DNA of 41,583 nt, taken from contig NZ_FOZS01000010.1 of assembly GCF_900116205.1 (NCBI RefSeq), positions 1 to 41,583 on the forward strand, written 5' to 3'. Of this stretch, positions 1 through 41,583 are shown one piece after another (the stretch's first letter is position 1; every line of letters begins with the position of its first letter). The DNA comes from Halostagnicola kamekurae (GTDB lineage Archaea > Halobacteriota > Halobacteria > Halobacteriales > Natrialbaceae). Under the pieces are notes generated by a model, which worked only from the letters and a program-made list of their open reading frames with translations, was not told where the DNA came from and searched no databases. A program made the translations under genes and the position numbers.

Positions 1-2
1 AG

Positions 3-155
3 CGAGATACTGCCATCGTGATGCGCTCTGATTTCTGGAACGTCGACCAACCCCTCTTCACGCGTTGCCGGGATTGCCGGGAGATTCTTTACAAACACCC
101 TGCATTCGATCTTCTATTCGAAGCTGACGACGGTAATCTCGGTTTTGATATCTAA
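3..155 (+). CDS. C-terminal part of an unrecognised protein, cut by the window edge
   Basis: An open frame enters from the left edge and runs to a TAA at 153-155, giving about 50 residues. The tail holds one CxxC (CRDC), then KHPAFDLLFE and an acidic end GNLGFDI, which reads like haloarchaeal coding sequence and not like a chance frame. An internal ATG at 21 could also start a 44-residue protein. I do not recognise the family. The stop lies 6 bp before the terminal repeat of MITE copy 1, so the MITE sits immediately downstream. Confidence 0.45.
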   Translation, partial: RDTAIVMRSDFWNVDQPLFTRCRDCREILYKHPAFDLLFEADDGNLGFDI

Positions 156-161
156 AGATTT

Positions 162-340
162 GGCTCTGGTGAATCGCCATAGGGCGTTGGGTTGGACCTA
201 CATAGTGGCACTGTGAATGAGTCCAATCGTTTCGCCAGCAGAGATTCGGGGGAAACTGAAGCCAGAATTGTCCAAGAGTAGTGCATCGAGCACCTGATAT
301 AGAGTTGAAAGTCGCCGGAGTCTAGCGATTCACCAGAGCC
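162..340 (-). mobile_element. MITE copy 1 (179 bp), inverted relative to copies 2 and 3
   Basis: A 179-bp element bounded by the inverted repeat ggctctggtgaatcgc / gcgattcaccagagcc. Its reverse complement reads identical, base for base, to copy 3 at 41264-41442. It has no coding capacity, so it would need a transposase in trans. The flanks (aaagattt on the left, aatatctc on the right) do not form a target duplication, unlike copy 3. Since the body is not decayed, this suggests that one flank was swapped by recombination. Its right end supplies the last codons and stop of the degraded gene beside it. Confidence 0.9.
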
Positions 341-969
341 AATATCTCATAAAACAGCTCGCCATGTTCAATCATCCACTGGTGGTACTCATCCCAGGAT
401 GTTTTCTCAGAGAGGACACAGGACGACGTAACGTGATTTTCGCTCGGTTGCTATTTCGTTGAGCTTCCTCAGGTGACCTCCAGATCAACGACTTACTCAT
501 CTCCTCTTCAATCTCTGCTTGTTGGCTCTTTAGTTGCTGGTAGGCCTCTTGATCGTCTTTGATGATCATCTGGCAATACAGATTACTTTCGACAGTATTG
601 ACGGTGAACTGGAGCTTGAAACCGGAACGTCCGATTGGGTTATTGTACCAGTGCTGGGGTTGGGTTTGCGTGCTCGGAGTGGGGTCTCTCGTTCGGTGAT
701 CAGGTCTCGGAACTGTGTCCAATACTCCTCTTGGAGCTTCTTTGTCTCGGAAACCTCTCCTTCAGATCTTTGGTCTTCTCTTTCCCCTCTGATGGATCTT
801 CGACTGGGTTGAGTCGGACTGCAGGCGGTGATTCTGCGATCCGCCACACTTCTAATCTGATCGAAAACAGATCGATTCCCTCACGGCTGTTCTTGTTGAG
901 CCAATGGAACGCGTCCTTGTGTTCGTCGTTAAACTGCGGAGACAACCAGACAATGATCCCCAACCTCAC
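322..969 (-). pseudogene. frameshifted, 5'-truncated DUF4268-type gene
   Basis: Three overlapping minus-strand frames (969-700, 847-566, 722-372) join into one protein resembling the C-terminal DUF4268 domain of restriction- or nuclease-related proteins. It runs IIVWLSPQFNDEHKDAFHWLN, then LRARKP, then QHWYNNPIGRSGF, then YQQLKSQQAEIEEEM. At least two frameshifts break it and the N-terminal half is absent. A further frame near 375-322 continues with DEYHQWMIEHGELFYE and then reads into the terminal repeat of MITE copy 1, which supplies the TAG at 322-324. The element therefore landed in the 3' end of this gene. Family assignment is from recognition only. Confidence 0.7.
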
Positions 970-992
970 TATTCATAGCACTCATATTTCAG

Positions 993-2036
993 CTACAGAG
1001 GCATCTCAAGTGCGATTTCTTCCTCCCTCTTGAGCGCCTCAAGATATGCTTCGGCGTCAAGCGCTGCCATGCTGCCAGTACCAGCGGCGGTGATCGCCTG
1101 TTGATAGTGCGGATCAGCGACGTCGCCGGCGGCGAAGACGCCCTCGACCGTGGTCTTGGTCGTCGTGCGGCCGTCGTTGTCGGTTCGAGTGTGGAGGTAG
1201 CCGCTCTTGTCACGGTCGACGGCGGTCCCCTCGAGGAACTCGGTATTCGGCGTGTGCCCAATTGCGTAGAACACACCGCCGACGTCGATCGTCTCGAGCA
1301 TCACGTCGGGGTCGTTTGCAGTTTTTTCGAGGGGATAGCCTTCGGGATGAGAGACAAGCGTCGCGCCGGTGATTCCCTCTTCTTGTGAGCCCTGGAGCGC
1401 TTCAAGTTCCGTATTCCAGCGGAACTCGATGGCCTCATTATCACGGGCGCGGTCAGCCATGATCTCGGATGCGCGCAGTTCCTCGCGACGGTGAACGATC
1501 GTCACGCTGTCGGCGAACTTTGCGAGGAAGAGCGCCTCTTCCATCGCCGAATCGCCGCCGCCAATCACGAGGACGTCGTCACCGCGGTGGAACGCGCCGT
1601 CGCAGGTTGCACACGTGGAGAGCCCGTAACCCATCAGTTCGTCTTCGTTCTCGGCGCCGACCCAGCGAGCGCTCGCGCCGCTCGCGACGATCAGCGCACG
1701 CGTTTGCAACGTGTCGCCGTTCGAGAGTTCGAGTTCGAACGGCCGCTCCTCGAGCGTCACGTTTTCGACAGTGCCGTGAGTGAACTCAGCGCCGAAGCGC
1801 TCGGCCTGGTCCTTGCCGTTTTGGATCAGCTCCATCCCGCCGACGCCCTCAGGGAAGCCGAGGTAGTTCTCGATGTCGGTCGTCAGCGTCAGTTGGCCGC
1901 CCGGTTCGGGTCCCTCGAGCACCAGCGGCTCGAGGTCGGCCCGCGCGGCATAGACGGCCGCGGAGAGGCCAGCGACGCCGGAACCGACGAACACTACGTT
2001 GCGAACATCCGTGGTCGTGTCTGTTTCCTTGTTCAT
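993..2036 (-). CDS. trxB: thioredoxin reductase
   Basis: 347 residues, the usual length of the low-molecular-weight class. The FAD-binding GSGVAG lies at residues 18-23 and GPEPGGQL at 42-49. The redox-active disulfide CATC is at 142-145, a second dinucleotide fold GGGDSA at 159-164, HRR at 182-184, and the closing FAD motif FAAGDVADP near residue 300. It transfers electrons from a nicotinamide to thioredoxin in the cytoplasm. The ATG overlaps the stop of the upstream trxA by 4 bases (ATGA type), so the two are one transcript and translationally coupled. A conventional NADPH-binding site is suggested by the HRR motif. Function is secure; physiological electron donor is not. Confidence 0.95.
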   Translation of the reverse strand: MNKETDTTTDVRNVVFVGSGVAGLSAAVYAARADLEPLVLEGPEPGGQLTLTTDIENYLGFPEGVGGMELIQNGKDQAERFGAEFTHGTVENVTLEERPFELELSNGDTLQTRALIVASGASARWVGAENEDELMGYGLSTCATCDGAFHRGDDVLVIGGGDSAMEEALFLAKFADSVTIVHRREELRASEIMADRARDNEAIEFRWNTELEALQGSQEEGITGATLVSHPEGYPLEKTANDPDVMLETIDVGGVFYAIGHTPNTEFLEGTAVDRDKSGYLHTRTDNDGRTTTKTTVEGVFAAGDVADPHYQQAITAAGTGSMAALDAEAYLEALKREEEIALEMPL

Positions 2037-2389
2037 TCGGTGTATCTCTCGATCAGGCTACGGAGTCGGTCTTCCGGCAGCGCGCCGGACTGCTGTTCGA
2101 CCTGTTCGCCGTCCGCGAAGAAGGCCAGCGTCGGCACGCCGCGAACGCCGAACGAGCCCGCGAGTTGCTGGTGTTCGTCGACGTCGACCTTCGCGATCAC
2201 GGCCTCAGTCGTGTCCGCGAGCTGCTCAAGGACGGGATTGAGCATCTGACAGGGGCCACACCAGTCGGCGTAGAAGTCAACGAGGACGGCATCGTGCGCC
2301 GTCGTGACGTTCTCGAGGTGGCTTCTGCCGTCGATGTAGATCGGTTCGTCGAGCGATTCTCCGGAGGCGCCGCGTGCATCAGTTGCCAT
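2033..2389 (-). CDS. trxA: thioredoxin
   Basis: 118 residues starting at the ATG at 2389; the longer open frame upstream has no thioredoxin homology. The active site WCGPC is at residues 43-47 and the cis-proline loop GVPTL at 84-88. An N-terminal extension of about 25 residues precedes the fold. It reduces protein disulfides or persulfides and is recharged by the co-transcribed TrxB. A TATA-like ctttaaac lies about 27 bp upstream of the ATG, which fits a leaderless transcript. An ATTGTACAA box sits further upstream. Confidence 0.95.
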   Translation of the reverse strand: MATDARGASGESLDEPIYIDGRSHLENVTTAHDAVLVDFYADWCGPCQMLNPVLEQLADTTEAVIAKVDVDEHQQLAGSFGVRGVPTLAFFADGEQVEQQSGALPEDRLRSLIERYTE

Positions 2390-2411
2390 CACCACTACGT
2401 ATGGACTGATA

Positions 2412-2447
2412 GCGTTTAAAGGTTTTGTGAGATTTGTACAATATATA
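2412..2447 (-). promoter_or_regulatory. trxAB promoter with upstream ATTGTACAA box
   Basis: On the minus strand tatatattgtacaaat (about 2432-2447) is followed by the TATA-like ctttaaac (2414-2421), which is about 27 bp before the trxA ATG. The ATTGTACAA box recurs upstream of other sulfur genes in the window. Its location ahead of the TATA suits an activator site. Assignment is by pattern only. Confidence 0.5.
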
Positions 2448-2612
2448 GGCAGAAGGGCTTGGAGTACCCTCGTACAGCGCACATGGTGATGAACGGAGAA
2501 ATAAGCGGATAGCGTCGGATAGGTGGCCGCACAGGAGAATTCGGAGAGACATGGTGACGTTTTCGACGATCGAACCGTCTCTATCGGTTTTGCACATATA
2601 ACTAACAACCAG

Positions 2613-3176
2613 TTATTCGACGGAGTCGGTCGGTTCCTCTGAGGGACTCGCGTCAAAGCGCACGAAATACCCGGCTCGCGTTCCGACGCGCGCGTCGAAC
2701 GCCAGTCCCCGCCGTTCGACACGGCGTCGTAGCCCTTCGAATCCGACGAAGTGCGGGTCGGGGAGAGACTCGCCGACGACGAGTCGACCGTCCGGTTTCA
2801 GGACTCGCTCGAGTTCGTCGAGAGCTCGCTCCTGGTCAGGAATTTCCCCGAGGACTAAGACCAGATACGCGGCATCGAACGTGTCGTCCGGATACGGAAG
2901 CGATCGTGCGTCGCCGCGGATCGGTTCGATGTTCGGGTTCCCTCCTGTCGCATTCGCGCTCGGAGGTGCTCGACCATCTCCGATTGGACGTCCACGGCGT
3001 GCAGCGTCCCCGACGGTTCAATCGCTCGCACAACCGTCCCCGTGTAGTAGCCGGTTCCCGGGCCGACCTCGAGAAGACGTTCACCGGACCGGGGATGGAG
3101 CACGTCGCGCAGCCGGGAGCGAGTGATGACCGGGCGCGGGAAGTTGATCGCGTGGCGCTGGGCGTACGGGCACGGT
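2613..3176 (-). pseudogene. 5'-truncated, frameshifted class I methyltransferase
   Basis: The frame ending at the TAA at 2613-2615 contains PIRGDARSLPYPDDTFDAAY and then VLVLGEIPDQERALDELERV. The upstream part, in another frame, contains LLEVGPGTGYYTGTVVRAI (the SAM-binding glycine motif) and LHAVDVQSEMVEHLRARM. Together these make one SAM-dependent methyltransferase with a single frameshift near 2940. The start is missing: the sequence fuses at about 3172 to the truncated rhodanese-MBL gene upstream, in a different frame. One deletion appears to have removed the end of one gene and the beginning of the other. Confidence 0.75.
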
Positions 3177-3836
3177 GATGGGTTCGATCGCCTCGCCGTC
3201 GGCAAGAGGTTCGTAGTCGTACTCGACGCCCCGCTCGCTCGCGTGTTCTCCGAGATGGTAGGGGACGTCCAGCTCCGCCGCCAGTTTCGATCCACCCGAG
3301 ATGTGGTCGGCGTGGACGTGGGTGTCGAGGACGCGTTCGATCGTCAGCCCGGCCTCCTCGGCGACGATTTTGAACTGGTCCGTCTGTCGCGTCGGATCGA
3401 CGACTATGGCCGACTCGGCGTCTCTCGAGCCGACGACGTAGCCGAGACAGCCCTTCGCCCGTCGCTGGAGTTGCAGGACGTCGAGGTCGTCGTTTTCGGC
3501 CTCGACGGGAACGATCTCGTAGACTTTGCTCCAATCCTCCATGCCGCCCTTCACGACGGACACGTCGTCGTAGCCGTGTTGCTCGAGTTCGAAGCTGAAC
3601 GGCGTCGATGTAAGCCCCTTTCCACAGATCGCGACTACTGTCTCTCCGTCTTTGGCCTCCTCAACGCGCTCGAGTTCCTCGTCTCCGAACTCGTTGTCCG
3701 GACCGAACGGGATGTTCTCGGCGCCGTGAATACGCCAGCCCTCGTAACTATCTTCAGGGCGCGTATCGACGAGCGTGAACGACTCGTTTGAGTCAATCAT
3801 ATCCGCGAGCCGTTCAGGGGAAATTTGGTTCACCAT
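3171..3836 (-). pseudogene. rhodanese-MBL persulfide dioxygenase-like gene, 3'-truncated
   Basis: The N-terminal rhodanese domain carries the active-site loop CGKGLTS with Cys71. The MBL domain follows with its metal motif THVHADH at residues 172-178. Homology stops at about residue 222 (ADGEAIEPITV). The rest of the open frame, to 3081, is translated methyltransferase DNA in the wrong frame. The second-half MBL motifs (TPGHT, GDTLF, last His) present in the paralogues at 16689 and 27930 are missing, so the dioxygenase site cannot be complete. The rhodanese part could still fold. A good ribosome site (aaggaggt) precedes the ATG at 3836. Confidence 0.8.
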
Positions 3837-3906
3837 TGGAACCTCCTTACAATACTATCTGGTGCGAAGCCGCCGATAGTTCTCATCCCTGCATAGGCAT
3901 CCTCAG

Positions 3907-5700
3907 CTACCGGTACGGATTTCGTCCGCTCTCGGGAAAGCGAGTCCTGGTTGGGATTAACCGCGTCTCGCAGTACTCATCTCCGCCGGCGTAATCAACC
4001 CCCGGTTGGATGTACGGGTATGGTCCGTCAGCGGGCGTATTCTGGACCCATCCGCCGTTGTCGGGCGTCTGGACGAGCGTCGTCTCCTCATAATCGATCG
4101 GCGAGTAGTCATTGAGGTAGTCGACGACAACGTCAACCGGAACGACGCCGTCTTCAATGTCGATATCTTGGAACGGGAAGCCGCAGTTTCCGAGATCCCG
4201 TTCGGGATCACCGGGGCGGGTAAACGTCGCGATCGAGTATTGCGCTTCGGGATCGACTGGTTCCCCGTCGACGACGAAATCGACGAGTCTGCGTTCGCGT
4301 TTCGCGGTCGGATCGATGATCACCTCCACGTTCGAAGAGTAGTTCCGGACACGGCCGTCCTCTTGCTCGTAAACGTACGGTGTGAAGTTGTCAGTGAGGA
4401 ACGCCTCCATGTGGTTCAGCAGTTGCTGACCGTACGCCTCGCCGCGAGCCACTGGTGCGGTCATCGGAAACGCTTGATATAGGTGCTCAAGTGTTATCTC
4501 GCCGGCGGGAACTGCCGGACCGTAACGGAAGCCATGGGTGACCGCTAATTCGGTGCCGAAGTACGTTCGTAGTGCGTCGGCGAACAGCGCGTTCCAATCG
4601 CTCTCGAGGAACGATTGTCGATCGAGCGACGCCTCCGTCCTCCCGACGACTGTGTCCAGCGGCCGCTCGAGGGTTCCGTCCCCTCGATCGTAGGAGATTT
4701 CGTCGTCGAAGAACGGCGATCGGATATCCGCGACCGTACGTTCGGCTACCGGTTCCGGGTCGGATGTGTAGTCGTGGTCTTCGGCGAGACAATAGAGAAT
4801 GTGCCGAAATGCGACGCCATCGTCATCGATGTGGAGGTCCACGCGGCCGAGTCCGTCACCTGTTCCTGATTCGACGACGAGAGTCTCCGTCTTATCGATT
4901 AGGATCGGCTCGTGCGTGTACTCGTGGGTATGCGCACTGAACAGAACATCAATACTCTCGATGTCCTTTGCTGCTTGGACGGCCCACGGCAACCCGATCT
5001 CAGTGACCGCGAGGACGACATCAGCACCCTCGTTGCGCACGGATTCTGCAGCTTCCTCGAGCAATGCTGGGTGCTTTCCGAACCGGTACTTTCCCTCGTG
5101 GAACGCCGGCGCCATACGGTCGACGTAGACGTTCGTCATCCCGACGATTCCGACGTCGACGCCATTCGCACGTTCAATCGTGTAGGGTTCGAACAGCAAC
5201 CCGTCCGCATCTGGCCCGTAGAGGTTGTTCGCCAACACCTGCGCCTCGAGTTCGTCCATCAGATTCCGTAGGTTCCCGTCCTCGGCGGCCTCGTTCCCGA
5301 AGTCCCAGTTCCCCGGAACGTACACGTCCGGATCGATGTGCTCGGTTATCGGTTCTAGCATCGCCCTGCCCTTCGTGTACGTCGTCACCGCGGTGCCATG
5401 GAACGTGTCGCCGCTCATCAGCGTAAGCGTCTCATTGGTAGCCGAGCGGATCTCCTCGAGTTTGCCAGCCAACAGCGGGATCCCACCGCCGCGCCGGAGG
5501 ATCCGGTTGTCGCCAGCGAAGTCGAAATCGGGGTGCGATTCGGGATTATCGTAGTAGACGTGATATTCGGGAACGAGCTGGCCGTGAAGGTCGCTGACGT
5601 GGAGACAGACTACGTCCGGTACTTGTCCCTGATCGCGGTCAGCCTCGTCCGATCCGTCGAGCCGCTTCCACTCCTCCAAGTATTCCGTGTCGAGATCCAT
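3907..5700 (-). CDS. SoxB/UshA-type metallophosphoesterase
   Basis: 597 residues from the ATG at 5700; a GTG at 5715 would add five residues. A calcineurin-like metallophosphoesterase domain shows SDLHG (36-40), SGDTFHGT (96-103), PGNWDFG (129-135) and SAHTHEYTHEP (255-265). A 5'-nucleotidase C-terminal domain follows at about 340-540. In ordinary 5'-nucleotidases the third motif is GNHE/D; here the His is replaced by Trp (GNWDFG), recalling the altered motif of SoxB thiosulfohydrolases. No signal peptide is visible, so it is probably cytoplasmic. It lies 42 bp downstream of a class V aminotransferase on the same strand, in a sulfur-gene setting. The substrate is unproven: a nucleotide or a sulfur compound are both possible. 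Confidence 0.75.
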   Translation of the reverse strand: MDLDTEYLEEWKRLDGSDEADRDQGQVPDVVCLHVSDLHGQLVPEYHVYYDNPESHPDFDFAGDNRILRRGGGIPLLAGKLEEIRSATNETLTLMSGDTFHGTAVTTYTKGRAMLEPITEHIDPDVYVPGNWDFGNEAAEDGNLRNLMDELEAQVLANNLYGPDADGLLFEPYTIERANGVDVGIVGMTNVYVDRMAPAFHEGKYRFGKHPALLEEAAESVRNEGADVVLAVTEIGLPWAVQAAKDIESIDVLFSAHTHEYTHEPILIDKTETLVVESGTGDGLGRVDLHIDDDGVAFRHILYCLAEDHDYTSDPEPVAERTVADIRSPFFDDEISYDRGDGTLERPLDTVVGRTEASLDRQSFLESDWNALFADALRTYFGTELAVTHGFRYGPAVPAGEITLEHLYQAFPMTAPVARGEAYGQQLLNHMEAFLTDNFTPYVYEQEDGRVRNYSSNVEVIIDPTAKRERRLVDFVVDGEPVDPEAQYSIATFTRPGDPERDLGNCGFPFQDIDIEDGVVPVDVVVDYLNDYSPIDYEETTLVQTPDNGGWVQNTPADGPYPYIQPGVDYAGGDEYCETRLIPTRTRFPESGRNPYR

Positions 5701-5742
5701 ACGATGCTCTTTCACGTCCTACGAGAGCATGTATTCAAGTCG

Positions 5743-6900
5743 TTACCCTGCATTGTGCTTCCGCAATTCCCACTCTTGCTCCAGTCCGTCGAGCAGTCGA
5801 TCGATGTCGTTTGCAGTATTGACTGCGTGGACGGACGCTCGAACGGCGGTCGGAGATGGCAGTGCTCGAACGACGATTCCGTCGGCGGCCAGCCGTTCGA
5901 CTGTCGTCGCCGGATCGTCGACATCGATGGTCACGAGCCCCGACTCCGGTACTGAGGGGCTGAGAAGACGGTCAGCGGGGACACCGTCTACTAGTCGGCC
6001 GGCGAGACGGCGGACGCGGTCTTCGATCCGGTCGATCCCGACTTCATCAATCACGTTGATTGCTTCCCGGAGTGCAACGTGGGGTGCCGGGTTCGCTGAC
6101 CCAACTTCGAACCGACGTGCGCCGGCTGCGTACTCGTAGGGATCGTCGGATGGCGTCTCGACGCTTCGATAACCGACCGTTCGCGGCTCGAAACCCTCAG
6201 CGACGTCACGGTCGACGTAGAGGAAGCCGCCGCCCCACAGTCCGAGAAGCCACTTATGGCCGGCAGCAGCGACCGCGTCGGCACCCCACTCCGCGACGTT
6301 CATTGGTAGTTGTCCGGGGACCTGTACGGCGTCGACGAGCGCAAGCGCACCAGCGTCGTGGGCGATATCAACCAATTTCCCTACCGGAAGCTGCGTCCCG
6401 TGGGTCCACGTGACCGCGCTGAAGCAGGCGACTCTGGCATCCGTAACGACCTCGGCGAAACGCTCGAGATCGACGCGGCCGTCCTCGGTCTTGACGACCC
6501 GAACCTCGACGCCTTCCCGCTTGAGGCGTTGCCATGGGAGAATTCCAGCGGGATGCTCAAGGTCCGTCCGCACGACGACGTCGCCGGGTTGCCAGTCGAT
6601 CGCGTTGGCGACGGCGTTGATCCCGGCCGTCGTACTCTCGGTGAGCGCGATCTCGTCCGGGTTGGCGCCGACAAACGACGCGACTCGCTCTCGAGTGCGG
6701 TCGAAGGCTCGAAACGCCGTCTCGTAGGGGTGGTCGCCAACCGGTGACTCATACTCGTGCTCGCGGACGAACTCGTCGGCGGCATCGACGACGTATTTCG
6801 GACTTGGACCGTGAGCGCCGAAATTGAGATAGGTTCCGTCCTGTAAGGCAGGGATATCCGCCCTGAACTCGGTCGGCGTCATCGTCGGACTCGGTTGCAT
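5743..6900 (-). CDS. class V aminotransferase, desulfurase-like but lacking the catalytic Cys
   Basis: 385 residues with the PLP fold of the cysteine desulfurase / isopenicillin N epimerase group. The Schiff-base lysine is K216 in AAGHKWLLG and the pyridine-binding Asp is D190 in LALVDAVQ. The phosphate-binding stretch TESTTAG is at 88-93. The only cysteine in the whole protein is C159, inside the fold, and the C-terminal region (RALPSPTAVRASVHAVNT) where SufS carries its active Cys has none. Classic cysteine desulfuration is therefore unlikely. It precedes the SoxB-like gene and may share its transcript. A second ATG six codons in (MTPTEF) is an alternative start. Confidence 0.85.
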   Translation of the reverse strand: MQPSPTMTPTEFRADIPALQDGTYLNFGAHGPSPKYVVDAADEFVREHEYESPVGDHPYETAFRAFDRTRERVASFVGANPDEIALTESTTAGINAVANAIDWQPGDVVVRTDLEHPAGILPWQRLKREGVEVRVVKTEDGRVDLERFAEVVTDARVACFSAVTWTHGTQLPVGKLVDIAHDAGALALVDAVQVPGQLPMNVAEWGADAVAAAGHKWLLGLWGGGFLYVDRDVAEGFEPRTVGYRSVETPSDDPYEYAAGARRFEVGSANPAPHVALREAINVIDEVGIDRIEDRVRRLAGRLVDGVPADRLLSPSVPESGLVTIDVDDPATTVERLAADGIVVRALPSPTAVRASVHAVNTANDIDRLLDGLEQEWELRKHNAG

Positions 6901-7155
6901 ACAGTATCTTACGAACGCAGTAGATAATAATCTTGGGTTTACTATGAAATACTAATGGCAGTCGCCGTGAACGAGCAATTCACCGACGAGCAACGGGGGT
7001 TGCAAGAAACCGGTCCCCAGTCCCATCTCGAACGCTTCGTTCATCCACAGAACCGTTCCTGGTGATTCGGCAACAACTATCGTGACCACTGAACGCTATT
7101 GCACACCTAATCGGAGGCGACAGTATTATATTATATTGGGGGTATAGTACAATAC
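6901..7155. other. divergent intergenic region between aminotransferase and dsrE-like gene
   Basis: This contains an AT-rich TATA-like stretch (gattattatc on the minus strand) about 30 bp before the aminotransferase ATG. It also holds the promoter of the dsrE-like gene on the other side. A 36-codon plus frame from the ATG at 6956 exists, but I cannot recognise it as a gene. Confidence 0.4.
7123..7155 (+). promoter_or_regulatory. promoter of the dsrE-like gene
   Basis: The TATA-like ttatattatattgg is about 27 bp before the ATG at 7156. The sequence tagtacaatac lies immediately ahead of the start. The transcript is probably leaderless. The acaat half of the box matches the ATTGTRYA-type signals at other sulfur promoters but is placed downstream of the TATA here. 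Confidence 0.45.
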
Positions 7156-7509
7156 ATGCCTGAACCAAGAGGCGATGACACTGGGGAACAATTGGGAATC
7201 GTACTCGAAACCAGCGATCCCGAACGCGCGTGGAACGCCTTTCGTCTCGGAATCACCGCACTAGAGAACGGAAACGACGTATCAGTGTTCCTACTCGGCG
7301 ACGGCGTCGAAGCTGAGGAGATCACGGACGATCAGTTCGATGTACGGAATCGAATGGAGGAGTTTGACGAGGCCGGCGGGGAGTTGCTGGCCTGTGGCAC
7401 CTGTCTGGACATCCGAAACAGCGATGGGAGCGAGGTCTGCCCGATCTCGACGATGAACGATCTCCTCGAGGTCGTGACGACCGCCGATCGAGTGCTGACG
7501 ATCGGATAG
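7156..7509 (+). CDS. DsrE/DsrF-like sulfur-carrier protein
   Basis: 117 residues, the size of single-domain DsrE-fold proteins. The N-terminal beta-alpha unit is LGIVLETSDPERAWNAFRLG. C80 and C83 (LLACGTCLDIR) sit at the position where DsrE-type proteins carry the reactive cysteine, and a third Cys (C95) follows in SEVCPIS. Such proteins accept and hand on sulfane sulfur as cysteine persulfide in the cytoplasm. The gene stands alone with its own promoter, followed by a CoA-disulfide reductase remnant on the opposite strand. A role in a sulfur relay with TusA and the rhodanese proteins is inferred from context. Confidence 0.88.
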   Translation: MPEPRGDDTGEQLGIVLETSDPERAWNAFRLGITALENGNDVSVFLLGDGVEAEEITDDQFDVRNRMEEFDEAGGELLACGTCLDIRNSDGSEVCPISTMNDLLEVVTTADRVLTIG

Positions 7510-7569
7510 TAATCGGTTCCGGATACCCTGCACAGCGGAGCGCTCGAGCGTCGGAGTGCTATCCGGATG

Positions 7570-8055
7570 GATCCATCCTGTCGACTGCAGACGCCCATAC
7601 TTCGGACAGACACGCGTACACCATCGCGTTCCCGATGAGTGCGTCGACGGTCGTGTACTCGTCGACCGCATGGACGGTATCCGTCGCGAGCGCGAACTCT
7701 ACCGTCAGAACGCCGGCGTTTCGAAGTGTCTTCGCGTCGCCGCCGCCGGTCGCGACGAGCAGGTCGTCTGTCTCGACCGTCACGAGTTTCGGTTCGCGAT
7801 CGATGTCGGCGACCTCTGCGCCAGTGTGCAGGTCGACGCCCCGCTTTTCGTGAACTCTTTGGGCGTCACGGCTACGAGGTCGTCCAATTCGTCGACCACG
7901 CCCTTGACGTAGTAGGGCATCCCACAGGGGGCGTACGGCATCCACTCGCCCTTCTCGAAGACAATCACGCCGAGGTCCGGTTCCTCGCGTTTCGCCTATC
8001 TCGCGGCGCTTATTCCCACGACGTTACCACCGATGACGACGAACGTATCGGTCAT
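7570..8055 (-). pseudogene. remnant of a pyridine-nucleotide disulfide (CoA-disulfide) reductase
   Basis: From the ATG at 8055 the minus strand reads TDTFVVIGGNVVGISAAR, the N-terminal FAD motif. It then shifts frame to IVFEKGEWMPYAPCGMPYYV with the characteristic Cys of CoA-disulfide reductase / NADH oxidase. It shifts again to KRGVDLHTGAEVADIDREP, and then LLVATGG. After that a large internal segment is missing and only VHAVDEYTTVDALIGNAMVY remains. It is clearly non-functional. In sulfur-metabolising prokaryotes such enzymes reduce CoA disulfide, CoA persulfide or polysulfide, so a thiol-redox gene has been lost from this island. Confidence 0.8.
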
Positions 8056-8160
8056 ACGTGTAGATTGGTGCGCTCCCATCTAAAGTATTTCTCATTATCC
8101 ACAACACTATACATTCAAAGACAGCTGTGAAGAACGTTCTGCCGACCGACAACTGACGCT

Positions 8161-8181
8161 ATTCGGCGTGTTTCGCCGAAT
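8161..8181. terminator. perfect 8-bp inverted repeat
   Basis: attcggcg and cgccgaat flank a 5-base loop. It lies about 75 bp downstream of the minus-strand MerT-like gene, where a hairpin could mark the transcript end. There is no T-run next to it, so its role is uncertain. Confidence 0.3.
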
Positions 8182-8257
8182 ACGGTGCAGTCGCCCTCGT
8201 GTCGTCGTTGATCGGTCACACGACGAAGGGAATGTTCTCCACGGCCGTCTAGAACAG

Positions 8258-8470
8258 TTACGTCTCGCAAGCCGAGCATCCGGACCATAGTCGGAACAAC
8301 AGCGCGAGGGCACCGAGCACGGTGAGTACGAAGAGTCCTTCTACGAGACCTGCGACCAGTCCGACGGTAGTACCGCCGGTGACCGCCATCGTGCCGGGTC
8401 CGACACAGCAGAGACTTGCCAGCCCCGCGAGGCCCAGTAGCGACCGTCGGGAGGCAGTGACCGAATTCAT
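8258..8470 (-). CDS. small Cys-containing membrane protein, MerT-like
   Basis: 70 residues from the ATG at 8470; the longer upstream frame overlaps the DUF302 promoter and is unlikely. A first hydrophobic segment holds a vicinal pair C21-C22 (SLCCVGPGTMAV), and a second spans about residues 36-60. It ends with WSGCSACET (C65, C68). The CC-G-P arrangement in the first helix resembles MerT-type mercuric transporters, but the protein is shorter than MerT. It lies divergently from a DUF302 gene. Transport of a soft metal or a thiol-linked membrane role are guesses. Confidence 0.6.
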   Translation of the reverse strand: MNSVTASRRSLLGLAGLASLCCVGPGTMAVTGGTTVGLVAGLVEGLFVLTVLGALALLFRLWSGCSACET

Positions 8471-8586
8471 GGGTGAATTTCCGAAACCGAGGCGGATATG
8501 TGTTCGGACGATTTTCCGAGTCGGCGAAACGGTAACGGCGAGATCCGAAGTGACTTTCGTATACATCCCAATACTTCTCACGAACA

Positions 8587-9024
8587 ATGCTACCTATCGA
8601 TCCCGCGAAGATCGATCCGGACGACATCGGTGCGAAACAGACGACCCTCGAGACGGACCATGAAGACGCCATCGAACACGTTCGCGAAGTGTTCACCGAC
8701 GCGGGATTCGGCGTTCCCGTCGAATTCTCGCCGTCGGAATTGCTCAACGAGAAGGTCGATGCTGACCGCGACCCCTACTACGTCCTCGGCGCGTGTAACC
8801 CGTCGGTCGCCGACCGGGCACTCGAGGCTAGCGACGGTAAACTTGGCGCGCTGTTCCCGTGTAACGTCGTCGTCTGGGAGGAAGAACCCGGTCGACAGCG
8901 CGTCTACCACGTCTCGATCATGCGGATCGCACGACTAGTCGGAATAGCACCGGAGGACGACGAGATGGAAGACATCGTCGCCGAGACCAGCGAACTGGTC
9001 GATACTGCGTTCGAGAACCTGTAA
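8587..9024 (+). CDS. DUF302 family protein
   Basis: 145 residues matching DUF302. The central HEDAIEHVREVFTDAGFGV and LGACNPSVADRALEA (Cys in the conserved ACNP loop) are followed by LGALFPCNVVVWEE. The family binds small ligands, but no enzyme activity is established. DUF302 genes are frequent neighbours of sulfur-oxidation and rhodanese genes in bacteria and archaea. The stop is two bases before the ATG of a methyltransferase, so the pair forms an operon. Confidence 0.88.
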   Translation: MLPIDPAKIDPDDIGAKQTTLETDHEDAIEHVREVFTDAGFGVPVEFSPSELLNEKVDADRDPYYVLGACNPSVADRALEASDGKLGALFPCNVVVWEEEPGRQRVYHVSIMRIARLVGIAPEDDEMEDIVAETSELVDTAFENL

Positions 9025-9026
9025 CC

Positions 9027-9587
9027 ATGGGATACCACACGTTCGACGCCGAACGAGCGGACAAGTTAGAGGTGGCCGGACGGCGCTATCGGTTCGTCTC
9101 GGCTGAGGAACTGCTGTGGGCGCTCTCCCTCTCGCCAGAGGACACAGTTGCCGACCTCGGCAGTGGAACCGGCTTTTTTACCGATGACGTCGCACCATAC
9201 GCCGGTGAGGTCTACGCAGTTGACGTTCAAGAGGAGATGCATGAGTACTACCGAGGGAAGGGCGTCCCGGAGAACGTCGATCTCGTGACCAGCGACGTGA
9301 GCGACCTGCCGTTCGACGACGGCGGCGTCGACACCGCGTTCTCGACGATGACCTACCACGAGTTCGCGAGCGACGCGGCGCTGGCCGAGATTCGCCGAGT
9401 CCTCGCTGCCGACGGCCGACTCGTCGTCGTCGACTGGGCGGCGACCGGAACCGGAGAGAACGGTCCGCCGGTCGACGAGCGCTACAGCGCCGACGAGGCA
9501 ACGGACACCCTCCGCGAGGTCGGGTTCGATATCGAACACGAGGCCGTCCGACCGGAGACCTTCCTGCTGATTGCTACGCTTGAGTAA
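9027..9587 (+). CDS. class I SAM-dependent methyltransferase
   Basis: 186 residues with a complete Rossmann-type methyltransferase core. VADLGSGTGFF (41-51) is the SAM-binding glycine loop, YAVDVQEEM (63-71) follows, then SDVSDLPFDDGGVDTAFS and the strand RLVVVDWA. The substrate is unknown. Tight coupling to DUF302 suggests a shared process. The gene's N-terminal FDAERADKLE is a haloarchaeal family signature. It is intact, in contrast to the broken methyltransferase at 2613-3176, which belongs to a different subfamily. Confidence 0.88.
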   Translation: MGYHTFDAERADKLEVAGRRYRFVSAEELLWALSLSPEDTVADLGSGTGFFTDDVAPYAGEVYAVDVQEEMHEYYRGKGVPENVDLVTSDVSDLPFDDGGVDTAFSTMTYHEFASDAALAEIRRVLAADGRLVVVDWAATGTGENGPPVDERYSADEATDTLREVGFDIEHEAVRPETFLLIATLE

Positions 9588-9596
9588 CGAACTCGT

Positions 9597-9619
9597 CGAT
9601 TTGCTGAGTCAGCAAATCG
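9597..9619. promoter_or_regulatory. palindromic operator copy A
   Basis: Arms cgatttgctg / cagcaaatcg surround a 3-base centre (agt); it is a perfect palindrome apart from the central base. It lies 41 bp ahead of the ATG at 9660 and just upstream of the likely TATA (gtaattt). Three further copies lie in other promoters of this segment, so a DNA-binding protein site is the simplest explanation. Confidence 0.6.
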
Positions 9620-9659
9620 GAGGTGGTAATTTCAGGGTATCACTCCTCGATTCAGTCGG

Positions 9660-9887
9660 ATGCACCTGTGCGACTCGAGCAGAGAAAATACGATCAAACG
9701 TGTCGAAACGATCTCGTATCCATTCGAGAGATGGTGGGGAACGATTGGCTTCGTTTTCGTCGGTGTTGCGTTACTCCCGTACGACAGCGCTCTAATTAGC
9801 GCCACTGAGATCGCCATGTTGCTGTTTTTCCTCGGACGGGTGGGTCATCCCAAACGGTGTACGATCACGACGGGGGATCCGAAATGA
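9660..9887 (+). CDS. small membrane protein, family not recognised
   Basis: 75 residues. One long hydrophobic region (about 27-61) begins TIGFVFVGVALLPYDSALIS and probably forms two helices. The C-terminus is GHPKRCTITTGDPK. The ATG is 41 bp after palindrome A, with a TATA-like gtaattt between. The stop overlaps the next gene's ATG by four bases (ATGA). Both points favour a real gene. Its partner downstream is also a membrane protein with conserved cysteines. Confidence 0.55.
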   Translation: MHLCDSSRENTIKRVETISYPFERWWGTIGFVFVGVALLPYDSALISATEIAMLLFFLGRVGHPKRCTITTGDPK

Positions 9888-10378
9888 GTGGACATAGTTT
9901 ACTCCAATCGATCCGATCCGATTGGCGAACGATGATATGGGGGATAGCCGCTGGAATCAGCGTGTTCCTGCTATTCGGACTTGTTACTGGACTTATCCCG
10001 AATCCACTCTACGTCCGGATGGTCCCGCGGACATGGATTGACTACATGTTTCTGATTCTGACCGCGCTTCTGGCGGGCATCTATACCGCACAACGAGTGG
10101 CGACAACGGGATCTAAACCCGACCTCAAGGACACCGACGGGAGCGAAATCGACGATTCGAGCAATGAAGATCGCTGGGTTTTCGGCGGCCTCATTGGCGG
10201 GTTCCTCGCGGTCGGTTGCCCGATCTGTAATGTCGCCCTGCTTGCATTGTTCAGTTCGTCAGCGCTCATGACGTACTTCGATCCGTTACGACCGGTGATC
10301 GGCATACTCTCAGTGTCGATACTGATCGGACTGATCTATACTCGTCACAGACGGTCGTGTTCATGCTGCACACCGTGA
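9884..10378 (+). CDS. four-helix membrane protein with CPICN motif
   Basis: 164 residues from the ATG at 9884, chosen because it overlaps the upstream stop. Hydrophobic helices lie near residues 17-43, 51-68, 95-116 and 123-145. The third contains VGCPICNVALLALF, a CxxC in or near the membrane. The tail ends SCSCCTP with three cysteines. A CxxC in a helix plus a Cys-rich tail suggests metal handling or thiol redox at the membrane. I do not recognise a named family. It forms an operon with the preceding gene under palindrome A. Confidence 0.65.
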   Translation: MSGHSLLQSIRSDWRTMIWGIAAGISVFLLFGLVTGLIPNPLYVRMVPRTWIDYMFLILTALLAGIYTAQRVATTGSKPDLKDTDGSEIDDSSNEDRWVFGGLIGGFLAVGCPICNVALLALFSSSALMTYFDPLRPVIGILSVSILIGLIYTRHRRSCSCCTP

Positions 10379-10472
10379 TCGACGCAATCGTGTGCCCTCG
10401 CGGAATCGTCGCGATACAAAATCAGCAGTCACGATGTGCGCCTCGAGCGTGTGTACAAGAGGATACCGATGT

Positions 10473-10489
10473 TTTGCTGAATCAGCAAA
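10473..10489. promoter_or_regulatory. palindromic operator copy B
   Basis: tttgctg-aat-cagcaaa is a perfect 17-bp core. It lies 38 bp upstream of the GTG start at 10528 and ahead of the TATA-like gcttaaag. The downstream gene encodes a winged-helix regulator, so this site would make it autoregulated if that protein is the cognate binder. Confidence 0.6.
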
Positions 10490-10527
10490 TCGTGTCCTAT
10501 TTGGCGCTTAAAGACGGGATATATCAT

Positions 10528-10890
10528 GTGCAACACGGAGGTCCCTCGGATTCGACGGAGATATTCCAGATCCTCGCAGACGAGTATGCACGGGAGATTC
10601 TCCTCGCAGCGGATCGGGATGGACCGAAGACCGCAAAAGCTCTCAGCAAAGAGTGTGACGCCTCGCTCGCTACGGTTTACCGCCGAGTGTCGAGGCTACA
10701 AGACCATGGACTCATCGAGGAGCGTCGAACCGTCGACTCGGACGGATCACACCGTAGTGAGTTTGAAACAGCGCTCGAAGAACTCCACATAGATATTACT
10801 GACGGACAACTCTCACTGGCGATAGAGACGCGGGACGAACTCGCTGACAACTTTACGGCGCTCTGGAATGGGCTCCGGGGTGACAAATAG
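10528..10890 (+). CDS. winged-helix transcriptional regulator
   Basis: 120 residues from the GTG at 10528. The open frame extends 57 codons further up, but that part overlaps the preceding gene and the palindrome and has no family match. The N-terminal half is an ArsR/TrmB-like winged helix: EIFQILADEYAREILLAA, then SLATVYRRVSRLQDHGLIEE as recognition helix and wing. The C-terminal half has a short beta/alpha segment (LSLAIETRDEL). No effector site is obvious and there are only single cysteines. The stop overlaps the start of the DUF7521 gene, a common haloarchaeal pairing. It is the best local candidate to bind the TTTGCTG palindromes. Confidence 0.8.
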   Translation: MQHGGPSDSTEIFQILADEYAREILLAADRDGPKTAKALSKECDASLATVYRRVSRLQDHGLIEERRTVDSDGSHRSEFETALEELHIDITDGQLSLAIETRDELADNFTALWNGLRGDK

Positions 10891-11153
10891 TGGAACTCTC
10901 GTTTCTCCTCGCTAAATCGTTCACACTCCTTTTGAGCCTGATCGTCGCGTATCTGGCGTATCACGGCTATCGACGATCCGGTCAGAAGCCGATGCTGTAC
11001 GTCTCCGGTGGATTCGTCTTTATCGGTGCCGGTGCGATCTGTGAAGGACTTATCTACCACGTATTCGGGACGACAATCGCATCTGCCGCTCTTGTTCAGG
11101 CAGTTATCGTCTCGAGTGGCATGGGACTCGTCCTTTTGTCGCTCACGAAGTAG
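10890..11153 (+). CDS. DUF7521-type small membrane protein
   Basis: 87 residues starting at a GTG that overlaps the upstream TAG by one base. Three hydrophobic helices lie near residues 5-25, 37-53 and 62-83, joined by YHGYRRSGQKPMLYVSGGF. This is the pattern of haloarchaeal DUF7521 proteins, which often follow a winged-helix regulator gene. It may be a membrane partner or sensor for that regulator, though this is not established. Confidence 0.75.
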   Translation: MELSFLLAKSFTLLLSLIVAYLAYHGYRRSGQKPMLYVSGGFVFIGAGAICEGLIYHVFGTTIASAALVQAVIVSSGMGLVLLSLTK

Positions 11154-11201
11154 TCTCAAATACTTGCATGCTCAGAGCATGTCTCGTTATACACGAATGG
11201 C

Positions 11202-11222
11202 GTTTTGCTGACCCAGCGAATC
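11202..11222. promoter_or_regulatory. palindromic operator copy C
   Basis: gttttgctg-acc-cagcgaatc has one changed base in each arm relative to the consensus. It lies 40 bp ahead of the SCO1-like gene's ATG (11262), and the TATA-like aatttacg lies between. Spacing matches copies A and B. Confidence 0.55.
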
Positions 11223-11261
11223 GCCGTTCGGAATTTACGATTCCCACCGAAATGCCGATGC

Positions 11262-11987
11262 ATGAACCGGCGTTTCTGCCTCCGATCGATCGGTTCCTCG
11301 AGTATCGCCGCCGTTGCAGGTTGTCTAGATTCTCTCCCGACTGGTGACGAGGGAAATGCGGACACCGGTAAAGGTAGTGATCAAAAACATGCTGACGGAG
11401 TGACCCTTGGACCGCCTGAACAGGACCTGAGCGAGGCATCCCACCCGAGTTACGGTGACGAAGCCCCGGCGGTCTCGCTTCCTGATCCGTTGACTGGTGA
11501 GACCGTTTCGACTGATCAGTTCGAAGGTAGTCGATCTACCTTGATGACGTTCTTTTACACATCGTGTCCTGATGGCGTCTGTCCTGCGTTGTTACTGCGG
11601 TTGCGACGAGCACAGGAGGTAGCGGCTGAGCAGGGGTACGGTGATGAGGCTGCGTTCCTCGCGATGACGTTCGACCCCGAGCGGGATACTGCGGACGTGT
11701 TAGAGACGTATGCCGGCGAACAGGGCGTCGATCATGATGCCGAAAACTGGCACTTCCTGCGACCTGAACGGTACGACGACGGCAAAGAGATCGTGACCGA
11801 ACAGTTTGGGTTACCGCTCGAGAAGCGGGATGCTGACGAGTACGAGAATCTCGACTACATGTTCCCTCACTTGCCCTATATTTTTCTCGTCAACGAGCGG
11901 GGACTCGTCGAACGTGTCTATCCAGACGGCGCGACTATTTCGCCATCAGAAGTAGTGGACGACCTCGAAACGGTGGTGAACGGATAG
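11262..11987 (+). CDS. SCO1/SenC-family lipoprotein
   Basis: 241 residues from the ATG at 11262. A short hydrophobic leader ends in a lipobox (AAVAGC, C21), so it is probably anchored outside the membrane. The thioredoxin-like SCO domain has FFYTSCPDGVCPALL with C102 and C107, and MFPHLPYIFLV supplying the conserved His. Canonical SCO proteins have CxxxCP; here four residues separate the cysteines (CxxxxC). SCO proteins deliver copper to cytochrome oxidase or act as thiol-disulfide reductants. The stop is directly followed by the ATG of a TlpA-like gene, giving an operon SCO-TlpA-CcdA. Confidence 0.88.
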   Translation: MNRRFCLRSIGSSSIAAVAGCLDSLPTGDEGNADTGKGSDQKHADGVTLGPPEQDLSEASHPSYGDEAPAVSLPDPLTGETVSTDQFEGSRSTLMTFFYTSCPDGVCPALLLRLRRAQEVAAEQGYGDEAAFLAMTFDPERDTADVLETYAGEQGVDHDAENWHFLRPERYDDGKEIVTEQFGLPLEKRDADEYENLDYMFPHLPYIFLVNERGLVERVYPDGATISPSEVVDDLETVVNG

Positions 11988-12551
11988 ATGCGACGACGAG
12001 ACGTGCTTACCGGTGTAGGAAGTCTGGGTATCATCGGCGGAGCCGGGGTATTGGCAGTTCGTGGCCCACCGTCGTTTGCCGGAACCGACGACTCAGACGG
12101 CGGTGAAGCGACGACTGCTGACCCGATGATGATCGAGACGATCGACGCACCGGGAAGCGAAGCCGGCGAAGTTCGCGTTCCGGCGACCGATCAGGCGACG
12201 TTCATCGATTTCTTCGGAACGTGGTGTCCGCCGTGTGTCGAGCAGATGCCTGCACTCGCAGCGGTCAACGAGCGTCTTGGCGATGATGTGCTGTTCATAT
12301 CGGTCACGAACGAGGCGATTGGCTCAGCTGTCACCAAAGAAGAACTCGTCGATTGGTGGACGAAACACGACGGAAACTGGCTCCTCGGACTCGATCCGAC
12401 TGCTGAACTGACAGCACAGTATCTCTCCGGGGGGTATCCGTCTGCCGTCGCGATCGATTCGTCCGGACGGGTTCAGTGGTCGGATGCCGGCGTCAAGACC
12501 GCCGACGAACTTGCGGCGGGAATCGAACTGGCGCTCGAGGCGGAGAGATGA
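11988..12551 (+). CDS. TlpA/ResA-like extracytoplasmic thioredoxin
   Basis: 187 residues. The twin-arginine leader MRRRDVLTGVGSLGIIGGAG directs export in folded form. The thioredoxin domain has FFGTWCPPC (C80, C83) and GGYPSAVAID (cis-Pro). Family members reduce disulfides of cytochrome c apoproteins or other exported proteins. It starts one base after the SCO gene and overlaps ccdA by four bases, so CcdA is its likely electron source. Confidence 0.92.
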   Translation: MRRRDVLTGVGSLGIIGGAGVLAVRGPPSFAGTDDSDGGEATTADPMMIETIDAPGSEAGEVRVPATDQATFIDFFGTWCPPCVEQMPALAAVNERLGDDVLFISVTNEAIGSAVTKEELVDWWTKHDGNWLLGLDPTAELTAQYLSGGYPSAVAIDSSGRVQWSDAGVKTADELAAGIELALEAER

Positions 12552-13213
12552 TCGACGCCTCGCTGCTGTCGACGGTCGCTTTCGCGCTCACCGCCGGCGT
12601 GGCGACCTTCTTCAGCCCCTGTGCGTATCCGCTGTTGCCCGGATACGTCGGATTTTACGCCAGCCGGACTGACGGGGAGAACGCGTCGATCGTCGGGGCG
12701 ACCGTTCGAGGCGTCGTCGCGGGTATCGGTGTCTTGGGTACGTTCGCTGTCCTCATCGGTGGGACGTTCTGGCTGGGTCAATCGATAGTCTCGCGGCTGA
12801 CGATCTTCGAGTCACTCGTCGGCGGGCTGTTAGTCGTCTTCGGCGTCCTCGTTCTGGTCGGTCGTGCGCCCTCGCTGTCGATCTCACTGCCGGAACGGCG
12901 CTCGAGCGTTGCCGGGTTCGGGATTTTCGGCGCTGGATACGCGCTTGCGGGAGCTGGGTGCGTCGCCCCCATTTTTCTTGCAGTCGTTGCTCGGTCGGTG
13001 TCGCTACCGACAGAGTCGGCAGCGCTTGTCCTAATAACCTACGTTGGAACTGTCGTCACCTTGATGGTCGCTGTAACAGTTGCGACCGGGATGGGACTCG
13101 TGGCGAGTGCGAGTCGATTCGCAGCCTATTCGGGCCATTTGAAACGATTGGCGGGCGGCGTAATGATCGCTGCAGGCATCGGGCAACTGTATCTGGCGTT
13201 GATCGTCTACTAA
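12548..13213 (+). CDS. ccdA: CcdA/DsbD-type thiol electron transporter
   Basis: 221 residues from the ATG at 12548 (ATGA overlap with the tlpA-like gene). Six hydrophobic helices are visible. The two membrane cysteines of the family are C25 in FFSPCAYPLLPGY and C138 in LAGAGCVAPIFL, equivalent positions in the two inverted halves. It moves reducing equivalents from cytoplasmic thioredoxin across the membrane to TlpA/SCO. The cytoplasmic donor could be the TrxA of this window or the second thioredoxin at 21952. Confidence 0.92.
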   Translation: MIDASLLSTVAFALTAGVATFFSPCAYPLLPGYVGFYASRTDGENASIVGATVRGVVAGIGVLGTFAVLIGGTFWLGQSIVSRLTIFESLVGGLLVVFGVLVLVGRAPSLSISLPERRSSVAGFGIFGAGYALAGAGCVAPIFLAVVARSVSLPTESAALVLITYVGTVVTLMVAVTVATGMGLVASASRFAAYSGHLKRLAGGVMIAAGIGQLYLALIVY

Positions 13214-13215
13214 GT

Positions 13216-14139
13216 TCAAAAGAACAACGTTGGCACGGTGTTCCGCAAGATGTTAAGTGAGATGACGAACAGTAGTCCGACGACGAACCAGTTGAACGTT
13301 CGTTCGTCGAACTCGAGACGCCGGAGGTACGTGCCCAACAGCAGGCCGACGACCGTGACCACTGCAATCACGGAGCCGAGCCAGATCCGATAGGTCGTCA
13401 GGAGCTCGGTAAATAGCGCCATCTGGACGATCCGGACCGTGAATATCGTTCCGAGCACCATCGAGAGTCCACCGATGTACCTCTCGGCGTTTCGTTCGAA
13501 GGTGTGGAAGTACGCCGGCAGTAGCGGTCCAAGGTTCGCGAACGCGAGCAAAAATCCCTGCGAGAATCCTGCGGTTCCGAGAGCAAACGGATGGTGTGCC
13601 TCTTCGACCATGACGAAGTTCTGGGCGACTTGAAAGGCGACGTAGCCGAGGAGGACGAGGGCGATGACGAAGGGGACCAGCGGCCCAGTGCTGAACGTCG
13701 CCAGCGCTACGACGCCGAGGACGGTTCCGACGATGGCGAGTAACAAGAGCGGCCACTCTTCGCGAACGAACGCCCGTCCCGTACTGGTTTCTGCGATCTG
13801 AAACATGTTGAGCATCCATGGCGGGATAGCCAGGACGACGACGGCGACGGTTGGATCAATTACTGTGGCGAAGATCGGCGTCATGATGAGCGAGTAGCCG
13901 AAGCCGGTCATTCCCTTCACGATACCAGCGACAACCGCGACCAGACTCAACGCGGCGAGCAAGCCGATTGAGAGATCCGATTCAATACCTTGGCCGACGC
14001 TCTCGAATCCGGGGAAGAAGACAATCGAGGCGACGAAAGCGGCCAGCGTCGCGCCGACCATCGTCAGTTCTCGAGACCGGAACTCCAGGAGGTTGCTGAG
14101 GAACTGTTCGATATCGGCTGGAGATTCGGGAGCACTCAT
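13216..14139 (-). CDS. TauE/SafE-family anion exporter, paralogue 1
   Basis: 307 residues with about eight hydrophobic helices. The family hallmark VAGIVKGMTGFGYSLIMTP lies near residues 70-88, and the second-half repeat is ALGTAGFSQGFLLAFANLGPLLP. Members export sulfite, sulfoacetate or related anions. It is convergent with ccdA, with stops only 2 bp apart, so the two transcripts must meet here. It differs strongly from the TauE at 18506 in sequence and loop lengths, so these are not recent duplicates. Confidence 0.85.
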   Translation of the reverse strand: MSAPESPADIEQFLSNLLEFRSRELTMVGATLAAFVASIVFFPGFESVGQGIESDLSIGLLAALSLVAVVAGIVKGMTGFGYSLIMTPIFATVIDPTVAVVVLAIPPWMLNMFQIAETSTGRAFVREEWPLLLLAIVGTVLGVVALATFSTGPLVPFVIALVLLGYVAFQVAQNFVMVEEAHHPFALGTAGFSQGFLLAFANLGPLLPAYFHTFERNAERYIGGLSMVLGTIFTVRIVQMALFTELLTTYRIWLGSVIAVVTVVGLLLGTYLRRLEFDERTFNWFVVGLLFVISLNILRNTVPTLFF

Positions 14140-14452
14140 GCTAGTTCGAAGACGAATTGAGACGACACGAAGTCGTGATTATGGAACGTTCACGGGCCGA
14201 CCGTATTCCACTGTTCGATACGGCGAAATTTATCCTGGTTCGAGTCACTGATGCCTCACCAAAACACGGTATCAACCCCTCGACGGAGCGTGTTCACAGG
14301 ATAGTCTCGCTAAATCGACCCGTCGCAGATACCAGTAATATCATCCGTTATTTCCACCGAACAATTGAATACCAACGACTAATGACCGAAATCATCTCTA
14401 CAGAAGTCAACGCAAAGTGTCTCGAAGCTCGAGCCTGAGGCAGTTCACGTAG
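14140..14452. other. intergenic region without a recognised gene
   Basis: This separates the TauE start from the carbamoyltransferase stop. It holds a plus-strand frame (14157-14438) whose composition is not coding-like and which I cannot match. The minus-strand promoter of the TauE gene should lie in the first 60 bases. No repeat or hairpin was noticed. Confidence 0.35.
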
Positions 14453-16240
14453 CTATTTTGGTGCCGCAGTCGCCATGTTACCCACCTCAAGGGCCAGTTC
14501 GGAATCGCGGTCGGTTTTTGTCGTTTCCTTTTCGATCACGAAATCCTCGAGAACGAGTACATCTAGACCCATCCCGTAGAAGTCCTTGATCGCTTGCGTC
14601 GGCGTCCGTACGATCGGTTCGGCGTGATCGTTAAACGAAGTGTTGAGGACAACTGGCACGCCGGTGATGTCGGCGAATTCGGAGAGGAGACGGTGGTAGC
14701 GTGGATGTTGCTCCTCACGAACTGTCTGCGGACGCGTCGAGTCGTCAGACGGATGTAGGACTGCCTCCAGGTCTCTGGTTTTCTCGGGTCGAACGTCGTA
14801 CGCGTCGATCATGAACGGTGACGGTCCGTCGTTGACGAGGTACTCATCGGCGGCTGACTCGAGCATCGACGGCGCGAACGGACGCCACTCCTCTCGATGT
14901 TTGACGAACCGGTTCACCCGGTCTCGAGATGCCGTGGTGCGAGGATCGGCGAGGATGCTTCTGGCACCGAGCGCCCGCGGTCCCATCTCCATCCGGCCCT
15001 GGAACCAGCCGACGAGGTCGCCGTCGGCGAGCCGTTCGGCGACGTACCGCTCGAGGTCCTTCGGTTGCGCGTACTCGAGTTTGTTCGTCTTGACGGTCGA
15101 TTTTATCTCTTCGGCGTCGTATTCGGGACCGAGATAGACAGTGGTCTGACGGTCGACGGCCGACGGCGACTGCCCCGTCCATCCCGCACCGAGCGCGAGT
15201 CCCGCGTCGTTGGCGACCGGTTGGACGAAGATATCGTCGATCAGCGGCGACTCGCGAACGCGTTTGTTCAGTTTGCAGTTTAGCGCGACGCCGCCCGCCA
15301 TCGAGACGTTCGCCGTGTCCAACTGATCGACGGCTGTTTCCGCGATGTCGACGACCGTCTCCTCGAGCAGTTTCTGAGAGGTATGCGCGAGGTCTTTCTC
15401 CCACTGGTCGAACTCGCCAGGCGTCTCGTTTCGAGGACGGCCAAACGCGTCCTCGAGGGTTTCGGTGCCGTGGCCGGTTCCCCAGCGCTTCGTCAGTTCG
15501 GTGACGTCGTAATCGGCGCCCGTGTCGATCAACTCGCGCAGGACGCCTTCGATCTCCGGATTGTCCTCGCCATAGGGTGCCAGCCCCATCACTTTCCCCT
15601 CGCCGTTGAACATCCGGTAGCCGAGGAACTCCGTGACGACCGCGAAGAAGAGTCCGAGACTGTTCGGGTGTTCGTAGGTGTACGCGCGTGTCAGGCCGTC
15701 CTCGTCGTCGGCATACCAGACGACTGTCGAATCGTACTCACCTTTCGCATCGATCGTAAGAACGACGCCATCGTCGAACCCGGACGGATGGAACGCGCTC
15801 GCAGCGTGGCAGCGGTGATGCGGAATCGTCTCGATCGGCGGCACCGGCGAACCGATCGACTCGAGGCGATTCTCGATCTGTCGGGTCGGAACGAACCGGC
15901 TCCGAACCTGCGTGACGAGCGTCTGCTCGAGTGCGGAGAGTTTTCGTCCAAATCCGGGTACTTGGATCGCGTCGGAAACGTAGTGTGAAGCGATCTCGCC
16001 ACGGAGCTGCGGCTCGTACGGGAGGAGAATCCGATTCAGGTCCGGAAGAGACAGGTTTCGATAGTCGAGACACGCCCGGATCGCGTGTTTGGGAAACGTA
16101 TCCGTGGCGTGTTTGTCCCGCGTGTATCGCTCTTCCTCAACGCCGAAGACGGGCGTTCCGTCATCGAAGAGAACGGCGCTCGGGTCGTGCTGGCCGTAGA
16201 GTCCGATCGCCGGTTTGAACGCGAGTTGATAGTCAGTCAT
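14453..16240 (-). CDS. O-carbamoyltransferase (NodU/CmcH/TobZ family)
   Basis: 595 residues from the ATG at 16240. The N-terminal Kae1-like ATPase domain shows HHRCHAASAFHPSGF (141-155), LTIDAKGEYDS and FNGEGKVMGLAPYG (211-224), and VSMAGGVALNCKLN further on. The C-terminal YrdC-like domain shows GRMEMGPRALGARSI and PSMLESAADEYL. The family uses carbamoyl phosphate and ATP to carbamoylate a hydroxyl on sugars, antibiotics or surface glycans. No glycan or biosynthetic genes lie nearby, so the acceptor is unknown. Palindrome D is 55 bp upstream of the start. Confidence 0.9.
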   Translation of the reverse strand: MTDYQLAFKPAIGLYGQHDPSAVLFDDGTPVFGVEEERYTRDKHATDTFPKHAIRACLDYRNLSLPDLNRILLPYEPQLRGEIASHYVSDAIQVPGFGRKLSALEQTLVTQVRSRFVPTRQIENRLESIGSPVPPIETIPHHRCHAASAFHPSGFDDGVVLTIDAKGEYDSTVVWYADDEDGLTRAYTYEHPNSLGLFFAVVTEFLGYRMFNGEGKVMGLAPYGEDNPEIEGVLRELIDTGADYDVTELTKRWGTGHGTETLEDAFGRPRNETPGEFDQWEKDLAHTSQKLLEETVVDIAETAVDQLDTANVSMAGGVALNCKLNKRVRESPLIDDIFVQPVANDAGLALGAGWTGQSPSAVDRQTTVYLGPEYDAEEIKSTVKTNKLEYAQPKDLERYVAERLADGDLVGWFQGRMEMGPRALGARSILADPRTTASRDRVNRFVKHREEWRPFAPSMLESAADEYLVNDGPSPFMIDAYDVRPEKTRDLEAVLHPSDDSTRPQTVREEQHPRYHRLLSEFADITGVPVVLNTSFNDHAEPIVRTPTQAIKDFYGMGLDVLVLEDFVIEKETTKTDRDSELALEVGNMATAAPK

Positions 16241-16294
16241 GGCTCGTGAAAGTGATGTATCGTAACCTAACCCAGGAGACGGCAAAACGACGCT

Positions 16295-16321
16295 GACGAT
16301 TTGCTGACCCAGCAAATCGTC
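16295..16321. promoter_or_regulatory. palindromic operator copy D
   Basis: This is the longest copy: 12-base arms gacgatttgctg / cagcaaatcgtc around acc. It lies 55 bp upstream of the carbamoyltransferase ATG on the minus strand, with a weak TATA-like ttacgatac between. It is the most perfect of the four copies and could anchor a footprinting test. Confidence 0.6.
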
Positions 16322-16546
16322 GGCAACGCAGTCGTGTTCGTCGTCGGCCTGGCACTGGCGGTCCGCATTCGAACGGATCTCGACGCGATCGAGCACTCTG
16401 CCCGAGACCTCGCCCGGCGCGACGCCTGCAAGCAGTCCACCGACCGTCAGTGTCAGCTACCGCTCGACGCGTATTCACGGTTCTCGTCGATGTTTCTCCG
16501 ACAGCAGAAATCGGTATACCCGATTGAACTGGATACCGGTTCGTGA
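16301..16546 (+). other. coding-like frame of uncertain reality
   Basis: Downstream of palindrome D the plus strand keeps a GC-rich third-position pattern for about 45 codons (VVFVVGLALAVRIRTDLDAI), which resembles a membrane helix plus an acidic tail. It has only a TTG start that lies inside the palindrome, and the second half loses the pattern. It may be a remnant of a displaced gene. I do not regard it as a proven gene. Confidence 0.2.
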
Positions 16547-16689
16547 ACGGGAAAACTGTTCCATTGGGGCCGGAATCCGCTGGGCCGCACGTTCGTCTTC
16601 CAGTTCCCGTTACCGAACCCAAACTGTTCTCTCACGACGGTCGTCCAGAGCTCCGACGACAGCGTGACCGTTCGAACGACTGACGACAT
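16453..16689 (-). CDS. small hypothetical protein coupled to the rhodanese-MBL gene
   Basis: 78 residues. Its ATG overlaps the stop of the rhodanese-MBL gene (TAATG), and third positions are moderately GC-rich. A vicinal Cys pair (TDFCCRR) lies in the C-terminal third. I recognise no family. The overlapping arrangement suggests translational coupling, but the frame may be a chance one. Confidence 0.3.
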   Translation of the reverse strand: MSSVVRTVTLSSELWTTVVREQFGFGNGNWKTNVRPSGFRPQWNSFPVHEPVSSSIGYTDFCCRRNIDENREYASSGS

Positions 16690-17819
16690 TAGTTCGCAGC
16701 GCAGTTGTTCGGCCCGAGTTCGAGCGCCTCGACGTCCCCGCCGGGTTGCTCCCTGCCCCAGTTGATCTGCTTAATCTCGTTGTAGTTCGCTGGTTCGTCC
16801 GCGAGGCTCTCGACGATGGTCTCGACGAACGCCTCCTCGTCGCCGTCCTCGACGTGACTCAGGAGTTCGTTGGTCGTCTCTTCCTGGAGGTCGCCGAGTT
16901 CGGTCGCGAGCGGGCGAATCGACTCGTCACTGAAGTGACCCGGAAGGACGACGGTCTCGTCCGCGAGGTCCGTCAGCCGCTCGAGGCTGTCGAACAGCTG
17001 GCTCGAGGCCTCCCGAATGGCCTCCTCCTCGCTGTCCTCGAGGTCGGGACGGCCGACGCTGCGGAGGAACAGCGTGTCTCCGGAGAGGAGAGCGTCACCG
17101 AACCGGAACGAGACGCTGCCGGGGGTGTGTCCCGGCGTGTGGAGCACCTCGAGGTCCCGGTGGCCGACGGGAATCGTCTCGCCGTTTGCGAGTTCCGTGA
17201 CGTTCTCGAGCTCGCCGGCGTCGTCCCCGTGGAGGTGATAGGGAACGTCGAGTTCACCGGCGAGTCGGCGGGCGCCCGAGACGTGGTCGGCGTGGGCGTG
17301 GCTGTCCGCGACGCCGACGATCTCGAGGTCGCGCTCGTCGGCCGCGTTCAGGTACCGATCAACGTACTGGCTCGGATCGACGACGACGGCCTCCTCGCCG
17401 TCGTGGGCGAGGTACGAGACGCAGCCCGTCCCGGGGCGGACGACCTGAACGACTCCCTCGACACCCGCACTCTCCTCAAGGTCGTACTGACGGTGGACGC
17501 GACCCCAGCCGTTCATGCCGTCGTCGATGGATCTCGCGTCGAACCCGTGTTCGCGAAGGAACTCCGCCGCTCGCGTGGACGTGATGCCAGCGACGCAGAC
17601 GACCGCGATCTCCGTGTCTTTCGGGAGCTCGTCCAGGTGCTCCTCGAGCGTGGAGTAGTTGTACTCCAGCAGTTCGTCGTAGATGGGTACGTTCGTGCTC
17701 CCGTCGATCCGCCACTCCTCGTAGTCGTCCTCGTTCCTGACGTCGAGGACGAAGAGGTCCTCCTCGTCTTCTTCGATGCGTCGTGCGACTTCCGTCGGAT
17801 CGAAGTTAATATTGTTCAT
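16689..17819 (-). CDS. rhodanese-MBL fusion, persulfide dioxygenase-like
   Basis: 376 residues from the ATG at 17819. The N-terminal rhodanese (about 5-112) has active-site Cys75 in VVCVAGITS. The MBL domain has SHAHADH (173-179), TPGHTPGS (228-235), GDTLF (247-251) and LPGH (H295), the metal ligands of the ETHE1-type dioxygenase fold. A conserved end PANYNEIKQINWG is followed by ELGPNNCAAN. It would take a sulfane sulfur on Cys75 and oxidise persulfide to sulfite. In well-known bacterial fusions the MBL part comes first, so the order is reversed here. A TATA-like cttaag lies about 30 bp upstream. Confidence 0.9.
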   Translation of the reverse strand: MNNINFDPTEVARRIEEDEEDLFVLDVRNEDDYEEWRIDGSTNVPIYDELLEYNYSTLEEHLDELPKDTEIAVVCVAGITSTRAAEFLREHGFDARSIDDGMNGWGRVHRQYDLEESAGVEGVVQVVRPGTGCVSYLAHDGEEAVVVDPSQYVDRYLNAADERDLEIVGVADSHAHADHVSGARRLAGELDVPYHLHGDDAGELENVTELANGETIPVGHRDLEVLHTPGHTPGSVSFRFGDALLSGDTLFLRSVGRPDLEDSEEEAIREASSQLFDSLERLTDLADETVVLPGHFSDESIRPLATELGDLQEETTNELLSHVEDGDEEAFVETIVESLADEPANYNEIKQINWGREQPGGDVEALELGPNNCAAN

Positions 17820-17998
17820 TTCACCCAATTCTACACGATACTGGCCCTTAAGTCCGTTGCCGGACTGTGCGTCAGTCGATGTCTCCGTCGGAACTGAGGG
17901 CTGGACGTGAGACGAAATGCTGAGATGGGAGCGCTGTCGAACGGCACTCCGCAGCGGAGACTCGAGAGTCTTCCGAGAGTTCCGATACCAGATTTCAG

Positions 17999-18403
17999 TT
18001 ACTGGGCGGGGACTTCTGTGCCGGCCTCGGCGTGTTCGTACTTGTCCTCGAACTCCTGAATGAGCTGGCCCATCTTCGCGTACCAGTCGTTCAACATCCG
18101 CTGCATGTCGTTCGCGATCTGGGTCGGATCAGTCGGGTAGTAGACGTGGTAGTAGCCGCCCTGCTCGTAGTTGATCTGCTCCTTCTGGATGAAGCCGCTC
18201 TGGAGCAGTCGCTGGATCGATCGGTACGCGGTCGAGCGCTCGCGGTCAACCTGGTCGGCGACCTCGTCGATTGTCAGCGCCTCCTCGCTTTCGACCATTA
18301 CGCGAAAGCAGTCCTTGTCGAGTTGCTTGAGCCCGTGGATACACTCCAGCAGCCCCTCGCACTCCATGTCCTGCTGTAGTTGCTCTGCCATTGAGTCAGC
18401 CAT
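17999..18403 (-). CDS. HTH regulator with N-terminal cysteines, candidate sulfur sensor
   Basis: 134 residues. A winged helix spans about residues 40-90 (LTIDEVADQVDRERSTAYRS as helix pair; a basic wing follows). Before it lies a Cys-bearing segment, C15, C21 and C32 (ECEGLLECIHGLKQLDKDCF), suited to thiol, persulfide or metal sensing. An acidic helix closes the protein. It lies between a rhodanese-MBL gene and a TauE exporter on the same strand and has its own promoter with two overlapping ATTGT/ACAAT boxes. It may control the sulfur genes carrying that box; this is inference. Confidence 0.82.
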   Translation of the reverse strand: MADSMAEQLQQDMECEGLLECIHGLKQLDKDCFRVMVESEEALTIDEVADQVDRERSTAYRSIQRLLQSGFIQKEQINYEQGGYYHVYYPTDPTQIANDMQRMLNDWYAKMGQLIQEFEDKYEHAEAGTEVPAQ

Positions 18404-18431
18404 TTAACTATCACGTGGTAGGGACCGCGAC

Positions 18432-18462
18432 GATATAAGGATTGTGCGAATATTGTACAATC
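18432..18462 (-). promoter_or_regulatory. promoter and imperfect palindrome ahead of the HTH regulator
   Basis: On the minus strand arms gattgtaca and cgcacaatc are separated by atatt, giving an imperfect 23-bp palindrome (18440-18462). It directly abuts the TATA-like cttatatc (18432-18439), about 30-37 bp ahead of the ATG. Close contact with the TATA would permit either recruitment or exclusion of TBP. It is the richest example of the ATTGTRYA-type signal. Confidence 0.55.
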
Positions 18463-18505
18463 TCGGTGAGCCGATATCTGAATGGGGTGAGTGGCGTCTA
18501 CGGCG

Positions 18506-19543
18506 TTAGTTCGTGGACGTCGTGGACGCGTTCGACTGCGCTCGCATCGTCATGATCGTGCTGACGATCACGGCCCCGCTGACCATGAACGCCGAGAGCA
18601 GGATCAGTGCAAAACTGACCGTATTCAGTACGTCCATTCCGAGGTAGTCGCCCGCCTGACGGAACGCGACGGCGATCGAACCACCGACCAGCATCAGTCC
18701 GAAGTAGATCTTGATGTCGTCTTCGTTGACGATGCCGGTCGCGGCCGAGCCGATCCGGGCGCCGAGCGCGCTCCCCGCAAGTAGCGGTGCGACGATCGAG
18801 AGATCGACGCCGCCGTTGAGTCCATAGGTGAACGCGCCGAACCCGCCCGAGAAGACGATCTCGAAGAGGTCGGTCCCGACCGCGACGGGAACCGGGACGC
18901 CGATGAGGTAGACCATCGCGGGCATCTTGATGAAACCGCCACCGACACCCAGGAAACCCGACAGCAGACCCGTGGCGAACGCGACGACCAGAATCAACCA
19001 GAGCGAGACCTGGATCCCGCCGGCAACTGTCATCATCGGCGGGATACGGTAAGACTGAATCCGCTTCGCGAGGGGCGGAATCGCGTCCGGATCGATCTCC
19101 CCGTCGGACTCGTGGTGGCTGCTACTCGAATCGTCTCCGCCGTCGTTTACGAGCGCATTTCGGGTGACGAATAGCCCGACCGCACCCAACAGGACGACGT
19201 ACGTGACGCCGATGGCACCGCTGGCGAGTCCCAATTCCTCGAGATAGTACACTATCCGACTCCCTACCTCGATACCGCTCGTCGTCCCGACGATCATCAG
19301 TCCGCCAAGTTTGTAGTCGACCTGGCCGAGGTCGCGGTGTTTCAGCGTCGCGATCATGGCCGTCCCGAAGACGAAGGCCATGCCGCTCCCAACGGCGACT
19401 CTGGCGGGATACCCCATTACGAGTAACGCCGGTGTGACGAGGAACGAACCGCCCATGCCAAAGAAGCCGAATAGGACGCCGACCATGAAACCGAAGCTTA
19501 TGAACAGTGCGAGCGTCATCAGGGCGATTCCGAATAGCTCCAT
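18506..19543 (-). CDS. TauE/SafE-family anion exporter, paralogue 2
   Basis: 345 residues. Hydrophobic helices occur in two related halves: GVLFGFFGMGGSFLVTPALL in the first and SGFLGVGGGFIKMPAMVYLI in the second, both bearing the Gly-rich TauE signature. A hydrophilic acidic loop (about 133-160, GDDSSSSHHESDGEIDPD) divides them. It probably exports sulfite or a related anion made by the persulfide-oxidising enzymes. The ATG at 19543 directly follows the stop of a DUF7512 micro-gene, so the two are one operon. Confidence 0.9.
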   Translation of the reverse strand: MELFGIALMTLALFISFGFMVGVLFGFFGMGGSFLVTPALLVMGYPARVAVGSGMAFVFGTAMIATLKHRDLGQVDYKLGGLMIVGTTSGIEVGSRIVYYLEELGLASGAIGVTYVVLLGAVGLFVTRNALVNDGGDDSSSSHHESDGEIDPDAIPPLAKRIQSYRIPPMMTVAGGIQVSLWLILVVAFATGLLSGFLGVGGGFIKMPAMVYLIGVPVPVAVGTDLFEIVFSGGFGAFTYGLNGGVDLSIVAPLLAGSALGARIGSAATGIVNEDDIKIYFGLMLVGGSIAVAFRQAGDYLGMDVLNTVSFALILLSAFMVSGAVIVSTIMTMRAQSNASTTSTN

Positions 19544-19690
19544 CTATGCCCGTGTGATTTTCTCGACGATCGGCGCTGCGACTCGCTCGAGCGCGCCGTA
19601 CCCGACGTAGAGGACGAACGCCTCGAGGAGGACGGCGCCAACGAGGGCGCCTGCCTGTACTGCTGACGAATACGCTGCGAGATCGATCAT
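19544..19690 (-). CDS. DUF7512-like single-helix micro-protein
   Basis: 48 residues, too short for ordinary ORF calling. From the ATG at 19690 it reads MIDLAAYSSAVQAGALVGAV and continues LLEAFVLYVGYGALERVAAP to end VEKITRA. It is one membrane helix with a charged tail. The stop is adjacent to the TauE start. Such haloarchaeal micro-proteins occur beside TauE/SafE genes, and I suggest it is an accessory subunit, which is not established. Confidence 0.75.
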   Translation of the reverse strand: MIDLAAYSSAVQAGALVGAVLLEAFVLYVGYGALERVAAPIVEKITRA

Positions 19691-19756
19691 CGATATCGAC
19701 CTCTGCCGGTTCGGTGGGTCTGGATCATGCGTTCAGTATCGACTACCCGGAGAGTG

Positions 19757-19788
19757 GATATAACGCTTTTGGGGCTACTACACAATAT
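19757..19788 (-). promoter_or_regulatory. promoter of the DUF7512-TauE operon with ATTGTGTAG box
   Basis: Minus-strand atattgtgtag (19778-19788) precedes the TATA-like gttatatcc (about 19757-19765). The operon ATG is about 65 bp further, so a short leader is expected. On the other side, acaatatta at about 20052-20060 resembles the same box near the USP promoter. Confidence 0.45.
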
Positions 19789-20082
19789 TACTGCAGCCTA
19801 TGTAACGGCTATCCTACGAAAATATCGAGATAACTTATTCAAATATACGAGACTCGCGATAACCGGTCGTCAAAGCTCACGCGCGGACGCCCCCGCTACT
19901 GTAATGGAGTGATCGTTCCCCGCTCGAACGTGTACGGGACTGAAACGGAGGCTGTCCGAGCGGCGTCCAATCGCTGTCGGATCGTCAGTCGTTCGCTACT
20001 CGACCGCTGTTTGATCAGCCGCCGCCGAACGGGCTATATTGATACCCAAAAACAATATTATCACGTCACTCCTACGAGGAGT

Positions 20083-20928
20083 ATGAGAGCGATCTGTGCG
20101 ACCGACCTCTCCGCCGCGAGCGAGGCGACGATCGAGAGCGAGACCTGCCTCGAGTGTCTGGACCGAATCGGCGTCGACGAGATCCACCTCGTGACCGTGG
20201 TCCCGTCGAACGTCCACGCGGGCATGCCCGGGATAGACTTCGAGGACCGACGCGAGCGAGCGCTTTCGCGCTACCGACACGTTATCGAAGACGCCGGCTT
20301 CGACGTCGACGCGCACGTCGTCCGGGGCACGCCGCACCGACGCATCAACGGCGTCGCGGAGGCGATCGGTGCCAGTCTGACGGTCGTCGGCTCGCGCGGG
20401 ACGAGTCCGCTTGAGAACCGCGTTATCGGATCGACTGCACGCAATCTCGCGCGGACGACGATCGTCCCACTGCTGGTCAACCGGATCGAACGCGAGGCGG
20501 ACGAGCCAGCCGTCGTCCGCGAACACCTGTTTCGGCGGATGCTGTTCGCGACGGACTTCTCGGAGAACGCCGAGCGGGCGTTCGAGGCGTTTTCGTACCT
20601 CCGTCACGCAACGCAAGAGGCGACGCTAGTCCACGTTGAAACGCCGAAGGATCCGGCGCTTCCAGAGGGCGCCGACCCCGAAGCGCGACTGGCGGAGTTG
20701 GAGACCAAACTCGAGGACTGGGAGATCGAGACGCGAACGGCGATCCGTCAAGGTGATCCGGCGGACGAGATTCTCGCTGCGGAAGTCGAGTACGAACCGA
20801 CGACGATTCTCGTCGGCTCGCGCGGTCACAGCAGGCTCCGTAGACTCTTGCTCGGGAGTGTCTCCGAAGATATCGTCGCACAGGCGGACGGCAACGTTAT
20901 GCTCGTTCCGCCAGATAGAACGGCGTAA
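20083..20928 (+). CDS. tandem universal stress protein (UspA) domains
   Basis: 281 residues from the ATG at 20083, which has a ribosome site (gagga) just upstream; the longer frame is not homologous. Two UspA domains lie at about 1-140 and 148-281. Each ends with the nucleotide-binding pattern G-x2-G-x9-G-S: GSRGTSPLENRVIGST and GSRGHSRLRRLLLGSV. USP pairs bind ATP or AMP and respond to stress. It is divergent from the TauE operon and shares its intergenic region. Confidence 0.9.
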   Translation: MRAICATDLSAASEATIESETCLECLDRIGVDEIHLVTVVPSNVHAGMPGIDFEDRRERALSRYRHVIEDAGFDVDAHVVRGTPHRRINGVAEAIGASLTVVGSRGTSPLENRVIGSTARNLARTTIVPLLVNRIEREADEPAVVREHLFRRMLFATDFSENAERAFEAFSYLRHATQEATLVHVETPKDPALPEGADPEARLAELETKLEDWEIETRTAIRQGDPADEILAAEVEYEPTTILVGSRGHSRLRRLLLGSVSEDIVAQADGNVMLVPPDRTA

Positions 20929-20966
20929 CACGAGGGCGAACCGTGCTCACTCGAGCGTGAACCGGT

Positions 20967-21235
20967 TCACCGGTCGTGAGAGATGGAGTCGACGCGTTCG
21001 TCGGCAAACCAGTGTGCGATCGCGCTCTCCGCGCGATGCAGGATATCGCAACAGATCGACTTGGTCACGCCGAACGCCGATGCGACGTCCGTCAGCGTCG
21101 CCTCGCGGAGAACGTCGTAGTACCCCGCCTCGAGAGCGGTGCGGAAGACCTCGAGCTGCCGATCCGTCAACAGATTCTCTGCGTCGCTCGCAGCGACGGA
21201 TTCGATGTCTCGACCTGCAGGAGTGCGGTCTCGTC
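20967..21235 (-). pseudogene. C-terminal remnant of a Bat-type HTH-10 regulator
   Basis: The frame carries LLTDRQLEVFRTALEAGYYD, then TLTDVASAFGVTKSICCDIL and HRAESAIAHWF, the HTH-10 domain that closes Bat/bacterio-opsin-activator-type regulators. The PAS/GAF part that should precede it is absent, and upstream sequence belongs to other broken genes. The domain itself looks intact. Expression as a free DNA-binding domain is possible but no promoter is obvious. Confidence 0.65.
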
Positions 21236-21340
21236 GTGCTTCCAGAGCAACTCGAGGAACTGAGAAACACCTACGCACGCAGTAACCTCACCGACGAGGA
21301 GTTCGAAGAGCGCCGCGAACGCTTGCGACGGGAGAAGTAG
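21220..21340 (+). pseudogene. SHOCT-like C-terminal gene fragment
   Basis: The plus strand reads LPEQLEELRNTYARSNLTDE and then EFEERRERLRREK to a TAG at 21338-21340. This matches the short SHOCT oligomerisation motif (LTDEEFE) that ends many membrane proteins. No sensible start or upstream domain is present. It overlaps the HTH-10 remnant on the other strand, so at least one is a relic. Confidence 0.4.
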
Positions 21341-21402
21341 TACACGGTGGATGCATTCCGAGCGGGACGCCGCCACTTCTGTCCGGCAGTACCCTCTCTC
21401 GA

Positions 21403-21675
21403 TGGATCGAAGCACGTTCGTCCAGCCGGTCCCGGACGTGCTTTTCGCTGATCCCGCAATGGGGTACACGCCCTCAGACGGCGGATTCGAGGACCGTCCC
21501 TTCGAGTTCGTCGGAATGGAACCGACCGGAGCGATGAGCGCGACCGCGACTGACATGGCACGGTTCGTCCGGGTACACCTTCACGGCGGAGCCGTCGATA
21601 CTGAACGGATCCTCGAGTCGGAAACGGTCACGGAGATGCACCGTCGGCAATTCACCAACGACAAACGGGATGGGA
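21403..21675 (+). pseudogene. fragment of a beta-lactamase-like serine hydrolase
   Basis: The frame contains MDRSTFVQPVPDVLFADPAM, GYTPSDG, FEFVGMEPTGAMSATATDMA and VTEMHRRQFTND. This is the central part of class C beta-lactamase / serine hydrolase proteins, which normally exceed 400 residues. Both ends are missing, and after about 21675 the homology stops. The SxxK nucleophile region is not present, so it is inactive. Confidence 0.6.
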
Positions 21676-21951
21676 GAAGGTGCGAGACGCGGCGAAGCGG
21701 TCTTGGGTCACCGCAGCAGCCACGAGGGCAGTCGATACGGTACTGCACTACCCGATCAAACGGTCGGTGTCAACGCCATATCATGATTTATCACTGGACT
21801 CGAGGACGCTCTGTTCCCAGTCTTCTCAGCCCGAACGATGTGAGAGTCGGCCGACGATCCGCGACGAGACTAGTGCGAGTTCAAACTGGCCATATGATAT
21901 TGTAGTTAATTCACAAAACCGTTATTGCTGTGGAAACCGTACCGTCGATCG
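21676..21951. other. spacer with no recognised gene upstream of thioredoxin 2
   Basis: The stretch has short frames only. An AT-rich segment near 21888-21925 (gatattgtagttaattc, then acaaaacc) contains ATTGT and ACAA halves and probably the promoter of the thioredoxin gene at 21952. Confidence 0.3.
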
Positions 21952-22386
21952 ATGAGCGACTCCGCAAACGACGAACGCCAACGGATCCGCGACCAGAAGA
22001 AGCGAGAGCTGCAGGAACGTCTCGAGAACGGCGGGAGCCTCGACGCGGCCGACGGGGGGAGCACCGTACCCGACGAGCCAATCGCAATCACGGATCAGGG
22101 TCACCTCGACGAGGTCGTCGGAGAGCATGACGTCGTCCTCGTGGACTGTTACGCCGACTGGTGTGGCCCCTGTCAGATGATGGAGCCGACGATCGAGGCC
22201 CTCGCCGCGGAGACCGACGTCGCGGTCGCGAAGGTCGACGTCGACGCTCACCAGCAGATCGCCCAGCAACTGGGCGCTCGCGGCGTCCCGACGCTGGTCC
22301 TCTACGCCGACAGCCAGCCGGTCGAGCGGATGGTCGGCGTCCAGGACCGCGGAACGCTGGAGAGGCTAATCGAGCAACATGCGTAG
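21952..22386 (+). CDS. thioredoxin with charged N-terminal extension
   Basis: 144 residues. The first 45 residues are hydrophilic and charged, beginning with an arginine/lysine-rich helix (DERQRIRDQKKRELQERLEN). The thioredoxin domain has YADWCGPCQMMEPT, with WCGPC at 67-71, and GVPTLVLYA with the cis-Pro. It is similar to TrxA at 2033 (both share KVDVD-HQQ) but has the added helix. It lacks a reductase neighbour. It may act on proteins of the sulfur island or feed CcdA. Confidence 0.93.
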   Translation: MSDSANDERQRIRDQKKRELQERLENGGSLDAADGGSTVPDEPIAITDQGHLDEVVGEHDVVLVDCYADWCGPCQMMEPTIEALAAETDVAVAKVDVDAHQQIAQQLGARGVPTLVLYADSQPVERMVGVQDRGTLERLIEQHA

Positions 22387-22496
22387 TGACGCACCTGCCG
22401 AGGCCACGGCAGTCGATAATGATTATCTGAACAGCGCCCTGGTCCGACCTAAATACGGGGACCGGCGACACGACCACGACACACTGACCTTCAGCT

Positions 22497-23036
22497 ATGA
22501 CCACCGATTGGCGGCGAGCGATCGAGACGCAACGGGAAGAGAAAGACCGTTACTTCGGCGGCGACCCGCACTCGCCGATTCCGTCTGACGAGCGCGAGTC
22601 GTTCGACGGCCTCGAGTATTACCCGATCGACGAGGCCTACCGGTTCGAACTGCCGCTGCACGAGTACAACGACCCTGAACCGGTCACCGTCGGGACGAGC
22701 ACCGACGGCGAGCGAAAGTACCTGCGGTGGGGCGAGTTCCGATTCACCGTCGACGGCAAAGACATCACACTTCAGGCCTACAAGGCGGATCCGGACGACG
22801 ATCGGCTCTGGGTCCCGTTCCGAGACGCGACCAGCGGCGACAAGACCTATGGCGCCGGTCGGTACCTCGACCTCGAAGGCGACGGCCATCGAACGAACGA
22901 TGGTAACTGGATCCTCGACTTCAACGAGGCGTACAATCCGACGTGCGCGTACTCGGATCGGTACGAGTGTCCGCTCCCGCCGACGGAAAACTGGCTCGAG
23001 ATCCCGATCGAGGCCGGCGAACAGGCGTACCACTAA
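22497..23036 (+). CDS. DUF1684 family protein
   Basis: 179 residues, matching DUF1684. The N-terminal WRRAIETQREEKDRYF is followed by ESFDGLEYYPID, FRFTVDGKDITLQAY, LWVPFRDATSGDKTYGAGRY and DFNEAYNPTCAYSDRYECPL, the family's most conserved block. The structure is a beta-rich fold and the function is unknown. It stands between thioredoxin 2 and the MetE-like gene on the same strand, with 110 bp upstream and 150 bp downstream, so co-transcription is possible but not evident. Confidence 0.92.
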   Translation: MTTDWRRAIETQREEKDRYFGGDPHSPIPSDERESFDGLEYYPIDEAYRFELPLHEYNDPEPVTVGTSTDGERKYLRWGEFRFTVDGKDITLQAYKADPDDDRLWVPFRDATSGDKTYGAGRYLDLEGDGHRTNDGNWILDFNEAYNPTCAYSDRYECPLPPTENWLEIPIEAGEQAYH

Positions 23037-23184
23037 CGATGGTTCTGCACTAATTCAGTGCCCTCGACGGAATCTCGCCGTTTTCGAACGACGTAGACGC
23101 TATCGAACCACCGTGACCGGCGTCGACCGTGAGAATATCATGGGTTATATTATCTACTGAAACTATTACTCACAAGAGTACCCA

Positions 23185-24339
23185 ATGACGACCACCAAAG
23201 ACAGAATCCGCACGACGCACATCGGGAGTCTCCCCCGCCCGCCGGCGCTGCTCGAACTCCTCGAGGCGCGTCAGAACGACGAACCGGTCGACGAGGACGA
23301 GTGGACCGAAACTGTCGCGGAGGCCACGCGGGCCGTCGTCGAGCGACAGGCCGAGGTCGGGCTCGACGTCGTCAACAACGGCGAGCAGTCGCGGGTCTCA
23401 TTTAACTGGTACGTTGCGGACCGATTGAGCGGGATCGACGGGAAGCGCGAACAGGAGCTCTGGGCGGATCTCCAGGAGTTCCCCGAGTACGCCGAGGAGA
23501 CGTTCAAGACCGACGTCATTGACCTCTCGATGCAGCCCGTCGTCGACGGTCCCATTGAGTACACCGGCCACGGGGAAGCCGAGGACGAACTTGAGGAGTT
23601 CCGAGACGCGCTCAAGACCGTCGACATCGATTTCGAAGGGACGTTCGTGACCTCGGCGTCGCCGAGCATCGTCGCAACCACTCACGTCAACGAGTACTAC
23701 GACACTTACAAGGAGTTCCTCTTTGCCGTCGCGGACGCGATGCAAGCGGAGTACGAATTGGTCGCCGAGACTGGAATGACCCTCCAGATCGACGCGCCCG
23801 AACTCCTCACCATCGGCCAGACGGCGGTCTACGCGGACGAACCGCTCGAGGAGATCAGAGCAGCCACGCGTCTCCACGTCGAGGCGCTCAACGAGGCCCT
23901 CGAGAACATCCCCGCTGAGCAGGTCCGCCTCCACACCTGCTGGGGGAGCTACGAGGGCCCCCACCACCTCGACGCGGACCTCGTTGACCTCCTGCCGGAG
24001 ATCTACGAGGCTGATATCACTGGACTGAGCGTCGAACAGGCTAACCCCCGCCACCAGCACGAGTACCGCGCGTTCGCCGAGCAGCCGCTTCCCGACGGCT
24101 GGACGTTGATGCCCGGCGTCATCGACGTGAAGACGAACATCATCGACCACCCGGAGACGATCGCGGACCGCCTTGAGCGCGTCGCGGACGCGGTCGACGA
24201 CTCGACGCCGATCGTCGCCGCGCCCGACTGCGGGTTCGGCACGCAGGCCGGCCTCGGGATGGTCGACCCCGAGATCGCGTGGGCCAAACTCGAGGCGCTC
24301 GTCGAGGGCGCCGAGATCGCGACCGAGCGCATCTACTGA
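23185..24339 (+). CDS. cobalamin-independent methionine synthase-like protein (catalytic half only)
   Basis: 384 residues, about half of full-length MetE and equal to archaeal core enzymes. THIGSLPRP (11-19), VVNNGEQSR (62-70) and the zinc ligands H250 and C252 in RLHTCWGSYEGPHH are seen. C349 in APDCGFGTQ completes the site. It should methylate a thiol (homocysteine or another sulfur compound) using a methyl donor such as methylated corrinoid protein or methyl pterin. Related proteins act on other thiols, so the substrate is open. A TATA-like gttatattatc lies about 35-45 bp upstream of the ATG. Confidence 0.9.
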   Translation: MTTTKDRIRTTHIGSLPRPPALLELLEARQNDEPVDEDEWTETVAEATRAVVERQAEVGLDVVNNGEQSRVSFNWYVADRLSGIDGKREQELWADLQEFPEYAEETFKTDVIDLSMQPVVDGPIEYTGHGEAEDELEEFRDALKTVDIDFEGTFVTSASPSIVATTHVNEYYDTYKEFLFAVADAMQAEYELVAETGMTLQIDAPELLTIGQTAVYADEPLEEIRAATRLHVEALNEALENIPAEQVRLHTCWGSYEGPHHLDADLVDLLPEIYEADITGLSVEQANPRHQHEYRAFAEQPLPDGWTLMPGVIDVKTNIIDHPETIADRLERVADAVDDSTPIVAAPDCGFGTQAGLGMVDPEIAWAKLEALVEGAEIATERIY

Positions 24340-24383
24340 CCGACCACCGGCGATACCGTCGCAGCGCGGGACTCGCGAGACCG

Positions 24384-24919
24384 TTACGGACAGTCGCGCT
24401 CGCCGAACGAGCAAGCGAACGATCCCTGGTCGGCGACCCGCGTCTCGCCTGACGGGAGTGCGACAAGCATCGCTCGTCCACCGTAGCCGTGGATCTCGTC
24501 GTAACCGTGGACAATGACACACGAGATGTCGTCAGGCACTTTAACGCACTCGGAACGAGTGAACGGCTGTTCGGAGTGGGGGGTGTCAGGTCGCGCCAAC
24601 CGAAGAGCGTCCCGTTGAGGCGCTCGACCTGCCACCAGTTCGTGTAGCCGTCCTCGCCGTCGTCGTGGTGAAGCGCCACGTCGAACGCGTACGCGTCTCC
24701 GTCGTTAACGCTCACCTCGACGACGTTCGCCTCACGGAGGGGGAGGTCGTCGCCGTCGATCACGTCTCCGCCATCGTTCTTGTCGGTCCTGTTGACGTCG
24801 CTCGAGTCAATGTCCAAACTGAGGTCGCTACAGCCGGCCAACGCGGCGATCGCGAGCGTTCCCGCCGTACGCTCGAGTAGTCGCCGTCGGGACGGATCGG
24901 GTCCGGTCAGCTGCCACAA
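24384..24919 (-). pseudogene. lipoprotein gene with one frameshift in a C-run
   Basis: The first frame begins at a TTG (24919) directly after the upstream stop. It carries DPSRRRLLERTAGTLAIAAL followed by AGC (twin-arginine leader with lipobox Cys) and EANVVEVSVNDGDAYAFDVA, and runs to FGWRDLTPP. The homologous end (SEQPFTRSECVKV, YDEIHGYGGRAML, ADQGSFACSF) is in another frame down to 24384. The break falls at six consecutive C on the coding strand (24578-24583), so a single-base indel or a sequencing error explains it. Function unknown. Confidence 0.6.
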
Positions 24920-25192
24920 CTAGATCGTCTCGTCGGGATCGTGTTCCTCCACCATGCGCGCTGCTTCGTCGGCATACCGGTCACGAACGTCTGGATCCTC
25001 GACGGTCGCGAGGTCATCGGGAGAGACATCCTTCGCGGCAGTGACCGTGTCCAGGTCGACCGCCTGTACTGCGAGTTCCTTTCGGAAGGTTCGTGTTCCG
25101 TCGGGAGTCGCATAGGTGAGGATGATGAGGTCTCGATTGTCGTAATCGCGCTCGACCAGCCACACGCGAATGTCGGCCGACTCCGATGGCAT
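24920..25192 (-). CDS. conserved haloarchaeal small protein
   Basis: 90 residues. The first half is a probable beta-sheet segment (DIRVWLVERDYDNRDLIILT, then YATPDGTRTFRKELA). The second half is acidic and helical (DVRDRYADEAARMVEEHDP). It contains no cysteine. I recognise it as a hypothetical type seen in haloarchaea but with no named family. It is coupled to the downstream lipoprotein gene, whose TTG start directly follows its stop. Confidence 0.7.
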   Translation of the reverse strand: MPSESADIRVWLVERDYDNRDLIILTYATPDGTRTFRKELAVQAVDLDTVTAAKDVSPDDLATVEDPDVRDRYADEAARMVEEHDPDETI

Positions 25193-25284
25193 GAGAACCC
25201 AAACGGGAAGCGTAAGGGTAGTCGTTGGGGTTGAGAGTTTAGTGGCTTGAGAACCTCATCGGTATCCACGCCTTCGGCTCGAGA

Positions 25285-25629
25285 ATGTCACCACCGACGC
25301 TCGTCTACGACGACGATTGCGGGGTCTGTACTCGTGCAGCACGGTTTGTGGACCGCCGCGCGGCGATCGACATCGTCGGCTTTTCGGAACTCACGGACGA
25401 CCTGCAAGCGCGTTTGCCGCTCGACTACGAGGCGTGTGCGCATCTGGTTACCGACGAGACGACCTACTCCTGTGGGGCAGCGATGGAACGCGCCTACGAA
25501 CGGACCGGCCTTCTGCCATCGCAGTTTTTTCCGCTGTTTCGTCGCATTCCTGGATATGCACCCGTCCGCGAGTTCGTCTATCGCGTCGTCGCGTCGAACC
25601 GGCCGTCGATCGGCCGATTGCTACCGTAG
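25285..25629 (+). CDS. DCC-family (DUF393) thiol-disulfide oxidoreductase-like protein
   Basis: 114 residues. The family signature YDDDCGVCTRAARFVDRR gives C12 and C15 in a CxxC. LVTDETTYSCGAAMERAYE and FFPLFRRIPGYAPVREFVYR complete the fold. It has the thioredoxin-like DCC arrangement and is cytoplasmic. Substrates are unknown. In this setting it adds another dithiol protein to the island. Confidence 0.88.
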   Translation: MSPPTLVYDDDCGVCTRAARFVDRRAAIDIVGFSELTDDLQARLPLDYEACAHLVTDETTYSCGAAMERAYERTGLLPSQFFPLFRRIPGYAPVREFVYRVVASNRPSIGRLLP

Positions 25630-25722
25630 CTTCTCGAAAGCGTATAGGCAACCCGCTATTCCGACCGAGATTCGATCGAAAACAGACGGTAATCGAAGAA
25701 GGGCCGAACGCGTCCTGCAGCT

Positions 25723-26895
25723 TCAGAGGTCCAGAAGAAGCATCGACCCGTAGCCGAGACCGAACGCGAGTATGAACGATCCGACCCAGGCGGCAACGGT
25801 GAGTCCCAGCTTTCGCGGACTGACGCCGGCTCCGCCGGCGACCGCGGCCCCGCTGCCGACGATCGCACTCACGATGATCTCGTTGAACGAGACCGGGACT
25901 CCCAGCAGAACCGCGCTCTGTGCGATGAGAAACGAAGGGACGAGCGTCGCGATCGAGCGACGCGGCCCCAGCGACGCGTACTCCTGGGAGATCGACTTGA
26001 TCATTCGCGGGGCGCCCGTCCACGAGCCGACGAGGATTCCGACGCCGCCGCCGAGCAGGACTGCGATCGGCGATACCGTCGGCAGCTCCTCGAGCAGCGG
26101 GAACAGCGGTCCGACGGCGAGTCCCACTTGACTCGCGCCCGCCGAGAACGCCACGAGCGCACCCAGCGAGAGCAGGAACCGGCGCAGACCGCCGGCCTCG
26201 TCGCGACCGACGTCCCAGCGGACGACGGCCGCAGCGACAGCTCCGAAACCTAGCGAGACTGCGACTGTGGCGGCGGTACCGTCGAACGGAATCACAGTGG
26301 CGCCGCCGGTAGCGAGCGTCCCGCCGACCGACGCGAGGAACGCGAACTCGAGGTTCGCGACGACCGCGCCGACGATTCCGGCGAGGAGCGGAACGCTGAC
26401 GTCCTCGGGAACGTCCGGTCGCGGAAGAACACTCGCAATACCGTATGCGATGCCCCCGCCGACGAACGGCGTGAGGACCCAGACCGCGCCAATTTCGGCG
26501 TACTTCCCCCAGGCTGGATCGCCGCCGAGCGCGAGGCCGACGCCGACGACCGACCCGGTCACGGTGAACGCAGTCGCGATCGGATATCCCGTGTAGATCC
26601 CGATCGCCATCAGCCCGGCGCCGATCAGTAGGACGACGATGACGCCGCTGACAGGGAGGCTGATTCCGTCGACGAGGCCGCTGCCGACGGCTTCGGAGAC
26701 ACTTCCGCCCTGTGTCACCGCGCCAGCGAAGCCGAGAATTCCGACGAAAAACGCCGCACGCATGGTGGGAATAGCGTTCGCACCGACGGCTGGGGCGAAC
26801 GGGGTCGCGCCGCTCGAGCCGGCGCCGATGACCCACGCCATGAAGAGGCTCGCGATCGCGGCCGCTGCGAACAGGAGTATCATTGTGGGTTCCAT
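25723..26895 (-). CDS. PiT-family permease, possibly for sulfate or phosphate
   Basis: 390 residues with about ten hydrophobic helices in two related halves. The first PiT signature appears as GATPFAPAVGANAIPT (about 30-45) and the second as GSWTGAPRMIKSISQEYASL (about 300-320). The usual GAND of phosphate permeases is changed to GANA. The second-half motif around VPVSFNEIIVSAIVGSGAA is kept. Some PiT members (CysP of Bacillus) carry sulfate, which would fit this island, but the phosphate alternative is equally open from the sequence. It lies next to YeeE/YedE genes on the same strand. Confidence 0.82.
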   Translation of the reverse strand: MEPTMILLFAAAAIASLFMAWVIGAGSSGATPFAPAVGANAIPTMRAAFFVGILGFAGAVTQGGSVSEAVGSGLVDGISLPVSGVIVVLLIGAGLMAIGIYTGYPIATAFTVTGSVVGVGLALGGDPAWGKYAEIGAVWVLTPFVGGGIAYGIASVLPRPDVPEDVSVPLLAGIVGAVVANLEFAFLASVGGTLATGGATVIPFDGTAATVAVSLGFGAVAAAVVRWDVGRDEAGGLRRFLLSLGALVAFSAGASQVGLAVGPLFPLLEELPTVSPIAVLLGGGVGILVGSWTGAPRMIKSISQEYASLGPRRSIATLVPSFLIAQSAVLLGVPVSFNEIIVSAIVGSGAAVAGGAGVSPRKLGLTVAAWVGSFILAFGLGYGSMLLLDL

Positions 26896-26948
26896 CAGTG
26901 TACGAAAATCCTCCGTTTCAGTTCTCGAAACACGAAATTCGAACGGTG

Positions 26949-27410
26949 TTAGTCGGCGCTCACTGAGCCGGAGTCAGCGGCGGCACGCTTGCTGCGCCAG
27001 ACCCCCTGCAGGTAGGCGCCGGCGAACATGCCGACGAGCGCCCACAGGATGGTGACGTTGCCGATCCCAAGGCTGGCGTAGGCCGCGCCGGGACAGATCC
27101 CCGACAGTCCCCAGCCAACACCGAAGATCGCGCCGCCGATCAGGACGTTTCGATCGAACGATTTTAGCCGACGACGGTACACGTCGCCCGTCAGCGGTGC
27201 GCTGTCGCGAATCCGGGGCATGATCGCGAAGGCGATCCCGGAGACAATCGCGGCACCAAACATGACGAACGGCAGGCCGAAGTCCTCGAACTGGAGGAAG
27301 TCCAGCACGACTTCCGGCCGGGCCATGTGGCTGTACGCCAGTCCGAAGCCGAAGATCAGGCCGCCGACAAGGATCAGCGGCATGAACAGCGGATGGCGAT
27401 TTCTGCTCAT
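26949..27410 (-). CDS. YeeE/YedE-family half, second subunit
   Basis: 153 residues with four hydrophobic helices. The signature GVGWGLSGICPGAAYASLG (98-116) contains C106 at the site where YeeE/YedE (TsuA-like) proteins hold a cysteine for thiosulfate transfer. The longer transporters contain two such halves in one chain; here they are separate genes. The ATG is one base after the first subunit's stop. Confidence 0.9.
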   Translation of the reverse strand: MSRNRHPLFMPLILVGGLIFGFGLAYSHMARPEVVLDFLQFEDFGLPFVMFGAAIVSGIAFAIMPRIRDSAPLTGDVYRRRLKSFDRNVLIGGAIFGVGWGLSGICPGAAYASLGIGNVTILWALVGMFAGAYLQGVWRSKRAAADSGSVSAD

Positions 27411-27411
27411 C

Positions 27412-27924
27412 TTACGGACTCACCCCCATCGCCTGGACGATCTGGGCGGTCACGATCGCGACCGTCAGGAACGTGATCACGCCGACGATCGACGTTTTCG
27501 AGGCCGAGCCGACGCCGCATACCCCGTGGCCCGACGTGCAACCCTTCCCGACGCGCGTCCCGATCCCGACGAGGACGCCACCGAGCAGCAACCGCCAAGG
27601 CTGGACGTCGGTTGTCCACGTCCCGCCCTGCCAGAAGACGGCGTAGACCGCCGCTCCCAGAATAATTCCGAGCGTGAAGACGACGCGCCAGTTCCGGGAG
27701 CCGCGGTACTGCTTGAACCGTGACTGATCCGAAACGTACGACAGCGTCGACTCGAGGAACGTACTCGCGCCTGCGGCGATCCCCGTCCCGAGATAGATGA
27801 CGACTGCGCCGAGGCCGACGAGTAGTCCACCGATAGCGTACCGGGAGATGCCGTTGGGAAACGGCTCGGCGGGCACTATCTGACCCGGAGCGGCGAGTTC
27901 GGCGAGCATTGCGATCTCGATCAC
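27412..27924 (-). CDS. YeeE/YedE-family half, first subunit
   Basis: 170 residues from the ATG at 27924 (a second ATG six codons in is possible). Five hydrophobic helices are predicted. The signature VGKGCTSGHGVCGVGSAS contains C129 and C136, again the sulfur-handling position. Together with the second subunit it should form the complete inner-membrane channel for a sulfur anion such as thiosulfate. It starts 5 bp after the stop of the rhodanese-MBL gene at 27930, making a three-gene operon. Confidence 0.9.
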   Translation of the reverse strand: MIEIAMLAELAAPGQIVPAEPFPNGISRYAIGGLLVGLGAVVIYLGTGIAAGASTFLESTLSYVSDQSRFKQYRGSRNWRVVFTLGIILGAAVYAVFWQGGTWTTDVQPWRLLLGGVLVGIGTRVGKGCTSGHGVCGVGSASKTSIVGVITFLTVAIVTAQIVQAMGVSP

Positions 27925-27929
27925 GGTTA

Positions 27930-29123
27930 TCAGTCACCCGCCAGCGACTCTTGGCTGGCCGCGCAGTTGTTCGGGCCGAGCTCGAGTTCGAATGCTTCCT
28001 TGTCGTCGGCCTCCTGCTGCCCGAGATTCGTGGGAATGATGTCCTCGTAGTTGGCCGGACGGGGCGGCATATCCGAGAGAATCAGCTCGACGAACGCATC
28101 CTCGTCCATCGTCAGAGCGTCCATCTCCGACTCGATCTGGCCGATCGGTACCGTATAGGTGCCATCGTCGGCGGGATCGGCGGAGTCACTGAAGTGAGCC
28201 CCGCCGACGAGCGTGTCGTTAGGCAGAGTCAGCACGCGCTCCTGCAGCGACTCGTAGAGCTGGCGTGCGGCGTCTTCTGCGCCCTCGTCGCCCTCCTCTA
28301 AGTCGGGGCGGGCAACACTCTCGACGAACAGGCCGTCGCCAGTCGCAAGCAGCGAGTCCTCGATCAGGTACGAGGTCATCCCGGAGGTATGTCCGGGCGT
28401 GTAGACGGTTTCGATCGTGGCAGCACCGACTTCGAACTCGTCGCCGTCTGCTGCGAGAGTCATCTCGTCGGCGTAGGTGATACCACGGTCGACCGCCGCC
28501 TTGGGGATGACGCCCTCGACGCCCTCATCGGCGAGGTCGCGGATCCCCGAGATGTGATCCGCGTGGATGTGCGTGTCGATTGCGTACTTCAGGTCGACGC
28601 CCAGTTCGTTCACATCTTGGAAATAGCGGTCGGTGAATGCACGCAGTGGGTCAATCAAGGCCGCCTCGTCACCGTCAACGATGAGGTAGCCGAGACAGCC
28701 GCTCGAGGGACGCTGGTACTGGTAGAGCGTCCCCGCCCCGTCGTAGCGCTCGACCTCGACGCGCTCGTAGATGCGCGCCCAGCCGTTCATCCCATCCTCA
28801 AGGTGGTCGACGTCGTAGCCGCGCTCTCTCAACTGTGCGGCGACGTACTCGCTCGAACCACCCTTCGCACAGAGAACCGTAACTTCGCGGTCATCGGGAA
28901 TCTGTGCAAGGACATCATCATCAATTTCGTCGTCCAGGAACTCGAAGTACGGGATGTTGGTCGATTCAACGGTCTCTCCGTCGATCTTCCATTCGTTGTA
29001 CTCCGATTCCATGCGGGTATCGAGGAGCGTGACGTCCTCACCCGCGTCGATTCGTCCCTTCAATTCGTCTGGACTGACCGATTCGATCTCGACGTCCGGC
29101 ATTGGAAGATCCATATCGTCCAT
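27930..29123 (-). CDS. rhodanese-MBL fusion, persulfide dioxygenase-like, with YeeE pair
   Basis: 397 residues. The rhodanese domain has Cys85 in VLCAKGGSS. The MBL domain carries THIHADH (184-190), TPGHTSG (242-248), TGDGLF (261-266) and H310. The end PANYEDIIPTNLG is followed by ELGPNNCAAS, the same tail as in the paralogue at 16689, where it is C-terminal. It is likely to accept sulfane sulfur delivered by the transporter pair downstream and oxidise it to sulfite. An inverted repeat in its promoter carries the ATTGTRYA-type box. Confidence 0.92.
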   Translation of the reverse strand: MDDMDLPMPDVEIESVSPDELKGRIDAGEDVTLLDTRMESEYNEWKIDGETVESTNIPYFEFLDDEIDDDVLAQIPDDREVTVLCAKGGSSEYVAAQLRERGYDVDHLEDGMNGWARIYERVEVERYDGAGTLYQYQRPSSGCLGYLIVDGDEAALIDPLRAFTDRYFQDVNELGVDLKYAIDTHIHADHISGIRDLADEGVEGVIPKAAVDRGITYADEMTLAADGDEFEVGAATIETVYTPGHTSGMTSYLIEDSLLATGDGLFVESVARPDLEEGDEGAEDAARQLYESLQERVLTLPNDTLVGGAHFSDSADPADDGTYTVPIGQIESEMDALTMDEDAFVELILSDMPPRPANYEDIIPTNLGQQEADDKEAFELELGPNNCAASQESLAGD

Positions 29124-29153
29124 GTTGTACAGTTCCCAGTATCGGCTACTGGC

Positions 29154-29190
29154 ACTTAAGGGTTTGTGTAGTATTTCCTCTTATACACAA
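29154..29190 (-). promoter_or_regulatory. promoter of the rhodanese-MBL/YeeE operon with inverted repeat
   Basis: ttgtgta (29164-29170) and tacacaa (29184-29190) form a perfect inverted repeat 27 bp long, separated by 13 bases. It lies three bases ahead of the TATA-like cttaag (29154-29160 region), which is about 33 bp upstream of the ATG at 29123. Confidence 0.55.
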
Positions 29191-29286
29191 TATAGGCCAG
29201 TCAAACACAGCCCACTATTTCTATATGCGCGTATGTGGACGATAGCTAACTAATATTTCATCCTTCCCAGGACAGGGGTGTTCGTG

Positions 29287-29334
29287 TATTGTGCAATAAT
29301 CGGAGGTCTTATATGGGAGCACCCAATATTGTAT
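29287..29334 (+). promoter_or_regulatory. promoter of tusA-dsrE2 with two ATTGT boxes
   Basis: tattgtgcaata (29287-29298) is palindromic except for the two central bases. It precedes the TATA-like cttatatggg (29308-29317). A second element tattgtat (29327-29334) lies downstream near the expected transcript start. The tusA ATG follows at 29366. Confidence 0.5.
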
Positions 29335-29365
29335 GATAGCTCCAATACGGGGCCAGAACGAAACT

Positions 29366-29611
29366 ATGAGTTCGGAATACCAGACCACGGAGACGCTAGA
29401 CGTGAAAGGACAGTCGTGCCCGATGCCCATCGTGAAGACCAAGCAATCGATTGACGATCTCGAGGCCGGCGACGTCCTCGAGGTCGTCGCGACTGACTCG
29501 GGCAGCATGAGCGACATTCAGGGGTGGGCCGACGGCACCGACGGCGTCGAACTCCTCGAGCAGGTCGAGGAGAACGATTTGTACACTCACTACGTGAAGA
29601 AAACGGAATAA
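29366..29611 (+). CDS. tusA: TusA/SirA-family sulfur carrier
   Basis: 81 residues, the family size. LDVKGQSCPMPIVKTKQ contains the reactive C18 in the CPxP motif of TusA. The rest (VLEVVATDSGSMSDIQGW) matches the alpha/beta fold. The ATG at 29366 is chosen over an upstream in-frame ATG (29333) since homologues begin near MSSEY. It relays sulfane sulfur between rhodanese, DsrE proteins and acceptors. The stop overlaps the dsrE2 start (TAATG). Confidence 0.93.
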   Translation: MSSEYQTTETLDVKGQSCPMPIVKTKQSIDDLEAGDVLEVVATDSGSMSDIQGWADGTDGVELLEQVEENDLYTHYVKKTE

Positions 29612-30201
29612 TGAGCACGGATAACCCAACGACGGCAGTCGACGACGCCGATACGGACGTCGACGCCGCCGAGTTACAGGCGCTGCGCGAGCGCGTCGAG
29701 AAATTAGAAGAATCGATGGCAGCGGTGGACACTGGCGACGATCAGAAGAAGATGACCATCGTCGCGACACAGGGGAGCTTCGACATGGCGTATCCACCGT
29801 TAATCCTCGCGAGCACTGCGGCCGCCTTCGGCTGGGAGGTTGTCGTCTTCCACACATTTTGGGGCCTCGATATCCTCCACGAGGAGAAGTCGAAGGACCT
29901 CAAGTTGAGCGCCGTCGGCAACCCGAACATGCCAGTACCCAATGCCGTCGCTGCGCTGCCCGGCATGGACACGATGGCTACGAAGATGATGCAGAAGAAA
30001 ATCGACGAGAACGGGACTGCCACCATCGAGGAACTGATTGACCTCTCGCTCGAGAGCGGCGTCGACCTGCAGGCCTGTCAGATGACGATCGAACTGATGG
30101 ACTACGACGAGGACGACTTCTACGACGGCGTCACCACCGGCGTCGGCGCGGCCACCGCGTTGCAACACATGGCCGAATCCGACATTCAGCTCCTTGTCTA
30201 A
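29611..30201 (+). CDS. DsrE2-type sulfur-carrier protein
   Basis: 196 residues. After a hydrophilic head with a short coiled coil (ELQALRERVEKLEESM, about 21-36) comes the DsrE2 core: MTIVATQGSFDMAYPPLILA, VVVFHTFWGLDIL, NPNMPVPNAVAALPGMDTMA and LQACQMTIELM with C156. The coiled coil may mediate assembly. It is translationally coupled to tusA, a pairing seen in many sulfur oxidisers, and probably accepts sulfur from TusA. Confidence 0.92.
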   Translation: MSTDNPTTAVDDADTDVDAAELQALRERVEKLEESMAAVDTGDDQKKMTIVATQGSFDMAYPPLILASTAAAFGWEVVVFHTFWGLDILHEEKSKDLKLSAVGNPNMPVPNAVAALPGMDTMATKMMQKKIDENGTATIEELIDLSLESGVDLQACQMTIELMDYDEDDFYDGVTTGVGAATALQHMAESDIQLLV

Positions 30202-30204
30202 TCC

Positions 30205-30451
30205 ATGAGCGCCACCGAGTCAACGCGCTCAAAGCCGAGCCTACGCGTCCTCAAAGCGATTTCCGACGCGAAAGATGTCTCCCCCGACTGCCCTCAAGCC
30301 ACCGTTCAACGACGTTATGGATCCTGCTGCGCTGGACCGGTTGTTTGAACCGACCACTAGTGACGACTCGGTCCGAGGCGGACACATTCCGTTCTGGTAC
30401 CAAGGGTATGACGTAACAATCTCTTCAGATGATACCATCAAACTATCGTAA
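30205..30451 (+). pseudogene. HalOD1 output-domain protein with one frameshift
   Basis: The first frame, from the ATG at 30205, reads SLRVLKAISDAKDVSPDCP. A second frame then continues LKPPFNDVMDPAALDRLFEP, GGHIPFWYQGYDVTI and a TAA at 30449. This matches the short HalOD1 domain of haloarchaea. The switch lies in a C-rich stretch near 30280-30295, consistent with one indel. The start is 4 bases after the dsrE2 stop, so it was part of that operon. Confidence 0.65.
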
Positions 30452-30740
30452 GAAGAGTATGGTATTCGCTTTTACGACCTTCGCTATTGGCATTTTCATG
30501 CACCACTACACCCTGCGGTTGAATCATACGACGAAGAAGGTCTATAATCGATTAATTACTGAGCGATTTGTACTCATACTTGCTGTTAGTTTCCCTCTAT
30601 TGAAATTCTTTTCTTCAGACATTCTTTAGACCGTAACCATGCTCACTACACGTGCGAACTGAACAAGTACCATTCTTGGTTCTATGAAGATAATTTTTCT
30701 TTGACATAGATATTTACGTCTGATCGTGATTCAACAGCAT
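30452..30740. other. AT-rich spacer
   Basis: The base composition falls sharply relative to the sulfur island. I see only short frames and the TATA-like gatatttacg near 30711-30720 that could serve the following small gene. Confidence 0.35.
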
Positions 30741-30929
30741 ATGGAACCCAGAATCGAACGCCGGTGCCATATTTTGATTGGCAGTTCGATGATTCTACTG
30801 ACGATCGGAATTGGGTACTGCGTCATCGTCGGAACGTGCCTGGCCGACTTTCTGGTAGTGATCGCAGGACTCTTTCTTGGATGGGTGGGGTTATTCTACT
30901 GCGTTGGGAACTCTTCTATTTGGGGATAG
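30741..30929 (+). CDS. small two-helix membrane protein
   Basis: 62 residues from the ATG at 30741 (MEPRIERRCHILIGSSMILL). Two hydrophobic helices are predicted near 12-30 and 34-52, ending GLFYCVGNSSIWG. A TATA-like atatttacg lies about 25 bp upstream. The composition is AT-rich. I recognise no family, and the gene may be spurious. Confidence 0.4.
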   Translation: MEPRIERRCHILIGSSMILLTIGIGYCVIVGTCLADFLVVIAGLFLGWVGLFYCVGNSSIWG

Positions 30930-31057
30930 CCTCCCTAATGTCATTCCTATACTATGTTAGCTATAGGTCACTGTACGCCCTGTACTTGTCGCAGAGGTTA
31001 ACAAACCGCTAATCTTCTACGAATTGTAACAGTGCCTGAAATCCCACAGCGTAGCCG

Positions 31058-31984
31058 TTACACAATCAATTCGTCTAACGCATCACGGTGAGTCCGCACT
31101 GTTGTTGCTGAGACATCCGCAGCCTCCGCGACAGTCGACTGGGTGAGATACCACCCGTCTTCCCGCCCTGCTTTGTACAGACAGGCAGCAGCGAATCCCG
31201 ACGGTCGAACTCCTATCGTTAAGCCCGCTGATTTCGCCCACTCCGCCAACTCTGTAGCTCGGTGGCGAATCCGATCCGGAACCTCGAGTTCCGAGGCAAG
31301 TCGGGGCACGAACTCGCGTGGTGCAACAGGCGCGGCTGGCAACCCAAGATTTGCGTTCATCGTCTTGTACGCGTTCCGAACTCGAGAGTGCTCAACACGT
31401 GCAAGTTCCGTAACGTCCTCGAGCGTTCTTGAGAGGCCGTTGCATCGACAGGCACCGTAGACGCTGGCTGCGGCCATCGCTTCAATTGACCGGCCCGGAA
31501 GTAGGTCTTCGTTCTGGGCACTGCGGAAGAGCTGACACGCCTGGTCACGAATCGATTCAGATAACTCGAGCACGCCTGCAATCCGACGGACTTCACCGAG
31601 CCCCTGTGCGAGGTTGCGCTCGGCTTTCGACCGAAACCGCCCTCGAGAGTGCTCCCGTCGGAGCCGCCCCAACTGTCGTCGCTTCCGTCCAGCAAGCATG
31701 TTCCCGTTTGCATCGGTTCCACGCCCGATCTCGGTGGAGAGCCCTCGGTCATGCCGGGCGGCTGTCAGCGTGGCACCTGTTCGCTTCCGTTCGTCTCGAT
31801 CGCAGGCTCGCCACTCGGGCCCGTGGTCTGTTCGTTGTTCGTCGACGATGAGGCCACACTTCTTACAGATAGTTTCGACCGTATTGGTGGTAACCCGGCC
31901 ACCACATTCGGGACAGCGGTTCGAATTCGATTCATCTTGGACGTTTTCGCCAACCGTCGTCGTGTAGATGTCTCTCGTTGCCAT
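31058..31984 (-). CDS. tfb: transcription initiation factor IIB (TFB)
   Basis: 308 residues from the ATG at 31984. The N-terminal zinc ribbon is CPEC (24-27) and CKKC (40-43). A B-finger/linker region follows (EWRACDRDERKRTGATLTA), then two cyclin-like repeats from about 112 and 205. Haloarchaea carry several TFBs that select different promoter sets, so an accessory TFB here could direct expression of the region. The gene has a leader of about 60-70 bp containing a hairpin that recurs twice elsewhere in the window. Confidence 0.94.
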   Translation of the reverse strand: MATRDIYTTTVGENVQDESNSNRCPECGGRVTTNTVETICKKCGLIVDEQRTDHGPEWRACDRDERKRTGATLTAARHDRGLSTEIGRGTDANGNMLAGRKRRQLGRLRREHSRGRFRSKAERNLAQGLGEVRRIAGVLELSESIRDQACQLFRSAQNEDLLPGRSIEAMAAASVYGACRCNGLSRTLEDVTELARVEHSRVRNAYKTMNANLGLPAAPVAPREFVPRLASELEVPDRIRHRATELAEWAKSAGLTIGVRPSGFAAACLYKAGREDGWYLTQSTVAEAADVSATTVRTHRDALDELIV

Positions 31985-32013
31985 GAATTTCTCGAGGGAC
32001 GTCGTGGATCGCA

Positions 32014-32060
32014 CTTCTCAGAACGCCCCTCACCCGAAAGGGGCCAATAAACTCACAGCA
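32014..32060 (-). repeat. promoter-associated repeat, copy upstream of tfb
   Basis: Minus-strand gagtttattgg, then cccctttcgggtgagggg and cgttctgaga, lies ahead of tfb. The same order (gtttat, C-run hairpin, gtgaggcgttc) occurs at 38093-38197 and 40364-40461. The TATA-like ttatt and a following hairpin suggest a promoter plus 5' leader. Confidence 0.5.
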
Positions 32061-32421
32061 AGGCAGGTGACAGGATGGTTTCGTGCGGTGGTGAACGCCT
32101 CGAGGGTGCTTAGTCGCACTGAGACGTGACTCACTGCGGAAGACGTCAAGAGTATACTGTATCGACTAAGAGGAGATCTGGGCTCTGTTGCAATTCTCAG
32201 CGGCAAACTGGGGAAGAAATCCTAACTCGTTCTCGAATGCTCTAGAGAGTATGATGGCGTCACTCTGATCAGCATGATACGGATTGTATTAGCGATCCTC
32301 ATCGTCAACCGACCTTGTAAGAGTAGAGTTGGTTTTCTCTACAGAGAAACAAGGTGAGTGCCTCAGGGCTTGACCCCGAGGGGGTTCGCGGCGTAGCACC
32401 TCTTAGGTCGTCTATCGGCAG
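32061..32421. other. intergenic region without a recognised gene
   Basis: No supported gene. The sequence gggctctgttgcaattctc near 32170 resembles terminal repeats of IS6-type elements, but no transposase or second end is visible. Minor repeats only. Confidence 0.3.
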
Positions 32422-32652
32422 TTACCGGTCGCGTAATCGATCTCGAGCGGCTGCAAACCGAACGGGATCAGTGTCACCAGCAGCAGCCATGTCGTTTGCC
32501 GACTGGAGTTGGGAGTCAATAAGGCGATTCTGCTGGCGTGACCAGTCACTATCGTCGTGGGTCCGAACGTACTCGGCCCACCGTTTGATCATTGCGCGCC
32601 GTTGCTCCGTGTTCTGGCGTTGATCGTCCTCAAACTCCTGTGAGTTCAGCAT
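32422..32652 (-). CDS. small helical protein overlapping the nucleotidyltransferase gene
   Basis: 76 residues from the ATG at 32652, overlapping the end of the upstream gene by 23 bp. It is hydrophilic and helical (DDQRQNTEQRRAMIKRWAEY, VRFAAARDRLRDR) with no cysteine. The overlap indicates coupling to the nucleotidyltransferase. It may be the partner protein of a toxin-antitoxin-like pair. Family not recognised. Confidence 0.65.
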   Translation of the reverse strand: MLNSQEFEDDQRQNTEQRRAMIKRWAEYVRTHDDSDWSRQQNRLIDSQLQSANDMAAAGDTDPVRFAAARDRLRDR

Positions 32653-33241
32653 AGTAGTCCTCAACACCAAGCTCTTTGACGTATGCTTCGAGCTGCTCCG
32701 TGTTAAATCGTTCCTCGAACGTCAGATACAGGTGGAGAGCATCTTCGAAGTCTTTCCCACTACGGCTGTCTGCTGCTTTCGCGAGTCGGAGTTTGTACGC
32801 AATCTGCAGTTCGAGCGAACTGATCTCGATCTGCCCCTCATCGAATGTGACGGTGAGTGGGTTCGAAAGCGCCTCACGTTCGACATCGTTTGAGACGAAC
32901 CACGTCTCGAAGTTCGGATACATCTCACCATCCTCTGCAATCCGAATGCGGCTCCCGTCGCTCAACATTGAATACATCTCATCAAGTGGCATTGCCATTC
33001 CCCAGTAGCCCCGATCCTTGAGTTCGGTAACCAACTGCTTGGTTTCCGTTTCGGACAGCGACTCCAGAATTACATCGATGTCTTCTGTTGACCGAGATCG
33101 ACCAGTGAGGATTGCGACATACCCACTGACAATGACGTAATTAACATCGCAAGCGTTGAGGATCTGTGTAAATGCTAATACGTCTTTGTCGAGTTCTGAA
33201 AGCTCACGTGATACCGTGAGTCCATTTTCACTGAGTTCCAT
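32630..33241 (-). CDS. nucleotidyltransferase-fold protein (AbiEii/MNT-like)
   Basis: 203 residues. The core signature VIVSGYVAILTGRSRSTEDI followed by DVILE (37-60) is the nucleotidyltransferase pattern with the acidic pair D54 and D56 but a modified GS motif (SGY). The C-terminal part is helical (LQIAYKLRLAKAADSRSGKD). Such proteins act as toxins or antitoxins that transfer nucleotides to tRNA or to partner proteins. The overlapping small gene is the candidate partner. Confidence 0.8.
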   Translation of the reverse strand: MELSENGLTVSRELSELDKDVLAFTQILNACDVNYVIVSGYVAILTGRSRSTEDIDVILESLSETETKQLVTELKDRGYWGMAMPLDEMYSMLSDGSRIRIAEDGEMYPNFETWFVSNDVEREALSNPLTVTFDEGQIEISSLELQIAYKLRLAKAADSRSGKDFEDALHLYLTFEERFNTEQLEAYVKELGVEDYYAELTGV

Positions 33242-33593
33242 CAGTTTCCTCCATGGAATACGAATAAACAGGCCGGTGCCTCAGTTGCATACGTTCTTTA
33301 TTTGGTGCCAACATTCTTTGAACCCTTTTTCGGTATCTTGACTTACGTTCTCTCTGGTTTTACTTGTGTACCATAGCTCGGAGTGCCTGAGGCTTATTTC
33401 TGTGCCCAATGGTGAGATAGAGGCTTTTCACATAACGAGACGCTTTTTGTACGGTGGCGAAAGCCCGGTTGTGAACGGAGTGAACAACCCGGAACGTGGA
33501 GGTGGGTGGGGCGGTGGGAAGTGGGTAATCGGGCACTACAGCCGAACACACTGCCACCAAGTCGTGAGTCCTCGCGAGACCTTGCGAGCGACG
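33242..33593. other. intergenic region with a hairpin
   Basis: No supported gene. Around 33465-33493 cccggttgt and acaacccgg flank gaacggagtga and form an imperfect stem that could end the minus-strand Zn-ribbon transcript. Everything else in this 350-bp stretch appears non-coding. Confidence 0.35.
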
Positions 33594-33893
33594 CTACGAC
33601 TCTCCGTGTATCGACACGTCCCGCAGCGACCCTGTCCACTCGCACACTGCACACGTCCGTTCGTCTCGAGCGTCGCTGTCGGTGCTGACGAGTGTCGTCA
33701 CACCGCAGTCAGGACACCGTTCGGAACACCGCTTCGACCAGGTGCACGCATCACATGTGAGCCCTGCAGTGATGTCGTACCTTCCTCCATGGTCGAGCAG
33801 CGGTTCGTACCGGAGTTCGTCCGCCCCACACTCGGGACAGCTATCTGTGTCTGATACGACCTCGGTTACTGAGAGTGCAACTTGTACTGGCAT
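33594..33893 (-). CDS. zinc-ribbon protein, TFIIS-like pairs
   Basis: 99 residues from the ATG at 33893. CxxC pairs appear in order: CPEC (19-22), CDAC (47-50), CSERCPDC and CAVC (81-84), giving two or three zinc ribbons with the shape of nucleic-acid-binding proteins. A longer frame from a GTG at 34067 has no clear homology, though part of it looks coding-like. It follows the OB-fold gene on the same strand. Confidence 0.75.
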   Translation of the reverse strand: MPVQVALSVTEVVSDTDSCPECGADELRYEPLLDHGGRYDITAGLTCDACTWSKRCSERCPDCGVTTLVSTDSDARDERTCAVCEWTGSLRDVSIHGES

Positions 33894-34092
33894 ATCAACT
33901 ACCTCGCTCCGCCCCTTCGGGCGTGCGACAAACCCACCGAGCGACTCGAGTGTCTCTCGAGAAGCCAGCCGCTCGAGGGATTGTAGTCCACGGTCGTGGC
34001 TGCGCGCGCAGCGCAGCGAGCACGGAGCGGAGGGTGGGGTGGCGGGGTCTGGGTCGGTCTGGCCCACAGCAAAAAAGGGGGCACTTCCCCAG

Positions 34093-34950
34093 TTATTCGT
34101 CCCACCACCGGCCGCGTTCCGGGAACTCGATGCGCGACCAGCCGGTCAACGCGAGCGAGCATCGCCCCTGATACCAACTCTTGGCTGCCGCCCGGAACCT
34201 GACCGTCTGTCCCTCGCGAACCATCGTCTGATTCGACCGCTGCCAGATCGTGAACTTCGTTCGTCCGCTTTTGTCCCCGAGGAGCCCGACTTGCTGGATG
34301 TTCGAAGAGGAGGGCGTCCAGAGCTCGATGACTTCACCTTCGACCGTCACCTCGCCGACCGGGACCTCCGCGATATCTGCGATCGGGACGATCGTCCCTG
34401 ACTCGGCCTTGACCTCCTCGAGCGTCTCGAGGACCGCCGTTGTCACTTCCGTCTCATCCTCTACTTTCTCGGCCAACCGCTTCGCGATGACTGCCCGCGA
34501 CCAGCCGCCATCGATGCGCTCGCTGATCCGCATCGCCTGTCTGTTGACTGCTGCAAGATCGTTCTGGGAGAGCCGCGCTCGAGGATCGACGATGTCGGGT
34601 TCGTCGCAACTACACTGCTCGACGACGACTTCTCGCGTCCGCCTCGCCCGGTCGTCCTGCCCACCGAGTTCGGCTTGGGCACTGATCAGTTCGAGTTCCG
34701 CCTCTCGAGCACGAATCCGCTCTTCGTGCTCGAGACTGACACCGTGCATCCGCCCATCGCACGTATTTGCGATGCCGTCCGGGTGATTCGCGTCCACCTT
34801 CGCCTGGATCTCCATCTCGACCGTCGCCTGGAACGCCGGCGTATCGTCGACGACTTCGACGCCGTCCTCGTCGACCACCGTGTCGTCTGTTTTCTCGAAC
34901 GCCTGTTCATCGACCGAAACTACATTACTGGTAACGTTGTTACTAGACAT
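34093..34950 (-). CDS. OB-fold DNA-binding protein (RPA-like)
   Basis: 285 residues. The first 90 are acidic. CSCDEP lies near residue 115, followed by a helical region (LSQNDLAAVNRQAMRISERI). An OB-fold domain at about 195-285 is indicated by TVEGEVIELWTPSSSNIQQV, GLLGDKSGRTKFTIW, GQTVRFRAAAKSWYQGRCSL. This OB pattern occurs in haloarchaeal single-strand-binding proteins of the replication protein A group, often on plasmids. It may have a role in replication or repair. Confidence 0.8.
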   Translation of the reverse strand: MSSNNVTSNVVSVDEQAFEKTDDTVVDEDGVEVVDDTPAFQATVEMEIQAKVDANHPDGIANTCDGRMHGVSLEHEERIRAREAELELISAQAELGGQDDRARRTREVVVEQCSCDEPDIVDPRARLSQNDLAAVNRQAMRISERIDGGWSRAVIAKRLAEKVEDETEVTTAVLETLEEVKAESGTIVPIADIAEVPVGEVTVEGEVIELWTPSSSNIQQVGLLGDKSGRTKFTIWQRSNQTMVREGQTVRFRAAAKSWYQGRCSLALTGWSRIEFPERGRWWDE

Positions 34951-35680
34951 TGGAATCTACCTGGATTCCGAAGGCGCTCACGCGCTGGCTACCGCGATCT
35001 TACCTATCGCGGTTTTCCACGACGACCGACAGAACCATCTGCGCGCTCTCGCTCGCGCCTTCGCTCGCGCCCCACTGGGCGCGAGCGCGAGCGCGCCTAC
35101 GGCTACCAGGCAGCCAGCACCGCGCGCAGACCCGCCCAAAGCGACCGTCCAGCTTTAAGCCGTTTCTCGCGTCCGGCCCGAATGCGGACTCGTGTCCAGT
35201 GTGGGTGTCGGCGAGCACGCGCGCCGCAGCGAGTCGCGCGAGCGCAGACGGCACCCAGCTGGAACGCGAAAGGCGCGAGGGGCGCAACCGAAAACGCGCT
35301 TAATGCTGGCGCCGAGACCAGACGCCCGGAACGGTGACCGAGCGGTGCGGATCGGTCACCGCAGGCCCGGACTGGTCGGTCGCGAGTGTCGAGTGGGCGG
35401 CACGCTGCGAGCGGGGCGTGCCGTTCACAAACACTGGCCCCGCAGCGCCACGCCGCTCTGTGGCGTGGCGACCGGGGCCGGTGACCGAGAACAAATCGTC
35501 ACCCGTGATTCCAACGGGAGGCGATCCACGCCAACTAACCCCGTTCGAGTTTGTGGAATTTCGGCACACCGCTTCGAGATAGTTACCCGTTGGTCTTGAT
35601 TTAGACGCGCATCAGAGAAGGCTAGAGAGGTAGGCGGACGCGCACGACTGAGATCCGCCTTCAGTGGCCGGCCGAATTAG
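34951..35680. other. 730-bp GC-rich, structured non-coding region
   Basis: No gene can be supported. A run of alternating gcgcgagcgcgagcgcgc and similar motifs lies at about 35040-35100. A strong nested stem is at 35436-35479: outer ggcccc/ggggcc and inner cgccacgcc/ggcgtggcg, loop gctctgt. Arms cggtcaccg (35353-35361) and cggtgaccg (35479-35487) also pair. This could be a regulatory or replication-related structure. Confidence 0.4.
35436..35479. repeat. long nested hairpin
   Basis: The outer stem ggcccc pairs with ggggcc and the inner cgccacgcc pairs with ggcgtggcg around a 7-base loop. It lies upstream of the OB-fold gene and downstream of PadR. There is no U-tract, so it is not a typical terminator. 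Confidence 0.6.
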
Positions 35681-35974
35681 CTACTCGGCGCTCGAGGTGA
35701 GTGACTCGACGTACTGATTTTCCCACTCGCGTCGCGCTTCGAGTTCGCGCTGACCGCGAGCCGTGATCGTGTAATAGTTCGTCCGCTTGTCGAGTTTGCC
35801 TTTCTCGACGAGGCCCTTGTCGACGACTTCGTCGAGGTTGGGATACAACCGACCATGATGGATCTCGGTCTCGTAGTACTCTTCGAGTTCGTCCTTGATC
35901 GCCAGCCCGTGGGGCTCGTCTTGGCCGGCGATCGTATACATGACGTCACGCTGGAACGCAGTCAAATCGTACAT
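35681..35974 (-). CDS. PadR-family transcriptional regulator
   Basis: 97 residues from the ATG at 35974. It has the PadR winged-helix sequence: YDLTAFQRDVMYTIAGQDEP, HGLAIKDELEEYY, HHGRLYPNLDEVVDKGLVEK, YYTITARGQREL. A dimerisation tail is short. A second, truncated copy of its first 29 codons is found at 38967-39056. Family known for ligand-controlled repressors; haloarchaeal plasmids carry many. Confidence 0.9.
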   Translation of the reverse strand: MYDLTAFQRDVMYTIAGQDEPHGLAIKDELEEYYETEIHHGRLYPNLDEVVDKGLVEKGKLDKRTNYYTITARGQRELEARREWENQYVESLTSSAE

Positions 35975-36122
35975 ATCGGAATTATTTCCTATCTGCTGAT
36001 AAGGTTTCCGAGACGTAGTGGGAGAATACAAACTGAGCGCCACTGGAACAGCCATGATCACATACTGGCCCTCTCGTCTTTTGCACGTAGGGTCTCCCCA
36101 GTATGGTAGCAGTCGATGCTAG

Positions 36123-36581
36123 TTATTCATCAAGAGCTCCGATAGACTCGAGATAGCCACGGATTTCGATAACAAACTGTCGGTACCGCTCGAGATCTTG
36201 GAGTGCGTTGTACACCACATCGTGTTCGATGATCTCACCATAGGTATGCGCGAGGACATTACGAAATCGAGTACCCTGTGCCATTGCGTCAGCCGTTGAA
36301 GCAGACAGTATCTCGAGTTCCTCGAGTGCTTGCATCGATTCGGGATTGCTCACTGGCGGGGTTCCGCGCTCGTGTTTGACCAGTTCTTCACCGATGTCGA
36401 TGGCTGCCTCGGTCATTTTCACGAACCGACGCTCAACGATGTCTTGCGTGTCTGAATCAGCATGATACGCCTCACGGCTCAGCGACTGCTTCCGAGCGAG
36501 GACGCCCAAGCTCACTTCGATCGTCTCGACAGCGGTAAGTATTCGATTGAGGCGGTCAGAAGGAAACGTCCCGCCTGTCAT
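36123..36581 (-). CDS. hepT: HepT-family RNase toxin
   Basis: 152 residues, all-helical. R107 and the catalytic pattern R-x4-H-x-Y occur in RFRNVLAHTYGEI (H112, Y114). HepT toxins cleave RNA and are held in check by MntA-type nucleotidyltransferases through AMPylation of the Tyr. Its ATG overlaps the stop of the mntA-like gene by 4 bases, the expected order. Confidence 0.9.
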   Translation of the reverse strand: MTGGTFPSDRLNRILTAVETIEVSLGVLARKQSLSREAYHADSDTQDIVERRFVKMTEAAIDIGEELVKHERGTPPVSNPESMQALEELEILSASTADAMAQGTRFRNVLAHTYGEIIEHDVVYNALQDLERYRQFVIEIRGYLESIGALDE

Positions 36582-37060
36582 CGGTCACGAGTCTCGCCAT
36601 CAGTAGCCGTGACAGCGGAACTGCCGAGATGCTTGTCGATTCGTTCGAGTGCCGCATCGAACCGTTCACGTGGTGATCGATCAGAGGATTCAGCTGGCCG
36701 TAATTGGTTCCGGTTGGCAGCCACGTCCTCTGGCTCACCGATGAGCAAGACGCCCTGAGTGAAGATGCTCTCTACAAGGTCCGGTGATGCCGTTTGGAGG
36801 TCAACCAAATCGATATTGTCGGTCTCGAGTGTGGCACTGAGGTCAGCACTCAAACCAAAAAAGATGTCGTTGTAGTCTGGATCAGCAGGGCGAACCGTCT
36901 CAAGCACAACTGCGATATCGAGATCGCTCCCAGCGTGCGTCTCTCCCTGGGCGTGAGACCCAAACAGAATCGCTAGCTTCACTGGATGCTCTTGCAGGAC
37001 CTCCCGAAGGGTCTCGAGCGGGACGGATTCATCGAGAGTAGCTTCCTCAGTGGTCCTCAT
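36578..37060 (-). CDS. mntA: MntA-type nucleotidyltransferase antitoxin
   Basis: 160 residues from the ATG at 37060. GSHAQGETHAGSDLDIAVVL contains the GS-x10-DxD motif (G34, S35, D46, D48) that transfers AMP. The helical C-terminus holds an RERFDAALERIDKH segment. It would neutralise HepT by modifying its conserved Tyr. Longer in-frame sequence upstream is unlikely to be translated. Confidence 0.9.
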   Translation of the reverse strand: MRTTEEATLDESVPLETLREVLQEHPVKLAILFGSHAQGETHAGSDLDIAVVLETVRPADPDYNDIFFGLSADLSATLETDNIDLVDLQTASPDLVESIFTQGVLLIGEPEDVAANRNQLRPAESSDRSPRERFDAALERIDKHLGSSAVTATDGETRDR

Positions 37061-37256
37061 TATCGGAAAAGACGTTCTTGTTGCACATAAACGCTCAGGT
37101 GATAGCCAGGGGAATCGGATTCGCATAACGAGACTCGGTAGTCCACCAGTCTAACTGTGTATTCTCAGATTTTGTTTGACAAATATGTGAACATGCTATA
37201 GAGAAAATCGAATCAGGGAGGATATTGAATGCTATTTTCGAACCGCTGGAAATTTG

Positions 37257-37890
37257 CTAATCTGATGCTGTCCCAATTTGGAGTCCCCCCTTTTCTATGC
37301 TGAGGGAAATGTTATTTGTACTTGAGTTTAGAAATGAAATTGATTTAGACGCTCCATTGGCTTTCACAGTGACATTGTATTCACTTTCATCCTGGAACAC
37401 ACCACGATAGCCTTCGATACTACCCGGAGGGACCGTAACAACGTCATACACGGTACTTCTAGTAGACGTGTTTTCAACCTCAACTCTGAGGTCGACGGCT
37501 TCACTAAGGTCATTCGAAACTACAAGATGAGAAGTTGGTCTATATCTTTCTTGGAACGTTATCTCGGACCTCGAAATTGTGAATGTGAATCTATCATAAG
37601 GAGTCCCGCCTGGGTCTACCGTGGTTTCTATTGACTTTTCATCCGCAGAAATTGATACGGTATGCGGTCCGCCTCCAGTAGAAAATAGATCGGTAAACGA
37701 TTTTGGATATTCTGATCTAACTGAAACATTTCTTTTTTCGCCCTCACCATCAGGACCCATTACTGAGATCTTGACTTCAGTTGATTCACTGAGATCGTTC
37801 TGAATAACCAGCTCATACTGAGACTGGCTCTCTGTTTCTTCAAACTGGACATGCTCTGGGTCACTTTGGGATCCATTGAATGAATCGAAG
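37257..37890 (-). pseudogene. secreted-type beta-domain protein, 5' end cut off by MITE copy 2
   Basis: The open frame extends from the stop at 37257 back to the MITE boundary with no ATG before 37760. It reads PFDSFNGSQSDPEHVQFEE at the break. Two similar beta modules are visible: LVIQNDLSESTEVKISV, and LVVSNDLSEAVDLRVEV about 95 residues later. Both look like extracellular immunoglobulin-like domains. The leader or lipobox has been lost by insertion, since reading into MITE copy 2 meets a TGA. A shortened product from the ATG at 37760 (167 residues) remains possible. Confidence 0.55.
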
Positions 37891-38068
37891 GGCTCTGGTG
37901 AATCGCTAGACGCCGGCGACTTTCAGCACTATATCAGTGGCTTGATGCACTACTCTTGGACAATTCTGGCTTCCGTTTCCACTGAATCTCTGCTGGTGAA
38001 ACGATGGGACCCATTTGCTCTGTCCCGATGTGGTACAACCCAATGCCCTATGGCGATTCACCAGAGCC
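37891..38068 (+). mobile_element. MITE copy 2 (178 bp), diverged
   Basis: It has the same terminal repeats as copies 1 and 3. The interior differs by many substitutions and one base in length. Flanks aatcgaag and aactatag show no duplication. It has cut off the 5' end of the beta-domain gene at 37257. It is older than copies 1 and 3, which are identical to each other. Confidence 0.9.
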
Positions 38069-38092
38069 AACTATAGCTACAGCACTCACCCG

Positions 38093-38197
38093 GTCTATAC
38101 AACCACACACTTCGTTGTTCGTCTCTCTGATCAATTACAGTCATTTCTGAACGCCTCACCCCTTTGGGGAGACAATAAACTCAGCGGAGGGCTTTGT
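38093..38197 (-). repeat. promoter-like repeat, copy R1
   Basis: It matches 40364-40461 over about 100 bp and shares its central part with the region ahead of tfb (32014-32060). Minus strand: ctgagtttattgtctcccc, aaaggggtgaggcgttc, then ATGACTGTAATTGATCAG. The start codon opens a short frame MTVIDQRDEQRSVWLYRP that stops after 25 residues. A promoter with a 5' hairpin and broken gene start is likely. Confidence 0.55.
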
Positions 38198-38421
38198 AAG
38201 GGACTTCAGTTATCGTCTCCGACGAATCGCCGTGCACGCGTCCAGATCGTGTCATCTTGATTAGCACCCGTCTCATCCACCTCGAGATTCGAAGACCGGT
38301 CACGACGCTCGAGTTCGGCGATAAATGACGGGAATGGACTAGCGTACTGCCCGATATGCGAGATATAGTGCCCAAGACAGATTGGGTGAGAGGAAGGAAT
38401 AATTATGAACGGGTCACCACT

Positions 38422-38730
38422 ATGAATTAGAGTAGTACAGAACAACCAAATGGTTCTGAGAAGGAAGTTGTTGCTGTTACCAAGCATGGTCAGGCGACCA
38501 TCCCGAAGCGATTCCGTGAGAAGTTGGGAATTGAAGCGCCCGGGAAGGTGCTGTTCCGAGAGACTAAAGATGGTGACGTGATCGTCGAACAGATTCGGTC
38601 CCCGAGCAAAATGCGAGGATTTGCTGCCCAGAAGGAGACATCGACCAATCAGCCTGCAACCGATATCCTTCACGAGAAGCGCGAGCAGGATCGAAACGAG
38701 CGCAACGCACAGTTCTTGACAGAGGAGTGA
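38422..38730 (+). pseudogene. VapB/AbrB-type antitoxin with an early TAG
   Basis: The AbrB fold (VAVTKHGQATIPKRFREKLG, then KVLFRETKDGDVIVEQIRSP) is intact to the TGA at 38728-38730. The only good start, ATG at 38422, is followed by AAT and TAG (38428-38430) in frame. No other ATG, GTG or TTG precedes the DNA-binding region. A G-to-T change (GAG to TAG) would explain it. The stop overlaps the PIN-gene ATG (TGATG). Confidence 0.7.
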
Positions 38731-38973
38731 TGGCGATCCCTAACCGCGTCATATTTGACGCCGAGCCGTTGATTCGAACACGCAGATGATGAACCTAGCA
38801 GTGCTGTAGTTGAGGGGTATCTCGATGTGGTCGCCGTGGAGGACATGATCGGCTACTCGAACTATGTGAACCTCGCCGAAGTCCGGTATACCATCGCCCG
38901 AAAGTACGATCGTGCCACCGCTGACGAGTATCTCAACTGGCTCGAGGAGCTGGGATTGCTTTCTGTTCACTGA
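38730..38973 (+). pseudogene. PIN-domain (VapC) toxin, frameshifted and truncated
   Basis: From the ATG at 38730 it reads MAIPNRVIFDAEPLI with the first Asp of PIN. It then shifts to the frame HADDEPSSAVVEGYLD, GYSNYVNLAEVRYTIARKYD (second acidic site) and LEELGLLSVH, ending at TGA 38971-38973. The C-terminal acidic residues that complete the PIN active site are missing. Coupled to the disabled antitoxin before it, this pair is dead. Confidence 0.75.
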
Positions 38974-39056
38974 TCATTGATCGCGGGTCCATAGGGCTCA
39001 TCTTGGTCGGCAATCGAATGCAGGACATAACGCTGGAACGCGGTCAAATCGCACAT
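38967..39056 (-). pseudogene. truncated 5' copy of the PadR gene
   Basis: 29 codons, MCDLTAFQRYVLHSIADQDE then PYGPAINDQ, are about 70 percent identical to the first 29 residues of PadR at 35681-35974. The similarity includes some upstream bases (cacatatcggaattat). It ends at the junction with the VapC remnant, indicating a recombination scar. Confidence 0.7.
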
Positions 39057-39075
39057 ATCGGAATTATGAATTGAG

Positions 39076-39621
39076 TCAGTCGAATTCGGAAACGAAATCC
39101 TCGTCGAGTTCATCAGCGAGTTTGCCACCAGTAAGCCAGGTGACTTGCTCGTCGTCGAGTCCATACTGTGGGATCAGCGATTCCGCAGCTTCGCCAAGGG
39201 GAATATCATTCGTAACGAGTGAAACCTGATCAGTGGTGCCATCGAGGAGCAGTTCGAGCGCCAGACCCACGAGTTCTGTATCCGTCTTTTCGACCGCATC
39301 TTCTGATCGATCACTGGCGCTCGCGATGAAACGCCGTGCCTGATCCATCACGTTCGAGATATCTGAATTCGAATAGGACGGGCTTTCAGTAACCTTCATC
39401 CACCCCTCTCGTAGTGCCTCTTCGATAGCGGAATCACCGGCTATATACTCGTCGAGAACTGGGTCGCCAGTCACTTCGGCATACACCTGCGGCGAGATGC
39501 GGAAGACCGTCTCACGCTAACGAGCTTCACGAGCGAGCGCCTGAAATCGTGTGCTTTCACGCCGCCCGCAACTGATGAGGACCGACGAATCGATAAAAAC
39601 GACGTCTCTGTCGCTTTCCAT
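39076..39621 (-). pseudogene. PIN-domain toxin with an in-frame TAG
   Basis: From the ATG at 39621 the frame reads DRDVVFIDSSVLISCGRRES (PIN N-terminus with Asp), then RFQALAREAR, a TAG at 39517-39519, and continues RETVFRISPQVYAEVTGDP to the end at 39076. The later part has DTELVGLALELL and VTNDIPLGEAAESL, the second and third acidic sites. A single CAG-to-TAG change is the simplest reading. The HTH partner lies 6 bp upstream on the same strand. Confidence 0.7.
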
Positions 39622-39627
39622 CCCAGA

Positions 39628-40143
39628 TCAGGCCTCAACAACAGGTCGAAGTGCGTCCAGAATGACGCCCGCCTCTAAGGGCGATATCTCTTGCTCACGA
39701 GCCATAATCTGATGCGTGACTGATCCGTCGACGTATTCGCGAGCATATTTGAGTGCGACGGCAAGCCCATCCAGCCCATGGCGATCGATGTACGTATCGA
39801 TGTCGTCGTCCCGCGTTCGACGGGCAATTGCCTCGACCAACTCCGGTGTGATCCGACGTTCGGCATCGCCTTCTACCAGTTGGAGATCGATCTCGTGAGC
39901 CGTATACTTCGCCGGTCGCCCGTCGTTTGACTGCTCGATGAAGCCTGCAGCTTCGAGACCATCAACGTAGTCGTAGACTGTTCGCTGTGGGAGATCGAGT
40001 GTCGTAACGATCTCTTGGATTTCCGTCGCCGGATGATGGCGGATATAGGTATATATCCACGCTTTGCGAGCATTCCCGAGGAGCTCGAACGCCTCACCAC
40101 CCGTATCGAGTGGGGTATCCCAGTTTGCTTCTCTCGTTGCCAT
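39628..40143 (-). CDS. winged-helix antitoxin-type regulator
   Basis: 171 residues from the ATG at 40143. The winged-helix region (about 20-70) reads GNARKAWIYTYIRHHPATEI, LDLPQRTVYDYVDGLEAAGF. A C-terminal helical segment (LDGLAVALKYAREYVDGSVT) would bind the PIN protein. In haloarchaea such HTH proteins are encoded directly before PIN toxins. The toxin gene downstream is interrupted, so this may be an orphan antitoxin. Confidence 0.8.
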   Translation of the reverse strand: MATREANWDTPLDTGGEAFELLGNARKAWIYTYIRHHPATEIQEIVTTLDLPQRTVYDYVDGLEAAGFIEQSNDGRPAKYTAHEIDLQLVEGDAERRITPELVEAIARRTRDDDIDTYIDRHGLDGLAVALKYAREYVDGSVTHQIMAREQEISPLEAGVILDALRPVVEA

Positions 40144-40213
40144 CCGTAGTAGCGAATTGCACGCAAAACACAATAAGGCTTATCGAGACAATATTGTCAT
40201 GATTCGACTGTTA

Positions 40214-40411
40214 CTACAGGAACCAATTGACTTCGCTTTGGGAGCAAATGGACCTCCCCCCGAGCCTAAATCCTGTTGAGCTACGCCTCGAGTAGTCAAT
40301 GGGTGAACCAGGAGAGCCAAGCGTCGCTGGAGTCGGATCATGCCGACACTCCTCGTTTGGTTCGTCTAACCACACAATGCGTTGGTCGCCTCTCTGGTCG
40401 ATTGCAGTCAT
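40214..40411 (-). CDS. short frame opening in repeat R2, unknown
   Basis: Beginning at an ATG inside repeat R2, the frame reads MTAIDQRGDQRIVWLDEPNE, then ECRHDPTPATLG, to a stop at 40214. Its start is homologous to the R1 start (MTVIDQRDEQR). The first 20 residues are thus conserved, but the rest may be non-homologous read-through. It could be the 5' remnant of a gene family whose body is lost. Confidence 0.35.
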   Translation of the reverse strand: MTAIDQRGDQRIVWLDEPNEECRHDPTPATLGSPGSPIDYSRRSSTGFRLGGRSICSQSEVNWFL

Positions 40412-40461
40412 TTCTGAACGCCTCACCCCTCCGGGGAGGCGATAAACTCGGCGGAGAGTTT
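40364..40461 (-). repeat. promoter-like repeat, copy R2
   Basis: About 100 bp, closely similar to R1. Minus strand: gagtttatcgcctccccgg, aggggtgaggcgttcagaaa, then ATG. The hairpin cctcccc/ggggagg differs in sequence from R1 (tctcccc/ggggaga) with compensating changes, so pairing is retained. That supports a functional RNA or DNA hairpin. Confidence 0.55.
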
Positions 40462-40547
40462 TGGAACAAGATTCCAGTGTGTCATAGAACAGTTCTCATA
40501 CTTCCCCATGACTACCCGACAAACGGTAAGTACAGAGAAGGCAACTA

Positions 40548-41102
40548 TCAATCGGGCTGTCCGTCGTTACTCTTCCGAATAATTACTGGAACAGACCTCG
40601 TATATTTCTCCCCTTCTAGAACTACTGTTGCCTCTACCGACCGTGGAGTTACGTCAATAACCTTCTGAAAGGTCAATTCTGGTGGATAATCGTTTGCCTC
40701 ACGTGGGGTTATGTACTCGGCAAAAATCACTGTGTTAAATAATCGGCTTCCAACACTTTTCCCTATTCCGTCAACAGGGATAGTCAAACGTTCCTCAATA
40801 GCCGATAGCACTGCTGTTGAACCAACAAATGCAGATTTCCGCTTTGCCCAGTGTTTGAATTTATTTGTAGTATACTCCTGCGGTTCTCCCCCAGCATATA
40901 CGATAGGATACCGTACTTCATCCGACTTTTCAAGGTATGTTATTGCGTCGTCAGTGATTGTTTTTTCCACCGATACTTGCTCTCCTTTTCCACTCTTCCC
41001 TTTCCCCAACTTCAGAAGCCAGTTAGGCTTTCCAACTGCTACGAAGCCCACGAGCGACGTTATACCAGCTCCGAGCGTCGCAACATAACTTCGGCGTTTC
41101 AT
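40548..41102 (-). CDS. exported hypothetical protein
   Basis: 184 residues from the ATG at 41102. The leader MKRRSYVATLGAGITSLVGF with its RR and hydrophobic stretch (7-24) looks like a Tat or Sec signal without a lipobox. The mature part is basic and AT-rich in coding (KLGKGKSGKGEQVSVEKTIT), unlike neighbours. The C-terminal half is beta-rich (ELTFQKVIDVTPRSVEATVV). I recognise no family. Confidence 0.6.
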   Translation of the reverse strand: MKRRSYVATLGAGITSLVGFVAVGKPNWLLKLGKGKSGKGEQVSVEKTITDDAITYLEKSDEVRYPIVYAGGEPQEYTTNKFKHWAKRKSAFVGSTAVLSAIEERLTIPVDGIGKSVGSRLFNTVIFAEYITPREANDYPPELTFQKVIDVTPRSVEATVVLEGEKYTRSVPVIIRKSNDGQPD

Positions 41103-41263
41103 ATTGAATCCTACAGTATATCTATATAAATATCTTTTAGTGAAACAACTATTTGAACCGCCGATAGATACGCACACGTAGTTACCGAACCTTCGTTCTT
41201 CATTGCAGTCGGTTTCGGGACCGGGCCGACGACTGACCCGGAGGGAGGAGTGATTTTCATCAC

Positions 41264-41442
41264 GGCTCTGGTGAATCGCTAGACTCCGGCGACTTTCAAC
41301 TCTATATCAGGTGCTCGATGCACTACTCTTGGACAATTCTGGCTTCAGTTTCCCCCGAATCTCTGCTGGCGAAACGATTGGACTCATTCACAGTGCCACT
41401 ATGTAGGTCCAACCCAACGCCCTATGGCGATTCACCAGAGCC
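41264..41442 (+). mobile_element. MITE copy 3 (179 bp) with 8-bp target duplication
   Basis: Terminal repeats ggctctggtgaatcgc / gcgattcaccagagcc bound an element identical to copy 1 in inverse orientation. The 8 bp ttcatcac is found at 41256-41263 and again at 41443-41450, an exact target-site duplication. An 8-bp duplication suits ISH1-type IS5 or IS1595-group transposases. No related transposase gene is in the window. Confidence 0.95.
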
Positions 41443-41583
41443 TTCATCACCGTTTTTCTCTGTGCTCCCTCGCTAACGCTCAGTCGCTCGGCAAAACGTT
41501 GATACACGAACTAAACGCCAAAGAAACTGATTGCAACGTGGGGTTACTGTTCGTTCCTCGAGCGGATAGAGAGGGTACCGCAT
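41443..41583. other. right-edge sequence without a recognised gene
   Basis: After the target duplication the last 133 bases show only short frames on both strands. I see no repeat or RNA gene. Confidence 0.35.

Follow-up and report, generated by a model that had tools for sequence, protein, structure and literature searches.

What does a SoxB-like metallohydrolase do in a haloarchaeon when no Sox partner is encoded around it and no export signal precedes it? The question is raised by a gene of Halostagnicola kamekurae lying in a stretch of 41,583 nucleotides (hereafter the window), which is one entire contig of a 4.11-Mb genome assembled into 16 contigs and 99.94% complete. The open reading frame, which runs on the minus strand from an ATG at 5698-5700 to a stop codon at 3907-3909, exactly as the first-pass annotation had drawn it, is a real gene; an alternative GTG start at 5715 would give a protein of 602 residues, and the domains matched are Metallophos and 5_nucleotid_C. 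Against five near-identical relatives its dN is 0.017-0.019 and its dS 0.14-0.17, so that purifying selection is strong (dN/dS about 0.1), and this ratio, together with motifs shared by 72 sequences, rules out a pseudogene or a chance ORF. The family is conserved in haloarchaea: the closest named relatives belong to Natrinema and Natrialba, in the class Halobacteria (96-97% identity), and an ortholog or ortholog fragment was found in 48 of the 391 genomes sampled from that class, spread over 28 of 86 genera, with many copies being plasmid-borne. The features of the window that bear on its function are collected in the table.

Table. The SoxB-like gene, its active-site positions and associated genes in the window
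Feature	Position	Strand	Basis or remark
SoxB-like metallohydrolase	3907..5700	-	597 aa, without signal peptide
D37 and H39 (SDLHG), conserved metal-ligand positions	5584..5592	-	alignment
D98 (SGDTFHG), metal-ligand position	5407..5409	-	alignment; UshA D84
N131-W132: metal-ligand Asn, then Trp replacing nucleotidase catalytic His	5305..5310	-	sequence; codons N131 5310-5308, W132 5307-5305
E234, invariant Glu replacing metal-ligand His	4999..5001	-	alignment; UshA H217
H257 and H259 (SAHTHEYT), conserved metal-ligand positions	4924..4932	-	alignment
Thioredoxin-reductase-like gene	993..2036	-	family match
Thioredoxin gene	2033..2722	-	family match; ORF over-extended at 5' end
Rhodanese-metallo-beta-lactamase gene, 5' part	3081..3836	-	aa 1-234 of 382; tblastn with intact Natrinema zhouii protein
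Class-V aminotransferase / desulfurase-like gene	5743..6900	-	same strand, 42 bases upstream of hydrolase
DsrE-family gene, divergent	7156..7509	+	family match
TauE/SafE exporter	13216..14139	-	family match
Rhodanese-metallo-beta-lactamase fusion, intact	16689..17828	-	family match
TauE/SafE exporter, second	18506..19543	-	family match
Two YeeE/YedE-type sulfur transport half genes (DUF6691, Sulf_transp)	26949..27924	-	family match
Rhodanese-metallo-beta-lactamase fusion, second intact	27930..29123	-	family match
TusA	29333..29611	+	family match; about 24 kb from hydrolase
DsrE2-type gene	29524..30201	+	match spans aa 74-224; true start probably later

The first-pass annotation had described the protein as lacking both a signal peptide and Sox partners, and both descriptions hold. 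Neither a signal peptide nor a Tat motif, lipobox or hydrophobic stretch was found at the N-terminus, and of 40 orthologs 32 have an in-frame stop no more than 24 codons before the aligned start, which leaves no room for a signal peptide and rules out that one was missed upstream. Because of these stops and the want of any such N-terminal feature, the sequence points to a protein that is most likely cytoplasmic. Export signals, either Tat or lipoprotein, are present in true haloarchaeal nucleotidases and in all of the SoxB sequences aligned. As for partners, the window contains no Sox gene, and models for SoxY and SoxZ, the two Sox proteins sought genome-wide, find neither in the host genome, although both models find their gene in a Sox-bearing control plasmid; this rules out, for SoxY and SoxZ, a true SoxB served by an overlooked Sox cluster elsewhere.

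The active site departs from that of nucleotidases at PGNWDFG (residues 129-135), where nucleotidases have GNH(E/D), a substitution already recognized in the first-pass annotation. PGNWD is invariant, as are SGDTFHG, EIGL and HTHEYT, in all 72 haloarchaeal sequences, some of which are near-duplicates. In E. coli UshA, H117 and D120 form the catalytic pair, R375, R379 and R410 are the substrate arginines, and F429 and F498 provide base stacking. An alignment with UshA shows metal ligands D41, H43, D84, N116 and H252 conserved in the family, but Trp at H117, Gly, Ser or Ala at D120, Ser or Ala at R375, a gap at R379, Gly at R410, Met, Val or Gln at F429 and Arg or Lys at F498. True haloarchaeal nucleotidases in the same alignment retain H117, D120, R379, R410, F429 and F498, while SoxB, like the family, is without the catalytic pair, the three arginines and both phenylalanines. 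With the catalytic and substrate residues of UshA missing, the active site is, as had been proposed, SoxB-like rather than nucleotidase-like.

The tryptophan is the one seen in SoxB, where the position is Trp in 2wdc and Cys in the 4uwq chain, a disulfide-linked SoxB-SoxYZ complex, so that in SoxB the Trp is probably within reach of the carrier arm; that the Trp is kept and the nucleotide site lost points to a substrate of the thiosulfonate type. The likeness to SoxB (TIGR04486; Thermus 2wdc, Paracoccus) extends to the two-domain architecture and, in the C-domain, to GxR(W/Y)G and a similar NF..P..Y.Q..G stretch. The insertion that follows the DxH motif is shorter than in SoxB and differs from it; the hydrolase also has about 60 more residues than SoxB at the C-terminus, no Tat signal, and an Asn before the Trp where SoxB has His (HWE). 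The earlier remark that GNW occurs in SoxB-type variants is accordingly true of signal-less SoxB-like proteins from Firmicutes and not of canonical SoxB, which reads HWE(F/W/Y)T.

A further difference from SoxB lies in the metal site, where E234 takes the place of a His kept by SoxB and nucleotidases alike, and the site may therefore differ in metal, in activity or in both. This Glu is invariant in 72 of 72 haloarchaeal sequences, and no such His-to-Glu change occurs in the SoxB, bacterial or nucleotidase rows of the alignment, a pattern that could also reflect a SoxB-like protein whose catalysis has changed or been lost and which has a binding or regulatory role. We regard such a role as very improbable, since the remaining metal-ligand positions are invariant in all but one sequence, purifying selection is strong and Glu, too, can serve as a metal ligand.

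Profile scores and trees set the hydrolase apart from both named families. It scores 192 bits against the SoxB model TIGR04486, for which the curated cut-off is 550 bits and a Rhodobacter SoxB used as a control reaches 860 bits, and about 45 bits against nucleotidase models. In profile-profile comparison, the haloarchaeal family scores 472 with a signal-less bacterial group, 375 with SoxB and 337 with nucleotidases, and the top solved-structure match to its sequence profile is SoxB (2wdc/4uwq, 121 bits), the next being a nucleotidase at 68 bits. Two maximum-likelihood trees both recover a nucleotidase clade that excludes the hydrolase (100/98 and 99/98) and a SoxB clade that likewise leaves it out (100/99 and 100/100); the clear grouping with nucleotidases that the first-pass annotation had named as speaking against its own reading was not found. 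The missing residues and the position outside the nucleotidase clade rule out an ordinary 5'-nucleotidase, and on sequence grounds the protein is not a true SoxB either. A grouping of the haloarchaeal family with signal-less relatives from bacteria and methanogens, to the exclusion of SoxB, is one possible arrangement (96/97 in the first tree, 85/79 in the second), the stem of the haloarchaeal branch measuring 1.85 changes per site; the alternative, in which the family is joined to true SoxB, is another, with a p-AU of 0.45.

A basal position beside the nucleotidases has a p-AU of 0.36 and would suit a phosphoesterase that acts on a new small substrate and sits by chance in stress-resistance islands. 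Superfamily membership, an Asn metal ligand shared with nucleotidases and the closeness of the fold-search scores all lean the same way, but every UshA substrate residue tested is missing along with the catalytic His/Asp pair, and sulfur genes adjoin the family and its relatives in distant lineages, so that we consider a phosphoesterase of this kind unlikely. The fold search itself was given little weight, as Foldseek ranks SoxB only narrowly before nucleotidases and the AlphaFold model, for which the usable alignment was limited to close orthologs, is for that reason weak (mean pLDDT 60).

The signal-less relatives in bacteria are SoxB-like proteins of about 480 residues, found on plasmids and annotated as bifunctional metallophosphatase/5'-nucleotidase. 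They resemble the hydrolase in having no export signal, in their Trp at the same site, in their loss of the nucleotide residues and in giving it its best profile score, and most adjoin sulfur-transfer genes; they differ in length, in forming a separate clade, in keeping His at the E234 position and in reading mostly HWEFAYG, with GNWD(Y/F)AYG confined to the two Firmicutes of the group. The copies in Sphingobium, Pontibacter, Cohnella, Sporosarcina and Hymenobacter lie amid DsrE, metallo-beta-lactamase, YeeE/YedE, TauE, TusA, rhodanese or TlpA/DsbA genes; near a second Hymenobacter copy and a Bosea copy there are no clear sulfur-transfer genes. Proteins of this signal-less type are also encoded in 12 genomes examined from the phylum that includes Halobacteria; these genomes carry McrA and therefore belong to methanogens or their close kin, and none of the 12 encodes SoxZ. 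Exported SoxB-like proteins of Bacteroidetes (L080:4150-5802, L084:7866-9542), which have GNWE and an Asp at a metal-ligand His, form a further branch.

Within haloarchaea, the neighbourhood was compared across 47 loci, which are not independent, several being near-identical plasmid clusters. At 32 of these the gene that follows on the same strand, no more than 800 bases away, encodes a rhodanese-metallo-beta-lactamase fusion of the persulfide-dioxygenase type, and 26 have a divergent TauE/SafE gene no more than 1 kb upstream. The host genome has only six rhodanese-metallo-beta-lactamase genes, and with that number the expected chance of such adjacency is well under 1%. The fusion gene is missing at about a third of the loci, and several have no recognisable sulfur neighbour. 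In the window, the copy adjoining the hydrolase is cut at residue 234 and runs into methyltransferase sequence (2616-3190); Natrinema zhouii (L088) has an intact copy of each of the two genes. Other observations from the window are a remnant of an FAD-dependent oxidoreductase at 7745-8055, intact in related clusters (448 aa), a carbamoyltransferase gene at 14453-16396 among the sulfur genes, and a HepT-like and nucleotidyltransferase pair at 36123-37126 that resembles a HepT/MNT toxin-antitoxin module. In Natribaculum breve (L031:10449-15161; the same genome as L046), a molybdopterin oxidoreductase gene and TtrB/DsrO-like iron-sulfur genes stand directly upstream of the hydrolase, and are kin to thiosulfate or tetrathionate reductases with scores below the cut-offs for those enzymes.

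Genes for multicopper oxidases, cupredoxins and copper P-type ATPases also recur beside the hydrolase (L090, L091 and other haloarchaeal loci). A multicopper oxidase is encoded within 8 kb at 23 of the 47 loci and a cupredoxin at 10, neighbours that fit copper stress as well as they fit sulfur use; metal or copper P-type ATPases are found nearby in Halorussus and Halomicrobium, and genes for heavy-metal efflux accompany a Bradyrhizobium relative. These genes would be expected if the loci were copper or metal stress islands whose hydrolase serves a response to copper, by processing sulfur compounds or binding metal, rather than sulfur oxidation. The closest conserved genes are nonetheless those for the rhodanese-metallo-beta-lactamase protein and TauE, and sulfur and thiol genes abound in the window itself and in the Natrinema clusters, where copper genes are few, which makes a copper-response role, in our estimation, quite unlikely.

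Active site and neighbours together lead us to favour, at about even strength, a sulfur substrate: the protein would be a cytoplasmic dinuclear-metal hydrolase from the SoxB side of the 5'-nucleotidase superfamily, likely releasing sulfate from a thiosulfonate. The predicted reaction is a hydrolysis, R-S-S-SO3- + H2O -> R-S-S- + SO4(2-), in which R may be a low-molecular-weight thiol, a polythionate end or a cysteine of DsrE or TusA. The leftover persulfide would then be oxidized to sulfite by the neighbouring rhodanese-metallo-beta-lactamase protein, and the sulfite would leave the cell through TauE/SafE. What is inferred here is the substrate with its chemistry, the passage of sulfur from one protein to the next and the identity of the carrier or thiol; E234 at the metal site, the loci without the fusion gene or any recognisable sulfur neighbour and the truncation, in the window, of the rhodanese-metallo-beta-lactamase copy beside the hydrolase count against this reading, and DoxD (TQO), as a source of tetrathionate, was not found in the host genome.

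Such a reaction has precedents. The substrate of SoxB itself is apparently SoxY-thiosulfonate and not SoxY-sulfonate (PMC5336275), and in Metallosphaera, DsrE3A and TusA take thiosulfonate from tetrathionate, forming Cys-S-thiosulfonates from which, in the case of TusA, sulfonate is released by what was stated to be an as yet unknown mechanism (PMC4175335). This unassigned release step speaks for a more specific proposal, namely that the substrate is a thiosulfonate bound to TusA (or DsrE) and the hydrolase a cytoplasmic counterpart of SoxB acting on SoxYZ. TusA and DsrE2 are encoded on the same 41.6-kb contig, DsrE lies divergently upstream at 6 of the 47 loci, TusA and DsrE are found near the Cohnella and Sporosarcina relatives, and in two methanogen genomes a DsrE-family gene overlaps the end of the related gene (L139:5562-5900, L140:7343-7681), so that the idea of a carrier fits the methanogen relatives better. 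TusA, however, is within 8 kb at none of the 47 haloarchaeal loci, the six with DsrE all represent one Natrinema/Natrialba-type cluster, and carrier binding is purely hypothetical. A carrier-bound substrate such as TusA, which the first-pass annotation had put forward, is possible and not specifically supported, and we rate the proposal as rather unlikely.

The broader thiosulfonate reading bears comparison with Erythrobacter flavus 21-3, whose SoxB homolog D0Y83_01365 acts without SoxYZ and is needed, on genetic evidence, for the conversion of tetrathionate to sulfate and zero-valent sulfur (PMC7608252). It too is a SoxB-domain protein labelled metallophosphatase/5'-nucleotidase and clustered with rhodanese-metallo-beta-lactamase sulfur dioxygenases (PMC7608252, PMC9426585, PMC12172448); unlike the hydrolase, it is bacterial and partners the periplasmic TsdA, the comparison here being with its published description. 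With this report in print, a SoxB acting without Sox partners is not new, and to that extent the novelty first claimed for the gene falls away. What stands is the signal-less archaeal branch with its altered metal site: a full-text search of papers available without subscription returned no earlier account of the haloarchaeal family.

A widespread family of signal-less SoxB-like proteins encoded beside DsrE, rhodanese and persulfide-dioxygenase-type genes offers a concrete candidate for the sulfonate-release step of the Metallosphaera type. We suggest, tentatively and as a possibility short of the favoured reading, that the haloarchaeal proteins, together with their relatives in bacteria and methanogens, may be the missing cytoplasmic sulfate-releasing hydrolase for protein- or thiol-bound thiosulfonates, a Sox-independent form of SoxB chemistry for which the haloarchaeal enzymes would use an altered, Glu-containing metal site. 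If true, SoxB chemistry would be an intracellular process, carried out by heterotrophic haloarchaea and even by methanogens without a Sox pathway, and many database labels that now read 5'-nucleotidase would be corrected.
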